A stretch of 37,349 nucleotides of DNA, taken from positions 1-37,349 of the IMG/VR virus record IMGVR_UViG_3300048029_000432. One strand, written 5' to 3'. The position numbers were made by a program, and so were the translations under genes. The notes below the pieces were generated by a model. The model made no database searches, was not told the DNA's origin, and was given only the letters and a program-made list of their open reading frames with translations. Shown here piece by piece: positions 1-37,349 of this stretch (position 1 is its first letter; every line of letters begins with the position of its first letter). Source of the stretch: a virus.

Positions 1-112
1 TGCGCATGCCGTCGAGCGTGACGCTAACGTCCAGCAACATAACTGTGCCAGCGCCGCAGACTGTAGGAAGCGGGGAACACTACTACGAGTTCACCAGCGG
101 CAGCGGCACCGT
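1..112 (+). repeat. 112-bp exact direct repeat, copy A
   Basis: These 112 bases are identical to 35968-36079. The match stops after GGCACCGT, where this copy continues AACAGT and the other GCAGGT, with patchy similarity to about base 185. It lies inside fibre coding sequence and sets a circle length of about 35,967 bp. Confidence 0.95.
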
Positions 113-194
113 AACAGTCAACATCGCGGCTGGCTCGCCTCTCCCCACGACCGGCGTGCTAAGCCTCGCGGAACACTACCAAGGAACCCTGTAA
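1..194 (+). CDS. Tail fibre, C-terminal end only (partial)
   Basis: The reading frame is open from the window edge and ends at the TAA at 192-194. The first 112 bases equal 35968-36079 inside the large fibre gene, in the same frame, so this is the C-terminal end of a glycine-rich tail fibre whose body lies at 33753-36079. After residue SGTV the two versions differ but remain homologous, ending in AEHYQGTL here and AEHYQSKI at the right end. In a circular genome this is the natural end of the fibre gene. It is followed after two bases by the lysis genes. The ATG at position 6 is an internal methionine, not a start. Confidence 0.85.
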   Translation, partial: RMPSSVTLTSSNITVPAPQTVGSGEHYYEFTSGSGTVTVNIAAGSPLPTTGVLSLAEHYQGTL

Positions 195-196
195 CC

Positions 197-433
197 ATGA
201 CCGACGACGACAAACTGCGCCAAGTGGCCGCCGAAGCGGTCGAACAAACGCTCCGCCGCATGGGCCTCGACCCCGACGACGCGCAGACCGCTGCCGACAT
301 ACACGACCTCAAGGGTCTGTTGGGCGCGTGGCGGGCGACGAAGCGCACCGTCTGGCAGACCGTCGCGCGCGTGGCGACCGTCGCGGCGCTGGGCGCGCTG
401 GTCGCCGGTGCGTTTTTTCAGATTCGTAACTAA
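197..433 (+). CDS. Small membrane protein of the lysis region
   Basis: This 78-residue protein has a charged, helical N-terminal part (residues 1-50, rich in Asp, Arg and Glu) and one C-terminal membrane segment at about residues 54-73 (VARVATVAALGALVAGAFF) followed by a short tail. It starts three bases after the fibre stop codon, with AAGGA upstream. Small proteins of this shape are common between tail fibre and holin in podoviruses. The position suggests a role in lysis, for example as a holin partner, but no catalytic feature is visible. The same place in the block at the right end is taken by a different protein with the same layout (36381-36629). Confidence 0.75.
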   Translation: MTDDDKLRQVAAEAVEQTLRRMGLDPDDAQTAADIHDLKGLLGAWRATKRTVWQTVARVATVAALGALVAGAFFQIRN

Positions 434-453
434 CGACTACAAAGGAGTACACC

Positions 454-675
454 ATGAACGAGACAACGAACCAAACCAAGCCGTGGTGGCAATCCCGCAC
501 TGTGCTGGGCGTTATCGTGATGGCCGTGTCGGGCGTCGCAGCGCAGACTGGTGCCGCCGAAGTCACCGCTGCGGACCAAGCCGCGATTGTAGACTGGCTG
601 CTGAACGCCGTTGGCGTCGGTGCGGCTGGCTTTGCGATTTGGGGGCGCGTGGTGGCGAACCGGCGCATTGGCTAA
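454..675 (+). CDS. Putative holin
   Basis: The product has 73 residues. Holins open the inner membrane at the end of infection. A polar N-terminus with KPWWQSRTV leads into a first membrane segment (about residues 16-33), then an acidic linker and a second segment (about 47-65) ending in FAIWGRVVANRR. A clear AAAGGAG ribosome site lies upstream of the ATG at 454. The second holin-like gene at 36175-36381 shares KPWWQS(R/K)TV and AIWGR, so the two are diverged members of one family. The stop overlaps the start of the next gene (TAATG). Assignment rests on size, membrane layout and the spanin genes that follow. Confidence 0.75.
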   Translation: MNETTNQTKPWWQSRTVLGVIVMAVSGVAAQTGAAEVTAADQAAIVDWLLNAVGVGAAGFAIWGRVVANRRIG

Positions 676-899
676 TGCAGACCGTACTGCAAATCGTCCG
701 TATCATTGCTGGGCTGCTAATCCAATCGGGATTGGCATTCCGCAGTGGTCGCCGCGCCGCAGAAAAGGCGCAACGCAAGTCCGACCTGGAGGCCGCTGCC
801 AATGCCCTGGACGCGAAAGCCGACGCTGCGTCTGCCGATCTGCTTAGCCGCGACGATCTTATTGACCAGCTGCGGAACAAAGACCGACTCCGCAAGTGA
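675..899 (+). CDS. Inner-membrane spanin (Rz-like)
   Basis: This 74-residue protein has an N-terminal signal anchor (about residues 3-22, VLQIVRIIAGLLIQSGLAF) and then a charged, alanine-rich helical segment likely to form a coiled coil in the periplasm. This is the layout of i-spanins, which join an outer-membrane lipoprotein partner to fuse the two membranes during lysis of Gram-negative cells. Its start overlaps the holin stop by one base. The main support is the lipoprotein partner gene that begins inside it in another frame (802-1032). The sequence itself shows no family-specific motif. Confidence 0.72.
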   Translation: MQTVLQIVRIIAGLLIQSGLAFRSGRRAAEKAQRKSDLEAAANALDAKADAASADLLSRDDLIDQLRNKDRLRK

Positions 900-1032
900 C
901 CTGCCGCCACCGTCGCTGTCTGTAGCGTGCGTCGTGTTCGAGCCGATCCCCGGCAGTACAGACGACACAACTGAAACGCTCCGGGCTATCGTAGCCCATA
1001 ACGCCGCCTGGGACGCTATCTGCGATGACTGA
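802..1032 (+). CDS. Outer-membrane spanin lipoprotein (Rz1-like), nested start
   Basis: The 76-residue product starts with a lipoprotein signal peptide. A basic N-terminus and hydrophobic stretch end in the lipobox LTSC, giving a lipidated Cys24. The mature part is short and proline-containing (DLPPPS) and ends with a pattern seen in many Rz1-like proteins (FEPIPGS, then HNAAW and a late Cys). I chose the ATG at 802 because GGAGG lies about nine bases upstream. A start at 745 would add an unlikely basic extension. The first 98 bases overlap the i-spanin gene in a different frame, as in classical Rz/Rz1 pairs. Confidence 0.82.
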   Translation: MPWTRKPTLRLPICLAATILLTSCGTKTDSASDLPPPSLSVACVVFEPIPGSTDDTTETLRAIVAHNAAWDAICDD

Positions 1033-1237
1033 CGACGACCTGTACCCCGTGTCCGAAACCGAACACGACGACGAAGCAGAAGCGGACTTGATACGTGGAA
1101 ACACTATCGCGGAAATGGTCGAAAACGCCGTGCTGCTGGGGCTGGACTTAGAAATGAACGCCTACATTGGGTCCGAAATGGTCAAAATCACGGTCACAAC
1201 GTACCAAACGGACCAAGACGCGGCAGTGATGCACTAG
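1025..1237 (+). CDS. Small acidic protein of unknown function
   Basis: I do not recognise this 70-residue protein. It is acidic in its first third (TDDD, EHDDEAEAD) and ends in a short beta-rich region. No membrane segment or signal is visible. The ATG overlaps the last eight bases of the o-spanin gene, so it is probably translated with the lysis cassette. It is the last gene before the terminator at 1247-1278 and thus the likely end of the late transcript. Confidence 0.6.
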   Translation: MTDDDLYPVSETEHDDEAEADLIRGNTIAEMVENAVLLGLDLEMNAYIGSEMVKITVTTYQTDQDAAVMH

Positions 1238-1246
1238 AAACGACTA

Positions 1247-1278
1247 GGGCCGGAGCGTTGCAGCGTCCCGGCCCTTTT
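1247..1278 (+). terminator. Rho-independent terminator after the lysis genes
   Basis: GGGCCGG at 1247-1253 pairs with CCGGCCC at about 1267-1274, with further pairing inside (GCGTTGCAGCG region), and is followed by TTTTCC. It lies ten bases after the last lysis-region stop codon and should end the late transcript. The opposite strand lacks a T-run after the hairpin. Confidence 0.85.
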
Positions 1279-1376
1279 CCTTGGCTTTACCGGCGGTTTG
1301 CTATGGACAGCACGCCAGAAAGCTATGGGTTGCAGCTAAGTGTCTGGAAACAGTACGTTACAAACTACCAGACTAA

Positions 1377-1607
1377 TTAACTATGAAGCGTCACAAGTCC
1401 TGAAGCGGACGTGACGTGTTCAAGTTCGCGTTCGCCGTAGGCGCGCATCGCGGTGACAAAAGCCAGCAGTGTTTGCCGGTCCACGACGCCAAGGAACTCG
1501 ATTTCGTAATGGCCGCCTTCGGTGTCGAGAATCTGGACACCCGCTTCGGCGGCTGCGGTTTCCAGCGTTTGGGTGAAACGGTCGATGGGATCAAGTTGCT
1601 GAAGCAT
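1377..1607 (-). CDS. Hypothetical protein downstream of integrase
   Basis: The 76-residue product begins MLQQLDPIDRF and has an acidic, mixed alpha/beta composition without membrane segments or known motifs. It reads as a normal soluble protein. The start overlaps the end of the upstream gene (1591-1788) by 17 bases, inside a run of six G on the coding strand that could act as its ribosome site. It is the last minus-strand gene of the integrase unit and faces the lysis genes. Function unknown. Confidence 0.55.
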   Translation of the reverse strand: MLQQLDPIDRFTQTLETAAAEAGVQILDTEGGHYEIEFLGVVDRQTLLAFVTAMRAYGERELEHVTSASGLVTLHS

Positions 1608-1788
1608 TGCCGCGCCCCCCGTCGATCACGCCAGTGCAACAAACCGCTAACCGCTGGTTCGCGCCAAATTCAGCAGTTGCTGCATCCACGCAGCGACTCA
1701 GCCACGCTTGATAAAAGAGCCAGCCTTTCAGCCGGAGCGAAAAAATCGGGGTGTGTGACCCCAACTTTGAAAGCGTTTCGTAGTTCAT
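1591..1788 (-). CDS. Small hypothetical protein
   Basis: This 65-residue product starts at an ATG with GGGAG ten bases upstream, which is the main evidence that it is real. It has aromatic and basic residues in the middle (LRLKGWLFYQAWLSRC) and a cysteine pair near the C-terminus. No family is recognised. It lies between the integrase and the 76-residue gene, overlapping the latter by 17 bases, which suggests translational coupling. Confidence 0.45.
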   Translation of the reverse strand: MNYETLSKLGSHTPIFSLRLKGWLFYQAWLSRCVDAATAEFGANQRLAVCCTGVIDGGRGNASAT

Positions 1789-1940
1789 TTCAATTTAACT
1801 CCCAATTAGCGCCGCCCTTATTAGCGGCCGTTGCTGTGTTCCACATACCGCACCGTGCAGCAAGGTTTTTTCGGTAAAATTTGCACGTTACAGGCAGAAA
1901 CACATATTTACGTGAGAACATTAACGGAACAACGTCCCCA
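1789..1940. other. AT-rich gap behind the integrase, candidate attP region
   Basis: This 152-bp stretch has no convincing gene. It is richer in A and T than its surroundings, especially at 1865-1922. It lies directly downstream of the integrase stop, a usual place for a phage attachment site. I see no match to a tRNA 3' end, so the core site cannot be named. A short hairpin (GCCGC/GCGGC near 1812-1830) lacks a T-run. Confidence 0.25.
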
Positions 1941-3227
1941 CTACACCGCGTCCACGACGCTGCGGCCCATGTCGGGCCGGTACGCGGCATAGACGGTTTC
2001 GATGATCTGCGTGGACTGGCCCGTCACCTGCCCGATCAGATACGGCGACAGACCCGCTGCAACGGCCCAGGTAATGTACGACCGCCGGAACGCGTGGCTG
2101 TGCAGTCGGTCGGCCATGTCCTGCACCCGTGCGTCCGAGTCGCCCTGCATCTTGGCTCGCAGCCGCCGCAGCTTGCTGCCGATATGCTCCCGCTGCCACA
2201 GCACGTTAGCGTCGCTTGGTTCGCGTTCTGCTGCAGCGCGTTCGAGTATCGGCCGCAAATCCGGCGCGATAGGGACGCTGGGACGGCGTTTTGACGTCTC
2301 GCGGATACCGCTGGGCTGCAGGTGTATGACGTTCAGCGCTAGGTCCACGCGATCCCACGTCAGGTCCATTAGAGCGCCGACACGCGCCCCGGTGTAACGC
2401 ACCAGCCAAAGGTACAGTTCCAGCGCAGACAGGCGGCTGCGGTCGCCATAGTAGCCACCACTGGTGCGCCATGCTTCCGCGTAGTCCAGCACCGTCGCCC
2501 AGTCGTCTTTGGTGAGCACCAGCTTGTCGTGGACCACCGGCCTTGCGACGTCGAACAGTGGCGGCGCGTCGGCTTTACTGATCCGCTTGGTTTTGACCGC
2601 GTGCCGGACAGCGGCGTTCCAGACAACGGCGTCGAGCCGGAAACTGTTGTGGCTGATCGAGCGCAAGCGCTGCTCCCGATACGCGGCCAAGTCGGCGTCG
2701 GTTACGTGGCGCACCGGCTTGTCGTCGGTAAGCGCGTCCCGCAGTTTGCCGATGATGCTGCGATAGCTGGCACGGGTGGCGTAGGACGCGGTTGCGAGGC
2801 GCTGGTCGAAGTATTCCGACAGCAGCTGCTGCACGGTGAACTGCGCGACGGACGTGCCAAGGCCCAGCTCCGCAAGGCGCTGCTCCATCCGGCGCGGCAC
2901 TTCGTCCGGGTCGCGGGTGCCAAGGGACCGCCGCAGCAGTTTTGGCGGGTCGCCGACGTAGACGTGCAGCATGTAGAGGTCGCGGTTGGGGCAGAGCTTA
3001 ACGTGCGGCCGCTGCTGGTCCCGTATCGCGATGAGCTTGCGCTTGCGTTCTTCGGCGGCGCGGCGTGTCGCGTGCTTGCCGACACTGTCGTAGAACAGCA
3101 CAAGCGCGCCGCTAGTGTCGCGGTCGTACCAGATCACCCGCAGGTCGTCGGTAGTGCCGGGCAAATGTTTGACGTCGAAAGCCTCGGCCGTGGCGCTGGG
3201 GCGGTCGGCTGTCTCATAGCTTAACAT
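1941..3227 (-). CDS. int: Tyrosine-family site-specific integrase
   Basis: This 428-residue recombinase would insert and excise the phage genome at an attachment site. The N-terminal part (to about residue 230) contains arm- and core-binding regions. The C-terminal catalytic domain shows Arg282 in TGARVG, Lys313 in TSKRR, His378 and Arg381 in HAFR, and the nucleophile Tyr413 in ETVYAAY. The position usually held by His or Trp after the conserved Gly is Gln404 (VTGQS), which is unusual. I chose the ATG at 3227 over the upstream one at 3320 because AGAGGA lies at proper distance and the longer version only adds sequence overlapping the repressor gene. It overlaps that gene by 14 bases, so both are probably made from one transcript. 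Confidence 0.9.
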   Translation of the reverse strand: MLSYETADRPSATAEAFDVKHLPGTTDDLRVIWYDRDTSGALVLFYDSVGKHATRRAAEERKRKLIAIRDQQRPHVKLCPNRDLYMLHVYVGDPPKLLRRSLGTRDPDEVPRRMEQRLAELGLGTSVAQFTVQQLLSEYFDQRLATASYATRASYRSIIGKLRDALTDDKPVRHVTDADLAAYREQRLRSISHNSFRLDAVVWNAAVRHAVKTKRISKADAPPLFDVARPVVHDKLVLTKDDWATVLDYAEAWRTSGGYYGDRSRLSALELYLWLVRYTGARVGALMDLTWDRVDLALNVIHLQPSGIRETSKRRPSVPIAPDLRPILERAAAEREPSDANVLWQREHIGSKLRRLRAKMQGDSDARVQDMADRLHSHAFRRSYITWAVAAGLSPYLIGQVTGQSTQIIETVYAAYRPDMGRSVVDAV

Positions 3228-3624
3228 CTTGGAAGTCCTCTTTCTTCTTCCGTTCGCCGAACCGGTTGTTGGCTTCGAGAACCTCATGAAGCATCTGGTC
3301 GTCCACCGGCATGCCGCCAATGCGCAGGATGAACCAACCTGGCTGGCCGTCTACGGGCTGGAAATTGATGCTGCTGGTCGCGACAGAAACCACCGTATCA
3401 TCGAAGGATTCGGGGCAGAGTTCGCGCGGGTCCATTTGCAGGAAGTCGGCGAGCGTTTGCAGCCTACGGCCGCGTGGTAGGTGCAGGCCGCGCGCCCAGC
3501 CGGATATGGCCTGTTGCGACAGCCCGGTGCTGCGCTGGATTTGCAGTTGCGTTAGATCGCGGTCGCGCATGATGCGCTTGAGGCGGGCCGCAAAAGCAGC
3601 CGCGCGTTGCGGATCAAATGCCAT
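3214..3624 (-). CDS. XRE-family repressor, probable lysogeny regulator
   Basis: The 136-residue protein has an N-terminal helix-turn-helix domain (about residues 10-65; LTQLQIQRSTGLSQQAIS) of the Cro/CI type. The C-terminal half is mixed beta structure, and I see no LexA-type Ser-Lys protease domain, so RecA-driven self-cleavage is not supported. I chose ATG 3624 because GGGAG lies eight bases upstream. The longer start at 3687 would overlap the promoter. It is cotranscribed with the integrase, a common lysogeny arrangement, and has a sigma70-like promoter and a palindrome in its leader. Alternatively it could be a Cro-like regulator of integration only. Confidence 0.72.
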   Translation of the reverse strand: MAFDPQRAAAFAARLKRIMRDRDLTQLQIQRSTGLSQQAISGWARGLHLPRGRRLQTLADFLQMDPRELCPESFDDTVVSVATSSINFQPVDGQPGWFILRIGGMPVDDQMLHEVLEANNRFGERKKKEDFQDVKL

Positions 3625-3657
3625 GGTAGTGACTCCCACTATGTTGCAGTGCTCACG

Positions 3658-3673
3658 GAGCGTTTTGCCGCTC
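3658..3673. promoter_or_regulatory. Palindrome in repressor leader, candidate operator
   Basis: GAGCG and CGCTC form an inverted repeat around TTTTGC. It lies between the promoter at 3693-3721 and the repressor start, so it could serve autoregulation. Its centre shares GCGTTTTGCC with the operator at 12596-12612. Position and symmetry are seen; binding is inferred. Confidence 0.35.
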
Positions 3674-3692
3674 TCTTGATTGCACAAAACAA

Positions 3693-3721
3693 CATTTAGG
3701 CGCGCCAGCGTGACGCGTCAA
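3693..3721 (-). promoter_or_regulatory. Promoter for repressor and integrase
   Basis: On the minus strand TTGACG (3716-3721) and TAAATG (3693-3698) are separated by 17 bases, close to a sigma70 consensus. Transcription would start near 3686 and read into the repressor gene at 3624. Confidence 0.55.
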
Positions 3722-3729
3722 CAATTTAA

Positions 3730-3990
3730 CTAAGAACCAGCCGGTAAATCGCGAAACCCGTTAATCGCCGCAGCTACCAGCGGCCTACGCGACCGGGCGT
3801 GCAGCTCCAGCACCAGCAGTTCGCGGGCGGGTATATCACTGCCCGGCGTATAATCAAGCACACCGGCGATTTCCGCTTCGATAGCAGGGCAGACGTGTTC
3901 GACGGGCTGCTGCGCGAGGTCGCTGGCGTCGAGGTACTTGCGGAGCCGGGTGACGAGCGGGTCGGTGCTGTTTGCGATGCGTGGGGTCAT
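3730..3990 (-). CDS. Small protein downstream of methyltransferase
   Basis: The 86-residue product starts at an ATG overlapping the methyltransferase stop (ATGA), so it is likely translated by coupling. A start at 4032 would extend it into methyltransferase coding sequence without benefit. It is helical, with a leucine- and arginine-rich C-terminal part (LLVLELHARSRRPLV). It may work with the methyltransferase or be an independent accessory gene. No family recognised. Confidence 0.55.
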   Translation of the reverse strand: MTPRIANSTDPLVTRLRKYLDASDLAQQPVEHVCPAIEAEIAGVLDYTPGSDIPARELLVLELHARSRRPLVAAAINGFRDLPAGS

Positions 3991-5069
3991 GGGCGTAGCT
4001 CCGTAAACAGCCGCACGCGGTCCAGCACCCAACCGATAACCGGCACGGCCATGCTGTTGCCCAGCGCCTTGTATCGCGGGCCGTCTGCGGCGGGCTTGCC
4101 GTGACGGTACGGGATCAGCGTGAAGTCGTCAGGGAAACCCTGCAGTCGCTCGCATTCGCGTGGCGTCAAGCGGCGCACTGTTAGGCCGTCCGTGACCCCG
4201 TTTTGCCTGCGGCTGCCATTGTGTGCATCAAGCGTTGCGTGAGTGTCGCCGATACGAACGCCAGACTGCGACGACTGGAACGCCGCGACCCCCGGAACCT
4301 TCGTCGTGCTAAGTGTCGGCGTGATTGCGTCGCTGGCGCTTAGGCTTTGGCCCGCGCTATTGTTCGCACCGAAGCAAATCAAGTTATAAGCCTCGTCACC
4401 GGCTGGACCGCCTGTGCCTTTGGCCCATTTGCTTGTTACAGTTCCGACGACGCGCCCTTGGTCAATGCCGCCTCCAGAATAGGGGGCAGTTTCTTCCCGC
4501 GCTTCTCTGCTCGGCGGAGTATCCCCGCACAGGCCCGCTGGCTCAAACAGTACCGCCGCAGGTGGTCGCCAGTCGTCTCCAAGGTGGCCGACAGCAAACA
4601 CGCGACGGCGTCGCTGTGCCACTCCGGCATATTGAGCGTCCAGGATTCGCCACGCGCCCGAATACCCGCAGACTTCCATTTGGTCGAGGAAGGCAGCGAA
4701 GTCGTCCCCTCCGCCGCTGCTAAGCAAACCAGGGACATTTTCGAAGACGAGCCAGCGGGGCTGTAACTGCTGACAAATTCGCAAAGTGACGAGGGCCAAG
4801 TTGCCGCGCGGGTCATCCAGTCCGAGACGTTTTCCGGCGACGCTGAATGACTGACAGGGGCTTCCGGCGACAAGAACGTCAATTGGTCCGTGCTGCTTGG
4901 CTCGTTCAATAAAGTCATCTGCCGTTACGTCTCCTAGGTTGGGTGTGCCGTGGTGGTGGGCGAGGACCGCGCTGGGGAACGGCTCGATTTCCGCGTGCCA
5001 TACCCATTCGATGTCTGGCGCTGCGATTTCTGGTGCGCCTATGCCGCTAAACAGCGTCGCGCCTCTCAC
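3987..5069 (-). CDS. DNA (cytosine-5) methyltransferase, orphan
   Basis: This 360-residue enzyme would transfer a methyl group from S-adenosylmethionine to cytosine C5 in a short DNA target. Visible motifs in order: motif I LFSGIGAPE near the N-terminus, catalytic Cys72 in GSPCQSFS (motif IV), ENVPG with Glu110 (motif VI), QRRRRVF (motif VIII), a variable target-recognition stretch, and YKALGNSMAVPV (motif X). I chose GTG at 5069, which overlaps the preceding stop (GTGA) and places motif I at the usual distance. No restriction endonuclease gene lies nearby, so the likely role is protection of phage DNA from host restriction, or regulation. Target sequence cannot be read from the protein. Confidence 0.92.
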   Translation of the reverse strand: MRGATLFSGIGAPEIAAPDIEWVWHAEIEPFPSAVLAHHHGTPNLGDVTADDFIERAKQHGPIDVLVAGSPCQSFSVAGKRLGLDDPRGNLALVTLRICQQLQPRWLVFENVPGLLSSGGGDDFAAFLDQMEVCGYSGAWRILDAQYAGVAQRRRRVFAVGHLGDDWRPPAAVLFEPAGLCGDTPPSREAREETAPYSGGGIDQGRVVGTVTSKWAKGTGGPAGDEAYNLICFGANNSAGQSLSASDAITPTLSTTKVPGVAAFQSSQSGVRIGDTHATLDAHNGSRRQNGVTDGLTVRRLTPRECERLQGFPDDFTLIPYRHGKPAADGPRYKALGNSMAVPVIGWVLDRVRLFTELRP

Positions 5070-5446
5070 AGCGCACCCCCGACCGCTCCCGCGCACGGAT
5101 AGGCCACCGCGAAGGCCGCCGGGACGACCGCTTCAAGGATCGCGTACTCGTTCAGTTCGATGTGCACGACAAAGTCGAGGATCACGTCGCGGGTGGCTTC
5201 AATGTCTTCGAGCTTGTGCGCGCCACAGTACAGCGGTTCGCCGGTCGCTGCGAAATACGCGGCGTTGCCGCCCGCTGCCAGCCCGCCGACGTACAACCAA
5301 AACGCTGATTCTGGTCCCGCGCTCAGTAGTTCCGGCAGCCAATGCTCCGGCGGTGTCGCTAGTTGTTGCGCCAGCGCGTCGTAGGCTTGGCTGATCGCCG
5401 TAGCGCCTGCGATGACGATGGCGGCGGGCAATAGGTGGCGTCTCAT
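5066..5446 (-). CDS. Rap1a/Tai-like exported small protein
   Basis: The 126-residue product has an N-terminal signal or anchor sequence (residues 3-22, RHLLPAAIVIAGATAISQA). The mature part shows a pattern resembling the Rap1a/Tai family of type VI secretion immunity proteins: FWLYVGGLAAG in the middle, then EPLYC, a helical region, and a C-terminal VAYPC. I chose ATG 5446 because GGGAG lies about seven bases upstream. It is the first gene of the methyltransferase unit and has a good promoter. In a prophage it could be an exported protein benefiting the lysogen. The family match is by eye and moderate. Confidence 0.45.
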   Translation of the reverse strand: MRRHLLPAAIVIAGATAISQAYDALAQQLATPPEHWLPELLSAGPESAFWLYVGGLAAGGNAAYFAATGEPLYCGAHKLEDIEATRDVILDFVVHIELNEYAILEAVVPAAFAVAYPCAGAVGGAL

Positions 5447-5470
5447 TGGCCGCTCCCGTTGTTGTGCGGG

Positions 5471-5499
5471 GACAGTACGGCGTGAAGTGCAGAAAGTCA
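5471..5499 (-). promoter_or_regulatory. Promoter of the methyltransferase unit
   Basis: On the minus strand TTGACT (5494-5499) and TACTGT (5471-5476) are 17 bases apart. The -35 hexamer sits inside the inverted repeat AAAGT-CA-ACTTT (5492-5503), a possible operator between this unit and the divergent replication operon. Confidence 0.6.
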
Positions 5500-5556
5500 A
5501 CTTTACCCGCATACTTATATTGCGTTTGTTGTTTAGCTGCGCTATGAACCGCCCCC

Positions 5557-5949
5557 ATGACGCAGTCAGAAAGCATGATCCACACGTCCGTCGCCGACTG
5601 GCTGCGCTTTGTTGAACGCGAACTGGGAGAGCCGCTTATTTGGACCTCTGTGGTGAACGAAGGCCGTCGCGGCTGGAAGGCGCAACAGACGATCAAGCGG
5701 CACGGGCTGCGAAAAGGCTGGCCCGACCTGACGATCCTGCACGGCGGCGACCTGCTCTGCATTGAGCTGAAAGCCGCAAAGGGTCGGTTGTCTCCCGAAC
5801 AGCGCGTAGTTGGCGAAATCATCCAAGCCGCCGGTGGCTATTGGGCCATGGCGCGGTCGCTAGAGGAGACGCAGGAATGTCTACGGAACTGGGGGCGCAA
5901 CTGGCCGCGCCTGACATGGCAGGAGCTTGGCTTAGGGAACAAATCCTAG
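5557..5949 (+). CDS. VRR-NUC domain nuclease
   Basis: This 130-residue protein is a stand-alone VRR-NUC nuclease of the PD-(D/E)XK superfamily. Such proteins cut structured or branched DNA and are frequent in phage replication modules. Visible features are an N-terminal helix with Glu residues, NEGRRGWK, the core GLRKGWPDLTIL with the catalytic Asp, CIELKAAKGRLSPEQ with the E-x-K pair, and the final helix SLEETQECL. ATG 5557 lacks a clear ribosome site. The ATG at 5575 (MIHTSV) is an alternative start and fits the domain equally well. Its end overlaps the next gene by 73 bases. It is the first gene of the replication operon. Confidence 0.85.
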   Translation: MTQSESMIHTSVADWLRFVERELGEPLIWTSVVNEGRRGWKAQQTIKRHGLRKGWPDLTILHGGDLLCIELKAAKGRLSPEQRVVGEIIQAAGGYWAMARSLEETQECLRNWGRNWPRLTWQELGLGNKS

Positions 5950-6953
5950 CGCACCTGACTACGCCGAAGACCTGGGAACACGACCGCAACGCTTACGTTA
6001 GCGCGTCCACGGTTTACCGGTGCCAGCGCGCGCTGAAACACAGCCAGACCCGCGACGCGGCGGAATGGACCGGTAACGGTTTCACGGTACGCGGCGACAC
6101 CATGGAAGAATGGCTCTGCACGGTGCTTGCGCGTATCGAGCGCGAGTTCCGCATCATCCAACAGCAGGATATTTGGTTCACCGCAATCGGCGACCGCCAA
6201 GAAACGCTGCGCGATGAAGCGCTGCGGATTAGCGCCACCCCGGACGGGTTCATGCGCCTCGGCGACACCGGCGAAGTGGTGTACCTGGAGATCAAGTCGA
6301 TCGACCCCCGCGTGGTGTTGAACGACCCGAAACCCGCCCACGTCGCGCAGTGCCAATTCGGCATGGAGCTGTGCTGGCGGCTCGACCACAGCAAGCCGCA
6401 ACGCGCGCTGCTCATCTACGTGGACGCCAGCGATTATGCCGACATCACGATATTCGAGATACCCCGCGACCCGGTCGTGGCGCGTGAACTGCTGCGCCGC
6501 GCCCAGCTGACCCATGCCGCGCGGACCTACCGCGACCTCCCGGCCGAAGGGCTGGCAGCGGGCGGAGCGGAATGTAAGGACTGCGCGCTGCGTGACGAAT
6601 GCACGGCCGAACGGGCGGCGACCATTGGAGCGCTGGACCCGGACAAGCCTGCCATGGCGGCGGACCTGCTGGACGAGCTGGACGACCTAGCGCGGGACCG
6701 GGTGACGGCCGCGATAACCGAAGCGGAAGCCAAGCGAAGCAAGGAAGCGCTGAGCGACCGGATACGGAACATCCTCGAAGAACACGGCACCAGCGTCGCA
6801 AAGACGCCGGGCTACAAGATTCGCTACAGCGTGACGAAAGGTCGGGAAAGTTTCGACCGCGAAGCCGCTGAAGCGGATGGGCTGGACCTCAGCCCGTACA
6901 CGCGCAGGGGCAATGGGTTCCCGCGTCTCACGGTCACGGAAAACAAGGAATAA
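5877..6953 (+). CDS. Cas4/RecB-like Fe-S exonuclease
   Basis: The 358-residue protein has a PD-(D/E)XK nuclease core: Asp123 in SATPDGFM, Glu138 and Lys140 in YLEIKS, and Gln160 in the QCQFGM helix. Four cysteines match the Cas4/AddB iron-sulphur layout: Cys49 (YRCQRAL) before the core and Cys233, Cys236 and Cys242 after it (CKDC, DEC). The C-terminal 110 residues are helical. Such enzymes resect DNA ends for phage recombination, so this is a candidate 5' exonuclease of the phage recombination system. I chose ATG 5877 because AGGAG and GCAGGA precede it. It is followed six bases later by the SSB-like gene, a typical exonuclease plus binding-protein pairing. Confidence 0.82.
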   Translation: MSTELGAQLAAPDMAGAWLREQILAHLTTPKTWEHDRNAYVSASTVYRCQRALKHSQTRDAAEWTGNGFTVRGDTMEEWLCTVLARIEREFRIIQQQDIWFTAIGDRQETLRDEALRISATPDGFMRLGDTGEVVYLEIKSIDPRVVLNDPKPAHVAQCQFGMELCWRLDHSKPQRALLIYVDASDYADITIFEIPRDPVVARELLRRAQLTHAARTYRDLPAEGLAAGGAECKDCALRDECTAERAATIGALDPDKPAMAADLLDELDDLARDRVTAAITEAEAKRSKEALSDRIRNILEEHGTSVAKTPGYKIRYSVTKGRESFDREAAEADGLDLSPYTRRGNGFPRLTVTENKE

Positions 6954-6959
6954 AACGAC

Positions 6960-7766
6960 ATGACAAACGCACTAGCTACACTTAGCGACTTTTCGCTGGA
7001 CTACCTCGACAGCGGCCCGGCGGAGCGCCCGCCGTTTGTACGGTTTAAGCAGGGCAGTTGGTACTGCCGCCCGCTTACCGGCGACGAGGACGTAGACATC
7101 ACGGGCAGCCTGTTCTGCGCGGCGCTACCGACGTTCCGTCAAACGAAGACCGCTTGGTCCGACGACCAGCCACAGCCAATGGAAGAACACGCCGCATATC
7201 TCGGCCTTGGCCAGCGGTTGCCGACGAACCTGGCGAGCTACCCGCAACGGGCGAGCGGCGCAGACGCGTGGCAGGACGGCTTCCAAATCGACGGCATGTT
7301 GTTTGTCACGGGGCAATGGCACCAGGCGACGCTAAGCACCGGCACCGTTACGTCGAACATCCAGCTGCGGCAGGCCATGCAGAACGTGAAGCAGCTTATG
7401 GGCCGGACGTTCCGTGCAGCGGACTGGTCGCCGGTCTGGGAACTCGATAAGCCCAGCACTATCCAGACGCGTGCCGGTGGCAACGTGAAAGTGCCGACCC
7501 TGACGTTTAAAGGGCTGGTCGACCCGACCGGCGAAGCGGCGCTGAACCCCGACGCGCCGGACCTGTCCGGGATCGTGGAGCCGCTGGTTGGCCGCATACC
7601 GTGCGACCCGAACACACAAGCGCCGTTCCTGTTGCCGGAAGCCGCGCCTGCCGCGAGGCCCATGGGGACGAACACGGAAGCCATGCTGGCGTCTGGTGTT
7701 TCGGTGCCGCAGTCGCCGGGCGGCGGTAGCGTAGGCAACGACATGAACGACGAGATTCCGTTCTAG
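6960..7766 (+). CDS. Candidate single-stranded DNA-binding protein
   Basis: I do not recognise a full family match for this 268-residue protein. It is mixed alpha/beta with many aromatic residues in its first two thirds (SWYCRPLT, SGADAWQDGFQ), which could form a DNA-binding face. The last 60 residues are Gly-, Pro- and Ala-rich and end in NDEIPF, very like the acidic DDDIPF tip by which bacterial SSB recruits partners. It sits between the exonuclease and the primase-helicase. The tip and the context favour an SSB role; the fold is not established. AAGGA lies ten bases before the ATG. Confidence 0.55.
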   Translation: MTNALATLSDFSLDYLDSGPAERPPFVRFKQGSWYCRPLTGDEDVDITGSLFCAALPTFRQTKTAWSDDQPQPMEEHAAYLGLGQRLPTNLASYPQRASGADAWQDGFQIDGMLFVTGQWHQATLSTGTVTSNIQLRQAMQNVKQLMGRTFRAADWSPVWELDKPSTIQTRAGGNVKVPTLTFKGLVDPTGEAALNPDAPDLSGIVEPLVGRIPCDPNTQAPFLLPEAAPAARPMGTNTEAMLASGVSVPQSPGGGSVGNDMNDEIPF

Positions 7767-7774
7767 GCTGCGTC

Positions 7775-8227
7775 GTGAAAAGAAAGACGAACAGCAAACT
7801 AGAGTCGCCGCGTCGGGTCAGCCCGGCGCTGCGGCACTGGGCCGACAAGTGCGGCACCGACAACATGATCGAGCTGGGCAACCGCATCCGCGAGAAACGT
7901 ATCGCGTGCGGCATGACGGCTGGCGAAGCGGCGGCGCGTGCGGGTGACTACAGCGGCCGGACCTGGTGGCACTGGGAAGCGGGCGAGCGCGCCATGGGCG
8001 TCGAGCAGCTGCTTGCGATTGCGTCGGTGTTCGACTGCAGCGTAAACGAGCTGGTTGCCGACCTGTCGATCCCGGCGACGCACCCGATCAGCAAAGACCT
8101 GCAGCGTATCAGCATGCAGATGCTGCGCGAGTGGTGGCAGCTGCCGGAGCGTGAACGCAACGCGGTGCGCCGGATCATCAAGACGCTGAAGCGGCGCGAG
8201 GCCAAGAATTTCAGGACACTCGACTAA
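7775..8227 (+). CDS. XRE-family regulator
   Basis: The product has a helix-turn-helix domain (MIELGNRIREKRIACGMTAG, then the recognition helix near SGRTWWHWEAGER) of the Cro/CI type, and a basic C-terminal helix (VRRIIKTLKRREAK). The reading frame opens with GTG at 7775, giving 150 residues. An internal ATG at 7865 (MIELG) begins exactly at the domain and may be the true start, giving 120 residues; neither has a strong ribosome site. The stop overlaps the primase start (TAATG), so it may control or be coupled to replication genes. Confidence 0.75.
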   Translation: MKRKTNSKLESPRRVSPALRHWADKCGTDNMIELGNRIREKRIACGMTAGEAAARAGDYSGRTWWHWEAGERAMGVEQLLAIASVFDCSVNELVADLSIPATHPISKDLQRISMQMLREWWQLPERERNAVRRIIKTLKRREAKNFRTLD

Positions 8228-10497
8228 TGGGACACGCCGCCACGCACCTGCGTGAGCTTTGGCGGAACGGGCTGCCCGACGGGCTGGTTATCGAGCTGCG
8301 CGACCTTACGAACGGCGCGGCGGCACAGCGGAGCGCATGGCGCACTGCCGAAGAACTGACCGCCATGCCGGATGCACCCGCGCCCGCGACCGCCGACACG
8401 CCGCAGTTTTTGACGTACAGCCTCGCCGCGATGCGGGACCGCGCGCCGGTGCGGAACGACACCGCGACGCTGCTGCCCTGTGCGTGGGTGGACATCGATC
8501 TAATCGCCAAAGACGACAAGGGCAACACCGCACCCGACGCGGCCCGTGCCGCCGCTGCGCCCGTGGTTGCCAAACTGGCTGCGCTGCCCATGCCGCCGTC
8601 TAGCGTGGTGTTTAGCGGGGCGGGGCTGCACGCATATTGGCGGCTGGACGACCCAGCGGACGACATAGCCTTGGTGCGGCGCGTGAACGAACACCTGGCG
8701 GACGAGCTGGGCGGGGACCGCGCTGCCGTGAACCCTAGCCGCGTGCTGCGCCTGCCCGGCACGTACAACGGCCGCCTAGCGGCCCCGGTGCTGTGCGAGC
8801 CGTGGCCCGGCTACGCGCACTGGCAGCATGAGTACTATATAGAAGACCTGCTGGACCTGCGCGCCGGTTGGGCGGGCGCTCCTGCGCTGGCACCGGCTGT
8901 CCCGGCCGTGGTGGCCGACCCGGCGGCAATGGCGCTGCAGGCGGCTGGCAGTGGCGGCCCTAGCGACCGCGACTGGGCGGCGTGCGAGCAGCAGATACGC
9001 GACGGCGTGAACTGGCACAGCAACGGACTGGCGCTGGTGGCGCACTGGGTGCAGCGTGGCGTGCCGGATGAACAGATACACGCGCGGGCGGCCGAATGGA
9101 CGCTGCCGGGCTACACCTACGACCAGACGACGCGCGAGGTGCAGGGGTTCATCGAAACAGCCGTGGGGCGCTGGGGTAAACCCGGCGACCAGCTGCCAGC
9201 GAGCACGGACGCACCGGACGCCGCGCTAACGTATGAGCTATGGCGGGCAGAGCGCGCGGTGTTCGACGCGCGGAATGATCGCTACATCGACACGCGAACG
9301 GGCGAGTACATGTCGCATCGGTCGTGGGAGACCGTGAACCGGCATTTCCACGACACGGAACTCACCGACAAGGGCGACGTGAAGCGGCTGCGCTGGATCG
9401 ACCGATATAAGGACGACGCGGAAAAAACGATTGTGCGAGGCACGGACGTGCTGCCCGGCGAGCCGATTATCTGCCGCGATGAACACGGCGTAGCGCGGCT
9501 GAACCTATGGCGGCCGAACCCCGCGATAGAATGGGCGGCGGTTGGCGACCCGAACAGCGCGGCCGTGGCTAAGTTTCGGCAGTTGGTGCTGTTCCTATGC
9601 GGCGACCGCCTGGACGTGGCGGATAACCTGCTGCAATGGATCGCGTGCAGCCTGTTCCGCGATGGCGAGCGCATGCGCTGGGCGATACTGCTAATTAGCG
9701 AGGAACGCGGCACCGGCAAGTCGCTGCTGGCCGACACCGTGCGCATGTTGCACTACGGCCCGGCGACCGCTTCGCTGGAAACGCTGGGGCAGCTAACCGG
9801 TAAATTTAATGGCTGGTTGGCGGGTAAGTCGCTGGTGGTCTGCCAAGAGACGCTAGACGTGTCGCAGTCGGCGTTCACGGCGCTTGAGTCGCTCAAGTCG
9901 TCTATCACTGAACACGAAACTCTTATGGAATTAAAGGGCCGGGATAAAGCGATGGTAAAAGCGCATCATCGGTTCTGGTTTAACAGCAACAGCGTGGGCG
10001 GCCTGCCGTTCGACGCAAACGAGCGGCGCATCTATCCGATTGTTTGCACAGCGGCCAAGGCGTTGCCGGACGACGTCTATATGACGTTTGTTAGTTTCTG
10101 TCAGGCGTCGCAAGGGCTGGCCGATATTGCGGCGCACCTGCGCACGTATGCGGCCGAACCGTTGCCGCTGCGCGCCCCTGAGACGGCCGACAAGGCGCTG
10201 GTGCAGGAATCGCTAGTGCCGCCGTTCGTGGAGCTGCTGAACGAGCACGCCGACAAGCGGCCCGGTGCCGTGGCGATACGCGGGCAGGCCATGGCGGACA
10301 TTGTGCGGCATCTAACGGGGCAGTCGTTCCGGGGTGGCGGGCAGGCCGAACAGCTGCGGCGTGGCGGGTGGCGGCAGGAAAAAACGCGGATCGGTGGGAC
10401 ACAAGCGCGGTTTTGGATACGCGGCGAGGGTGTTCCAGACGCAGTGGACGACAACTTGCGGGGCGAGATTGTGGACGGTGGGTCGCTCTGGGGTTGA
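8227..10497 (+). CDS. Primase-helicase fusion (AEP-type primase, P-loop helicase)
   Basis: This 756-residue protein would prime and unwind DNA for phage replication. The N-terminal part resembles archaeo-eukaryotic primases of plasmids and phages: a metal-binding VDID at residues 88-91 and SGAGLHAYW at about 130-138. A helical linker follows. The C-terminal half has a P-loop near residue 494 (ERGTGKSLLAD), a Walker B-like strand near 535 (LVVCQE), and FNSNSVGG, in the style of the DUF5906/VapE-type helicase family. No DNA polymerase gene is present in the window, so host polymerase is probably used. The gene lies directly before the repeat-rich candidate origin. Confidence 0.88.
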   Translation: MGHAATHLRELWRNGLPDGLVIELRDLTNGAAAQRSAWRTAEELTAMPDAPAPATADTPQFLTYSLAAMRDRAPVRNDTATLLPCAWVDIDLIAKDDKGNTAPDAARAAAAPVVAKLAALPMPPSSVVFSGAGLHAYWRLDDPADDIALVRRVNEHLADELGGDRAAVNPSRVLRLPGTYNGRLAAPVLCEPWPGYAHWQHEYYIEDLLDLRAGWAGAPALAPAVPAVVADPAAMALQAAGSGGPSDRDWAACEQQIRDGVNWHSNGLALVAHWVQRGVPDEQIHARAAEWTLPGYTYDQTTREVQGFIETAVGRWGKPGDQLPASTDAPDAALTYELWRAERAVFDARNDRYIDTRTGEYMSHRSWETVNRHFHDTELTDKGDVKRLRWIDRYKDDAEKTIVRGTDVLPGEPIICRDEHGVARLNLWRPNPAIEWAAVGDPNSAAVAKFRQLVLFLCGDRLDVADNLLQWIACSLFRDGERMRWAILLISEERGTGKSLLADTVRMLHYGPATASLETLGQLTGKFNGWLAGKSLVVCQETLDVSQSAFTALESLKSSITEHETLMELKGRDKAMVKAHHRFWFNSNSVGGLPFDANERRIYPIVCTAAKALPDDVYMTFVSFCQASQGLADIAAHLRTYAAEPLPLRAPETADKALVQESLVPPFVELLNEHADKRPGAVAIRGQAMADIVRHLTGQSFRGGGQAEQLRRGGWRQEKTRIGGTQARFWIRGEGVPDAVDDNLRGEIVDGGSLWG

Positions 10498-10502
10498 TAA
10501 AT

Positions 10503-10707
10503 GAGACGTTTGTCTCGAAAGTGGGACACGTTGGGACACGTTGGGACGGGTGTTGGGACGGCTGATTTTTGGGCCAAGTGCCTGTTATTGTTTCTTTTTT
10601 TAAAGTGGGACGGGTGGGACGGGTAATATAGTAGTAATGTGAGAAGGGACGGGTCTAACCGTCGCAAAACGATTTTTGACCCGTCCCAAGCGTCCCAACG
10701 TGTCCCA
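10503..10707. repeat. GGGAC repeat cluster, candidate replication origin
   Basis: Seven direct copies of GGGAC begin at 10523, 10533, 10543, 10555, 10607, 10616 and 10646. Three inverted copies (GTCCC) begin at 10683, 10692 and 10702. The first three are spaced exactly ten bases apart. The unit is mostly TGGGACACGT or TGGGACGGGT. 10522-10551 and the complement of 10679-10707 are near-identical, making an imperfect 30-bp inverted repeat. An AT-rich segment (about 10584-10604) sits inside, and a perfect hairpin (GAGAC/GTCTC) at 10503-10516. Iterons with AT-rich DNA next to a primase-helicase gene suggest an origin. The site is between convergent genes, so termination or decatenation roles remain possible. 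Confidence 0.6.
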
Positions 10708-10712
10708 GCCGG

Positions 10713-10916
10713 TTAGGGACTTGGCGCAGCGTCGTAAATGGCGTTCCCGTCGCGGTCTTCGACCAGTACGCAGCACAACCGGTCTTCGCCGTCCCAGTCG
10801 TCCAGAAAGTCGTCTGCAGCGGCCGTTGCCGCGTCTGGGTCTTCGTAACAGCCTATCTCGTAGAAACGGCCTGTAGCGGCCGTAAAATCGGCCAGAGCGG
10901 TATAGGGTCCGGGCAT
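10713..10916 (-). CDS. Small acidic protein
   Basis: The 67-residue product starts at an ATG with AAAGGA upstream (MPGPYTALADF). It is strongly acidic (DPDAATAAADDFLDDWDGED) and looks like a small domain ending in a beta hairpin (RDGNAIYDAA). A much longer frame is open upstream, but it runs through the next small gene and an intergenic repeat and is not credible. Acidic small proteins in an antirestriction cluster can be DNA mimics, but that is only an inference. It is the last gene of the ArdA cluster. Confidence 0.6.
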   Translation of the reverse strand: MPGPYTALADFTAATGRFYEIGCYEDPDAATAAADDFLDDWDGEDRLCCVLVEDRDGNAIYDAAPSP

Positions 10917-10942
10917 TGGCGTCCTTTCGTTGCAGTCGTTGG

Positions 10943-11038
10943 TCAGTACGGGGTGAGCGCCCAGACGTGCAGCGACCAAACGAGCACGCCCAGCAATGCG
11001 CCGGTGCAGGCGGCCATAACGGCCCGGTGGGTTGTCAT
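10943..11038 (-). CDS. Tiny membrane protein, 31 residues
   Basis: An ATG with GGAGC eight to nine bases upstream opens a 31-residue frame. It has one hydrophobic segment (AACTGALLGVLVWSLHVWAL) and a basic N-terminus (MTTHRAV), enough to span the membrane once. It fits the gap between two other minus-strand genes with normal spacing. Function unknown. The evidence is start signal, hydrophobic composition and position. Confidence 0.45.
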   Translation of the reverse strand: MTTHRAVMAACTGALLGVLVWSLHVWALTPY

Positions 11039-11049
11039 GTCGGTTGCTC

Positions 11050-11427
11050 CTAGGGTGCGGCGGCGGAGTTACTCGCGCGCAGAATTGTTGTTGGTAGTGG
11101 CGGGCAGCACTTTGTTGCTTCGCGGAGGCACTCGTTTGCGACTTCGTTCCAGTATTTGTCGCCGCTGTCAGAAAACCCCAGCTCAATGCACCAGAGGCTA
11201 TCGACATAATCTTTAAGCCAGCCGTCACACTCCGCAGAAATTACAAGGCCACAAAAGCACCAGTCGCCTTTCTGCCAGCGTGCAATGTCCGTCTCATCGT
11301 AACAGTCACAGTCGTCTGGGCGGCTATCGTTGTCGTACTCAATGCGCGCCGTGTACGTGACGCCAGCAATTTCAACGCTGATTGAATCGCCAGGCTGCAG
11401 GTCGTCTCTGAAGGTTTCTTTAAACAT
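11050..11427 (-). CDS. Cysteine-rich acidic protein with read-through tail
   Basis: The 125-residue product starts at an ATG with GGGAG eight bases upstream. The first part is beta-rich (SISVEIAGVTYTARIEYDND), followed by clustered cysteines (CDCYDE, WCFCG, CECLREATKCC pattern), which could bind a metal. No family recognised. Its last 18 or so residues (PLPTTILRASNSAAAP) are encoded by the intergenic repeat that in the two neighbouring copies lies after a stop codon. The original C-terminus was therefore probably near the CC pair, and the stop has been lost here. It lies between ArdA and the tiny membrane protein. Confidence 0.6.
   Translation of the reverse strand: MFKETFRDDLQPGDSISVEIAGVTYTARIEYDNDSRPDDCDCYDETDIARWQKGDWCFCGLVISAECDGWLKDYVDSLWCIELGFSDSGDKYWNEVANECLREATKCCPPLPTTILRASNSAAAP
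11053..11098 (-). repeat. Intergenic repeat copy 1 (diverged)
   Basis: On the coding (minus) strand this copy keeps CCAACAACA, then GTAACTCCG and CCGCACCC of the repeat also found at 11442-11489, 12030-12071 and 12279-12320. Here it is translated as the tail of the gene ending at 11050. Confidence 0.55.
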
Positions 11428-11441
11428 GTCATTAGCTCCCA

Positions 11442-11489
11442 GGGTGCGGCGGGCCGCCGGTAAGACGGCACACCGGTTTGTTATTGGCA
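11442..11489 (-). repeat. Intergenic repeat copy 2 (diverged)
   Basis: Located just after the ArdA stop and before the next ribosome site. It shares AACAAACCGG at the stop-codon side and CCGCCGCACCC at the other side with copy 1, but its middle differs and forms its own hairpins (CCGGT/ACCGG and GGCGG/CCGCC). Confidence 0.45.
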
Positions 11490-11491
11490 GG

Positions 11492-12001
11492 TTACGCCGT
11501 GAAGATGAAACAGCCGCTAGGGCCGTCTATGACGGTGTAGTCATGGCGCAAGTCGCGAGCGTGCGCGTCGTAGTCGAAATAATACCGCGCTGGCTCTGGG
11601 ACGTCGTGCAGCATCAGCTCGTCGGCCTGCTGGTCCGCAAAGTCTTGGAACGTGTCGGCCCGGTAGCAGCTCTCCGCGCGGTCAACTACGCTGTCCAGCC
11701 CTTCGCCGTAAAACGCGCCATAAGCAGCGGCAAAAGCCTCTTGGTCGTCGCAGCGCTCGACCGCCTCGACAAATTCGCACAGCGTCGCAATCGACTCATA
11801 TTCGCCGAACGGGACGGCCATATTGAGCGACGTATCATAGTCGGTGAAAAAGTGTTCCTCGGCTCCGGGCGCTGGGCTATCGGCAAGCACGGCCGCAATG
11901 GCGTCGCGCAGGTCGTCTGGGTCGGATGTTACCTCGACCCAGCGGCCGTGCAGGTGGCCGTTATTGTACGCGGCGAGGCATGTCACAAAAGTTTTAAGCA
12001 T
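11492..12001 (-). CDS. ardA: Antirestriction protein ArdA
   Basis: The 169-residue acidic protein matches the ArdA family, elongated DNA mimics that block type I restriction enzymes by occupying their DNA-binding surface. Diagnostic features are the N-terminal AAYNNGHLHGRWVEV, the pattern D.L..AI..VL followed by EEHFFTDYD, an acidic central EY..IATLCEFVEAVE, and an alternating helical C-terminal half rich in Asp and Glu. Its length matches the family. I chose ATG 12001 because GGGGGA lies about nine bases upstream. The frame upstream of it runs through an intergenic repeat. It would protect incoming phage DNA, complementing the phage methyltransferase. Confidence 0.9.
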   Translation of the reverse strand: MLKTFVTCLAAYNNGHLHGRWVEVTSDPDDLRDAIAAVLADSPAPGAEEHFFTDYDTSLNMAVPFGEYESIATLCEFVEAVERCDDQEAFAAAYGAFYGEGLDSVVDRAESCYRADTFQDFADQQADELMLHDVPEPARYYFDYDAHARDLRHDYTVIDGPSGCFIFTA

Positions 12002-12029
12002 TGGTAGATTCCCCCATGTTGGTCGGTGT

Positions 12030-12071
12030 GACGCGCCGGAGTTACCAGCGCGCCGGGTTGTTGTTAGTAGT
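12030..12071 (-). repeat. Intergenic repeat copy 3
   Basis: This copy matches 12279-12320 at 40 of 42 positions, with the first 27 identical. On the minus strand it starts at the TAA of the upstream gene (TAACAACAAC) and holds a hairpin with 7-base arms GGCGCGC and GCGCGTC (one wobble pair) around an 11-base loop. Confidence 0.8.
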
Positions 12072-12252
12072 CGGCGAGACGCCACAACTCGCTAGGCGAG
12101 ACGATACGCTGCTGGTCATCGTGGTTGATGACATACGCAACCGACGCGGCGGCAAAGCTGCCGTTAGCGTCTGGGACGGCCGTAGTCTTTACGACTTCTA
12201 CGCCACGTTTTGCGAGACGGCGGGCCATACCGGCGGAAACAACATTTCTCAT
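12064..12252 (-). CDS. Small basic protein
   Basis: The 62-residue product starts MRNVVSAGMARRLAKRG at an ATG with CGGAG about ten bases upstream. It is basic at the N-terminus and ends in a helical SPSELWRLADY. No motif is recognised. It lies between two nearly identical intergenic repeats (12030-12071 and 12279-12320), and its TAA is part of the first. It belongs to the ArdA unit. Confidence 0.6.
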   Translation of the reverse strand: MRNVVSAGMARRLAKRGVEVVKTTAVPDANGSFAAASVAYVINHDDQQRIVSPSELWRLADY

Positions 12253-12278
12253 TTTTCTATTCTCCGTTTTGGGGTTGC

Positions 12279-12320
12279 GACGCGCCGGAGTTACCAGCGC
12301 GCCGGTTTGTTGTTGGTAGT
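12279..12320 (-). repeat. Intergenic repeat copy 4
   Basis: Nearly identical to 12030-12071. It follows the stop of the first gene of the cluster and has the same hairpin arms. The position between stop codon and next ribosome site is the same in all copies. Confidence 0.8.
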
Positions 12321-12493
12321 TAGAGGCAAGGCGCTTCAACGTGGATGCTGAACCCCAAAGCCTTAATGCTTTCAATGTCACGGTGGGCCAGCGTCTTCGT
12401 GTTGGCGATACGGGCAAAGGTCTTAGCGTACTCACAGACTGGGTAGATAAGTTCGTTGCCGTAGACGTTCTTAATGCGAACCTTGATAGCCAT
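12320..12493 (-). CDS. Small basic protein, first gene of the ArdA unit
   Basis: The 57-residue product (MAIKVRIKNVYGNELIYPV) combines a beta-like N-terminal hairpin with a helix (EYAKTFARIANTKTL) and a second strand (GFSIHVE), a plausible small folded domain. I chose ATG 12493, eight bases after CGGAG; the ATG at 12502 is too close to that site. No family recognised. It lies directly behind the minus-strand promoter at 12524-12552 and should be the most highly expressed gene of the cluster. Confidence 0.6.
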   Translation of the reverse strand: MAIKVRIKNVYGNELIYPVCEYAKTFARIANTKTLAHRDIESIKALGFSIHVEAPCL

Positions 12494-12523
12494 GTCATTC
12501 ACTCCGTTTTGTTGTGTACATGC

Positions 12524-12552
12524 TTTCTAGGGCGTCTTGCCCTAACGGTCAA
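12524..12552 (-). promoter_or_regulatory. Promoter of the ArdA unit with operator
   Basis: On the minus strand TTGACC (12547-12552) and TAGAAA (12524-12529) are 17 bases apart. The spacer is almost filled by the perfect palindrome TAGGGC-GTCTT-GCCCTA (12528-12544). A regulator bound there would block this promoter. Confidence 0.6.
12528..12544. promoter_or_regulatory. Operator O1, perfect 17-bp palindrome
   Basis: TAGGGCGTCTTGCCCTA is symmetric with 6-base arms. It lies between -10 and -35 of the minus promoter and is repeated at 14 of 17 positions at 12596-12612. Confidence 0.65.
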
Positions 12553-12595
12553 CACAAAAACAACAAGCAGAAACAAAAATTTTCGCATGGCACTT

Positions 12596-12616
12596 TCCGG
12601 CGTTTTGCCCTATACT
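12596..12616 (+). promoter_or_regulatory. Operator O2 over the -10 box of the plus promoter
   Basis: TCCGGCGTTTTGCCCTA (12596-12612) matches O1 at 14 of 17 positions. It overlaps TATACT (12611-12616), a good -10 box. No clear -35 is seen. The start codon at 12624 lies at the expected transcription start, so the message may be leaderless. The adjacent XRE gene is the natural candidate for the binding protein. Confidence 0.5.
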
Positions 12617-12623
12617 GTCGCGC

Positions 12624-12821
12624 ATGACACCTGAACAACTACGCAACGCACGCCAAGCGCTGGGCCTGACTGGTGTACAGCTGGCCGCCGTCCTGGGCGT
12701 CGATGCACGCACTTATCGCCGCTATGAGTTGGCAGAAACGCCGATTCCTAAAGTGGCCGCCCTTGCCGTGCGGCTGCTACTGCTAACCGACCCGGAGCGC
12801 TGGCCCGGCCATGACGGATGA
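12624..12821 (+). CDS. Small XRE regulator
   Basis: The 65-residue protein is almost entirely a helix-turn-helix domain (TPEQLRNARQALGLTGVQLA, recognition helix VDARTYRRYE), followed by a leucine-rich helix. Small regulators of this type are frequent in phages of GC-rich proteobacteria. It lies beside operators O1 and O2 and probably binds them, controlling both the ArdA unit and its own operon. It has no ribosome site upstream and may be translated from a leaderless transcript. It overlaps the next gene by 11 bases. Confidence 0.75.
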   Translation: MTPEQLRNARQALGLTGVQLAAVLGVDARTYRRYELAETPIPKVAALAVRLLLLTDPERWPGHDG

Positions 12822-13374
12822 CAACGCGACGCCGACCGGCGGCCTGACACCGGACGAACTGGCCGATGCTCAGCGCCTAAGCGGCGTCGGGTGTACGCAG
12901 GAACAGATTGCCCAATTTTTGGGCATGACGGCGGCCCGATTCCAATCACGTCTCGAAAACACACCTGATGGGCGGGCGACTCTCGCTAGGTCGCGGATTG
13001 GCGCGTCGGCCAGCGTGGCGAACAGCCTGTACAAGCGCGCCACCGAGGACGGCGACACGGCAGCGGCGAAATTCTGGCTTGAACGCATGGGCGGCCCGCA
13101 ATGGCGCGGCACAGAGCAGCAGACCAATATAAACGTGTCACTCACCGGCGCGTTGCGCGACCTGGGCCGCGTTATTGACGGCGAAGCGCACGAAACCGGA
13201 CACCGGCCGCCTATCGAGCCGAACATGGCGCGCGGATTTATTGAGCCGGATCAGTCACTTAGCGGCGACCCGGCCGTGGAATCGCGCCTTGCCAGCAGCA
13301 AGAGGTACATCGTCAGGGACGCGCTGGCCGTGGTGGACGCCTTGGCCGCCGACGACGACGACCCCGACCCCTAG
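12811..13374 (+). CDS. Terminase small subunit candidate
   Basis: The 187-residue protein has a helix-turn-helix near the N-terminus (GCTQEQIAQFLGMTAARFQSR), then a helical stretch (ASVANSLYKRATEDGDTAAA) and KFWLERMGGPQWRG, the pattern of phage small terminases of the type that carry an N-terminal HTH and a FWL..R.P..WR motif. Small terminases recognise the packaging site and load the large subunit. The C-terminal end is acidic (ADDDDPDP). It lies about 1.6 kb before the large subunit, separated by regulators, which is unusual but seen in mosaic phages. Confidence 0.7.
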   Translation: MTDDNATPTGGLTPDELADAQRLSGVGCTQEQIAQFLGMTAARFQSRLENTPDGRATLARSRIGASASVANSLYKRATEDGDTAAAKFWLERMGGPQWRGTEQQTNINVSLTGALRDLGRVIDGEAHETGHRPPIEPNMARGFIEPDQSLSGDPAVESRLASSKRYIVRDALAVVDALAADDDDPDP

Positions 13375-13467
13375 ACCCCCCCCCGTCACGCGCAGACCGA
13401 CCGGTACTTATTATTTGATACCCCCACAACCCCCCCCCTGCGATTTTACGAAAGGACTACAGCCCCA
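13375..13467 (+). other. Short leader with C9, C5 and C9 tracts
   Basis: This gap holds runs of nine C (13376-13384), five C (13421-13425) and nine C (13430-13438), plus AT-rich TTATTATTTGATA. On the minus strand these are G-runs able to form a four-stranded structure. GAAAGGAC, the ribosome site of the next gene, follows. Confidence 0.6.
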
Positions 13468-14109
13468 ATGCTCCAAAAAGTTTTTCGCACTGCCGACCCG
13501 TCCCCCGCCCCCACACCCGACACCGTCCGCGTCGTGCTTCCCGAGGCCCGCAAGCTCCGCAAAATCCGCGCGGCATCCAACCTGACGCAAGAACAGGTCG
13601 GCGCAGCCATTGGCGTTAGCGGCTACGCTGTCAGTTCGTGGGAAGCAGGCACCAACGTGCCTGGCAAGCTGAACCTGCAGAAACTCCGCGACTACATCGC
13701 CAAGCATGACGCGCCCGCTCCTGCGCCCGCAGCGCCGCCCCAGCAGCTAAAGCTGGCCCCAAGCACCGACGAGCCGCCAGCGATGCAGCAGCATGTTATC
13801 CATCAAACCGACAAACCGGCGCTGCGCTTTACCGGCGTAGAAGTCGGTAGCGAAGATTTCGGCTCAGCCTATCCCAACAGCAGGACAACGCCACTGCACG
13901 AAGGGCTCTGGACAATATATCGCACCAAGGGCGGCAATGCTGTCGTCGCGATAAAACGCGGCGCAAACACCACTGTCGATCGGTGGGTATGGCACGGCCC
14001 CCAAACAGAGCTGCACAGACTGTTCGAGCGCGAAGTCGGCAACAAAAATCCGCGCATCATATGTTGGCTCGCCTCGCTGGGCTTCACCGTGTACGAGGAC
14101 ATCGCCTAG
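13468..14109 (+). CDS. XRE regulator with C-terminal domain
   Basis: The 213-residue protein has a Cro/CI helix-turn-helix domain at about residues 28-78 (NLTQEQVGAAIGVSGYAVSS), a proline- and alanine-rich linker (residues 83-105), and a C-terminal alpha/beta domain of about 100 residues with several tryptophans and aromatic residues (LWTIYRTKGG, RWVWHGPQ). The C-terminal domain is not recognised and could sense a ligand or a partner. AAAGGAC precedes the ATG. It may be the activator or repressor of late genes. Its leader carries long C tracts. Confidence 0.7.
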   Translation: MLQKVFRTADPSPAPTPDTVRVVLPEARKLRKIRAASNLTQEQVGAAIGVSGYAVSSWEAGTNVPGKLNLQKLRDYIAKHDAPAPAPAAPPQQLKLAPSTDEPPAMQQHVIHQTDKPALRFTGVEVGSEDFGSAYPNSRTTPLHEGLWTIYRTKGGNAVVAIKRGANTTVDRWVWHGPQTELHRLFEREVGNKNPRIICWLASLGFTVYEDIA

Positions 14110-14113
14110 CCCC

Positions 14114-14419
14114 ATGACGACCTTCAACAAAAACGACGCCGACAAGCCGCAATGGTCCGGCCTCGTCCGCCTACCGGGCCGCGACGCGCTCCTGCGCACG
14201 ATTTGGCGCAACGACCACGGAGCGGCCCAGTACGGCCGCAACAACTGGCGCAACGTACCTGACCCCGCGCGCTACAAAGACGCGTTGCTACGCCATGCGT
14301 TCGAGCTGTGCGACGGCTTCCTTACCGACGAGCCGACACAGTGGGGCGACATCTGCCACGACGACGCGGTGATATGGAACGCGTTGGCCCTATCGGAGTT
14401 GCTGCGCCATGGCGACTAG
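14114..14419 (+). CDS. dATP/dGTP diphosphohydrolase N-terminal-like protein (DUF5664)
   Basis: This 101-residue protein resembles the small domain once called DUF5664: NKNDADKPQWSGL at the start, then AAQYGRNNWRNVPD, a helix with RHAF, and a final helical DDAVIWNALALSELL. Related proteins are annotated as the N-terminal domain of dATP/dGTP diphosphohydrolases and are common in phages, where they may alter nucleotide pools. No catalytic residues can be assigned with confidence from this short protein. It overlaps the following gene by 11 bases. Confidence 0.6.
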   Translation: MTTFNKNDADKPQWSGLVRLPGRDALLRTIWRNDHGAAQYGRNNWRNVPDPARYKDALLRHAFELCDGFLTDEPTQWGDICHDDAVIWNALALSELLRHGD

Positions 14420-14774
14420 CTCCACCCGCCCCGCGTTCAACAAACCGTTCCACCAACTGTCGCCGCAGGAGCGCGCCTACTACATCGACTGGGTGGACCA
14501 GCACTACCGCGCGTTCTTCGTTGGCGACGTACCGCGCCCCGGCCCGCGCCCGGTGTTTCCCGAGGTCGTCCGCGCCGACAAAGCGTACAACTGGCGCAGC
14601 GCCGAAGCGGCGGCCTACCTTGGCATGCACCCGCAGTCGCTAAACAAGCTCGCTCGCCGCAGTATCGACCCGCTACCACGCGTCAAGGACAGCCGTGCTG
14701 CGGTCCACTACTGCGATACGGAAGTCGCCGCTTGGGCCGAGCGCAACGGGTACGGCCCCAAAAAGAATGCTTGA
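14409..14774 (+). CDS. AlpA/excisionase-like helix-turn-helix protein
   Basis: The 121-residue protein has a C-terminal winged-helix pattern (YNWRSAEAAAYLGMHPQSLN, then LPRVKDSRAAVHYCDTEVAAW) typical of AlpA- or MerR-like DNA-binding domains used by phage excisionases and regulators. The N-terminal 60 residues are aromatic and helical (ERAYYIDWVDQHYRAFF) and of unknown role. It is the last gene before the terminator at 14894-14933. An excisionase would more often lie next to the integrase, so a regulatory role is equally likely. Confidence 0.6.
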   Translation: MATSSTRPAFNKPFHQLSPQERAYYIDWVDQHYRAFFVGDVPRPGPRPVFPEVVRADKAYNWRSAEAAAYLGMHPQSLNKLARRSIDPLPRVKDSRAAVHYCDTEVAAWAERNGYGPKKNA

Positions 14775-14893
14775 CGTTACCCATCACAAGTTGGTACACC
14801 ACGAAAACGCGCTGAGCTTTCCTCCGTTTACTCTCTTGTCTGCGCGTCTGCGGCCCGACTTGTCCTCCCATCAAGTTCAACGCTGCTGCACTG
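14775..14893 (+). other. Gap before the late operon, no clear promoter
   Basis: No gene and no good sigma70-like promoter is seen here on the plus strand. The best -35-like sequence (TTGTCT near 14835) lacks a matching -10. A phage- or activator-dependent late promoter could lie here. Confidence 0.4.
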
Positions 14894-14933
14894 GCCCCGG
14901 CGGTTCCCACATTGGCCGTCGGGGCATTTTTTT
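14894..14933 (+). terminator. Strong terminator just before the large terminase gene
   Basis: GCCCCGGCGG (14894-14903) pairs with CCGTCGGGGC (14916-14925) with one wobble pair, followed by ATTTTTTT. It ends only 17 bases before the terminase ATG at 14951, whose GGAGG lies inside this gap, so late transcription must either read through or start very near. Confidence 0.85.
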
Positions 14934-14950
14934 ACCGGAGGTCCGCCGCC

Positions 14951-16462
14951 ATGGCTAAGCCCCGCAAGCCCAAAGCCACCGCACAGCCGACCGCTCCTGC
15001 GCCTGTACCGGCAGAACCGGCCGCCCCGGCCGCCCCGGCCGCCGCGCTGCCAGCGCTGGATCAGCTGACCGACGAACAGCGCGCCCTGCTGCGGCTACGC
15101 GAAGACCCAGCGCTGTTTGTGCGGACCATCATTGGCGCGACCCCGCAGCGGTGGCAACGCGAGGCGCTAGAAGCAATCCGCGACAACGACCGCGTAGCGA
15201 TCAAGTCGGGGCATGGCGTTGGCAAGACGGCGTTCCTGTCGTGGGTGCTGCTGTGGTGGCTGTGTACGCACTACCCGGTCAAAGCGGCCTGTACGGCCAA
15301 CACGGCCAGCCAGCTTGGCGACGTACTGTGGCCCGAAGTAGCGCGCTGGGCGCGGCAGATGCACCCCGCGTTTAAGGAGCAGTTGGAGTTCCGCAGCGAC
15401 AAAATCTCGCTACGCGGCGGCGGCGAATCCTACGCAGTGGCTCGTACCAGTCGGCGGGATTCCCCCGAATCTCTGCAAGGGTTCCATTCCGAAAATATGC
15501 TGTTCATCCTAGATGAAGCGTCGGGCATTCCTGATATTATCTTCGAAGTCGGGCAGGGGTCGCTATCCACGCCGGGCGCTAAAATCGTCATGTGTGGCAA
15601 CCCAACCCGCAGCAGCGGGTATTTCTACGACGCGTTCAACAAAAACGTAGATCGCTGGGCCACGATGACGGTGTCATGCGCCGACGCCGATTACGTCCGT
15701 CTTGGCTTTATCGAAGAAATGCGCGAGCAGTACGGCGAGGATTCCAACCAGATGCGGGTCCGCGTCTACGGGCTGTTCCCCGAGGCGGACGATGACACGA
15801 TCATACCCTTACACTTGGTTGAAGCTGCGCTCACGCGAGACGTGGAACCTATACAGGGCATGCGACCGGTATGGGGTCTCGACGTTGCGCGTTATGGCAG
15901 CGACCGGACTGCTCTAGCCAAACGACGCGGCAACAGCTTGGCCGAACCGATCAAGGCGTGGCAGGGCAAAGACCTGATGGAAATCTGCGGCATCGTGCTG
16001 GAAGAATTCGACGCCTGCAACTACGACGACCGCCCCGCCGAAATACTGGTAGACGTGATTGGCCTTGGCGCTGGCGTCGTGGACCGCCTCAAGGAAATGG
16101 ACTTCGTGCCGGTACGCGGGATCAACGTCGCCGAGTCCGCCGCGCTGTCACAGAAGTACCTACGCCTGCGCGACGAACTGTGGTTCCAGTGCCGCGAGTG
16201 GCTAGAGCAGCGCGATTGCAGCCTGCCCAAAGACGACGGCGTACTGCAGGCCGAACTAACCGCGCCACGGTTCAAGTTCCAGTCGAACGGTAAACTCAAG
16301 GTAGAGTCGAAGGAAGAACTGAAACGCCGTGGTCAGCGCAGCCCTGATTTGGCCGATGCTCTGATGCTGACGTTTGCCTCCACCGCAGCCAAGGCGGGTA
16401 GCGGGAGACACCGTTCCTATGGTAAGACATTATCTTACGGCAACGGGCAACAATACGTCTGA
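14951..16462 (+). CDS. terL: Terminase large subunit
   Basis: The 503-residue motor packages DNA into proheads. After a Pro/Ala-rich N-terminal arm (residues 10-35) come the ATPase domain with Walker A SGHGVGKTA (about 86-94) and Walker B LFILDE (Asp188, Glu189), a motif III-like MCGNPTR, and an RNase H-fold nuclease with GLDVARYGSD (Asp311), LVDVIGLG and SPDLADAL carrying further acidic residues. I chose ATG 14951 because GGAGG precedes it; the longer frame runs through the terminator. It is unlike the T7-type terminase at 36997 and probably packages by a headful mechanism, matching the circular arrangement. Confidence 0.93.
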   Translation: MAKPRKPKATAQPTAPAPVPAEPAAPAAPAAALPALDQLTDEQRALLRLREDPALFVRTIIGATPQRWQREALEAIRDNDRVAIKSGHGVGKTAFLSWVLLWWLCTHYPVKAACTANTASQLGDVLWPEVARWARQMHPAFKEQLEFRSDKISLRGGGESYAVARTSRRDSPESLQGFHSENMLFILDEASGIPDIIFEVGQGSLSTPGAKIVMCGNPTRSSGYFYDAFNKNVDRWATMTVSCADADYVRLGFIEEMREQYGEDSNQMRVRVYGLFPEADDDTIIPLHLVEAALTRDVEPIQGMRPVWGLDVARYGSDRTALAKRRGNSLAEPIKAWQGKDLMEICGIVLEEFDACNYDDRPAEILVDVIGLGAGVVDRLKEMDFVPVRGINVAESAALSQKYLRLRDELWFQCREWLEQRDCSLPKDDGVLQAELTAPRFKFQSNGKLKVESKEELKRRGQRSPDLADALMLTFASTAAKAGSGRHRSYGKTLSYGNGQQYV

Positions 16463-16464
16463 TT

Positions 16465-16725
16465 ATGGCAATTAAGCATCGCGGTATCACCTTCCAGGGT
16501 TACAATAAACCACGGCGCGCTGAACCAGGCTCGTCCAAGAAATTTGTTGTGGCCGCGAAAAAGGGCGACGAAGTCCGGCTGGTGCGCTTCGGCGACCCCA
16601 ACATGTCGATCAAGAAAGACCAGCCAAAACGCAAGGCGTCCTACTGCGCCCGCTCCGGTGGGATCAAAGGGACCAACGATAAATTCTCGGCCAATTTCTG
16701 GTCACGCAAGAAGTGGAACTGTTGA
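16465..16725 (+). CDS. Conserved small basic podovirus protein
   Basis: The 86-residue protein carries a pattern common in podoviruses between large terminase and portal: VRLVRFGDPNMSIKKDQP, KRKASYCARSGG and a final FWSRKKW. Lysines, arginines and two cysteines suggest a nucleic-acid or metal-binding role in the head module, but no function is established. It starts two bases after the terminase stop. It is followed by a 22-residue Lys/Gly-rich gene before the portal. Confidence 0.75.
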   Translation: MAIKHRGITFQGYNKPRRAEPGSSKKFVVAAKKGDEVRLVRFGDPNMSIKKDQPKRKASYCARSGGIKGTNDKFSANFWSRKKWNC

Positions 16726-16726
16726 T

Positions 16727-16795
16727 ATGTACGGTAAATCCAAAGCCAAAGGCACCAAGGGCGTCAAAATGAAGTCCGGTAAGTATTGCGGCTAA
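16727..16795 (+). CDS. 22-residue Lys/Gly-rich peptide
   Basis: A 69-base frame between the small basic gene and the portal encodes MYGKSKAKGTKGVKMKSGKY plus Cys-Gly. It starts one base after the previous stop and ends one base before the portal start, a spacing that argues for a real gene. Similar tiny Lys/Gly-rich frames precede the portal in other podoviruses. No function is known. Confidence 0.55.
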   Translation: MYGKSKAKGTKGVKMKSGKYCG

Positions 16796-16796
16796 C

Positions 16797-18782
16797 ATGC
16801 TCGACCACGAGGAAATCCGCGCCCGTGTAGGTGCCGAACTAGACGCTGCGATAGGCTACAGCGACAGCGAACTGTCCGCAGACCGTATCGAAGCCACCGA
16901 GTTCTATCTTGGCAAGCAGTTCAACGCCGTGCCGGATGGCAAGTCGTCTATCGTGGCGACCGAAGTGGCGGACGTGGTCGAACACCTTATGTCGTCGCTG
17001 CTGGAAGTGTTCATGCGCTCCGGCGAAATCTTCCGTTTCCTGCCACGGCACCCGGACGACGCCAGCAAAGCGGAAGCTGCGACCGTGCTGGTCAACAGCG
17101 TCTTCGCCTCGCAGAACAACGGCTACCTGATCCTTAGCGACCTGATCAAAGACGCGCTGCTGTACAAGACCGGCGTAGCGCGCGCGTTCTTTGACACTGA
17201 CGTGACTTATGCGGTCGAAACCTACGAGGGACTGACCGAACTCGACGTAGCTGCATTGGCCGATGATCCAGACGTCGAAGTGCTGGAAGCCGTGTCGATT
17301 AGCACGGACGCCGAACCAGCGCTGTTTGAAACCTTCGACGTACAGCTGCGCCGCACCCGCCGAGACAGCCGCATTAAGATCGAGAACGTCGCCCCGGAAG
17401 ACTTCCTGTTCAGCCCGCAGGCCACGTCGGTCGAAGACGCTACGTTCTTGGCTATGCGAACGTACCAGACAGTCGGCGACCTTGTCTCGCAGGGCTACGA
17501 CCGCGACGAGGTTGAGGCCCACGTTGGCCTTGGCGAAGGTTTTGACGAGCAGGAAACGCAAGTACGCCACGACGAAATCGACGGCGGCAGCACACACAAC
17601 TACGCCCTGCGCAACAACGAACTGGTCCGCGTTGTCGAATCCTACATGCCGCTGGATATGCACGAAACCGGCATTCCGACGCTGCATAAGGTGCTGACCA
17701 TCGGCCAGTCCAACCACGTTCTGGACGTCGAACCCGTAGACAACGCTCCGTTTGTGTGCGCGACCCCAATCCGCGTCCCGCACCGGCTTGTTGGCCGCAG
17801 CGTCGCTGAAATGGTCACGGACATTCAGCGCGTGAAGTCCGTCGCCCTGCGCGGCGTGCTGGACAACCTGTACCTGACCAACGACGCCCGCGTTGCGGTT
17901 GTAGAAGGCCGCGTGAACCTTGACGACATGCTGCAGTCTCGCCCCGGCGGTATCGTGCGCATGGACGCGCCGGGCATGGTGCAGCCGCTGCCAGTGCCGC
18001 AAGTTGGCCCGCAGGGCATGTCGCTGCTTAGCTACATGGATCAGGTCCGCGACCAGCGCACCGGCAGCAAAAACCTGCACCTCGACCCGGACGCACTGCA
18101 GTCCACGACCGCAGCTGGCGTCAACGCCGCGATCCAAGGCGGGCAGGCCAAGGCGCTTATGATTGCGCGGACCATCGCCGAAACCGGCATCCGGCCCATG
18201 GCGCAGCTGCTGCTGCAGTTGGCGATCAAGCACCTCGACGGGCCGCAACAGGTCCGTGTAGGCGGCGACATGTTTGAAGCCATTGACCCGGCCAGCATTG
18301 ACGTGTCGTTCGACGTAGACATCGACGTTGGCCTTGGCACCGGCCGCGACGCAGAGCGCATGGCCGCGCTACAGCAGATCGCTGGGCTACAGCGCGAAAT
18401 CCTGCAGGAGCTGGGCCTCGAAAACCCTGTCGTATCGGTCGAGCAGTACCTATCCACGGTACGGCGGCTTGGCATGATGGCGGGTATCAAAGACGTCGAT
18501 ACAATGTTCGCGACGGACCAGCAGTTGGCCGAGTTCCGTCAGATGCAGCAGCAGCAGCCGCCCAAGGAAGATCCGGAAGTCGCCCAGCGCCGGTCTGAGT
18601 TCGAGGCGGAAATCCAGCTGAAGCGCGAACAGCAAATCGCCGACCACCAGCTGGAACGCGAAAAGCTCGAAGCTGAACTGGCCCTCAAGCAGCAGGAAAT
18701 GTCGGTCGAGCTTGAACTACGCCGCGCGAAACTCGCCATGGGCGACGCGGCTGTATCCACGAATATCCCAGGCGTTGCGTGA
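16797..18782 (+). CDS. Portal protein (head-tail connector)
   Basis: The 661-residue protein forms the ring at the head vertex through which DNA enters and leaves. It resembles long portals of P22-like and marine podoviruses: an N-terminal helical part with ATEFYLGKQF and VADVVEHLMSSLLE, a beta-rich stem region (ENVAPEDFLFSPQA), a long central helical domain (DIQRVKSVALRGVLDNLYL), and a charged coiled-coil C-terminus (residues about 580-650, rich in Gln, Glu and Lys). Position after the terminase and before scaffold and capsid agrees. Its last bases overlap the next GTG start (GTGA). Confidence 0.9.
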   Translation: MLDHEEIRARVGAELDAAIGYSDSELSADRIEATEFYLGKQFNAVPDGKSSIVATEVADVVEHLMSSLLEVFMRSGEIFRFLPRHPDDASKAEAATVLVNSVFASQNNGYLILSDLIKDALLYKTGVARAFFDTDVTYAVETYEGLTELDVAALADDPDVEVLEAVSISTDAEPALFETFDVQLRRTRRDSRIKIENVAPEDFLFSPQATSVEDATFLAMRTYQTVGDLVSQGYDRDEVEAHVGLGEGFDEQETQVRHDEIDGGSTHNYALRNNELVRVVESYMPLDMHETGIPTLHKVLTIGQSNHVLDVEPVDNAPFVCATPIRVPHRLVGRSVAEMVTDIQRVKSVALRGVLDNLYLTNDARVAVVEGRVNLDDMLQSRPGGIVRMDAPGMVQPLPVPQVGPQGMSLLSYMDQVRDQRTGSKNLHLDPDALQSTTAAGVNAAIQGGQAKALMIARTIAETGIRPMAQLLLQLAIKHLDGPQQVRVGGDMFEAIDPASIDVSFDVDIDVGLGTGRDAERMAALQQIAGLQREILQELGLENPVVSVEQYLSTVRRLGMMAGIKDVDTMFATDQQLAEFRQMQQQQPPKEDPEVAQRRSEFEAEIQLKREQQIADHQLEREKLEAELALKQQEMSVELELRRAKLAMGDAAVSTNIPGVA

Positions 18783-19015
18783 ACGAGCGCGAATTTGTAG
18801 CGGGCGCGCAGCAGCTACTTCGCAGTGACGTCTGGGTTGAAATAGAACGCACCATGCGGGAGCGCGCAATCGCGCGTTTTGAATCGTCGTCTGCGGCGGA
18901 CGATGAAGCCCGCAGAGAAGCGTACCACGCGATAACCGCGATTAAAGCAATCCGCCGCGAACTCGAAAATCGAATAGCTAAGTTAGAGCATGACGATAAG
19001 GCACCCAAGAAATGA
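18779..19015 (+). CDS. Small helical head-module protein
   Basis: The 78-residue protein starts with GTG inside the portal stop (GTGA) and ends inside the scaffold start (ATGA), so it is tightly coupled to both. It is charged and helical (QQLLRSDVWVEIERTMRERA, then a long Arg/Glu/Lys helix), without membrane segments. Proteins of this size are often found between portal and scaffold genes, with no established role. The helical composition would suit a head-assembly or portal-associated factor. Confidence 0.7.
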   Translation: MNEREFVAGAQQLLRSDVWVEIERTMRERAIARFESSSAADDEARREAYHAITAIKAIRRELENRIAKLEHDDKAPKK

Positions 19016-20016
19016 GCGACACCACCCTAAGCATGACCGAAGCGCTGGACCTGATCCGCGCCACCTCTCCAACAGATGAACCGACGCAGGACGCAGCACC
19101 GGCAGAAACGCCAGTCGAGCCGCCGTCCGAGGTCGAACCGACAGCGCTGGACGCTGATGCGCCGGTTGAGACTGCTGCGGAGGACGTTGAGGAACCGGAG
19201 CCGACCGAAGAAATTGAGGCTGAAGACTCGTCAGACCCAGACACCGTAGAACTACCCGAACGGCTGGTTCAAGGCGAAGACGGCACTTGGCAGATGCGGG
19301 TCGTAGTGGACGGCGAAGAACGTACCCTTGCCATTGACGATGTAGTCGAAAACGTGCAAAAAAGGGAGGCAACAGAGAACCGCTTTAAAGAGGCCCAAGC
19401 ACGGGCCAAAGAAGCGCGTGACCTGCAAAACCAGATGACCGCCGAGTTGCAGACCTACCAGCAGACGCTGATGCAAATGCAACAGGAACTACAGGCCGTT
19501 CAAGCCGCGAGCCAGCTCACACCAGAGCAAGAAGCCCAGTTGAGCGAAGCCGATCCAAAGGCGCTACTCCAGATCAAACGTCTGCAGGAAGCACGGGAGC
19601 AAAAGCTCTCGGAAATCCACCAGCAGCAGGCAGATGCGTTCCAGCACCAGGTCCAACACCAGGCCCAACGCGCGATGGAACTAATGCCTGAGTGGTCTGA
19701 CCCAGAGACGTTAAATCGCGAGCGACAAGGTATCGTAGACACGGCCCTCGCCGCAGGATTTTCCGCCGAAGAAATCAATCAACTTAACGACGCCCGGATG
19801 CTGCCGGTGTTTCGTGCTGCTTGGCAATACCAGCAAATGCAGCAGGGAGCCACGGACACGAAGCAGAAGCGCACCGCGCCGCGAGTTGTGAAACGTAAAG
19901 CGCCTGTCGCTGCAGAGCCTGTGAAGTCAAAACGCCAACGCGATGCGATGCAGAAACTCAGCAAGACCGGCAAATTCAATGACGCTCTGGACGCGCTTGT
20001 AGCCCGTCGGGGCTAA
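19012..20016 (+). CDS. Capsid scaffolding protein
   Basis: The 334-residue protein has the classic scaffold layout. A highly acidic, Pro/Thr-rich N-terminal half (residues 15-85) leads to a short beta domain (GTWQMRVVVDGEERTLAIDDV), then a long glutamine-rich coiled coil (about 115-240), and ends in a basic tail (KRKAPVAAEPVKSKRQRD) likely to bind the capsid shell. It lies directly before the major capsid gene. Scaffolds direct prohead assembly and leave before DNA packaging. Confidence 0.88.
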   Translation: MSDTTLSMTEALDLIRATSPTDEPTQDAAPAETPVEPPSEVEPTALDADAPVETAAEDVEEPEPTEEIEAEDSSDPDTVELPERLVQGEDGTWQMRVVVDGEERTLAIDDVVENVQKREATENRFKEAQARAKEARDLQNQMTAELQTYQQTLMQMQQELQAVQAASQLTPEQEAQLSEADPKALLQIKRLQEAREQKLSEIHQQQADAFQHQVQHQAQRAMELMPEWSDPETLNRERQGIVDTALAAGFSAEEINQLNDARMLPVFRAAWQYQQMQQGATDTKQKRTAPRVVKRKAPVAAEPVKSKRQRDAMQKLSKTGKFNDALDALVARRG

Positions 20017-20037
20017 TACGCGAAAGGAGCCATTACA

Positions 20038-21030
20038 ATGGCTGTTGTATCCACCGCAAATGCGATTGGCGCACGGGAATCCCTCGCCGACGTAATTTAC
20101 CGCATCGACCCAGACGAGGTTCCCGTACTTTCCTCGCTGAAAAAAGGCACTCGCAAAAACACGCTTTTCGATTGGCAGGTGCAGGAACTCGCAGCCGCGA
20201 CGACCGCCAACGCACAGGCCGAAGGCGCGACTATTTCGTCTTACGATGACAACCTGACGACCCGTCTGCAGAACCAGATGCAGATCGCGTTTAAGGCTTT
20301 CTCGGTAAGCGACACCATCGACGCCGTTGACACTGCAGGCCGTGAGCGTGAATCCGCGTACCAGTCTCTGCTGTCTGGCATCACGCTGCGTCGTGACATC
20401 GAAAAAATCCTGACCAGCGACCAAGCCAAGTCCACTTCGGGCAACCGCAAGGCCGCTACTCTGTCGTCCTGGATCACCAACACCAGCCTTGGCGCTTCTG
20501 CCGAAACCAACGGCTCGTTCACCGGTGATGGCACCGACCTGCCTGTGGCAGACACCGACTCGCCAGCCGACACTTCGGACGACTACGGCACGCCACGCGC
20601 TCTGTCTGTGGACCTGATCGAAACCGTGATGCAGGCGGCTTACGAAGACGGCGGCAACCCATCCCTGATGGTTATGTCTCCGATCCAGAAGCGTAAGTTC
20701 TCTGCAGCGACCATCACCAACAACGACACCATTAACAACCAGGTCAACATGACCACTCCAAAGGCGGCAACCGCTGTCTCGGCTGTGTCTGTGTTCCTGT
20801 CCGACTTCGGCCAGCTCGAAGCAGTTGTTGACCGGTTCATGCCTAACGAACGCGTATACCTGCTGGACCCAGAGTTCGCAGAGTACGTGACCCTGCCGGG
20901 TCGTGATTTCGTCAAGCAAGACCTCGCAAAAGAAGGCGACAGCACCCGTGGCTTCGTCCTTAGCGAGTTCTCGATGCAGGTCTCGGCTCCAAAGGCGCAC
21001 GGCGCAATCTACGCGCTGACTAACTCCTAA
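20038..21030 (+). CDS. Major capsid protein (SU10-like, DUF5309)
   Basis: The 330-residue protein matches the SU10-like major head proteins, a branch of the HK97 fold: the start SLADVIYRIDPDEVPVLSSL, a loop region with DWQVQELAAATTANA, the long helix GRERESAYQSLLSGITLRRDI, and C-terminal VYLLDPEFAEYVTLPGRD. AAAGGAG lies eight bases before the ATG. Codon use here favours typical high-expression codons more than the flanking genes. A hairpin follows the stop. It is the main shell protein of the head. Confidence 0.93.
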   Translation: MAVVSTANAIGARESLADVIYRIDPDEVPVLSSLKKGTRKNTLFDWQVQELAAATTANAQAEGATISSYDDNLTTRLQNQMQIAFKAFSVSDTIDAVDTAGRERESAYQSLLSGITLRRDIEKILTSDQAKSTSGNRKAATLSSWITNTSLGASAETNGSFTGDGTDLPVADTDSPADTSDDYGTPRALSVDLIETVMQAAYEDGGNPSLMVMSPIQKRKFSAATITNNDTINNQVNMTTPKAATAVSAVSVFLSDFGQLEAVVDRFMPNERVYLLDPEFAEYVTLPGRDFVKQDLAKEGDSTRGFVLSEFSMQVSAPKAHGAIYALTNS

Positions 21031-21042
21031 TCGGGGAACGGG

Positions 21043-21067
21043 CGGGGCGGCTGTAGTGGTCGCCCCG
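21043..21067 (+). terminator. Hairpin after the capsid gene (partial terminator or stabiliser)
   Basis: CGGGGCG (21043-21049) pairs with CGCCCCG (21061-21067) around an 11-base loop, 12 bases after the capsid stop. It is followed by TTCTCT rather than a T-run, so it probably lowers downstream expression or protects capsid mRNA rather than ending transcription. Confidence 0.55.
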
Positions 21068-21078
21068 TTCTCTACAAA

Positions 21079-21399
21079 ATGACAGTCAAAACCCTAAGCG
21101 AAACTACCGAGAAAAAGACGGTAGCCCGTGAAGATGACAAAGGTTTTGTAACCGACATTTTCACGATCCAAAAAGTCGATCCGCTGCTGGCGGCAAACCG
21201 TGACCTACGGAACGCCGAAAAGCAGTCCATGATTGGCGACACCCAGCGGCATATGAAGCACGTCGCTGACATACCCTCGACGCTCTACTACGACCTAGTG
21301 GGCAAACACGGCACGCCGAAAGAAAACCCGCGGTTCTGGAAGGCTTGGCTTAACGACTACGACAACCGGTTCTTTAGGACGTCGGAAGGCACGATATGA
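21079..21399 (+). CDS. Conserved head-module protein of unknown function
   Basis: The 106-residue protein has an N-terminal beta-rich part (KKTVAREDDKGFVTDIFTIQ), a charged helix (ANRDLRNAEKQSM), and an aromatic C-terminal part (NPRFWKAWLNDYDNRFFRT). Proteins with this ending are common after the capsid gene in podoviruses and may assist head completion. No ribosome site is evident before the ATG, and the capsid hairpin lies just upstream, so expression may be low. Its stop overlaps the next start. Confidence 0.65.
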   Translation: MTVKTLSETTEKKTVAREDDKGFVTDIFTIQKVDPLLAANRDLRNAEKQSMIGDTQRHMKHVADIPSTLYYDLVGKHGTPKENPRFWKAWLNDYDNRFFRTSEGTI

Positions 21400-22028
21400 A
21401 CACTTACGCTGAACTGCAGTCGTTCGTTGCTGATTTCTTGGCTAGGGACGACCTGACCACACAAATCCGCACGTTCGTCCGGCTCGCAGAACAGCGTATG
21501 TCCCGCGAACTCGACATCGCCTTGCTGGAAACCACGACGCAGCTGGCCGTAACCGCAAATGCCACAACGACGGCGCTGCCCACCGACCTGCGCAGTATCC
21601 GCGAAGTCGCGAAAATCGACGCCGACGGCACGCGGACGAATCTGTCGTATTTGACGCCAGCGCAATACGATGTTCGCATCCGCGACGCGGGGCAGACGCA
21701 GACCGAGTTCTACACCATCGTCGCCAACAACATTAAGCTCGCCGCCGTACCCAGCGCGGACCTGACACTGGAACTGATCTACAACGAAGGCGTCGCGCAG
21801 CTGTCCGACACGGCAACCAGCAACACGCTACTGACCCGCCACGGCGATTGCTACCTGCACGGTACGCTGAAGCAGGCGTTCGACTTCCTGCAGGACGAGC
21901 AGCGGTCGGCCTACCACGACGCGCAGTTTACCCGCTGCCTCGCTGAAATTGACCGCGACAGCGACAAGCAACGCTACGGCAACGCGGACTTGCAGGTGCG
22001 CCGCCGCAATGAACAGGCGGTGTTCTAG
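21396..22028 (+). CDS. Head-tail adaptor protein (P22 gp4 / T7 gp11 role)
   Basis: The 210-residue protein resembles podovirus adaptors that form the ring below the portal. An N-terminal helical bundle (YAELQSFVADFLARDDLTTQ, then FVRLAEQRMSREL) is followed by a beta-rich middle with ALPTDLRSIREV and LSYLTPAQYDVR, and a C-terminal helix with RHGDCYLHGTLKQAFDFL. These patterns are widespread in adaptor proteins next to tail hub genes. It ends where the tail hub gene begins (TAGTG). Confidence 0.78.
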   Translation: MNTYAELQSFVADFLARDDLTTQIRTFVRLAEQRMSRELDIALLETTTQLAVTANATTTALPTDLRSIREVAKIDADGTRTNLSYLTPAQYDVRIRDAGQTQTEFYTIVANNIKLAAVPSADLTLELIYNEGVAQLSDTATSNTLLTRHGDCYLHGTLKQAFDFLQDEQRSAYHDAQFTRCLAEIDRDSDKQRYGNADLQVRRRNEQAVF

Positions 22029-23629
22029 TGCCGGTCGATTTCGGCCAGTGGCTGCCCGACCAGCCGTCGCTTAACAACCCCGGCGCAAAGGCGCTGGTCA
22101 ACGGGTTCCCGACCACGCGCGGCTTTGCAGCCGTCCCTAACGCCACGGCCACTACGGCCCCGGAACAGGTCGCAGGCGGCGCGACCACGGCGATCCCCGA
22201 AATCCTCGGCATCTACAGCACCGTCGAAGTCACGGGCGCAGACATTGAAGCGCGTACCTATATCGGCACGGCATCGCGGCTGCTCAAGTTCGACACGCTG
22301 CAGTCCAAGTTCGCCGAGTTCACCGGCAGCGATCCGACCTACACGAACATCCCCCGTTGGCAGTTCGTTGAGTTCGCTACGACTGGCGGCACGCGCTACG
22401 TGTACGCAGCAGGCGGTTCGTCTGTCACGCTACAGCGCTTCCCCAGCGACGGCACCGCAGCCCCAGCCGCAGTGTCGGCAGTGTCCAGTGGCACGGCCAC
22501 GCCCAACGCGACACACTTGGCCGTAGTCGGTCGGTTCCTTGTTTGCGCCAATACCAGCAACTCCGAAGCCGAAGTACGCTGGTCACAGATTGACGACGCT
22601 GACAGCTGGACTATTGGCAGCAACCAAGCCGACGCACAGATCATCGCCGATGCTTCCGAGGTGACTGGTGTGGTCGGTGGGGAAAATGGGCTTATACTGA
22701 CCCGCGAAGGCTTGCTGCGGATGCAGTACGTTGGCGCTCCGTTGGTCTTCACGTTCGACAAGGTATCGAACCTCGGCTGCGACTTCCCGGGGTCCGTGGC
22801 CGCACGCAGCTCCGACGAGGTGTACTACCTGTCCGAAGACGGCTTCCACCGCTACGCAGGCGGGCAGGTCGCGAACATCGGCGCGCAGCGGGTCAACGAC
22901 TTCTTTTTCAGCGACTTCGACCGCGACGCTGCATCACGCATCGCCTGCACTATCGACCCTGTCCGCAGCCTTGTGGTTTGGTCCTACGGCAGCAAGTCCG
23001 CCGACACCGACACCAACGACACGCTGCTGGTCTACGACTACACGCTGGACCGCTGGGGCATGGCGCGGATTGACCACACCACCGTGGGCGTTACGCGGCA
23101 GGTCGGCCGGACGTTGGAATCCCTCGACACCGACGCGTCTGCCACGATCTTCGCCCGCGACGGCACCGAAGTGCAGGACCGCGCTAGCAACACCGTCCTG
23201 ACCCGTGGCGGCGGCATCGACAGCCTGACCATCTCGTTTGACAGCGCGGCGTATCAAGGCGGTCAGTCCATCCTTGCGTTGGCGCAGGACACGACCGACG
23301 GCACGGTACTGTCCACGCTGTCCGGCGCGCCGCTGCCGCTGACCGTACAAACCGGCGAGTTTGAACCTGTTGAACGACAGTACGCCATGTTGCGGTCAGT
23401 GTTTCCGCACATCGACGGCGCGGCCGACGCAGAAATCCGCGCGCAAGTATCGGCACGGACGCGGCAGGTGGACAGCCAGATTTTCGGGCAGGTCGCCACG
23501 GTCAACAGCGCGAACATCATTCCGCTGCGTAAAGCGGGACGTTACATGGCGCTCAAGTTCCTCGCGTCCGGCAACTGGTCCGAAGCGCATGGGTTTAGCT
23601 TTGACGCCACCGCGCAGGGCCGCCGATGA
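22028..23629 (+). CDS. Tail hub / packaged-DNA stabilisation protein (P22 gp10-like)
   Basis: The 533-residue beta-rich protein matches the gp10-like hub proteins of short-tailed phages: FGQWLPDQPSLNNPGAKALV near the N-terminus, WSQIDDADSW in the middle, and repeated propeller-like strands (DEVYYLSEDGFHRY, LVYDYTLDRWGMA). Such proteins form the beta-propeller ring below the adaptor and anchor fibres or needle. It starts with GTG overlapping the adaptor stop and is followed by a small gene overlapping its own stop. It supports a podovirus assignment. Confidence 0.82.
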   Translation: MPVDFGQWLPDQPSLNNPGAKALVNGFPTTRGFAAVPNATATTAPEQVAGGATTAIPEILGIYSTVEVTGADIEARTYIGTASRLLKFDTLQSKFAEFTGSDPTYTNIPRWQFVEFATTGGTRYVYAAGGSSVTLQRFPSDGTAAPAAVSAVSSGTATPNATHLAVVGRFLVCANTSNSEAEVRWSQIDDADSWTIGSNQADAQIIADASEVTGVVGGENGLILTREGLLRMQYVGAPLVFTFDKVSNLGCDFPGSVAARSSDEVYYLSEDGFHRYAGGQVANIGAQRVNDFFFSDFDRDAASRIACTIDPVRSLVVWSYGSKSADTDTNDTLLVYDYTLDRWGMARIDHTTVGVTRQVGRTLESLDTDASATIFARDGTEVQDRASNTVLTRGGGIDSLTISFDSAAYQGGQSILALAQDTTDGTVLSTLSGAPLPLTVQTGEFEPVERQYAMLRSVFPHIDGAADAEIRAQVSARTRQVDSQIFGQVATVNSANIIPLRKAGRYMALKFLASGNWSEAHGFSFDATAQGRR

Positions 23630-23925
23630 CGCTACAGGCGAACAAGCTGCCGCCGCAGGGCGGGTCGCCGCGTGACGTCGCTACAGCCGTCAACCAAGCC
23701 CTCGATGGCAAGCTCGCCTGCGTCGGCACGCACAGCTACTTGCTTGGCGACACGACCACCACCGTAACGGACACGCAAGTCACAGCCGCTTCGGCCGTGC
23801 TGCTCGTTCCGACTTCTACAGACGCACGCGACGCCACGGTGGCGATCAGCGACGGCCAGTTCGTCGTCACGTTTGCGTCTGCAACAGCAGCAGCAGGAAC
23901 GCTTACATATGCCGTCCTGGGTTAG
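23626..23925 (+). CDS. Small tail-region protein
   Basis: The 99-residue protein has an N-terminal LPPQGGSPRDVATAVNQALDGK, a pattern of short structural proteins in this position in many podoviruses, and a beta-rich C-terminal half with repeated Val, Thr and Ala (TVAISDGQFVVTFAS). It overlaps the hub stop by four bases. It probably forms a small beta structure on the virion; its role is unknown. Confidence 0.7.
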   Translation: MTLQANKLPPQGGSPRDVATAVNQALDGKLACVGTHSYLLGDTTTTVTDTQVTAASAVLLVPTSTDARDATVAISDGQFVVTFASATAAAGTLTYAVLG

Positions 23926-24139
23926 TTTCCCCGTCATCCCCGGAGCCTCGTATGTCCAAATCAAAGACCCCGACATTACCAACACAAGCCGCATCGAAAT
24001 CGCCAAAGTCACAGCAGACACCAGGGACGCCACGGTCTCGAAGCAGGCGGAAGGCCGTTGCACGATCACGTTCAAAGAACCGGTCCGGCAACAACAATAC
24101 GTCCGTTACCAAGTACGAAATTCTACCCATACGGCCTGA
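23909..24139 (+). CDS. Small beta-rich protein overlapping the GNAT-like gene
   Basis: The 76-residue frame (MPSWVSFPVIPGASYVQIKD) reads as a normal beta-rich protein with charged and hydrophobic residues alternating. It overlaps the previous gene by 17 bases and the following one (23952-24560) by 188 bases in another frame. The rival frame in this stretch is low-complexity Ser/Lys/Arg, which suggests that this frame is the one selected for protein content. No clear ribosome site is seen. Function unknown. Confidence 0.5.
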   Translation: MPSWVSFPVIPGASYVQIKDPDITNTSRIEIAKVTADTRDATVSKQAEGRCTITFKEPVRQQQYVRYQVRNSTHTA

Positions 24140-24560
24140 CGTCCTGCCGTCTGTATGGAGCTTGGTCGCCCCGCATCTGCAGCGCGCAATCGACGTCTGC
24201 CACGGCCGCATCACGCTAGAGCAAGTCGCCGCTGCTGCGCTTGAAGGCGAATACCTAATCTGGGTTGTTACCAACGTATCTTCTGGTACAATCGTCGCTG
24301 CGTATACCACGCGTCTTGGTTCCTACCCGAACCGCAACGCCCTCGCTGTCGATTTAGTCGGCGGCTCAGAGCTAAGCCGTTGGGTCGAGCAGGCTTTCCA
24401 AAAAATAGAACAGCACGCACGCCGGTGCGATTGCGACCTTATCGAAGGCTTCGGCCGTCCCGCATGGGGGCGGATATTGGCCCGAGACGGCTGGGAACCG
24501 GCGTACATGACCTATCACAAGGAACTACGCCGTGAGTCTAGGCAAGGGCAACAGACGTAA
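23952..24560 (+). CDS. GNAT-like acetyltransferase family protein
   Basis: From about residue 55 on, the 202-residue product reads like phage GNAT-type proteins: YEILPIRPDVLPSVWSLVAP, an aromatic strand EYLIWVVTN, FEGFGR-like IEGFGRPAWGRILARDGWEP before the end, and YMTYHKELR. In podoviruses such proteins sit among the late genes, with unknown targets. The first 50 residues are low-complexity Ser/Lys/Arg and coincide with the 23909-24139 gene in another frame. The only ATG in frame is 23952, with GGAG upstream. A non-ATG start near 24110 is possible and would remove the odd extension. Confidence 0.62.
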   Translation: MSKSKTPTLPTQAASKSPKSQQTPGTPRSRSRRKAVARSRSKNRSGNNNTSVTKYEILPIRPDVLPSVWSLVAPHLQRAIDVCHGRITLEQVAAAALEGEYLIWVVTNVSSGTIVAAYTTRLGSYPNRNALAVDLVGGSELSRWVEQAFQKIEQHARRCDCDLIEGFGRPAWGRILARDGWEPAYMTYHKELRRESRQGQQT

Positions 24561-25893
24561 TAGACAGCCGCAGACGACGTCCATTGAGACGACGCGTAAC
24601 ACTGCGCCTGCATTTGTGCAGAACCAGGTTCAGCAGACGTTCCGTGAAGCGCAAGCACAGCAGCCGCTGGTCTACACCGGCCCCCGCGTAGCAGAATCCA
24701 ACCGCGATCAAGACCGGTTCTTCGACATGACGCGCGACTTTGTAGAGCGCACGCAGAACGAACCGCTACCGACCGTCGACACGTCGAACCTAGAAGCGCT
24801 GCAGGGCCGCGCGATCAACACCAGCGGCATCATGGGCATGCTTGGCCGCCAAGCCGACGTGGGCCAGATGCAGGGCATGATTGGTAGCCGCGCCGACACC
24901 GGGCTACTGCAGGACGCGCAAGCTGCAACTACCGACCTCGGCGAACTTGGCGGCCTAATGGGCCAGCAAAACATCGCGAACGACATATTCCGCGACTTCA
25001 CCACCCGCGAAGTCACGCCCTACCTCGAAACTGCTGTTGACGACGCTTCAAACCGCGCGCTGCAGAACGTCAACAATTTATACGCTGGTAGCGGCCGACT
25101 GGGCTCTACGGCGTTCGCGGACGCGGCGGCACGGGGTGTAACCGCTGCGTCCGCCCCTCTGCTACAGCAGGCAGCACAGACCGACGCCGCACGGCAGCTG
25201 CAAGCCGCTGGCCTGTTGGGGCAGGCGTTCGAGCAAGACCGCGCAGCAGACATTGGCCTTGCCTCGACCCGCGCCGGTATGGAGCAAGCCGACCTCGCAC
25301 GGCAGCTGCAGGGCGCTGGAATGCTGTCGAACCTGGAACAAGCCGCACTGCAGCGCGACGCGCAGCTGGCGAACCAGATCACCGGATACGAAGACGCCAT
25401 GCTGGCCCGCGACCTGGCCGCACAGCAGTCTATGCTGCAAGCCGAACAGGCCGACATGGCCCGCGAGCTGTCGATTGCACAAGGCCTCACCGGCGTGTCG
25501 GAAACCCAAGCACGACTGGCCCCGCAGATGCAGCAGATGCAGTTGCAGTCGCTGGGCATGCTTGGCGCTATCGGCGACGCGCAACAGGCGCAGCAGCAGG
25601 CCGAACTGGAAGCACGCCGCCAGCAGATCGCGGAACTGAACGCAGCGCGGCAAATGCGCATGCAGAACATGATCAACGCCAGCCAGCTTGGCAGCCAGTT
25701 CAAGACCAGCACAACCACCACGCAAGAAACGCCAGAACAGCAACAGGGCGGCGGCCTGCTGAACACGCTTGGCGGGCTGGCGGCTGGATACGTTGGCCTC
25801 GGAGCGCCGGGGCTGGAAATGGTGCCGGTAATTGGCGCGCCACTAAAAGCAGCGTCCCTAGCTGCCGCTCCACTTATGTTTGGGAGACGTTAA
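24532..25893 (+). CDS. Internal virion / DNA ejection protein, coiled coil
   Basis: The 453-residue protein starts at GTG with AAGGA upstream and overlaps the previous gene by 29 bases. It is dominated by Ala-, Gln- and Leu-rich helices (about residues 175-380; EQADLARQLQGAGMLS, QSMLQAEQADMARELS), likely a long coiled coil, and ends in a hydrophobic Gly-rich segment (LLNTLGGLAAGYVGLGAPG). Such proteins in podoviruses lie in the head core and form part of the ejection channel. The hydrophobic end could insert into the host membrane. Confidence 0.7.
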   Translation: MSLGKGNRRNRQPQTTSIETTRNTAPAFVQNQVQQTFREAQAQQPLVYTGPRVAESNRDQDRFFDMTRDFVERTQNEPLPTVDTSNLEALQGRAINTSGIMGMLGRQADVGQMQGMIGSRADTGLLQDAQAATTDLGELGGLMGQQNIANDIFRDFTTREVTPYLETAVDDASNRALQNVNNLYAGSGRLGSTAFADAAARGVTAASAPLLQQAAQTDAARQLQAAGLLGQAFEQDRAADIGLASTRAGMEQADLARQLQGAGMLSNLEQAALQRDAQLANQITGYEDAMLARDLAAQQSMLQAEQADMARELSIAQGLTGVSETQARLAPQMQQMQLQSLGMLGAIGDAQQAQQQAELEARRQQIAELNAARQMRMQNMINASQLGSQFKTSTTTTQETPEQQQGGGLLNTLGGLAAGYVGLGAPGLEMVPVIGAPLKAASLAAAPLMFGRR

Positions 25894-27846
25894 ATGCGAG
25901 GCAACAACCCCTTCTCGGTTTTAGAAAACACGCTGCAGTCGCGCGTACAGCCGACCGGCAACCGTATCATGCTGCCGAATAACCAAATGGCCCGGCTGGG
26001 CAACATGGCACCGCTGACCCAAGCGTACCGTGGCGCACAGCTGCGCGGCCCCGTTGCTGCCATGACCGGCGCGGCGATGAGCGCAGCACCCGTGTTCTCG
26101 CAGCCCATGCAGCACCAGCAACTTGGCACCCCTGGCCCAGAGCTGAAGGTCGCGCAAATGCCGCCCGCACTGGCGATGGAGCCAGCCGTAGCAGCCCCGG
26201 CGATCCCCATGCCGACCACGCGCCCCGCAGCGCCGGTGCAGCCTAGCTCGCTGTTTGATAGCGGCGCAGGGTTCACGACGTTCAACCTGTCGGACGGCAC
26301 CACGGAACGCCGGACTGGCCCACGCGGCATCCGCAACAACAACCCCGGCAACCTGACCGGGTCGGCGGCTGCAGAAGAACGCTTCGGCGCTATCGGCCGC
26401 GACTACGAAAACAACTTGGTGTTCTCGACGCCAGAGCTTGGCAAGCGCGCCTATCGCAAATTCGTGTTCGAGCAAAACGCAGACCGCAAACTCGGCGAGT
26501 TCATCCATAACACCTACGCTGCGCCAGGAAGCCAGTACGACACCGGCGGAAATGCGGGCTACAACGGGTTCCTGCGCGGCAAGGGGTTCAACCTCGACCA
26601 GCGCATCGGCGACATGACCCCGCCAGAGCGGCAAGCGCTCGAAAACGCAATGTTCCAGTTGGAGAACGGCGTTGAGTTTGGCGACGGCACCGCACCGACC
26701 CGGAACGAGCCGGGGCGCGGCATGTCCAGCGGCGACCTTGGCGTGCTTGCCGAAGCAACGGCGCGTGGCGCAGCCACCGCAGAAGCGCGCATCGACCAGG
26801 GCAAGGCAAAGCCGCTGTCTGCAGCAGAGCGCCGCCGCTTCGGGCCAGAGAACCTTGGCATGATCGCGTTTGGGCTGTCCTTGCTTGGCGGCGAAGACGT
26901 AACCACGGCGATGAACAACGGCTTGAACGTCTACGGCATGTTCGAGGGCATGGACGACGCCAAGGAGCAGCAGGACGCGATTGACGCTGCTATCGGGCAG
27001 CTGCCGCCAGAACAGCAGGAATACGCCCGCGCACTGTACGAGACGAACCCCGAAGGGTTCTCGCAGCTGATGGGGCAGCAATTCGCGCCGGACGGCGGGG
27101 GCGGGAGCGGGCTGCAGGGCGCGGTGCAGAAGTACGTTGAACAAGGGTTGATGACCCCGGAGCAGGCAGAGCTAGTCGCGCTGATGGAGCAGGCCGATCC
27201 AGAGGCGGCAGTTACGCGGGCGGGCGAGATCGTTGATGAAAGCAACGAGCTGTTCCAGCAAGACCAAAAGTTCACGCGGAACGTCACGGAAAGCACGGAC
27301 AAGATCGTCGCCTACGCGAACAAGACCCTGAACCTGCTCCGCGAAATTAAGCCCGCTTTGCTCGAAGAAGAAGCTAACAACAAAGGCTTTATTCAGAACT
27401 GGGCGCAAATCCTTGGCGACACTGGCCTAGCTATCGCAGCGTCTGACAAAAACCCGCTGGCAGGCACTAAGGCAAAGCAACTCGCAGCGCTGTTGAGTGC
27501 AAACCAAGCAGAAAACGCGTTTAGCCGACTGCAGCAGATTCGCGACGAAAGCCCGACTGGCGGCGCGCTTGGCCCGGTGTCGGACCGCGAAATTGAGTTC
27601 TTGATCAGCGCAGGCGGTAACTTGGGCTTCGGACAAGGCACTGAGGCGCTTGAGCGCCAACTCGAAGAAATCATCCAACGAGCGCAAAACCTGCAGCAGA
27701 GCCGGTTGACGCTATTCCAAGACCAGTATGCTGCGCGTGGCGGCAACCTCCTGCCCGTCGCCAAGCAAGCCGCAGCAGCTCCGGCAACCGGCGAACCGCT
27801 ATACACAGCCGATGACGGCGTTACTCAAGTGCTAGGGGTCGAATAG
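25894..27846 (+). CDS. Internal virion protein with lysozyme-like domain
   Basis: The 650-residue protein carries a candidate peptidoglycan-degrading domain at about residues 142-260, beginning GPRGIRNNNPGNL and ending with the QALENAMFQLENG helix, as in the phage structural protein P5 / virion lysozyme group. The rest is Pro/Ala-rich at the N-terminus and helical at the C-terminus (about 350-640). It would open a hole in the cell wall during DNA injection, as T7 gp16 does with an unrelated domain. No separate endolysin gene is visible, so this enzyme might also serve lysis. GGGAGA precedes the ATG. Confidence 0.75.
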   Translation: MRGNNPFSVLENTLQSRVQPTGNRIMLPNNQMARLGNMAPLTQAYRGAQLRGPVAAMTGAAMSAAPVFSQPMQHQQLGTPGPELKVAQMPPALAMEPAVAAPAIPMPTTRPAAPVQPSSLFDSGAGFTTFNLSDGTTERRTGPRGIRNNNPGNLTGSAAAEERFGAIGRDYENNLVFSTPELGKRAYRKFVFEQNADRKLGEFIHNTYAAPGSQYDTGGNAGYNGFLRGKGFNLDQRIGDMTPPERQALENAMFQLENGVEFGDGTAPTRNEPGRGMSSGDLGVLAEATARGAATAEARIDQGKAKPLSAAERRRFGPENLGMIAFGLSLLGGEDVTTAMNNGLNVYGMFEGMDDAKEQQDAIDAAIGQLPPEQQEYARALYETNPEGFSQLMGQQFAPDGGGGSGLQGAVQKYVEQGLMTPEQAELVALMEQADPEAAVTRAGEIVDESNELFQQDQKFTRNVTESTDKIVAYANKTLNLLREIKPALLEEEANNKGFIQNWAQILGDTGLAIAASDKNPLAGTKAKQLAALLSANQAENAFSRLQQIRDESPTGGALGPVSDREIEFLISAGGNLGFGQGTEALERQLEEIIQRAQNLQQSRLTLFQDQYAARGGNLLPVAKQAAAAPATGEPLYTADDGVTQVLGVE

Positions 27847-27848
27847 CA

Positions 27849-29654
27849 GTGGACACCTACCGCGTAAAAGGAGCCGACGGCAAAACATACAAGGTCCGTG
27901 CGTCCACGCCCGAAGCCGCCGCAAGCGCGGTGCGCACGATGCTTGCTGCCGACGCCCCAGCTGCACCGGCCGCACCCGCAGCGCGGTCCGGCAACGACGT
28001 CGGCAACACGCTGCGCACGCTACTGGGGCAGGGCGCTGGCTTTGGTTTCGGCGATGAGGCTGAAGCCGGGGTTCGCTCGCTATTTAGCGACCGCAGCTAT
28101 GGCGACATCCGTGGCGACATCAACGACGAAATCGACGCGTTCCGGTCCCGCAATCCGGGCCTCGCATACGGCAGCGAAATCGCCGGTGCGCTGGGGCCGA
28201 CGTTGGCAGCTGCGGTTGCTACGCCGTTCACCGGCGGCGGTGCTGGCGCAGGCGCTGCTGCAGGCGCGGGCCGCATCGCAATGGCCGGTAACAAGCTGCG
28301 CCAGTTGGCGACCCCGGCACTACGGCCTGTCGCGCAGCCTATTGCAAAGGCGTCCAAAGCCGTTGACGCGGTGCTGCCTACCGGCCCGCTGAAACGCGCT
28401 GCCACGGTCGGCGCTGTGCAGGGCGGCATTTCCGGCGCTGGCTACGCGGATGGCGGGCTAGAGGACCGCGCAGGCGGCGCTGCGGTCGGTGCCGCGCTGG
28501 GCACAGGGCTAACTGTTGGCGGCGCTGCGGTACTGCCGAAACTAGCTCCAGGCGCTAAGGAAATCATTAACCGGGGAATCACGCTCACACCGGGGCAAGC
28601 AACCGGCGCAAACAGCCTTACCAACCGCATTGAACAGTTGGCGACTAGCACGCTGACCGGCCCTGCAATTGCTGCCGCACGTCGCCGCGCAGACGCCCAG
28701 TATTTCCCGATTGCCGCTCGCGAAGCGTTGGAAGCCGCAGGGCAGACACTCGACAACCCGGCAACGGGCAAGCTGTCCGCAAACGAAGTCATGGATCAAC
28801 TTGTTGCAGGGTCGCGACAGGCTTACGACGAAGCCGCTGCGGGGCTTAACGTCAAAGACCTTGGCGGACAGCTCATTTACGGGTCTGCGAAAGATATTAT
28901 TGAGTCGCTGGACGGCAAGGTTGTTAAGAAAATCCGCAAGGCCGTGAGTGACGCTGCAGAGGAACTGTCCGACGGTAAGGGGGCTAAGGTGCGCGCAGCG
29001 TTTGACGCGATTAGCACCGGCAAGCCGGTCCCCGTGTTCGACCTTAGCGGCCAAGACCTGCTGAAGATCAAAAACAAGCTGCGCAAGAAGGCGCGCAACG
29101 CTCTCGGGGTGAGGGAAAACCAGCTCTACAACGCCCTAGAAATGCTGCAGCGGAACATCATTGATAACGCAGGCCGCGTTTCTGGTGCTGGCGCAGCCGC
29201 TGTCCGAAACGCCGACACGCTATTCCGCGAGACCAAGGGCGTGTTCGCCCCAGCGTTCCAGCGCACTGGCTACGACGAAGCGCCCCGGATTAGCGGAATT
29301 GCGGCCGCACGGCAGAAGAACCTGCAGAAGTTTGGCTCGAACGACGCCATTGAGGCCCGCCTGCCGGACGACGCCCAGCTGGCGACCATGACAGCGAACA
29401 CCACGCCAAACAGCGGCACGATAGATCGCGGCACGCTTATGATGCTGCTGAACAACATTGGCCGCGTTGGCGGGGCAGGGGCTTCATTTGCGATCAGCCC
29501 GTCGCTGCTTACCGCACAGCTCGCCGGTGTGCCGTACATGACCCCGCAAACGACCGCAATGCTACGGCAAGGCCTGCTCGCACCTGGCCGCATCACGCAG
29601 GCGCTTGGCGGGCGCTTTGGCGGCATGATTGGAGGCGAAAATGCCCAGGAATGA
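27849..29654 (+). CDS. Internal virion / DNA transfer protein
   Basis: The 601-residue protein begins with GTG and a short conserved start (TYRVKGADGKTYKVRASTPE). A Gly/Ala-rich, membrane-like section (about residues 110-240; GALGPTLAAAVATPFTGGGA) follows, then a helical half with TLTPGQATG. This layout is common in ejected proteins of podoviruses, which cross the envelope and help DNA enter the cell. It is the third of three ejection-type genes. The stop overlaps the next start by 14 bases. Confidence 0.7.
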   Translation: MDTYRVKGADGKTYKVRASTPEAAASAVRTMLAADAPAAPAAPAARSGNDVGNTLRTLLGQGAGFGFGDEAEAGVRSLFSDRSYGDIRGDINDEIDAFRSRNPGLAYGSEIAGALGPTLAAAVATPFTGGGAGAGAAAGAGRIAMAGNKLRQLATPALRPVAQPIAKASKAVDAVLPTGPLKRAATVGAVQGGISGAGYADGGLEDRAGGAAVGAALGTGLTVGGAAVLPKLAPGAKEIINRGITLTPGQATGANSLTNRIEQLATSTLTGPAIAAARRRADAQYFPIAAREALEAAGQTLDNPATGKLSANEVMDQLVAGSRQAYDEAAAGLNVKDLGGQLIYGSAKDIIESLDGKVVKKIRKAVSDAAEELSDGKGAKVRAAFDAISTGKPVPVFDLSGQDLLKIKNKLRKKARNALGVRENQLYNALEMLQRNIIDNAGRVSGAGAAAVRNADTLFRETKGVFAPAFQRTGYDEAPRISGIAAARQKNLQKFGSNDAIEARLPDDAQLATMTANTTPNSGTIDRGTLMMLLNNIGRVGGAGASFAISPSLLTAQLAGVPYMTPQTTAMLRQGLLAPGRITQALGGRFGGMIGGENAQE

Positions 29655-30204
29655 CCTAACACAGCTGTCCGCAACCGACGCGGAAAACACCGACATCAAG
29701 GGCGTATCTATCGCGGAAGGCATGGCCCCCAGTGGCGTGAACAACGCGATCCGCGCCGTGGCGGCAATGTTGGCCGACGCGTTTGCAGCAGCGGCCCCCG
29801 GAACCAAGCTGACGGCCGTGAAAGCCGCAAACGTAATAGTGGCCGACACCACGGACCGGCTGACCATCGGCACGACTAGCCCGACGCTGGTAAGCCACGA
29901 CAACAGCACGACCACCACGACCATCGACGCGGAACGCAACCTGACGCTGGAAGTCGGCACGACCGGCACGCAGGCGTCGTTCAAGGTGGACGGCCACGAC
30001 AGCACCGCGAAACGCACGCTGATCGACGTGGCAGCAAACGGCGCGATCACGCTGGGCAACACCAGCTACAGCCCCGCACCGACAGCAGCCGTAACGGTAA
30101 ACGGCACGCTCAACGCGACAAACTACACAGGCGACGGCAGCAACCTGACCGGCGTCACGACCCTTGGTAAAGCGGCCGCAATGGCCCTGATTTTCGGAGG
30201 CTGA
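29641..30204 (+). CDS. Tail fibre-like protein, cassette 1 gene A
   Basis: The 187-residue protein has an N-terminal region typical of fibres (LTQLSATDAENTDIKGVSIA, then PSGVNNAIRAVAAMLADAF), a Thr-rich beta region, and a late TGDGSNLTGV motif common in fibres. It ends GKAAAMALIFGG, nearly the same ending as the larger fibre at 31657-33363 (AAAMALVLG). GGAGG lies before the ATG. It begins the first of two matching three-gene cassettes (29641-31647 and 31657-36164). It probably builds part of the fibre base. Confidence 0.75.
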   Translation: MPRNDLTQLSATDAENTDIKGVSIAEGMAPSGVNNAIRAVAAMLADAFAAAAPGTKLTAVKAANVIVADTTDRLTIGTTSPTLVSHDNSTTTTTIDAERNLTLEVGTTGTQASFKVDGHDSTAKRTLIDVAANGAITLGNTSYSPAPTAAVTVNGTLNATNYTGDGSNLTGVTTLGKAAAMALIFGG

Positions 30205-30205
30205 A

Positions 30206-30571
30206 ATGGCAGCACCTAACATCGTCGGGGTCGCCACGATCACCGGCAAGACCGCAGTAGCGGCAGACATCGCAACCAGCCCAGCGGCGGCTACGCTGAC
30301 CAACGCGACCAGCAGCGACGACGTCTACAAGGTCAACGCGATCCTGATTAGCAACGTCGCAAGCCCGGCGGCTGACACGACTGTGTCGGTGTTCCTGCGG
30401 CGTAACAGTGCGGATTACTACATCGTCAACGGGATCGACGTGCCGCAGAAGTCCACTTTGGACGTGCTGAACAAGCCGCTGTACCTCGAAGAAGGCGACG
30501 CGCTGTGGCTGCAAGCAGGCGCTACAAACGCGCTGGACGCGGTAATCAGCTACGAGGTCATCACGGACTAA
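30206..30571 (+). CDS. Small fibre-associated protein, cassette 1 gene B
   Basis: The 121-residue beta-rich protein is a clear paralogue of the gene at 33376-33750. Both start MAAPNI and share KVN.I.I.NV, a later LDVL, YLEE.D and a final SYE.I. The predicted form is a small beta sandwich. The two copies sit at the same position in the two cassettes, between the fibre with the AAAMAL ending and the large tip protein, so it may link them. GGAGG precedes the ATG. Confidence 0.75.
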   Translation: MAAPNIVGVATITGKTAVAADIATSPAAATLTNATSSDDVYKVNAILISNVASPAADTTVSVFLRRNSADYYIVNGIDVPQKSTLDVLNKPLYLEEGDALWLQAGATNALDAVISYEVITD

Positions 30572-31647
30572 TGGCGCAGGGCTGGCACTACGGCGGGATT
30601 ATTGGGCAAGACCCACGCGGCGGCACCGGAGGCCTGCGAACGTCTGGCGTGCGTGCCGTGGCCGATGCTGGGCAGACGACCGGCGGCTTGCCTGACAGCA
30701 CCCTGACCAGCGACGAGACTATCGCAAACGGCACCGTCGATGCGCAGCTCAAGTCAGGCAACGGTTTCTCTTTTGGCGGGGCTGTTGGCGGCACGTCTAA
30801 TGATGGCTCGACGGTGCTTGTTGGCGCAAACCAAGGTTTCTACTGGTACGAACTGTCTACGCCTTACGACTTTTCGACGCGCGGCACCCGTAACAACAAG
30901 AGTTTTTACAGCGATTCTGGATTTAACAGCGCGTACAACCAATTTTACCGCGCTCCGTATTTTGCGCCGAACGGCATGTCCATCATTTGCGTCGGCAGCG
31001 CCGGTTCGCCTGACGATTTGTTGCAAATACCGCTTACCCAAGCATACAACCCTGCTACTGCATCGCTGACCCACACAACCGTGTCCAACGGCGGGGATAA
31101 CGACCACCGCATGTCGCCAGACGGCACGAAGATATTTAAGTCACACGTTTCTGGCGGCGACATCGACACCCTGTCCACGCCGGGCGACATCACAACGATC
31201 AGCACGACTACGCTGTCGCAGGACGCAGACGCGGGCGTAAGCGGATATGCGCTCGTTCCAAACTCAACTGTTCCAGTATGCGACATCACCGGGAGGCGTT
31301 GGTTTGGTATGTTTGAGCGGTCGTCAGACTCCACCTTTCATTTCATTGCCGGAACGTCAGCTGCCGCATACGCAATCGACGCGATTACGTGGGACACGAC
31401 GAAAACTTACAATATCGGCACTTCAAGAAGCGGCTGGGACTTTGCAATCAGTGCGGACCACACCCGCGTGCTGTTTGCCCACCGCGACTCTAACAGCGAC
31501 CAAGTAACACGCTCCCTTGCGCTCGCTGACCTCGGCAAACCCACACAGCGCTGGGGCCGCCAGCTTGGCCGTAGCCCGTTCGACGGCACTGCGCTCCGCA
31601 ACACCGGCGTAATCACCACCACCGAAGCGTACCAGCTCCAATTGTAG
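30571..31647 (+). CDS. Beta-propeller tail tip protein, cassette 1 gene C
   Basis: The 358-residue protein starts with WHYGGIIGQDPRGG and TSGVRAV, matching the start of the fibre at 33753 (YFGGIVGADP, RTSGVF). The body shows at least four propeller-like units (DGSTVLVGANQGFYWYELST, PNGMSIICVG with LLQIPL, SPDGTKIFKS with IDTLST, and SADHTRVLFA), typical of receptor-binding beta propellers in phages. The end (KPTQRWGRQLGRS) corresponds to RPTRRWGGMTGRS in the second fibre. It starts within the previous stop (TAATG). It probably recognises a surface receptor different from that of cassette 2. Confidence 0.72.
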   Translation: MAQGWHYGGIIGQDPRGGTGGLRTSGVRAVADAGQTTGGLPDSTLTSDETIANGTVDAQLKSGNGFSFGGAVGGTSNDGSTVLVGANQGFYWYELSTPYDFSTRGTRNNKSFYSDSGFNSAYNQFYRAPYFAPNGMSIICVGSAGSPDDLLQIPLTQAYNPATASLTHTTVSNGGDNDHRMSPDGTKIFKSHVSGGDIDTLSTPGDITTISTTTLSQDADAGVSGYALVPNSTVPVCDITGRRWFGMFERSSDSTFHFIAGTSAAAYAIDAITWDTTKTYNIGTSRSGWDFAISADHTRVLFAHRDSNSDQVTRSLALADLGKPTQRWGRQLGRSPFDGTALRNTGVITTTEAYQLQL

Positions 31648-31656
31648 GACCGCACC

Positions 31657-33363
31657 ATGGCAAACATCTATGACCTGACAGATACGTGGAGCGACGGAAA
31701 TACCACGTACACCAGCATCAAAATGAACGTGACGAACACCGCGTCGTCGGCGGCGTCGAAACTCATCGACCTGCAAGTTGGCAGCAGCAGCCTGTTCAGC
31801 GTGGACAAAGACGGCAAGATCGCCGACGCCACGGAACTGCAGGTCGACAACGTCAAGGTAGACGGCAACACGGTCAGCAGCACGACCGGCAACCTGGTGC
31901 TTGACCCGTACAGCGGCAGCAAGATCAGCCTCGACGGCCTGCTGTGGCCCAACGCAGACGGTAGCGCGAACCAGATGCTGCAGACCGATGGCGCGGGCAA
32001 CCTGTCGTGGGGAACGCCTGCAGCCGGGTACAGCAACAGCGACGTCGATACGCACCTGAATACCAGCGGCGCGACCACGAACCAAGTGCTGTCGTGGACT
32101 GGCAGCGACTACGCATGGACCGCACAGACCGTGGCGTTTGGCACGGCGGACGTAGACGCACACCTGAACCAGTCCAACCCGACCAGCGGTTACGTGCTGT
32201 CATGGAACGGCTCTGACTACGCATGGGTCGCACAAACCGGCGGCAGCAGCTACGGCGACACGGACGTTGATACGCACCTGAACCGCAGCACCGCAACGAC
32301 CGGCCAGCTGCTCAGCTGGAACGGCAGCGACTATGACTGGATCACCAGCACCGCAGGCGGCGGCAGCTACGCGGATTCCGATGTAGACGCCCACCTCAAC
32401 CGTAGCACCGCCAGCACCGGCGAGGTGCTTAGCTGGAACGGCAGCGATTACGACTGGGTCGCGCAGTCCGGCGGCGGCAGCAGCTACGGCGACGCGGACG
32501 TGAACACGCACCTGAACCAGTCCAGCGCTGCGTCTGGGCAAGTGCTGCAATGGAACGGCTCTGACTACGCGTGGGTGGCGCAGACCGCTGCCTACACCGA
32601 CAGCAGCGTGGACACGCACCTAAACCGTAGCAGCGCCAGCAGCGGCCAGATTCTGAGCTACAACGGCAGCGATTACGCATGGATTGCCGACGCAGGCATC
32701 ACGGACGTTGTGTCGGACACGACCCCGCAGCTTGGCGGCAACCTCGACCTGAACACGAACGACATCACCGGCACCGGCAACATCAACATCACCGGCAACG
32801 CGACGGTCAGCGGCTACCTTGCTGGGCCTGCTACGTTCACCATCGACCCGGCCGCCGTTGGCGACAACACTGGTACGGTCGTGATTGCGGGCGACCTGCA
32901 AGTAGACGGCACGACCACGACGATCAACAGCACGACGCTGGAAGTAGACGACAAGAACATCGTGGTCGCATCCGGCGCTGCAAACGCCGCAGCGGCAGAC
33001 GGTGCGGGGCTTACCGTGGACGGTGCCAGCGCGACGTTCACCTACGCTGCAACCGGCGACAAGTGGACCGCAAACAAGCCGCTGGACCTTGGCGCGAACG
33101 ACCTGCTGGCCGACCATATCAAGGCAACCGGCGACGGCAGCAACAACGGCAAACTGGACCTGCAGTGCAGCGCTGGCAGCCACGCTGTAACGCTGGAAGG
33201 CCCGGACCATAGCGGCGCAAGCAGCTACACGCTGAAGTTCCCGCAGACCGCACCGGCCGCAGGGCAAGTGCTGGCGCAAAACAGCGCAAACAATCAACTC
33301 GAATTTGTAGATCAACCAAGTGCCGCCGGTGTTGCCGCCGCGATGGCGCTGGTACTCGGCTAA
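31657..33363 (+). CDS. Long tail fibre with six repeats, cassette 2 gene A
   Basis: The 568-residue protein starts MANIYDLTDTWSDGNTTYTS and holds six tandem units of about 36-40 residues (about residues 127-348) with the pattern DV(D/N)(T/A)HLN then LSW.GSDY.W. The following part is rich in Gly, Thr and Asn with fibre motifs (LGGNLDLNTNDITGTGNI, LQVDGTTTTINSTTLEVDDK), and the end is AAAMALVLG. The style is that of fibres in cyanophage- and pelagiphage-like viruses. AGGA lies before the ATG. It is the cassette-2 counterpart of 29641-30204. Confidence 0.8.
   Translation: MANIYDLTDTWSDGNTTYTSIKMNVTNTASSAASKLIDLQVGSSSLFSVDKDGKIADATELQVDNVKVDGNTVSSTTGNLVLDPYSGSKISLDGLLWPNADGSANQMLQTDGAGNLSWGTPAAGYSNSDVDTHLNTSGATTNQVLSWTGSDYAWTAQTVAFGTADVDAHLNQSNPTSGYVLSWNGSDYAWVAQTGGSSYGDTDVDTHLNRSTATTGQLLSWNGSDYDWITSTAGGGSYADSDVDAHLNRSTASTGEVLSWNGSDYDWVAQSGGGSSYGDADVNTHLNQSSAASGQVLQWNGSDYAWVAQTAAYTDSSVDTHLNRSSASSGQILSYNGSDYAWIADAGITDVVSDTTPQLGGNLDLNTNDITGTGNINITGNATVSGYLAGPATFTIDPAAVGDNTGTVVIAGDLQVDGTTTTINSTTLEVDDKNIVVASGAANAAAADGAGLTVDGASATFTYAATGDKWTANKPLDLGANDLLADHIKATGDGSNNGKLDLQCSAGSHAVTLEGPDHSGASSYTLKFPQTAPAAGQVLAQNSANNQLEFVDQPSAAGVAAAMALVLG
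32041..32700 (+). repeat. Six tandem coding repeats in the long fibre
   Basis: Six units of about 105-120 bases, roughly starting at 32041, 32149, 32263, 32380, 32497 and 32605, encode DVDTHLN...LSWNGSDY.W repeats. Units differ at many synonymous positions, so the repeat is old or kept by protein-level selection. Confidence 0.75.
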
Positions 33364-33375
33364 GGAGCACAGACA

Positions 33376-33750
33376 ATGGCAGCACCAAACATCCGTGGCG
33401 CAACCGGCACGATCAACGGCAAAGTCGCCGGGTTACTAGTGACGTCCAGCGCGCTAGACCTCGTTGCAAACGCGGCTGGCAGCAACAAACTGCTGAAGGT
33501 CAACACGATCATCATTGCGAACGTAGACACCGCAGCCGCAGACGAAGTGCTGGTGACGCTGATCAAGGGCGTAGGCACGGGTAGCCCCTCGACGTTCCAC
33601 CTTGCGAAGAACATCAGCATTCCGGCCAAGGCGTCGCTCGACGTGCTGGCTGGGTCTGTCTACCTCGAAGAAGACGACAAGATTCAAGTGCAGGGCGTAG
33701 CAGCCAGCGGCGACCTCGAAGCTATCGTGTCATACGAGGACATCAGCTAA
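33376..33750 (+). CDS. Small fibre-associated protein, cassette 2 gene B
   Basis: The 124-residue protein is the paralogue of 30206-30571. It starts MAAPNIRG and keeps LLKVNTIIIANV, ASLDVL, YLEEDD and IVSYEDI. AAGGAG lies eight bases before the ATG, and the gene is three bases from the next GTG start. The pair shows that a gene set, not one gene, was duplicated. Confidence 0.75.
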   Translation: MAAPNIRGATGTINGKVAGLLVTSSALDLVANAAGSNKLLKVNTIIIANVDTAAADEVLVTLIKGVGTGSPSTFHLAKNISIPAKASLDVLAGSVYLEEDDKIQVQGVAASGDLEAIVSYEDIS

Positions 33751-33752
33751 CC

Positions 33753-36164
33753 GTGGGCAAGCGCGCGAAACACTACTTTGGCGGGATCGTTGGCGCGGAC
33801 CCGCTCGTAAGCGGCACACCACGCACCAGCGGCGTCTTCAACCTCGGCGCGCTTTCCGCCGACAACGCCTTTGAAGCGCCCAGCCTCGACCTGAACTTCG
33901 ACGGGCAGGCCAGCAGCTTCACCCGTGCTACGACAAGTCCGACTGCCGCGAAGGCCAACGGCGACCAGCTCGCGACCGACATCGTTAGCTGCACACGGTC
34001 CACCACGGCGACGTATATGGGTAGCAACGGCCTAATCCAGACAGCAGCAGTAAACACCCCCCGCGTCGAGTACGACGCCTCGGGCAACCCGCTGGGGCTG
34101 CTGGTCGAGGAGCAGCGGACGAACCTCTATCCCGGCACTACTCCAAGCAATACGGCAGCGGTTACGTTCACGACGAACCAAGGGGCGGCTCCTGACGGCA
34201 CCAACACCGCTATTAAAGCGACTGAAGACAGCGCTCTGGGCGAGAAAAACGCAAACACCGCACTGTTTTCCGTCACGAGCGGTACGCAGTACACTGCGTC
34301 GCTCTACGCTAAGCCTGCTGGACGCACAGGCATCCGACTGCTCATGCCGGGAGCCGCATTTGGTAACAATAATGTCGCTACCTACGACCTCCAAGGCAAC
34401 GGCTCCATAATCGAATGGCCCGGGTCTGACACTCCAGACGCCACGACCATTACACCCGCTGGGAATGGGTGGTATCGCATTAGCATCACCAGCACAGCGG
34501 CTAGTACCGCAAGTACGTTCTTGCAGATGGTCATCGACGATGACGGGACTGATACCAACACGTCTTACCAAGGCGACGGCAGCAGCGGACTGCTGATATG
34601 GGGCATCCAGAGCGAGGAAGGCGCTGGCCCGACTAGCTACATCCCCACGACCTCTGGCAGTGTCACCCGCGCAGCCGACGAGATCACGTTGGCGACGAGT
34701 GCGTTTGGGTTTGAAGAGACCACGGGGTCGGTCCTTGCGGATGTAACCATCGACCACGCGACAGGCAGTTATGAGCGCGTTTTTGAGTTTGGCACGTCAA
34801 ATACCAACACAGATCGCGTTTTCATGTTTCTCGACGCCGCCAACAACAACGACATTGAGGCTCGGATCAACACTGGCGGCACAGCCAATGTCGCAGCAGA
34901 AAATGTGATTGTTGCAAGCCCTACGTTCCCGCACACTAGCAAACTAGCGATGAGCTACGCTGCGGGCAACTACATGACCGCCGATGACGGAGCGCTGGTC
35001 AGCATGACAGCGGGCGCATACAACCCGGGAGGCAGTAAGCCGCAACTGCGGCTGGGAGGACACCAGCAAACCAGTTTGACCATGAACGGCCATATTCGCC
35101 GCTTCACCTACTGGCCGCGTGCGCTCTCCGACGCCAGCCTCGCCAGCTACACCGGCACGAACCCGCCGACTATCGACCTTGACCGGCCCACGCGGCGGTG
35201 GGGCGGGATGACCGGGCGGTCGCTGGTGGCGAGCACGGCGGCACCCACCACAGCTTCCATCGACTACCTAGTGGTCGGCGGCGGTGGTGCGGGCGGTAGC
35301 AAACACGCTGGCGGCGGCGGAGGTGGTGGCGGTGTGCTTAGCGGCACAACGACCTCGGTCTCCGATGGGGCCAGCCTTGACGTTACCGTCGGTTCTGGCG
35401 GCGTAGGCAGCTCCTCCACTGGCGGCACAGACGGCGACGATAGCGTACTGGACTATGGCACGACGATTACTGCTCTCGGCGGCGGTCGTGGTGGCTCAGA
35501 GGGTTTCCTCGGAGGCCAGAACGGCGGCTCCGGCGGTGGCGGTGCAGGCGATACCCAGTCCAACCGCAACCTTGGCGGCGCTGGCGAAGCTGGTCCCCCG
35601 CGGCAAGGCTACGATGGTGGCACTGGTACTGGATTTGCCTTTTCAAACCGGTACGGCAATGGAGCTGGTGGCGGCGGAGCCGGTAGCGCGGGCCAAAGTG
35701 CCACCAACAGCGACGGCGGTGACGGCGGCGACGGCGTGACAAGTTCGATAACCGGCTCTGCGGCCTACTATGGCGGCGGCGGCGGGGGCGGCTACTATTC
35801 TGGCGGCGGTGCTCCCGGTTCTGGCGGCCAAGGCGGCGGCGGCGATGGTGTTAGCTCAAACGCAGGCAACAACGGCCAAGCAAATACCGGCGGTGGCGGA
35901 GGCGGCTCCGGCGGTACCGGCGGCACTGCACGGATTGGCGGCTCTGGCGGCTCCGGCGTGGTGATACTGCGCATGCCGTCGAGCGTGACGCTAACGTCCA
36001 GCAACATAACTGTGCCAGCGCCGCAGACTGTAGGAAGCGGGGAACACTACTACGAGTTCACCAGCGGCAGCGGCACCGTGCAGGTAAACATTGCGGCAGC
36101 GTCCACTAACGTCCCCACGACCGGCGTGCTCACCCTCGCGGAACACTACCAAAGTAAAATCTAA
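33753..36164 (+). CDS. Large tail fibre / adhesin with LamG-like and polyglycine domains
   Basis: The 803-residue protein starts with GTG. Its start (YFGGIVGADPLVSG, TSGVFNLG) matches cassette 1 gene C. Residues about 40-480 follow a pattern common in phage fibres with lectin-like beta-sandwich domains (STTATYMG...TPRVEY...LGLLVEEQRTNL, then SVTRAADEI). From about residue 502 the sequence SIDYLVVGGG opens a domain of roughly 240 residues made of long Gly runs and ending SGVVILRMPSS, as in polyglycine adhesins such as the S16 gp38 type. The tip after residue 775 is replaced by a variant relative to 1-194. It is probably the main receptor-binding protein. Confidence 0.8.
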   Translation: MGKRAKHYFGGIVGADPLVSGTPRTSGVFNLGALSADNAFEAPSLDLNFDGQASSFTRATTSPTAAKANGDQLATDIVSCTRSTTATYMGSNGLIQTAAVNTPRVEYDASGNPLGLLVEEQRTNLYPGTTPSNTAAVTFTTNQGAAPDGTNTAIKATEDSALGEKNANTALFSVTSGTQYTASLYAKPAGRTGIRLLMPGAAFGNNNVATYDLQGNGSIIEWPGSDTPDATTITPAGNGWYRISITSTAASTASTFLQMVIDDDGTDTNTSYQGDGSSGLLIWGIQSEEGAGPTSYIPTTSGSVTRAADEITLATSAFGFEETTGSVLADVTIDHATGSYERVFEFGTSNTNTDRVFMFLDAANNNDIEARINTGGTANVAAENVIVASPTFPHTSKLAMSYAAGNYMTADDGALVSMTAGAYNPGGSKPQLRLGGHQQTSLTMNGHIRRFTYWPRALSDASLASYTGTNPPTIDLDRPTRRWGGMTGRSLVASTAAPTTASIDYLVVGGGGAGGSKHAGGGGGGGGVLSGTTTSVSDGASLDVTVGSGGVGSSSTGGTDGDDSVLDYGTTITALGGGRGGSEGFLGGQNGGSGGGGAGDTQSNRNLGGAGEAGPPRQGYDGGTGTGFAFSNRYGNGAGGGGAGSAGQSATNSDGGDGGDGVTSSITGSAAYYGGGGGGGYYSGGGAPGSGGQGGGGDGVSSNAGNNGQANTGGGGGGSGGTGGTARIGGSGGSGVVILRMPSSVTLTSSNITVPAPQTVGSGEHYYEFTSGSGTVQVNIAAASTNVPTTGVLTLAEHYQSKI
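35968..36079 (+). repeat. 112-bp exact direct repeat, copy B
   Basis: Identical to 1-112. It lies in the large fibre gene just before the tip. Sequence beyond it differs from the left-end copy and leads to a T7-like block. Confidence 0.95.
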
Positions 36165-36174
36165 GGATAACAAC

Positions 36175-36381
36175 ATGTTAGACACCGATAAACCTTGGTG
36201 GCAGTCAAAGACTGTCATCTCGGTCGGGGTCATGATGCTAGGCATGGGCCTCAAGCAACTTGGCTTCGACACAGGCGAACTAGAAACCGATATTACTGCT
36301 CTGGCGCTAGACGGCGCTATGGTAGTGGCGGGTGCTATCGCCATCTGGGGACGCATCACGGCGACTAAAGCCTTGCGCTGA
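36175..36381 (+). CDS. Second holin-like protein (right-end block)
   Basis: The 68-residue protein shares KPWWQSKTV and AIWGR with the holin at 454-675 and has two membrane segments (about residues 14-28 and 46-60) separated by an acidic turn. It lies ten bases after the variant fibre end, preceded by AAGGATAA. In T7 the holin follows the tail fibre in the same way. It overlaps the next ATG by one base. It probably belongs to a T7-like phage rather than to the rest of the genome. Confidence 0.72.
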   Translation: MLDTDKPWWQSKTVISVGVMMLGMGLKQLGFDTGELETDITALALDGAMVVAGAIAIWGRITATKALR

Positions 36382-36629
36382 TGTCCGACCTAAAGATCCC
36401 CGGAGCATCGCCCGACTGGCGAGCCAGAATCCTCAAGCTGGAGTTCCAGACTGAGGCCCACGGCTCCCAGTTATCCAATCTAACCGACAAGACCAACGCT
36501 ATGGCTGACAGCCTAGATTCTATCCAGCGAACCCTAGCGCAGATCCGGTGGATTGCTATCGGTGCTGCGGTGGCTCTGACCGCCAAGGAGATGAACCTCA
36601 TGTCTCTCCTTAGCTTTGTCGGCATATAG
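36381..36629 (+). CDS. XhlA-like small membrane protein
   Basis: The 82-residue protein has a helical, charged N-terminal half (DWRARILKLEFQTEAHGSQL, then MADSLDSIQRTLAQIRW) and one hydrophobic segment at about residues 56-80. This matches haemolysin XhlA-like or related lysis accessory proteins, which carry a cytoplasmic coiled coil and a C-terminal anchor. Its position between holin and small terminase corresponds to accessory lysis genes in T7-like phages. No Rz1-type lipoprotein is seen beside it. Confidence 0.5.
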   Translation: MSDLKIPGASPDWRARILKLEFQTEAHGSQLSNLTDKTNAMADSLDSIQRTLAQIRWIAIGAAVALTAKEMNLMSLLSFVGI

Positions 36630-36639
36630 CCCCTAGAAG

Positions 36640-36670
36640 CCCCTAGGAGACTCCCTGAGAGTCTCTGGGG
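36640..36670 (+). other. Stem-loop in the right-end gap
   Basis: GAGACT (36647-36652) pairs with AGTCTC (36660-36665), and CCCC (36640-36643) with GGGG (36667-36670). No T-run follows. A second small hairpin (CGGCC/GGCCG near 36715-36730) precedes the ribosome site of the next gene. T7-like phages often have RNA-processing hairpins here. Confidence 0.5.
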
Positions 36671-36742
36671 GCCACTGACTCCCTACCACCCCAATCTAGC
36701 TACAACCCGCACAGCGGCCCTAGGAGGCCGTATGGAGGAATC

Positions 36743-37000
36743 ATGTCCAACACTAAGTCAAAGAAGGCAACTGAGGGCGAACTCAGTGAACTCCACGGCC
36801 TCCTAGCTCGCTTCTTCAAGGGCAAGCTATTGGGTGACCAAGAGTTGACAGCAGCGGAGCTTGGCCAAATCCGCCAGTTCCTAAAAGACAACCATATCGA
36901 AGCCAATGCAGAGCAGAACCCAGACATGCTGGCGATTGCTCAGAAGCTCCCTGAGTTCGAAGACGATGGCTACGACGACACTGAAGGCTCAATGCACTGA
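36743..37000 (+). CDS. T7-like terminase small subunit
   Basis: The 85-residue protein follows the T7 gp18 pattern: a helical start (ELSELHGLLARFFKGKLLG), AAELGQIRQFLKDN in the middle and an acidic end (EFEDDGYDDTEG). GGAGG lies before the ATG. It is directly upstream of a T7-type large terminase, as gene 18 is in T7. It is unrelated to the small-subunit candidate at 12811-13374, so the window has two packaging systems. Lower GC than the main genome supports a different origin. Confidence 0.75.
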   Translation: MSNTKSKKATEGELSELHGLLARFFKGKLLGDQELTAAELGQIRQFLKDNHIEANAEQNPDMLAIAQKLPEFEDDGYDDTEGSMH

Positions 37001-37349
37001 GTACCGACAAGTTAACGGCAGTTAAGAAGGACTTCCGCAAGTTCGTTTACGTCTTGTGGAAGCACCTTGCCCTCCCAGATCCGACCACAATCCAATACGA
37101 CATCGCAGCCTTCTTACAACATGGCCCAAAGCGGTCTATGGTCTCCGCATTCCGAGGGGTCGGCAAAAGCTGGCTCACAAGTGCCTACGTTGTGTGGCTG
37201 CTACTAAATGATCCAGACATCAAGATCCTTGTCGTATCCGCTAGTAAAGACAGAGCGGATGCGTTCAGCGTCTTCGTGAAGCGTATCATCCATGAAGTGG
37301 ACATCTGCCAGCACCTGATCCCCGGCCCCGACCAGCGGTCCTCTAACAT
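36997..37349 (+). CDS. T7-like terminase large subunit, 5' part (partial)
   Basis: About 117 codons are present before the window ends. The frame shows FVYVLWKHLALPDPT, the Walker A region SAFRGVGKSW, then TSAYVVWLLLNDP and KILVVSASKDRADAFSVFVK, all close to T7 gp19. The frame is open only from 36985. The codon aligned with the T7 initiator is CTG (36997-36999) followed by AGTACC, matching the MST start of gp19 except for the first base. No ATG or GTG lies in this position, and the first TTG (37054) would remove conserved sequence. It overlaps the small-subunit stop. Confidence 0.88.
   Translation, partial: MSTDKLTAVKKDFRKFVYVLWKHLALPDPTTIQYDIAAFLQHGPKRSMVSAFRGVGKSWLTSAYVVWLLLNDPDIKILVVSASKDRADAFSVFVKRIIHEVDICQHLIPGPDQRSSN

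What the first reader, a model, noticed from the sequence alone, without database searches (positions are those of the whole stretch)
1..112. Window is a circle of about 35,967 bp plus an alternative end
Bases 1-112 equal 35968-36079 exactly and in frame within the fibre. Joining them completes the fibre and carries the late operon into the lysis genes and a terminator at 1247-1278, a coherent layout. The remaining 1.27 kb is a different continuation from the same fibre tip.
Basis: partly seen in the sequence, partly recalled or inferred. Interest (0 to 1): 0.8.

Follow-up and report, generated by a model that had tools for sequence, protein, structure and literature searches.

The report
Two-phage chimera joined at a fibre
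The record is one circular temperate phage genome plus the start of a different, T7-like phage, most likely joined during assembly through a stretch of tail-fibre gene that both carry, which hints that unrelated phages swap host-recognition parts.

Summary
The circle is supported. Independent contig G003 is a circular permutation of the window that runs from the tail genes through a fibre directly into window base 136 and on to the integrase. L118 and L121 make the same passage, and G001 has the same order and an imperfect near-terminal repeat. The right 1.27 kb is not another end of this genome. It holds a holin-like gene, a T7-type small terminase (gp18) and the start of a T7-type large terminase (gp19), while the circle has its own terminase pair. 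L012 matches it colinearly, 72.7% DNA over 1,242 columns. The contig most likely crossed from a temperate podovirus into a co-sampled T7-like phage inside a shared fibre stretch. Biological residue: two unrelated phages seem to share at least 112 identical fibre bases, next to short fibre "caps" conserved at DNA level in several phage architectures. Fibre exchange is a known kind; no paper with these cap peptides was found. No reads were available, and no independent T7-like contig with the 112 bases was found.

The parts
1..112 (+). Shared fibre stretch R, left copy (37 codons), followed by the circle's own fibre end
   Evidence: Exact match to 35968-36079
113..194 (+). Fibre C-terminus of the temperate phage, with C-cap PTTGVLSLAEHYQGTL
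   Evidence: G003 aligns from window 136 on and also ends in QGTL
197..433 (+). Small gene p197, phrog_10540, function unknown; homologues follow the fibre or the holin in other cap-bearing contigs
454..675 (+). Holin-like gene holA (KPWWQSRTV); weak similarity to the right-end holB
   Evidence: phrog_29088 2e-9, phrog_34682 holin only 0.27; alignment
745..1032 (+). Rz-like spanin
   Evidence: phrog_1275, 7e-12
1025..1237 (+). Small gene p1025, no family; 91-97% in three circle-type relatives
1247..1278 (+). Terminator-like stem and T run that closes the late operon
   Evidence: Conserved base for base in G003; not listed by the generic scan
1941..3320 (-). Tyrosine-type integrase: the circle is temperate
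   Evidence: phrog_1, 1e-29; PF00589, 3.8e-9
12811..13374 (+). Circle's own terminase small subunit
   Evidence: phrog_309, 5e-13
14912..16462 (+). Circle's own terminase large subunit
   Evidence: phrog_2, 2e-51; PF03237, 5e-7
16797..18782 (+). Portal protein
   Evidence: phrog_1216; ten of the 24 loci are 97-99% identical
33753..36164 (+). Tail fibre ORF as assembled: N-cap (RTSGVFNLGAL, 33822), linker (RWGGMTGRSLV, 35196), Gly-rich module, R, right-hand C-terminus
   Evidence: phrog_5939 and PF21722; motif positions
35968..36079 (+). Shared fibre stretch R, right copy: crossover stretch of the chimera
36080..36164 (+). Fibre C-terminus of the T7-like partner, with C-cap PTTGVLTLAEHYQSKI
   Evidence: L012, a T7-like contig, ends in PTTGVLTLAEHYQTKL and aligns from window 36112 on
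36175..36381 (+). Holin-like gene holB of the T7-like partner
   Evidence: 87% in 8 T7-like loci and 39-40% in 3 more, of 21; no family above noise
36381..36629 (+). Small gene p36381 of the T7-like partner
   Evidence: 77-94% in 5 of 21 T7-like loci
36743..37000 (+). T7 gp18-type terminase small subunit (DNA maturase A)
   Evidence: PF11123, 2e-16; phrog_891, 2e-17
37003..37349 (+). Start of a T7 gp19-type terminase large subunit (DNA maturase B), cut by the contig end
   Evidence: phrog_38, 4e-27; 60 related loci, best 88%

Best explanation
The record is a chimeric contig. Its first 35,967 bases are one turn of a circular map of a temperate podovirus whose late operon runs through a tail fibre into holin, spanin and a terminator. 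Bases 36080-37349 come from a different, T7-like phage in the same sample, from its fibre end into its packaging genes. Both phages carry the same stretch R of at least 112 bases in the fibre gene, and the assembler, having gone round the circle, left R by the other phage's exit. Shown: circle gene order in independent contigs, two unrelated packaging gene sets, colinearity of the right end with T7-like contigs, lineage-specific C-termini. Inferred: that the join is an assembly event, that the partner truly carries R, and that R is a recently exchanged fibre module.
For: G003 is a circular permutation of the window with fibre joined directly to window 136-1586, 1795-3989 and on to 20154, at 86-98%. 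L118 and L121 join the late operon to p197; G001 has the same order with an imperfect repeat of about 145 nt at its ends. Of five circle-type contigs none has gp18, gp19 or p36381. Circle TerS/TerL and integrase. Right end gp18/gp19. In 11 of 21 T7-like loci the order holB-(p36381)-gp18-gp19 is kept; L012 is colinear with window 36112-37349 at 72.7%. C-cap endings QGTL (G003) and QTKL (L012) match left and right copy. T7-type RNA polymerase in 3 of 8 T7-like records, 0 of 3 circle-type records. Right end GC 0.546, below the lowest equal-sized circle window, 0.554. Chimeras through shared k-mers are a known assembler fault (passages of PMC7299287).
Against: No reads or pairs. An exact 32-base pattern from R finds no contig in viral contigs, so the partner with R has not been seen on its own (records near the window may be left out). 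No close relative of the whole fibre was found there. The GC margin is small. Five of the 8 T7-like records show no RNA polymerase; they are fragments of 6-24 kb. The crossover could lie further upstream in the fibre.
Confidence: 0.9

Rival explanations
1. A real molecule: a cointegrate or recombinant made by a crossover in R between the two phages, so that the circle really continues into the T7-like genome.
For: A single crossover in R would give exactly body-R-right end and R-left end (inference). R and the C-cap are shared DNA.
Against: Two complete genomes would exceed the headful size; G003, G001, L118 and L121 show the plain circle and no gp18/gp19; none of 21 T7-like loci has integrase, TerL, portal, MCP, p197 or Rz1 matches.
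Confidence: 0.03
2. Strain variation inside one phage species: two populations of the same phage with different gene blocks after the fibre.
For: Both blocks start with a similar C-cap and a related holin.
Against: The right block carries another packaging system than the one the genome already has and matches contigs with no circle core genes.
Confidence: 0.03
3. A fibre-tip switching system (invertase type or retroelement type) with two alternative tips.
For: Two tips share an identical start and differ after it.
Against: No inverted copy; no serine recombinase PF00239; no reverse transcriptase PF00078; the second tip is followed by a foreign packaging module.
Confidence: 0.02
4. A linear genome with direct terminal repeats.
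For: One copy starts at base 1.
Against: The other copy ends 1,270 bases before the right end; G003 is circularly permuted.
Confidence: 0.02

Closest known systems
Tail-fibre gene exchange among unrelated phages (P2, P1, Mu, lambda, T-even; Haggard-Ljungquist et al. 1992 and Montag et al. 1989, seen only as titles in the reference list of PMC3945230)
   Same: Fibre 3' parts shared by phages that are otherwise unrelated, temperate and virulent.
   Different: There the exchange is called ancient and probably invertase-driven (PMC3945230 section 16). Here no invertase is seen in the window, identity is 100% over 112 nt, and the caps are another sequence family.
Chimeric metagenomic contigs through k-mers shared between genomes (PMC7299287, passages)
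   Same: A contig holds sequence of two genomes joined at a shared stretch.
   Different: The shared stretch lies inside a host-recognition gene of two unrelated phages, not in a conserved gene of close strains.
T7-like phages (Autographiviridae), e.g. Limnohabitans phage YIMV22061, for the right end
   Same: Terminase large subunit gp19 preceded by small late genes; DNA 70% over 261 nt.
   Different: Only the fibre end, holin, gp18 and the start of gp19 are present; polymerase and core genes are not in the window.
Short-tailed phages with phrog_1216 portals, e.g. Phage C72C1, for the circle
   Same: Portal (37.5%), stabilisation protein (30%).
   Different: No isolate above 60% identity in the portal; the window adds an integrase and a methyltransferase.

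Membership tests
Circularly mapping temperate podovirus (bases 1-35967) | Gene order closes into a circle in an independent record | tested here: met
   G003 circularly permuted, 31,912 bases, joins fibre to S1; window 20155-21863 lies outside its ends
Circularly mapping temperate podovirus (bases 1-35967) | Integrase | tested here: met
   phrog_1, PF00589
Circularly mapping temperate podovirus (bases 1-35967) | Own portal, terminase and major head protein | tested here: met
Circularly mapping temperate podovirus (bases 1-35967) | Prophage state in a bacterial genome | tested here: inconclusive
   Portal scan of genome contigs: 26 stretches matched a pattern, none confirmed
Autographiviridae (right end) | T7-type gp18 and gp19 after fibre and holin | tested here: met
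Autographiviridae (right end) | Single-subunit RNA polymerase | tested here: inconclusive
   Absent from the window; present in 3 of 8 related T7-like records, the rest fragments
Invertible fibre-tip system | Inverted tips and a serine recombinase | tested here: not met
Diversity-generating retroelement | Reverse transcriptase | tested here: not met
Assembly chimera | Reads do not support the join | not testable with these tools
   No reads held

The most novel reading that the evidence does not exclude
A temperate podovirus and a T7-like phage in one community recently exchanged a fibre receptor module, with short DNA-conserved caps (N-cap, linker, C-cap) acting as homology landing patches that let several unrelated phage architectures swap fibre modules without an invertase; the assembly chimera is a by-product of that traffic.
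Probability: 0.4. Interest if true: 0.7.

Novelty: new member of a known kind. Interest (0 to 1): 0.42.

Why it matters
Practically, the record should be cut at the fibre: as it stands it credits one genome with two packaging systems. Biologically, an assembly crossing inside a fibre gene points to host-recognition DNA shared by a temperate and a T7-like phage. PMC3945230 reports no recent temperate-virulent mosaics among E. coli phages and only an ancient, probably invertase-driven fibre exchange (section 16). Cap-flanked fibre modules would make such traffic countable in metagenomes: search the cap DNA, read what lies on either side.

Tried and rejected
Direct terminal repeat, invertible tips and retroelement: rejected. 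Strain variants of one phage: rejected on the two packaging systems. Exact R pattern in viral contigs: nothing. Whole-fibre relatives in viral contigs: 5 pattern matches, none confirmed, although later fetched contigs match the fibre at 39-44%. Prophage relatives by portal in genome contigs: none confirmed. Isolate phages: no match for the 59-aa cap ORF of L012, holB or p197; the fibre body matches 37 records, all under 60%; gene 33376 matches 6 records. Joining 37349 to 1 as one larger circle: the truncated gp19 frame would run into frame 2, not into the fibre frame 3 (read). Literature: listings gave no description of this cap family; one search found no paper with the three cap peptides.

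Full report
Observation. Bases 1-112 and 35968-36079 are identical and in the same frame. Similarity continues to both stop codons with a sharp fall after base 112, then rises again over the last codons, PTTGVLxLAEHYQ. No 25-mer is inverted.

What the circle is. Family scans give an integrase, a C5 methyltransferase, a RecE-like exonuclease, a primase, a small and a large terminase subunit, a portal, a major head protein, tail proteins and the fibre, and on the left an Rz-like spanin. The gene at 454-675 is only holin-like: its best family is unnamed and the holin match is 0.27.

Is the circle real? Portal relatives in viral contigs: 24 loci, ten of them 97-99% identical. I looked for the window's ends in 14 of those 24 records: 2 of 14 matched 1-2000 and the same 2 of 14 matched parts of 33000-37349; the other 12 did not, most of them short. 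In G003 (31,912 bases) the order is window 21864 ... 33853, another fibre body with the same linker, then window 136-1586, 1795-3989, 5066 ... 20154, so the fibre is joined to the left-end genes in one independent contig. G001 (36,421 bases) has the same lysis-integrase order, another fibre region and an imperfect repeat of about 145 nt at its ends, a circle of about 36,276; its gene before p197 carries no C-cap that I found. Two more contigs, L118 and L121, join the late operon to p197. A fifth carrier, L120, starts 363 nt before its holA and does not reach the fibre.

What the right end is. The protein 36743-37000 is a gp18-type small terminase and 37003-37349 the start of a gp19-type large terminase. 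In 60 related loci I tested the 21 closest, 76-88% identical: 11 of 21 carry holB, 5 p36381 and 17 gp18, and in the 11 with holB the order is holB-(p36381)-gp18-gp19. L012 is colinear with window 36112-37349. None of the 21 matches integrase, TerL, portal, MCP, p197 or Rz1; some match gene 33376 (L008, L014, L018, L021), the cap part of 30505 (L012) or the fibre (L022). Of the circle-type contigs G003, G001, L118, L121 and L064 none matches gp18, gp19 or p36381; three match holB at 34-37%, through their own holA. The T7 late order fibre-holin-18-19 is recalled, not looked up.

How the join most likely arose. R is an exact word that leads both into the temperate C-terminus (QGTL, as in G003) and into the T7-like one (QSKI; L012 has QTKL). 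An assembler that reaches R after a full turn can leave by either exit. Because contigs of one graph overlap at their ends, base 1 need not be the true left limit of the shared stretch; 112 bases is a minimum (inference). The N-terminus of the fibre is that of the temperate lineage (G003 VGKHAKHYFGG..., window VGKRAKHYFGG...), so the crossover lies between 33854 and 36079.

The fibre caps. A search for any codon spelling of PTTGVL[ST]LAEHYQ found 13 contigs. Seven have gp18 after the holin, six of them gp19 as well (L104 = L012, L109, L111, L112, L113, L116; L108 ends before gp19); four (L105, L106, L107, L110) have the holin followed by another fibre-like gene; one (L114) has a p197 homologue and a phrog_3287 gene; L115 ends too early. 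The third group is not fully foreign: L106's large terminase is phrog_38, as the right end's, and its portal phrog_1216, as the circle's. The linker search found 20 contigs, 11 of them from contigs already held and nine new; of the new ones five are T7-like, one circle-type (L121), two resemble the third group and one (L125) is undecided.

DNA-level conservation. Among amino-acid matches between architectures the codon is identical in 426 of 600 C-cap pairs, 252 of 334 linker pairs and 68 of 81 N-cap pairs, against 0.368, 0.31 and 0.343 expected from codon use; in the holins that follow, 508 of 1149 (0.442, expected 0.354). Used were 12 of 16 C-caps (L105, L107, L113 and L116 dropped as copies), 9 linkers and 5 N-caps; L115 counted as its own group. 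Pairs are not independent, and the holin is an imperfect control because it may be older. In L109 the fibre frame stops before the cap, which lies in another frame: a recent insertion or a sequence error. The window's other fibre-like protein, 30505-31647, ends in a worn copy of linker and cap.

Known and new. Fibre exchange among unrelated phages is known (titles seen; PMC3945230 section 16). That paper reports no recent temperate-virulent mosaics in E. coli phages and calls the fibre case ancient and probably invertase-driven. Here no serine recombinase or reverse transcriptase is found. A RecE-like exonuclease could serve homology-driven exchange; this is inference. No held paper contains the cap peptides, within an open-access library only.

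Verdict. Circle right; 'alternative end' is a second phage. As an assembly matter ordinary; as a pointer to fibre-module traffic of moderate interest.

Noticed in passing
3990-5065: The C5 methyltransferase gene is a clean extra block: G003 and G001 both pass from window 3989 to 5066 without it.
   Followed up: partly
1587-1794: About 208 bases between terminator and integrase are missing from G003 and G001 but partly matched in L118 and L120; possibly next to the attachment site.
   Followed up: no
11054-12320: Three copies of a 45-nt repeat (11054, 12027, 12276) in a stretch between primase and terminase genes that varies between relatives.
   Followed up: no
32017-32697: Tandem 117-nt repeats inside the tail gene 31657-33363.
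   Followed up: no
30505-31647: Second fibre-like protein with a worn N-cap and a worn linker plus C-cap, KPTQRWGRQLGRS...NTGVITTTEAYQ.
   Followed up: partly
L012:286-465: A 59-aa ORF before the holin made only of N-cap, linker and C-cap, as if a fibre with its modules removed; no match among isolate phages.
   Followed up: partly
L109:3358-3396: Cap DNA kept outside the fibre's frame.
   Followed up: no

Follow-up and report, generated by a model that had tools for sequence, protein, structure and literature searches.

Two adjacent three-gene cassettes in a podovirus contig seem to encode attachment fibers of a modular design widespread among aquatic phages

The window analyzed here is the whole 37,349-nucleotide stretch of IMG/VR virus record IMGVR_UViG_3300048029_000432. 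All six open reading frames that the initial annotation had assigned to two successive A-B-C cassettes are present on its plus strand.

29641..30204, +: A1, short fiber shaft, 187 aa
30206..30571, +: B1, ~120-aa predicted jelly-roll protein (fold modeled on its homolog B2), proposed socket of fiber 1
30571..31647, +: C1, tip protein of fiber 1, 358 aa, with N-anchor (residues 1-27), body, degenerate handle, and C-anchor
31657..33363, +: A2, long fiber shaft, 568 aa
33376..33750, +: B2, predicted jelly-roll protein (pLDDT 91.1), proposed socket of fiber 2
33753..36164, +: C2, 803 aa in the contig reading; probably foreign to this phage from 36080 onward

In this water-borne phage each cassette seems to encode one attachment fiber, in which a small protein joins the shaft to a tip that can be exchanged, and this plug-in A-B-C design is widespread among aquatic phages.

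The proposed kinship of the two B proteins holds over their full length (39% identity, E=3e-23), and each is a full-length B homolog of ~120 aa, as in the cassettes of aquatic phages. In comparisons of the A, B, and C pairs, similarity beyond short motifs is found for the B pair but not for the A and C bodies. The locus had been described as a tandem duplication, which is not shown by these comparisons: identity to B proteins from other phages is 55 to 57% for B1 and reaches 50% for B2, and the A and C bodies are unrelated. A recent tandem duplication as a demonstrated fact was rejected, since the two B proteins resemble each other no more than they resemble the copies in other phages. That one cassette was duplicated in tandem in this lineage, and that the copies then diverged and had their A and C bodies replaced, is possible at somewhat less than even odds: the gene order is the same twice, a clade of B1 and B2 is neither supported nor rejected by the B tree (p-AU 0.30), and in the relative L032 another A gene begins after C1, but the greater closeness of each B protein to those of other phages and the unrelated A and C bodies speak against it. 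The locus may reflect either an ancient duplication or two independent acquisitions of a widespread type of cassette.

Both B proteins are predicted to adopt a jelly-roll fold. The model of B2 is a single jelly roll, and among the solved structures closest to it are the trimeric cement protein of phage KHP40 (Z 9.6), the HFTV1 turret, and Bacillus Ena proteins; several of these structural neighbors are annotated virion proteins. A B profile searched against PDB sequences gave no meaningful chain match. The family varies in architecture: three B proteins contain an inserted cupredoxin-like domain, one locus has two B genes in tandem, and SWZG_00003 of phage S-SKS1 is one longer protein with two B-like domains and a matching fold. 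The neighborhood of B varies as well, with some B genes lying next to a C gene whose product begins YSY.G or next to a gene for a 150-aa protein. In several T7-like contigs a gap of ~1 kb separates B from the handle-bearing C gene, so B need not contact the handle-bearing C protein.

A1 and A2 show no similarity by BLASTP, and what they have in common is the AAAMAL ending pointed out in the initial annotation. This ending is shared beyond chance: with a position matrix derived from A sequences in other phages (the window and its relatives L003 and L032 excluded), the C-terminal tails score 26.6 bits in A1 and 12.5 bits in A2, against a maximum of 9.5 bits among 3,772 antisense ORF C-termini.

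30160..30201, +: putative C-terminal docking peptide of A1, TLGKAAAMALIFGG, 26.6 bits
33325..33360, +: putative C-terminal docking peptide of A2, AGVAAAMALVLG, missing in the relative L123, whose A2 is a fusion

The tail is a family-wide signature, GKAIAMAIVFG, which directly precedes B in many aquatic phages; of 75 distinct A genes, 43 end in a tail of this type directly upstream of B, and the same arrangement occurs at 6 of 7 loci in bacterial genomes. A literature search with the motif text "IAMAI" found no paper. The final residues of A (FGG) overlap the GGAGG ribosome site ahead of B1, and conservation of the tail may therefore be partly at the DNA level. Elsewhere in the shafts, residues 1 to 38 of A1 are probably a tail-anchoring head, common to fiber genes of related spring-water phages, and A2 contains six repeats of 36 to 39 aa (32029-32694), compared to five in L003.

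The likeness of C1 and C2 noted earlier comes down to three short matches, at the handle (E=5e-4), at the N-anchor (E=0.019), and at the C-terminus (E=0.49), and their bodies are unrelated. These constant stretches, namely, the N-anchor, the RPTRRWGGMTGRS handle, and the C-anchor, recur in the same order across the C genes of many other phages, and the domains between them are unrelated and interchangeable.

31537..31575, +: degenerate handle KPTQRWGRQLGRS in C1
33753..33854, +: C2 N-anchor (GGIVGADP...TSGVFNLGAL), 88% nucleotide identity to L003 up to 33853
33984..34715, +: C2 slot 1, domain homologous to the RcGTA head-spike fiber Rcc01080, residues 78-321
35184..35234, +: handle RPTRRWGGMTGRSLVAS, conserved boundary between slot 1 and slot 2 in C2
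35241..35975, +: C2 slot 2, Gly_rich_2 domain, E=6.1e-24
36114..36161, +: C-anchor PTTGVLTLAEHYQSKI in the contig reading (T7-like branch)

The polyglycine segment predicted for C2 belongs to Pfam family Gly_rich_2 (PF21722; residues 497-741, 85.7 bits versus a gathering cutoff of 24.3). The LamG-like label finds only partial support: C2 residues 78-321 are homologous to residues 43-285 of Rcc01080 (E=7e-31), but C2 itself has no Laminin_G Pfam hit. The beta propeller suggested for C1 gained no support, and its body has no recognizable fold. For the C1 body no family, PDB, or phage match was found; its internal repeats, considered as the blades of a beta propeller, had a score that was reached by 57 of 200 shuffled sequences, and an AF2 model predicted from two sequences had a pLDDT of 28. 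Two adhesins of different specificity, as the initial annotation had suggested, fit the locus: each fiber has a distinct shaft and a B protein of its own, the bodies of the two tips are unrelated, and C2 contains a domain with homology to a spike protein that binds capsule. In T4-type gp38 adhesins, glycine-rich conserved motifs alternate with hypervariable segments in an exchangeable tip. The C proteins resemble them in this alternation of constant and variable parts and differ in the motif (RPTRRWGG..GRS), in the separate B protein as a link to the shaft, and in the exchange of whole domains.

How are such tips exchanged? Comparison of C genes shows the same domain family in both slots, and L141 and L142 have the same slot 1 and differing slots 2. 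In L123, A2 is 79% identical over residues 1-558, beyond that point L123 lacks the A2 tail, B2, and C2, and a tip of ~400 aa is joined directly to the A2 shaft, followed by the same downstream genes. Since the A tail, B2, and C2 were lost as one unit with the tip fused to the shaft, we read B as a socket that couples an exchangeable tip to the shaft. We tentatively propose, at close to even odds, that the fixed DNA handles of tip genes (51 bp internal and ~48 bp at the gene end) mediate the exchange of whole binding domains between unrelated phages, here an integrase-bearing podovirus and T7-like phages, and that the joint of shaft tail, B, and C allows tips to be exchanged as proteins as well. 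A blastn search for the handle in isolate phages, with a 60-bp query, gave only weak, chance-level matches.

Our main reading, to which we assign a probability of about 0.6, is that the locus encodes two attachment fibers of one modular design, with A as shaft, B as socket, and C as tip. The last ~12 residues of A would form a conserved hydrophobic docking peptide, which B, a small jelly-roll protein and probably an oligomer, would take up. C would be the host-binding tip and would dock on B through its short N-terminal glycine/hydrophobic anchor. The analysis itself establishes the order of the genes, the homology and predicted fold of B, the conserved A tail, the handle and the exchange of slots, and the joint loss in L123; the physical A-B-C contacts, the oligomeric state of B, and receptor binding are what we infer here. 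With the C body exchangeable between constant end sequences and the internal handle, phages could alter which receptors they bind by exchanging C bodies or whole B-C units, or by replacing the A tail, B, and C with a tip fused to the shaft.

A second reading of B, in which it acts on A or C as an intermolecular chaperone or assembly factor (like V22 gp27, Tfa, or T4 gp38) and is not a lasting joint of the virion, is unlikely. A small gene between fiber genes is in a common position for a chaperone, but the high-confidence jelly roll is nearest to virion decoration and appendage proteins, several of them annotated as such, and neither the cupredoxin-like inserts nor the tandem B genes nor the two B-like domains of SWZG_00003 favor it. 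The host-recognition module of Alteromonas phages V22 and A5 is common to unrelated marine phages (PMC10579305, PMC7289586). Its chaperone gp27 differs from B in size, at 21.8 kDa, and is not firmly retained with the fiber; no similarity was found between B and V22-type chaperones. Less likely still is that B is a lectin-like receptor-binding protein and that the three genes of a cassette encode surface proteins independent of one another. B is annotated as "putative lectin" in phage DSL-LC04, and jelly rolls often bind sugars; however, B is the most conserved member and it is the tips that vary, and A tail, B, and C vanish together in L123.

The socket reading of B has a parallel in the RcGTA head spike, in which a jelly-roll pentamer binds the N-terminal Leu/Gly peptide of the fiber (PMC7296036) and which binds the capsule (PMC10218006). 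In both, a small jelly-roll protein (the base Rcc01079 in RcGTA, the predicted jelly roll B here) adjoins the fiber, and the C2 domain is homologous to the fiber Rcc01080. The RcGTA spike differs in sitting on the capsid, whereas here a shaft protein with a conserved tail precedes the base and B has no sequence match to any PDB chain; Rcc01079 was absent among the fold matches listed for B. Synechococcus phages Bellamy and S-SKS1 (cyanomyoviruses) and Pelagibacter phage HTVC033P likewise have a fiber gene, a ~120-aa gene, and a large tip gene, in tandem cassettes in the cyanomyoviruses. HTVC033P has one cassette, gp66-gp65-gp64. In Bellamy, gp39-gp40-gp41 combines an A tail (GKAIALSMVFG) with a clear B, but the other ~120- to 135-aa genes of this phage show a marginal match to B or none (E 0.005, 0.013, and 0.8). 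The genes of these phages carry the annotation hypothetical, and the cyanophage cassettes differ in belonging to larger, contractile-tailed phages. The literature on tandem or modular fibers offered general precedents only.

The combination of tail peptide, jelly-roll socket, and tip anchor gives a testable assembly rule for many aquatic-phage fiber genes now annotated as "hypothetical." Receptor-binding tips become recognizable by their constant ends even with unrelated bodies, and the handle shows how tips may pass between unrelated phages.

The right end of the contig is very probably an assembly chimera, with a tail from a T7-like phage.

1..112, +: first copy of an exact repeat of 112 bp, corresponding to the end of C2 slot 2
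113..194, +: probable true C2 3' end (...PLPTTGVLSLAEHYQGTL-stop), then the genes that follow C2 in the relative L031/L170
35968..36079, +: 112-bp stretch identical to 1..112, assembly branch point
36080..37349, +: probable foreign (T7-like phage) contig tail with a second, T7-type terminase

A natural T7-like insertion at 36080-37349 is highly improbable: the contig reads through without a break, but the branch is marked by an exact repeat of the contig's first 112 bases, a relative has the window's left-end genes immediately after C2, and an insertion would put two different terminases in one podovirus genome. We rejected a single phage with two terminases (at 14912 and 37054), since the chimera explains both. 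Shared segments of this kind can mislead metagenome assembly, and the probable join at the C2 3' end had been missed in the initial annotation.

All six open reading frames (ORFs) of the two tail fiber cassettes are present where the initial annotation had placed them, on a virus contig encoding a podovirus-type portal (phrog_1216), a capsid protein, an integrase, and a terminase at 14912. A C5-type DNA methyltransferase (3987-5096, minus strand) adjoins the integrase region.

ORFs of the two fiber cassettes
29641-30204, A1, fiber shaft of cassette 1
30206-30571, B1, proposed socket of cassette 1
30571-31647, C1, tip of cassette 1
31657-33363, A2, fiber shaft of cassette 2
33376-33750, B2, proposed socket of cassette 2
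33753-36164, C2, tip of cassette 2

The best case for a role of B and the A tail (the proposed C-terminal docking peptide of the shaft, just before B) in tip attachment comes from a natural deletion in L123, a contig assigned to the same phage group because the region downstream of its fiber matches window 184-1205 at 89%. A2 of L123 shares 79% identity with the window protein over residues 1-558 of 568 but diverges just short of the tail peptide into a fused, partly glycine-rich domain of ~400 residues; the A tail, B, and C2 are all missing in L123, and the common downstream genes come directly next. Thus, the tail peptide, B, and C are gained or lost as one unit, and a shaft-fused tip can take the place of that unit. 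The shafts themselves differ. A1 is short, and its first 38 residues resemble the fiber gene head in related spring-water phages, whereas A2 is long, with six ~37-residue repeats (VDTHLN...VLSWNGSDYAWV; 32029-32694) compared to five in the close relative L003, indicating that shaft length varies between relatives.

The kinship claimed for the B pair is clear, with 39% identity over the whole length (E=3e-23). A1 and A2 show no similarity by BLAST but share the C-terminal tail, and C1 and C2 have three short stretches in common and nothing else. Searching viral contigs with B yielded >100 loci, and 43 of the 75 distinct genes directly preceding a clear B terminate with some form of GKAIAMAIVFG. 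A matrix built from such tails, leaving out the window and its close relatives, scored A1 at 26.6 bits and A2 at 12.5 bits, compared to a best score of 9.5 among 3,772 antisense ORF ends. This type of tail also precedes B at 6 of 7 loci in bacterial genome assemblies and in Pelagibacter phage HTVC033P, phage DSL-LC04, and Synechococcus phage Bellamy. The short stretches common to the A pair and to the C pair are not chance resemblances.

An AlphaFold2 model of B built with 66 sequences (pLDDT 91, pTM 0.83) predicts a single jelly roll of nine strands. Among its top hits in VIA-align (Z 9-10) are nucleoplasmin-type domains, the trimeric cement protein of phage KHP40, the HFTV1 turret, and Bacillus Ena subunits; the best viral matches of the fold are phage proteins uncharacterized or labeled "virion structural," together with S-SKS1 SWZG_00003, a single protein with two B-like domains. 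Another near fold is Bacillus ExsF, which binds an N-terminal peptide (PMC11952670), as does the jelly-roll pentamer of the RcGTA gene transfer agent, which holds the head-spike fiber Rcc01080 by an N-terminal Leu/Gly peptide (PMC7296036). Both are precedents, not proof, for B holding C via its N-terminal anchor. We propose two fibers, one on the short and one on the long repeat shaft, each of which would have its own socket and its own tip, with contacts and receptors that we infer. Three B proteins (L088:9584-10258, L092:3270-3944, and L105:2531-3205) contain an inserted ~105-aa domain with a cupredoxin-like H..C..H..M pattern, judged by eye, which would put a possible copper site on display at the fiber joint.

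The tip protein combines constant ends with variable interior slots. In L003, whose B2 is 91% identical to that of the window, C2 has a different sequence throughout except at the N-anchor, the motif RPTRRWGGMTGRS, and the C terminus. A pattern search recovered this motif, the internal handle, from about 14 additional contigs, all distinct, each time within a tip gene arranged as N-anchor, slot 1, RPTRRWGG[MI]TGRS, and slot 2, and most handle-bearing tip genes end in PTTGVLSLAEHYQ. Slot 1 is 98% alike between L141 and L142 while slot 2 is unrelated, and one domain family has members in slot 1 of some tip genes and slot 2 of others. C1 is organized likewise, except that its handle (KPTQRWGRQLGRS), which adjoins the C-anchor, is degenerate; in the relative L032, C1 has the same ends as in the window but a different body. 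C2 carries a Gly_rich_2 domain, and its residues 78-321 are homologous to Rcc01080 (E=7e-31), which functions in capsule binding (PMC10218006). Handle DNA of the window or L003 is 78-96% identical to that of phages with only 27-33% identity in B, and the handle's Thr-Gly-Arg codons are ACC GGG CGG in every case (in the window, GGG makes up 13.5% of Gly and CGG 19.8% of Arg codons). These data fit a swapping of domains by way of the handle; tight constraint at the DNA level, or simple inheritance of a conserved core, keeps some residual probability as the explanation of handle conservation. N-anchor DNA (GGTGACGGGGCGTCC) and handle DNA (ATGACCGGGCGGTCG) look alike (TGAC.GGGCG.TC) in L003 and T7-like contigs.

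How did the two cassettes arise? Among 33 distinct B-bearing loci of ≥15 kb, 21 have one B and 12 have two; therefore, two cassettes are common. Bellamy (L113, 1302-13483) has four consecutive sets of a fiber gene, a ~120- to 135-aa gene, and a large gene, but B is clearly recognizable in just one of the four small genes, with the remaining three matching at E values of 0.005, 0.013, and 0.8. At L106:10001-10713, two B genes lie side by side in tandem, followed by one C gene. The tandem duplication proposed initially is compatible with the B tree, which leaves the branching of B1 and B2 unresolved and does not reject them as a clade (p-AU 0.30), but each B is nearer to those of other phages: the nearest relatives outside their own lineage share 55 to 57% identity with B1 and about 50% with B2, against 39% between the two. 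In L032, with a capsid protein 92% identical, a second A-type gene is already present after C1. The pair may stem from an ancient duplication or from two separate acquisitions.

The right end of the contig is probably chimeric. Positions 1-112 and 35968-36079 form an exact 112-bp repeat, the second copy lying inside C2. Past 112 come a C-anchor, a stop, and the genes that directly follow C2 in the relative L031/L170; past 36079 come a different C-anchor, a holin-like gene, two small genes, and a T7-type terminase. This 1.27-kb segment (36080-37349) resembles T7-like phages, most of all contigs L169 and L171 (87% for the holin; 89% and 81% for the terminase). Read most simply, the genome is a circle of about 36 kb in which C2 ends at window 113-194, and the assembly probably jumped at a segment common to a T7-like phage from the same sample, at a switch position that we infer. 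A chimera would explain why one contig has two large terminase genes from distinct families (14912-16462, phrog_2; 37054-37349, T7-type phrog_38). If the assembly did jump in this way, the T7-like phage has at least 112 identical bp of the C2 tip domain, a sign of recent exchange.
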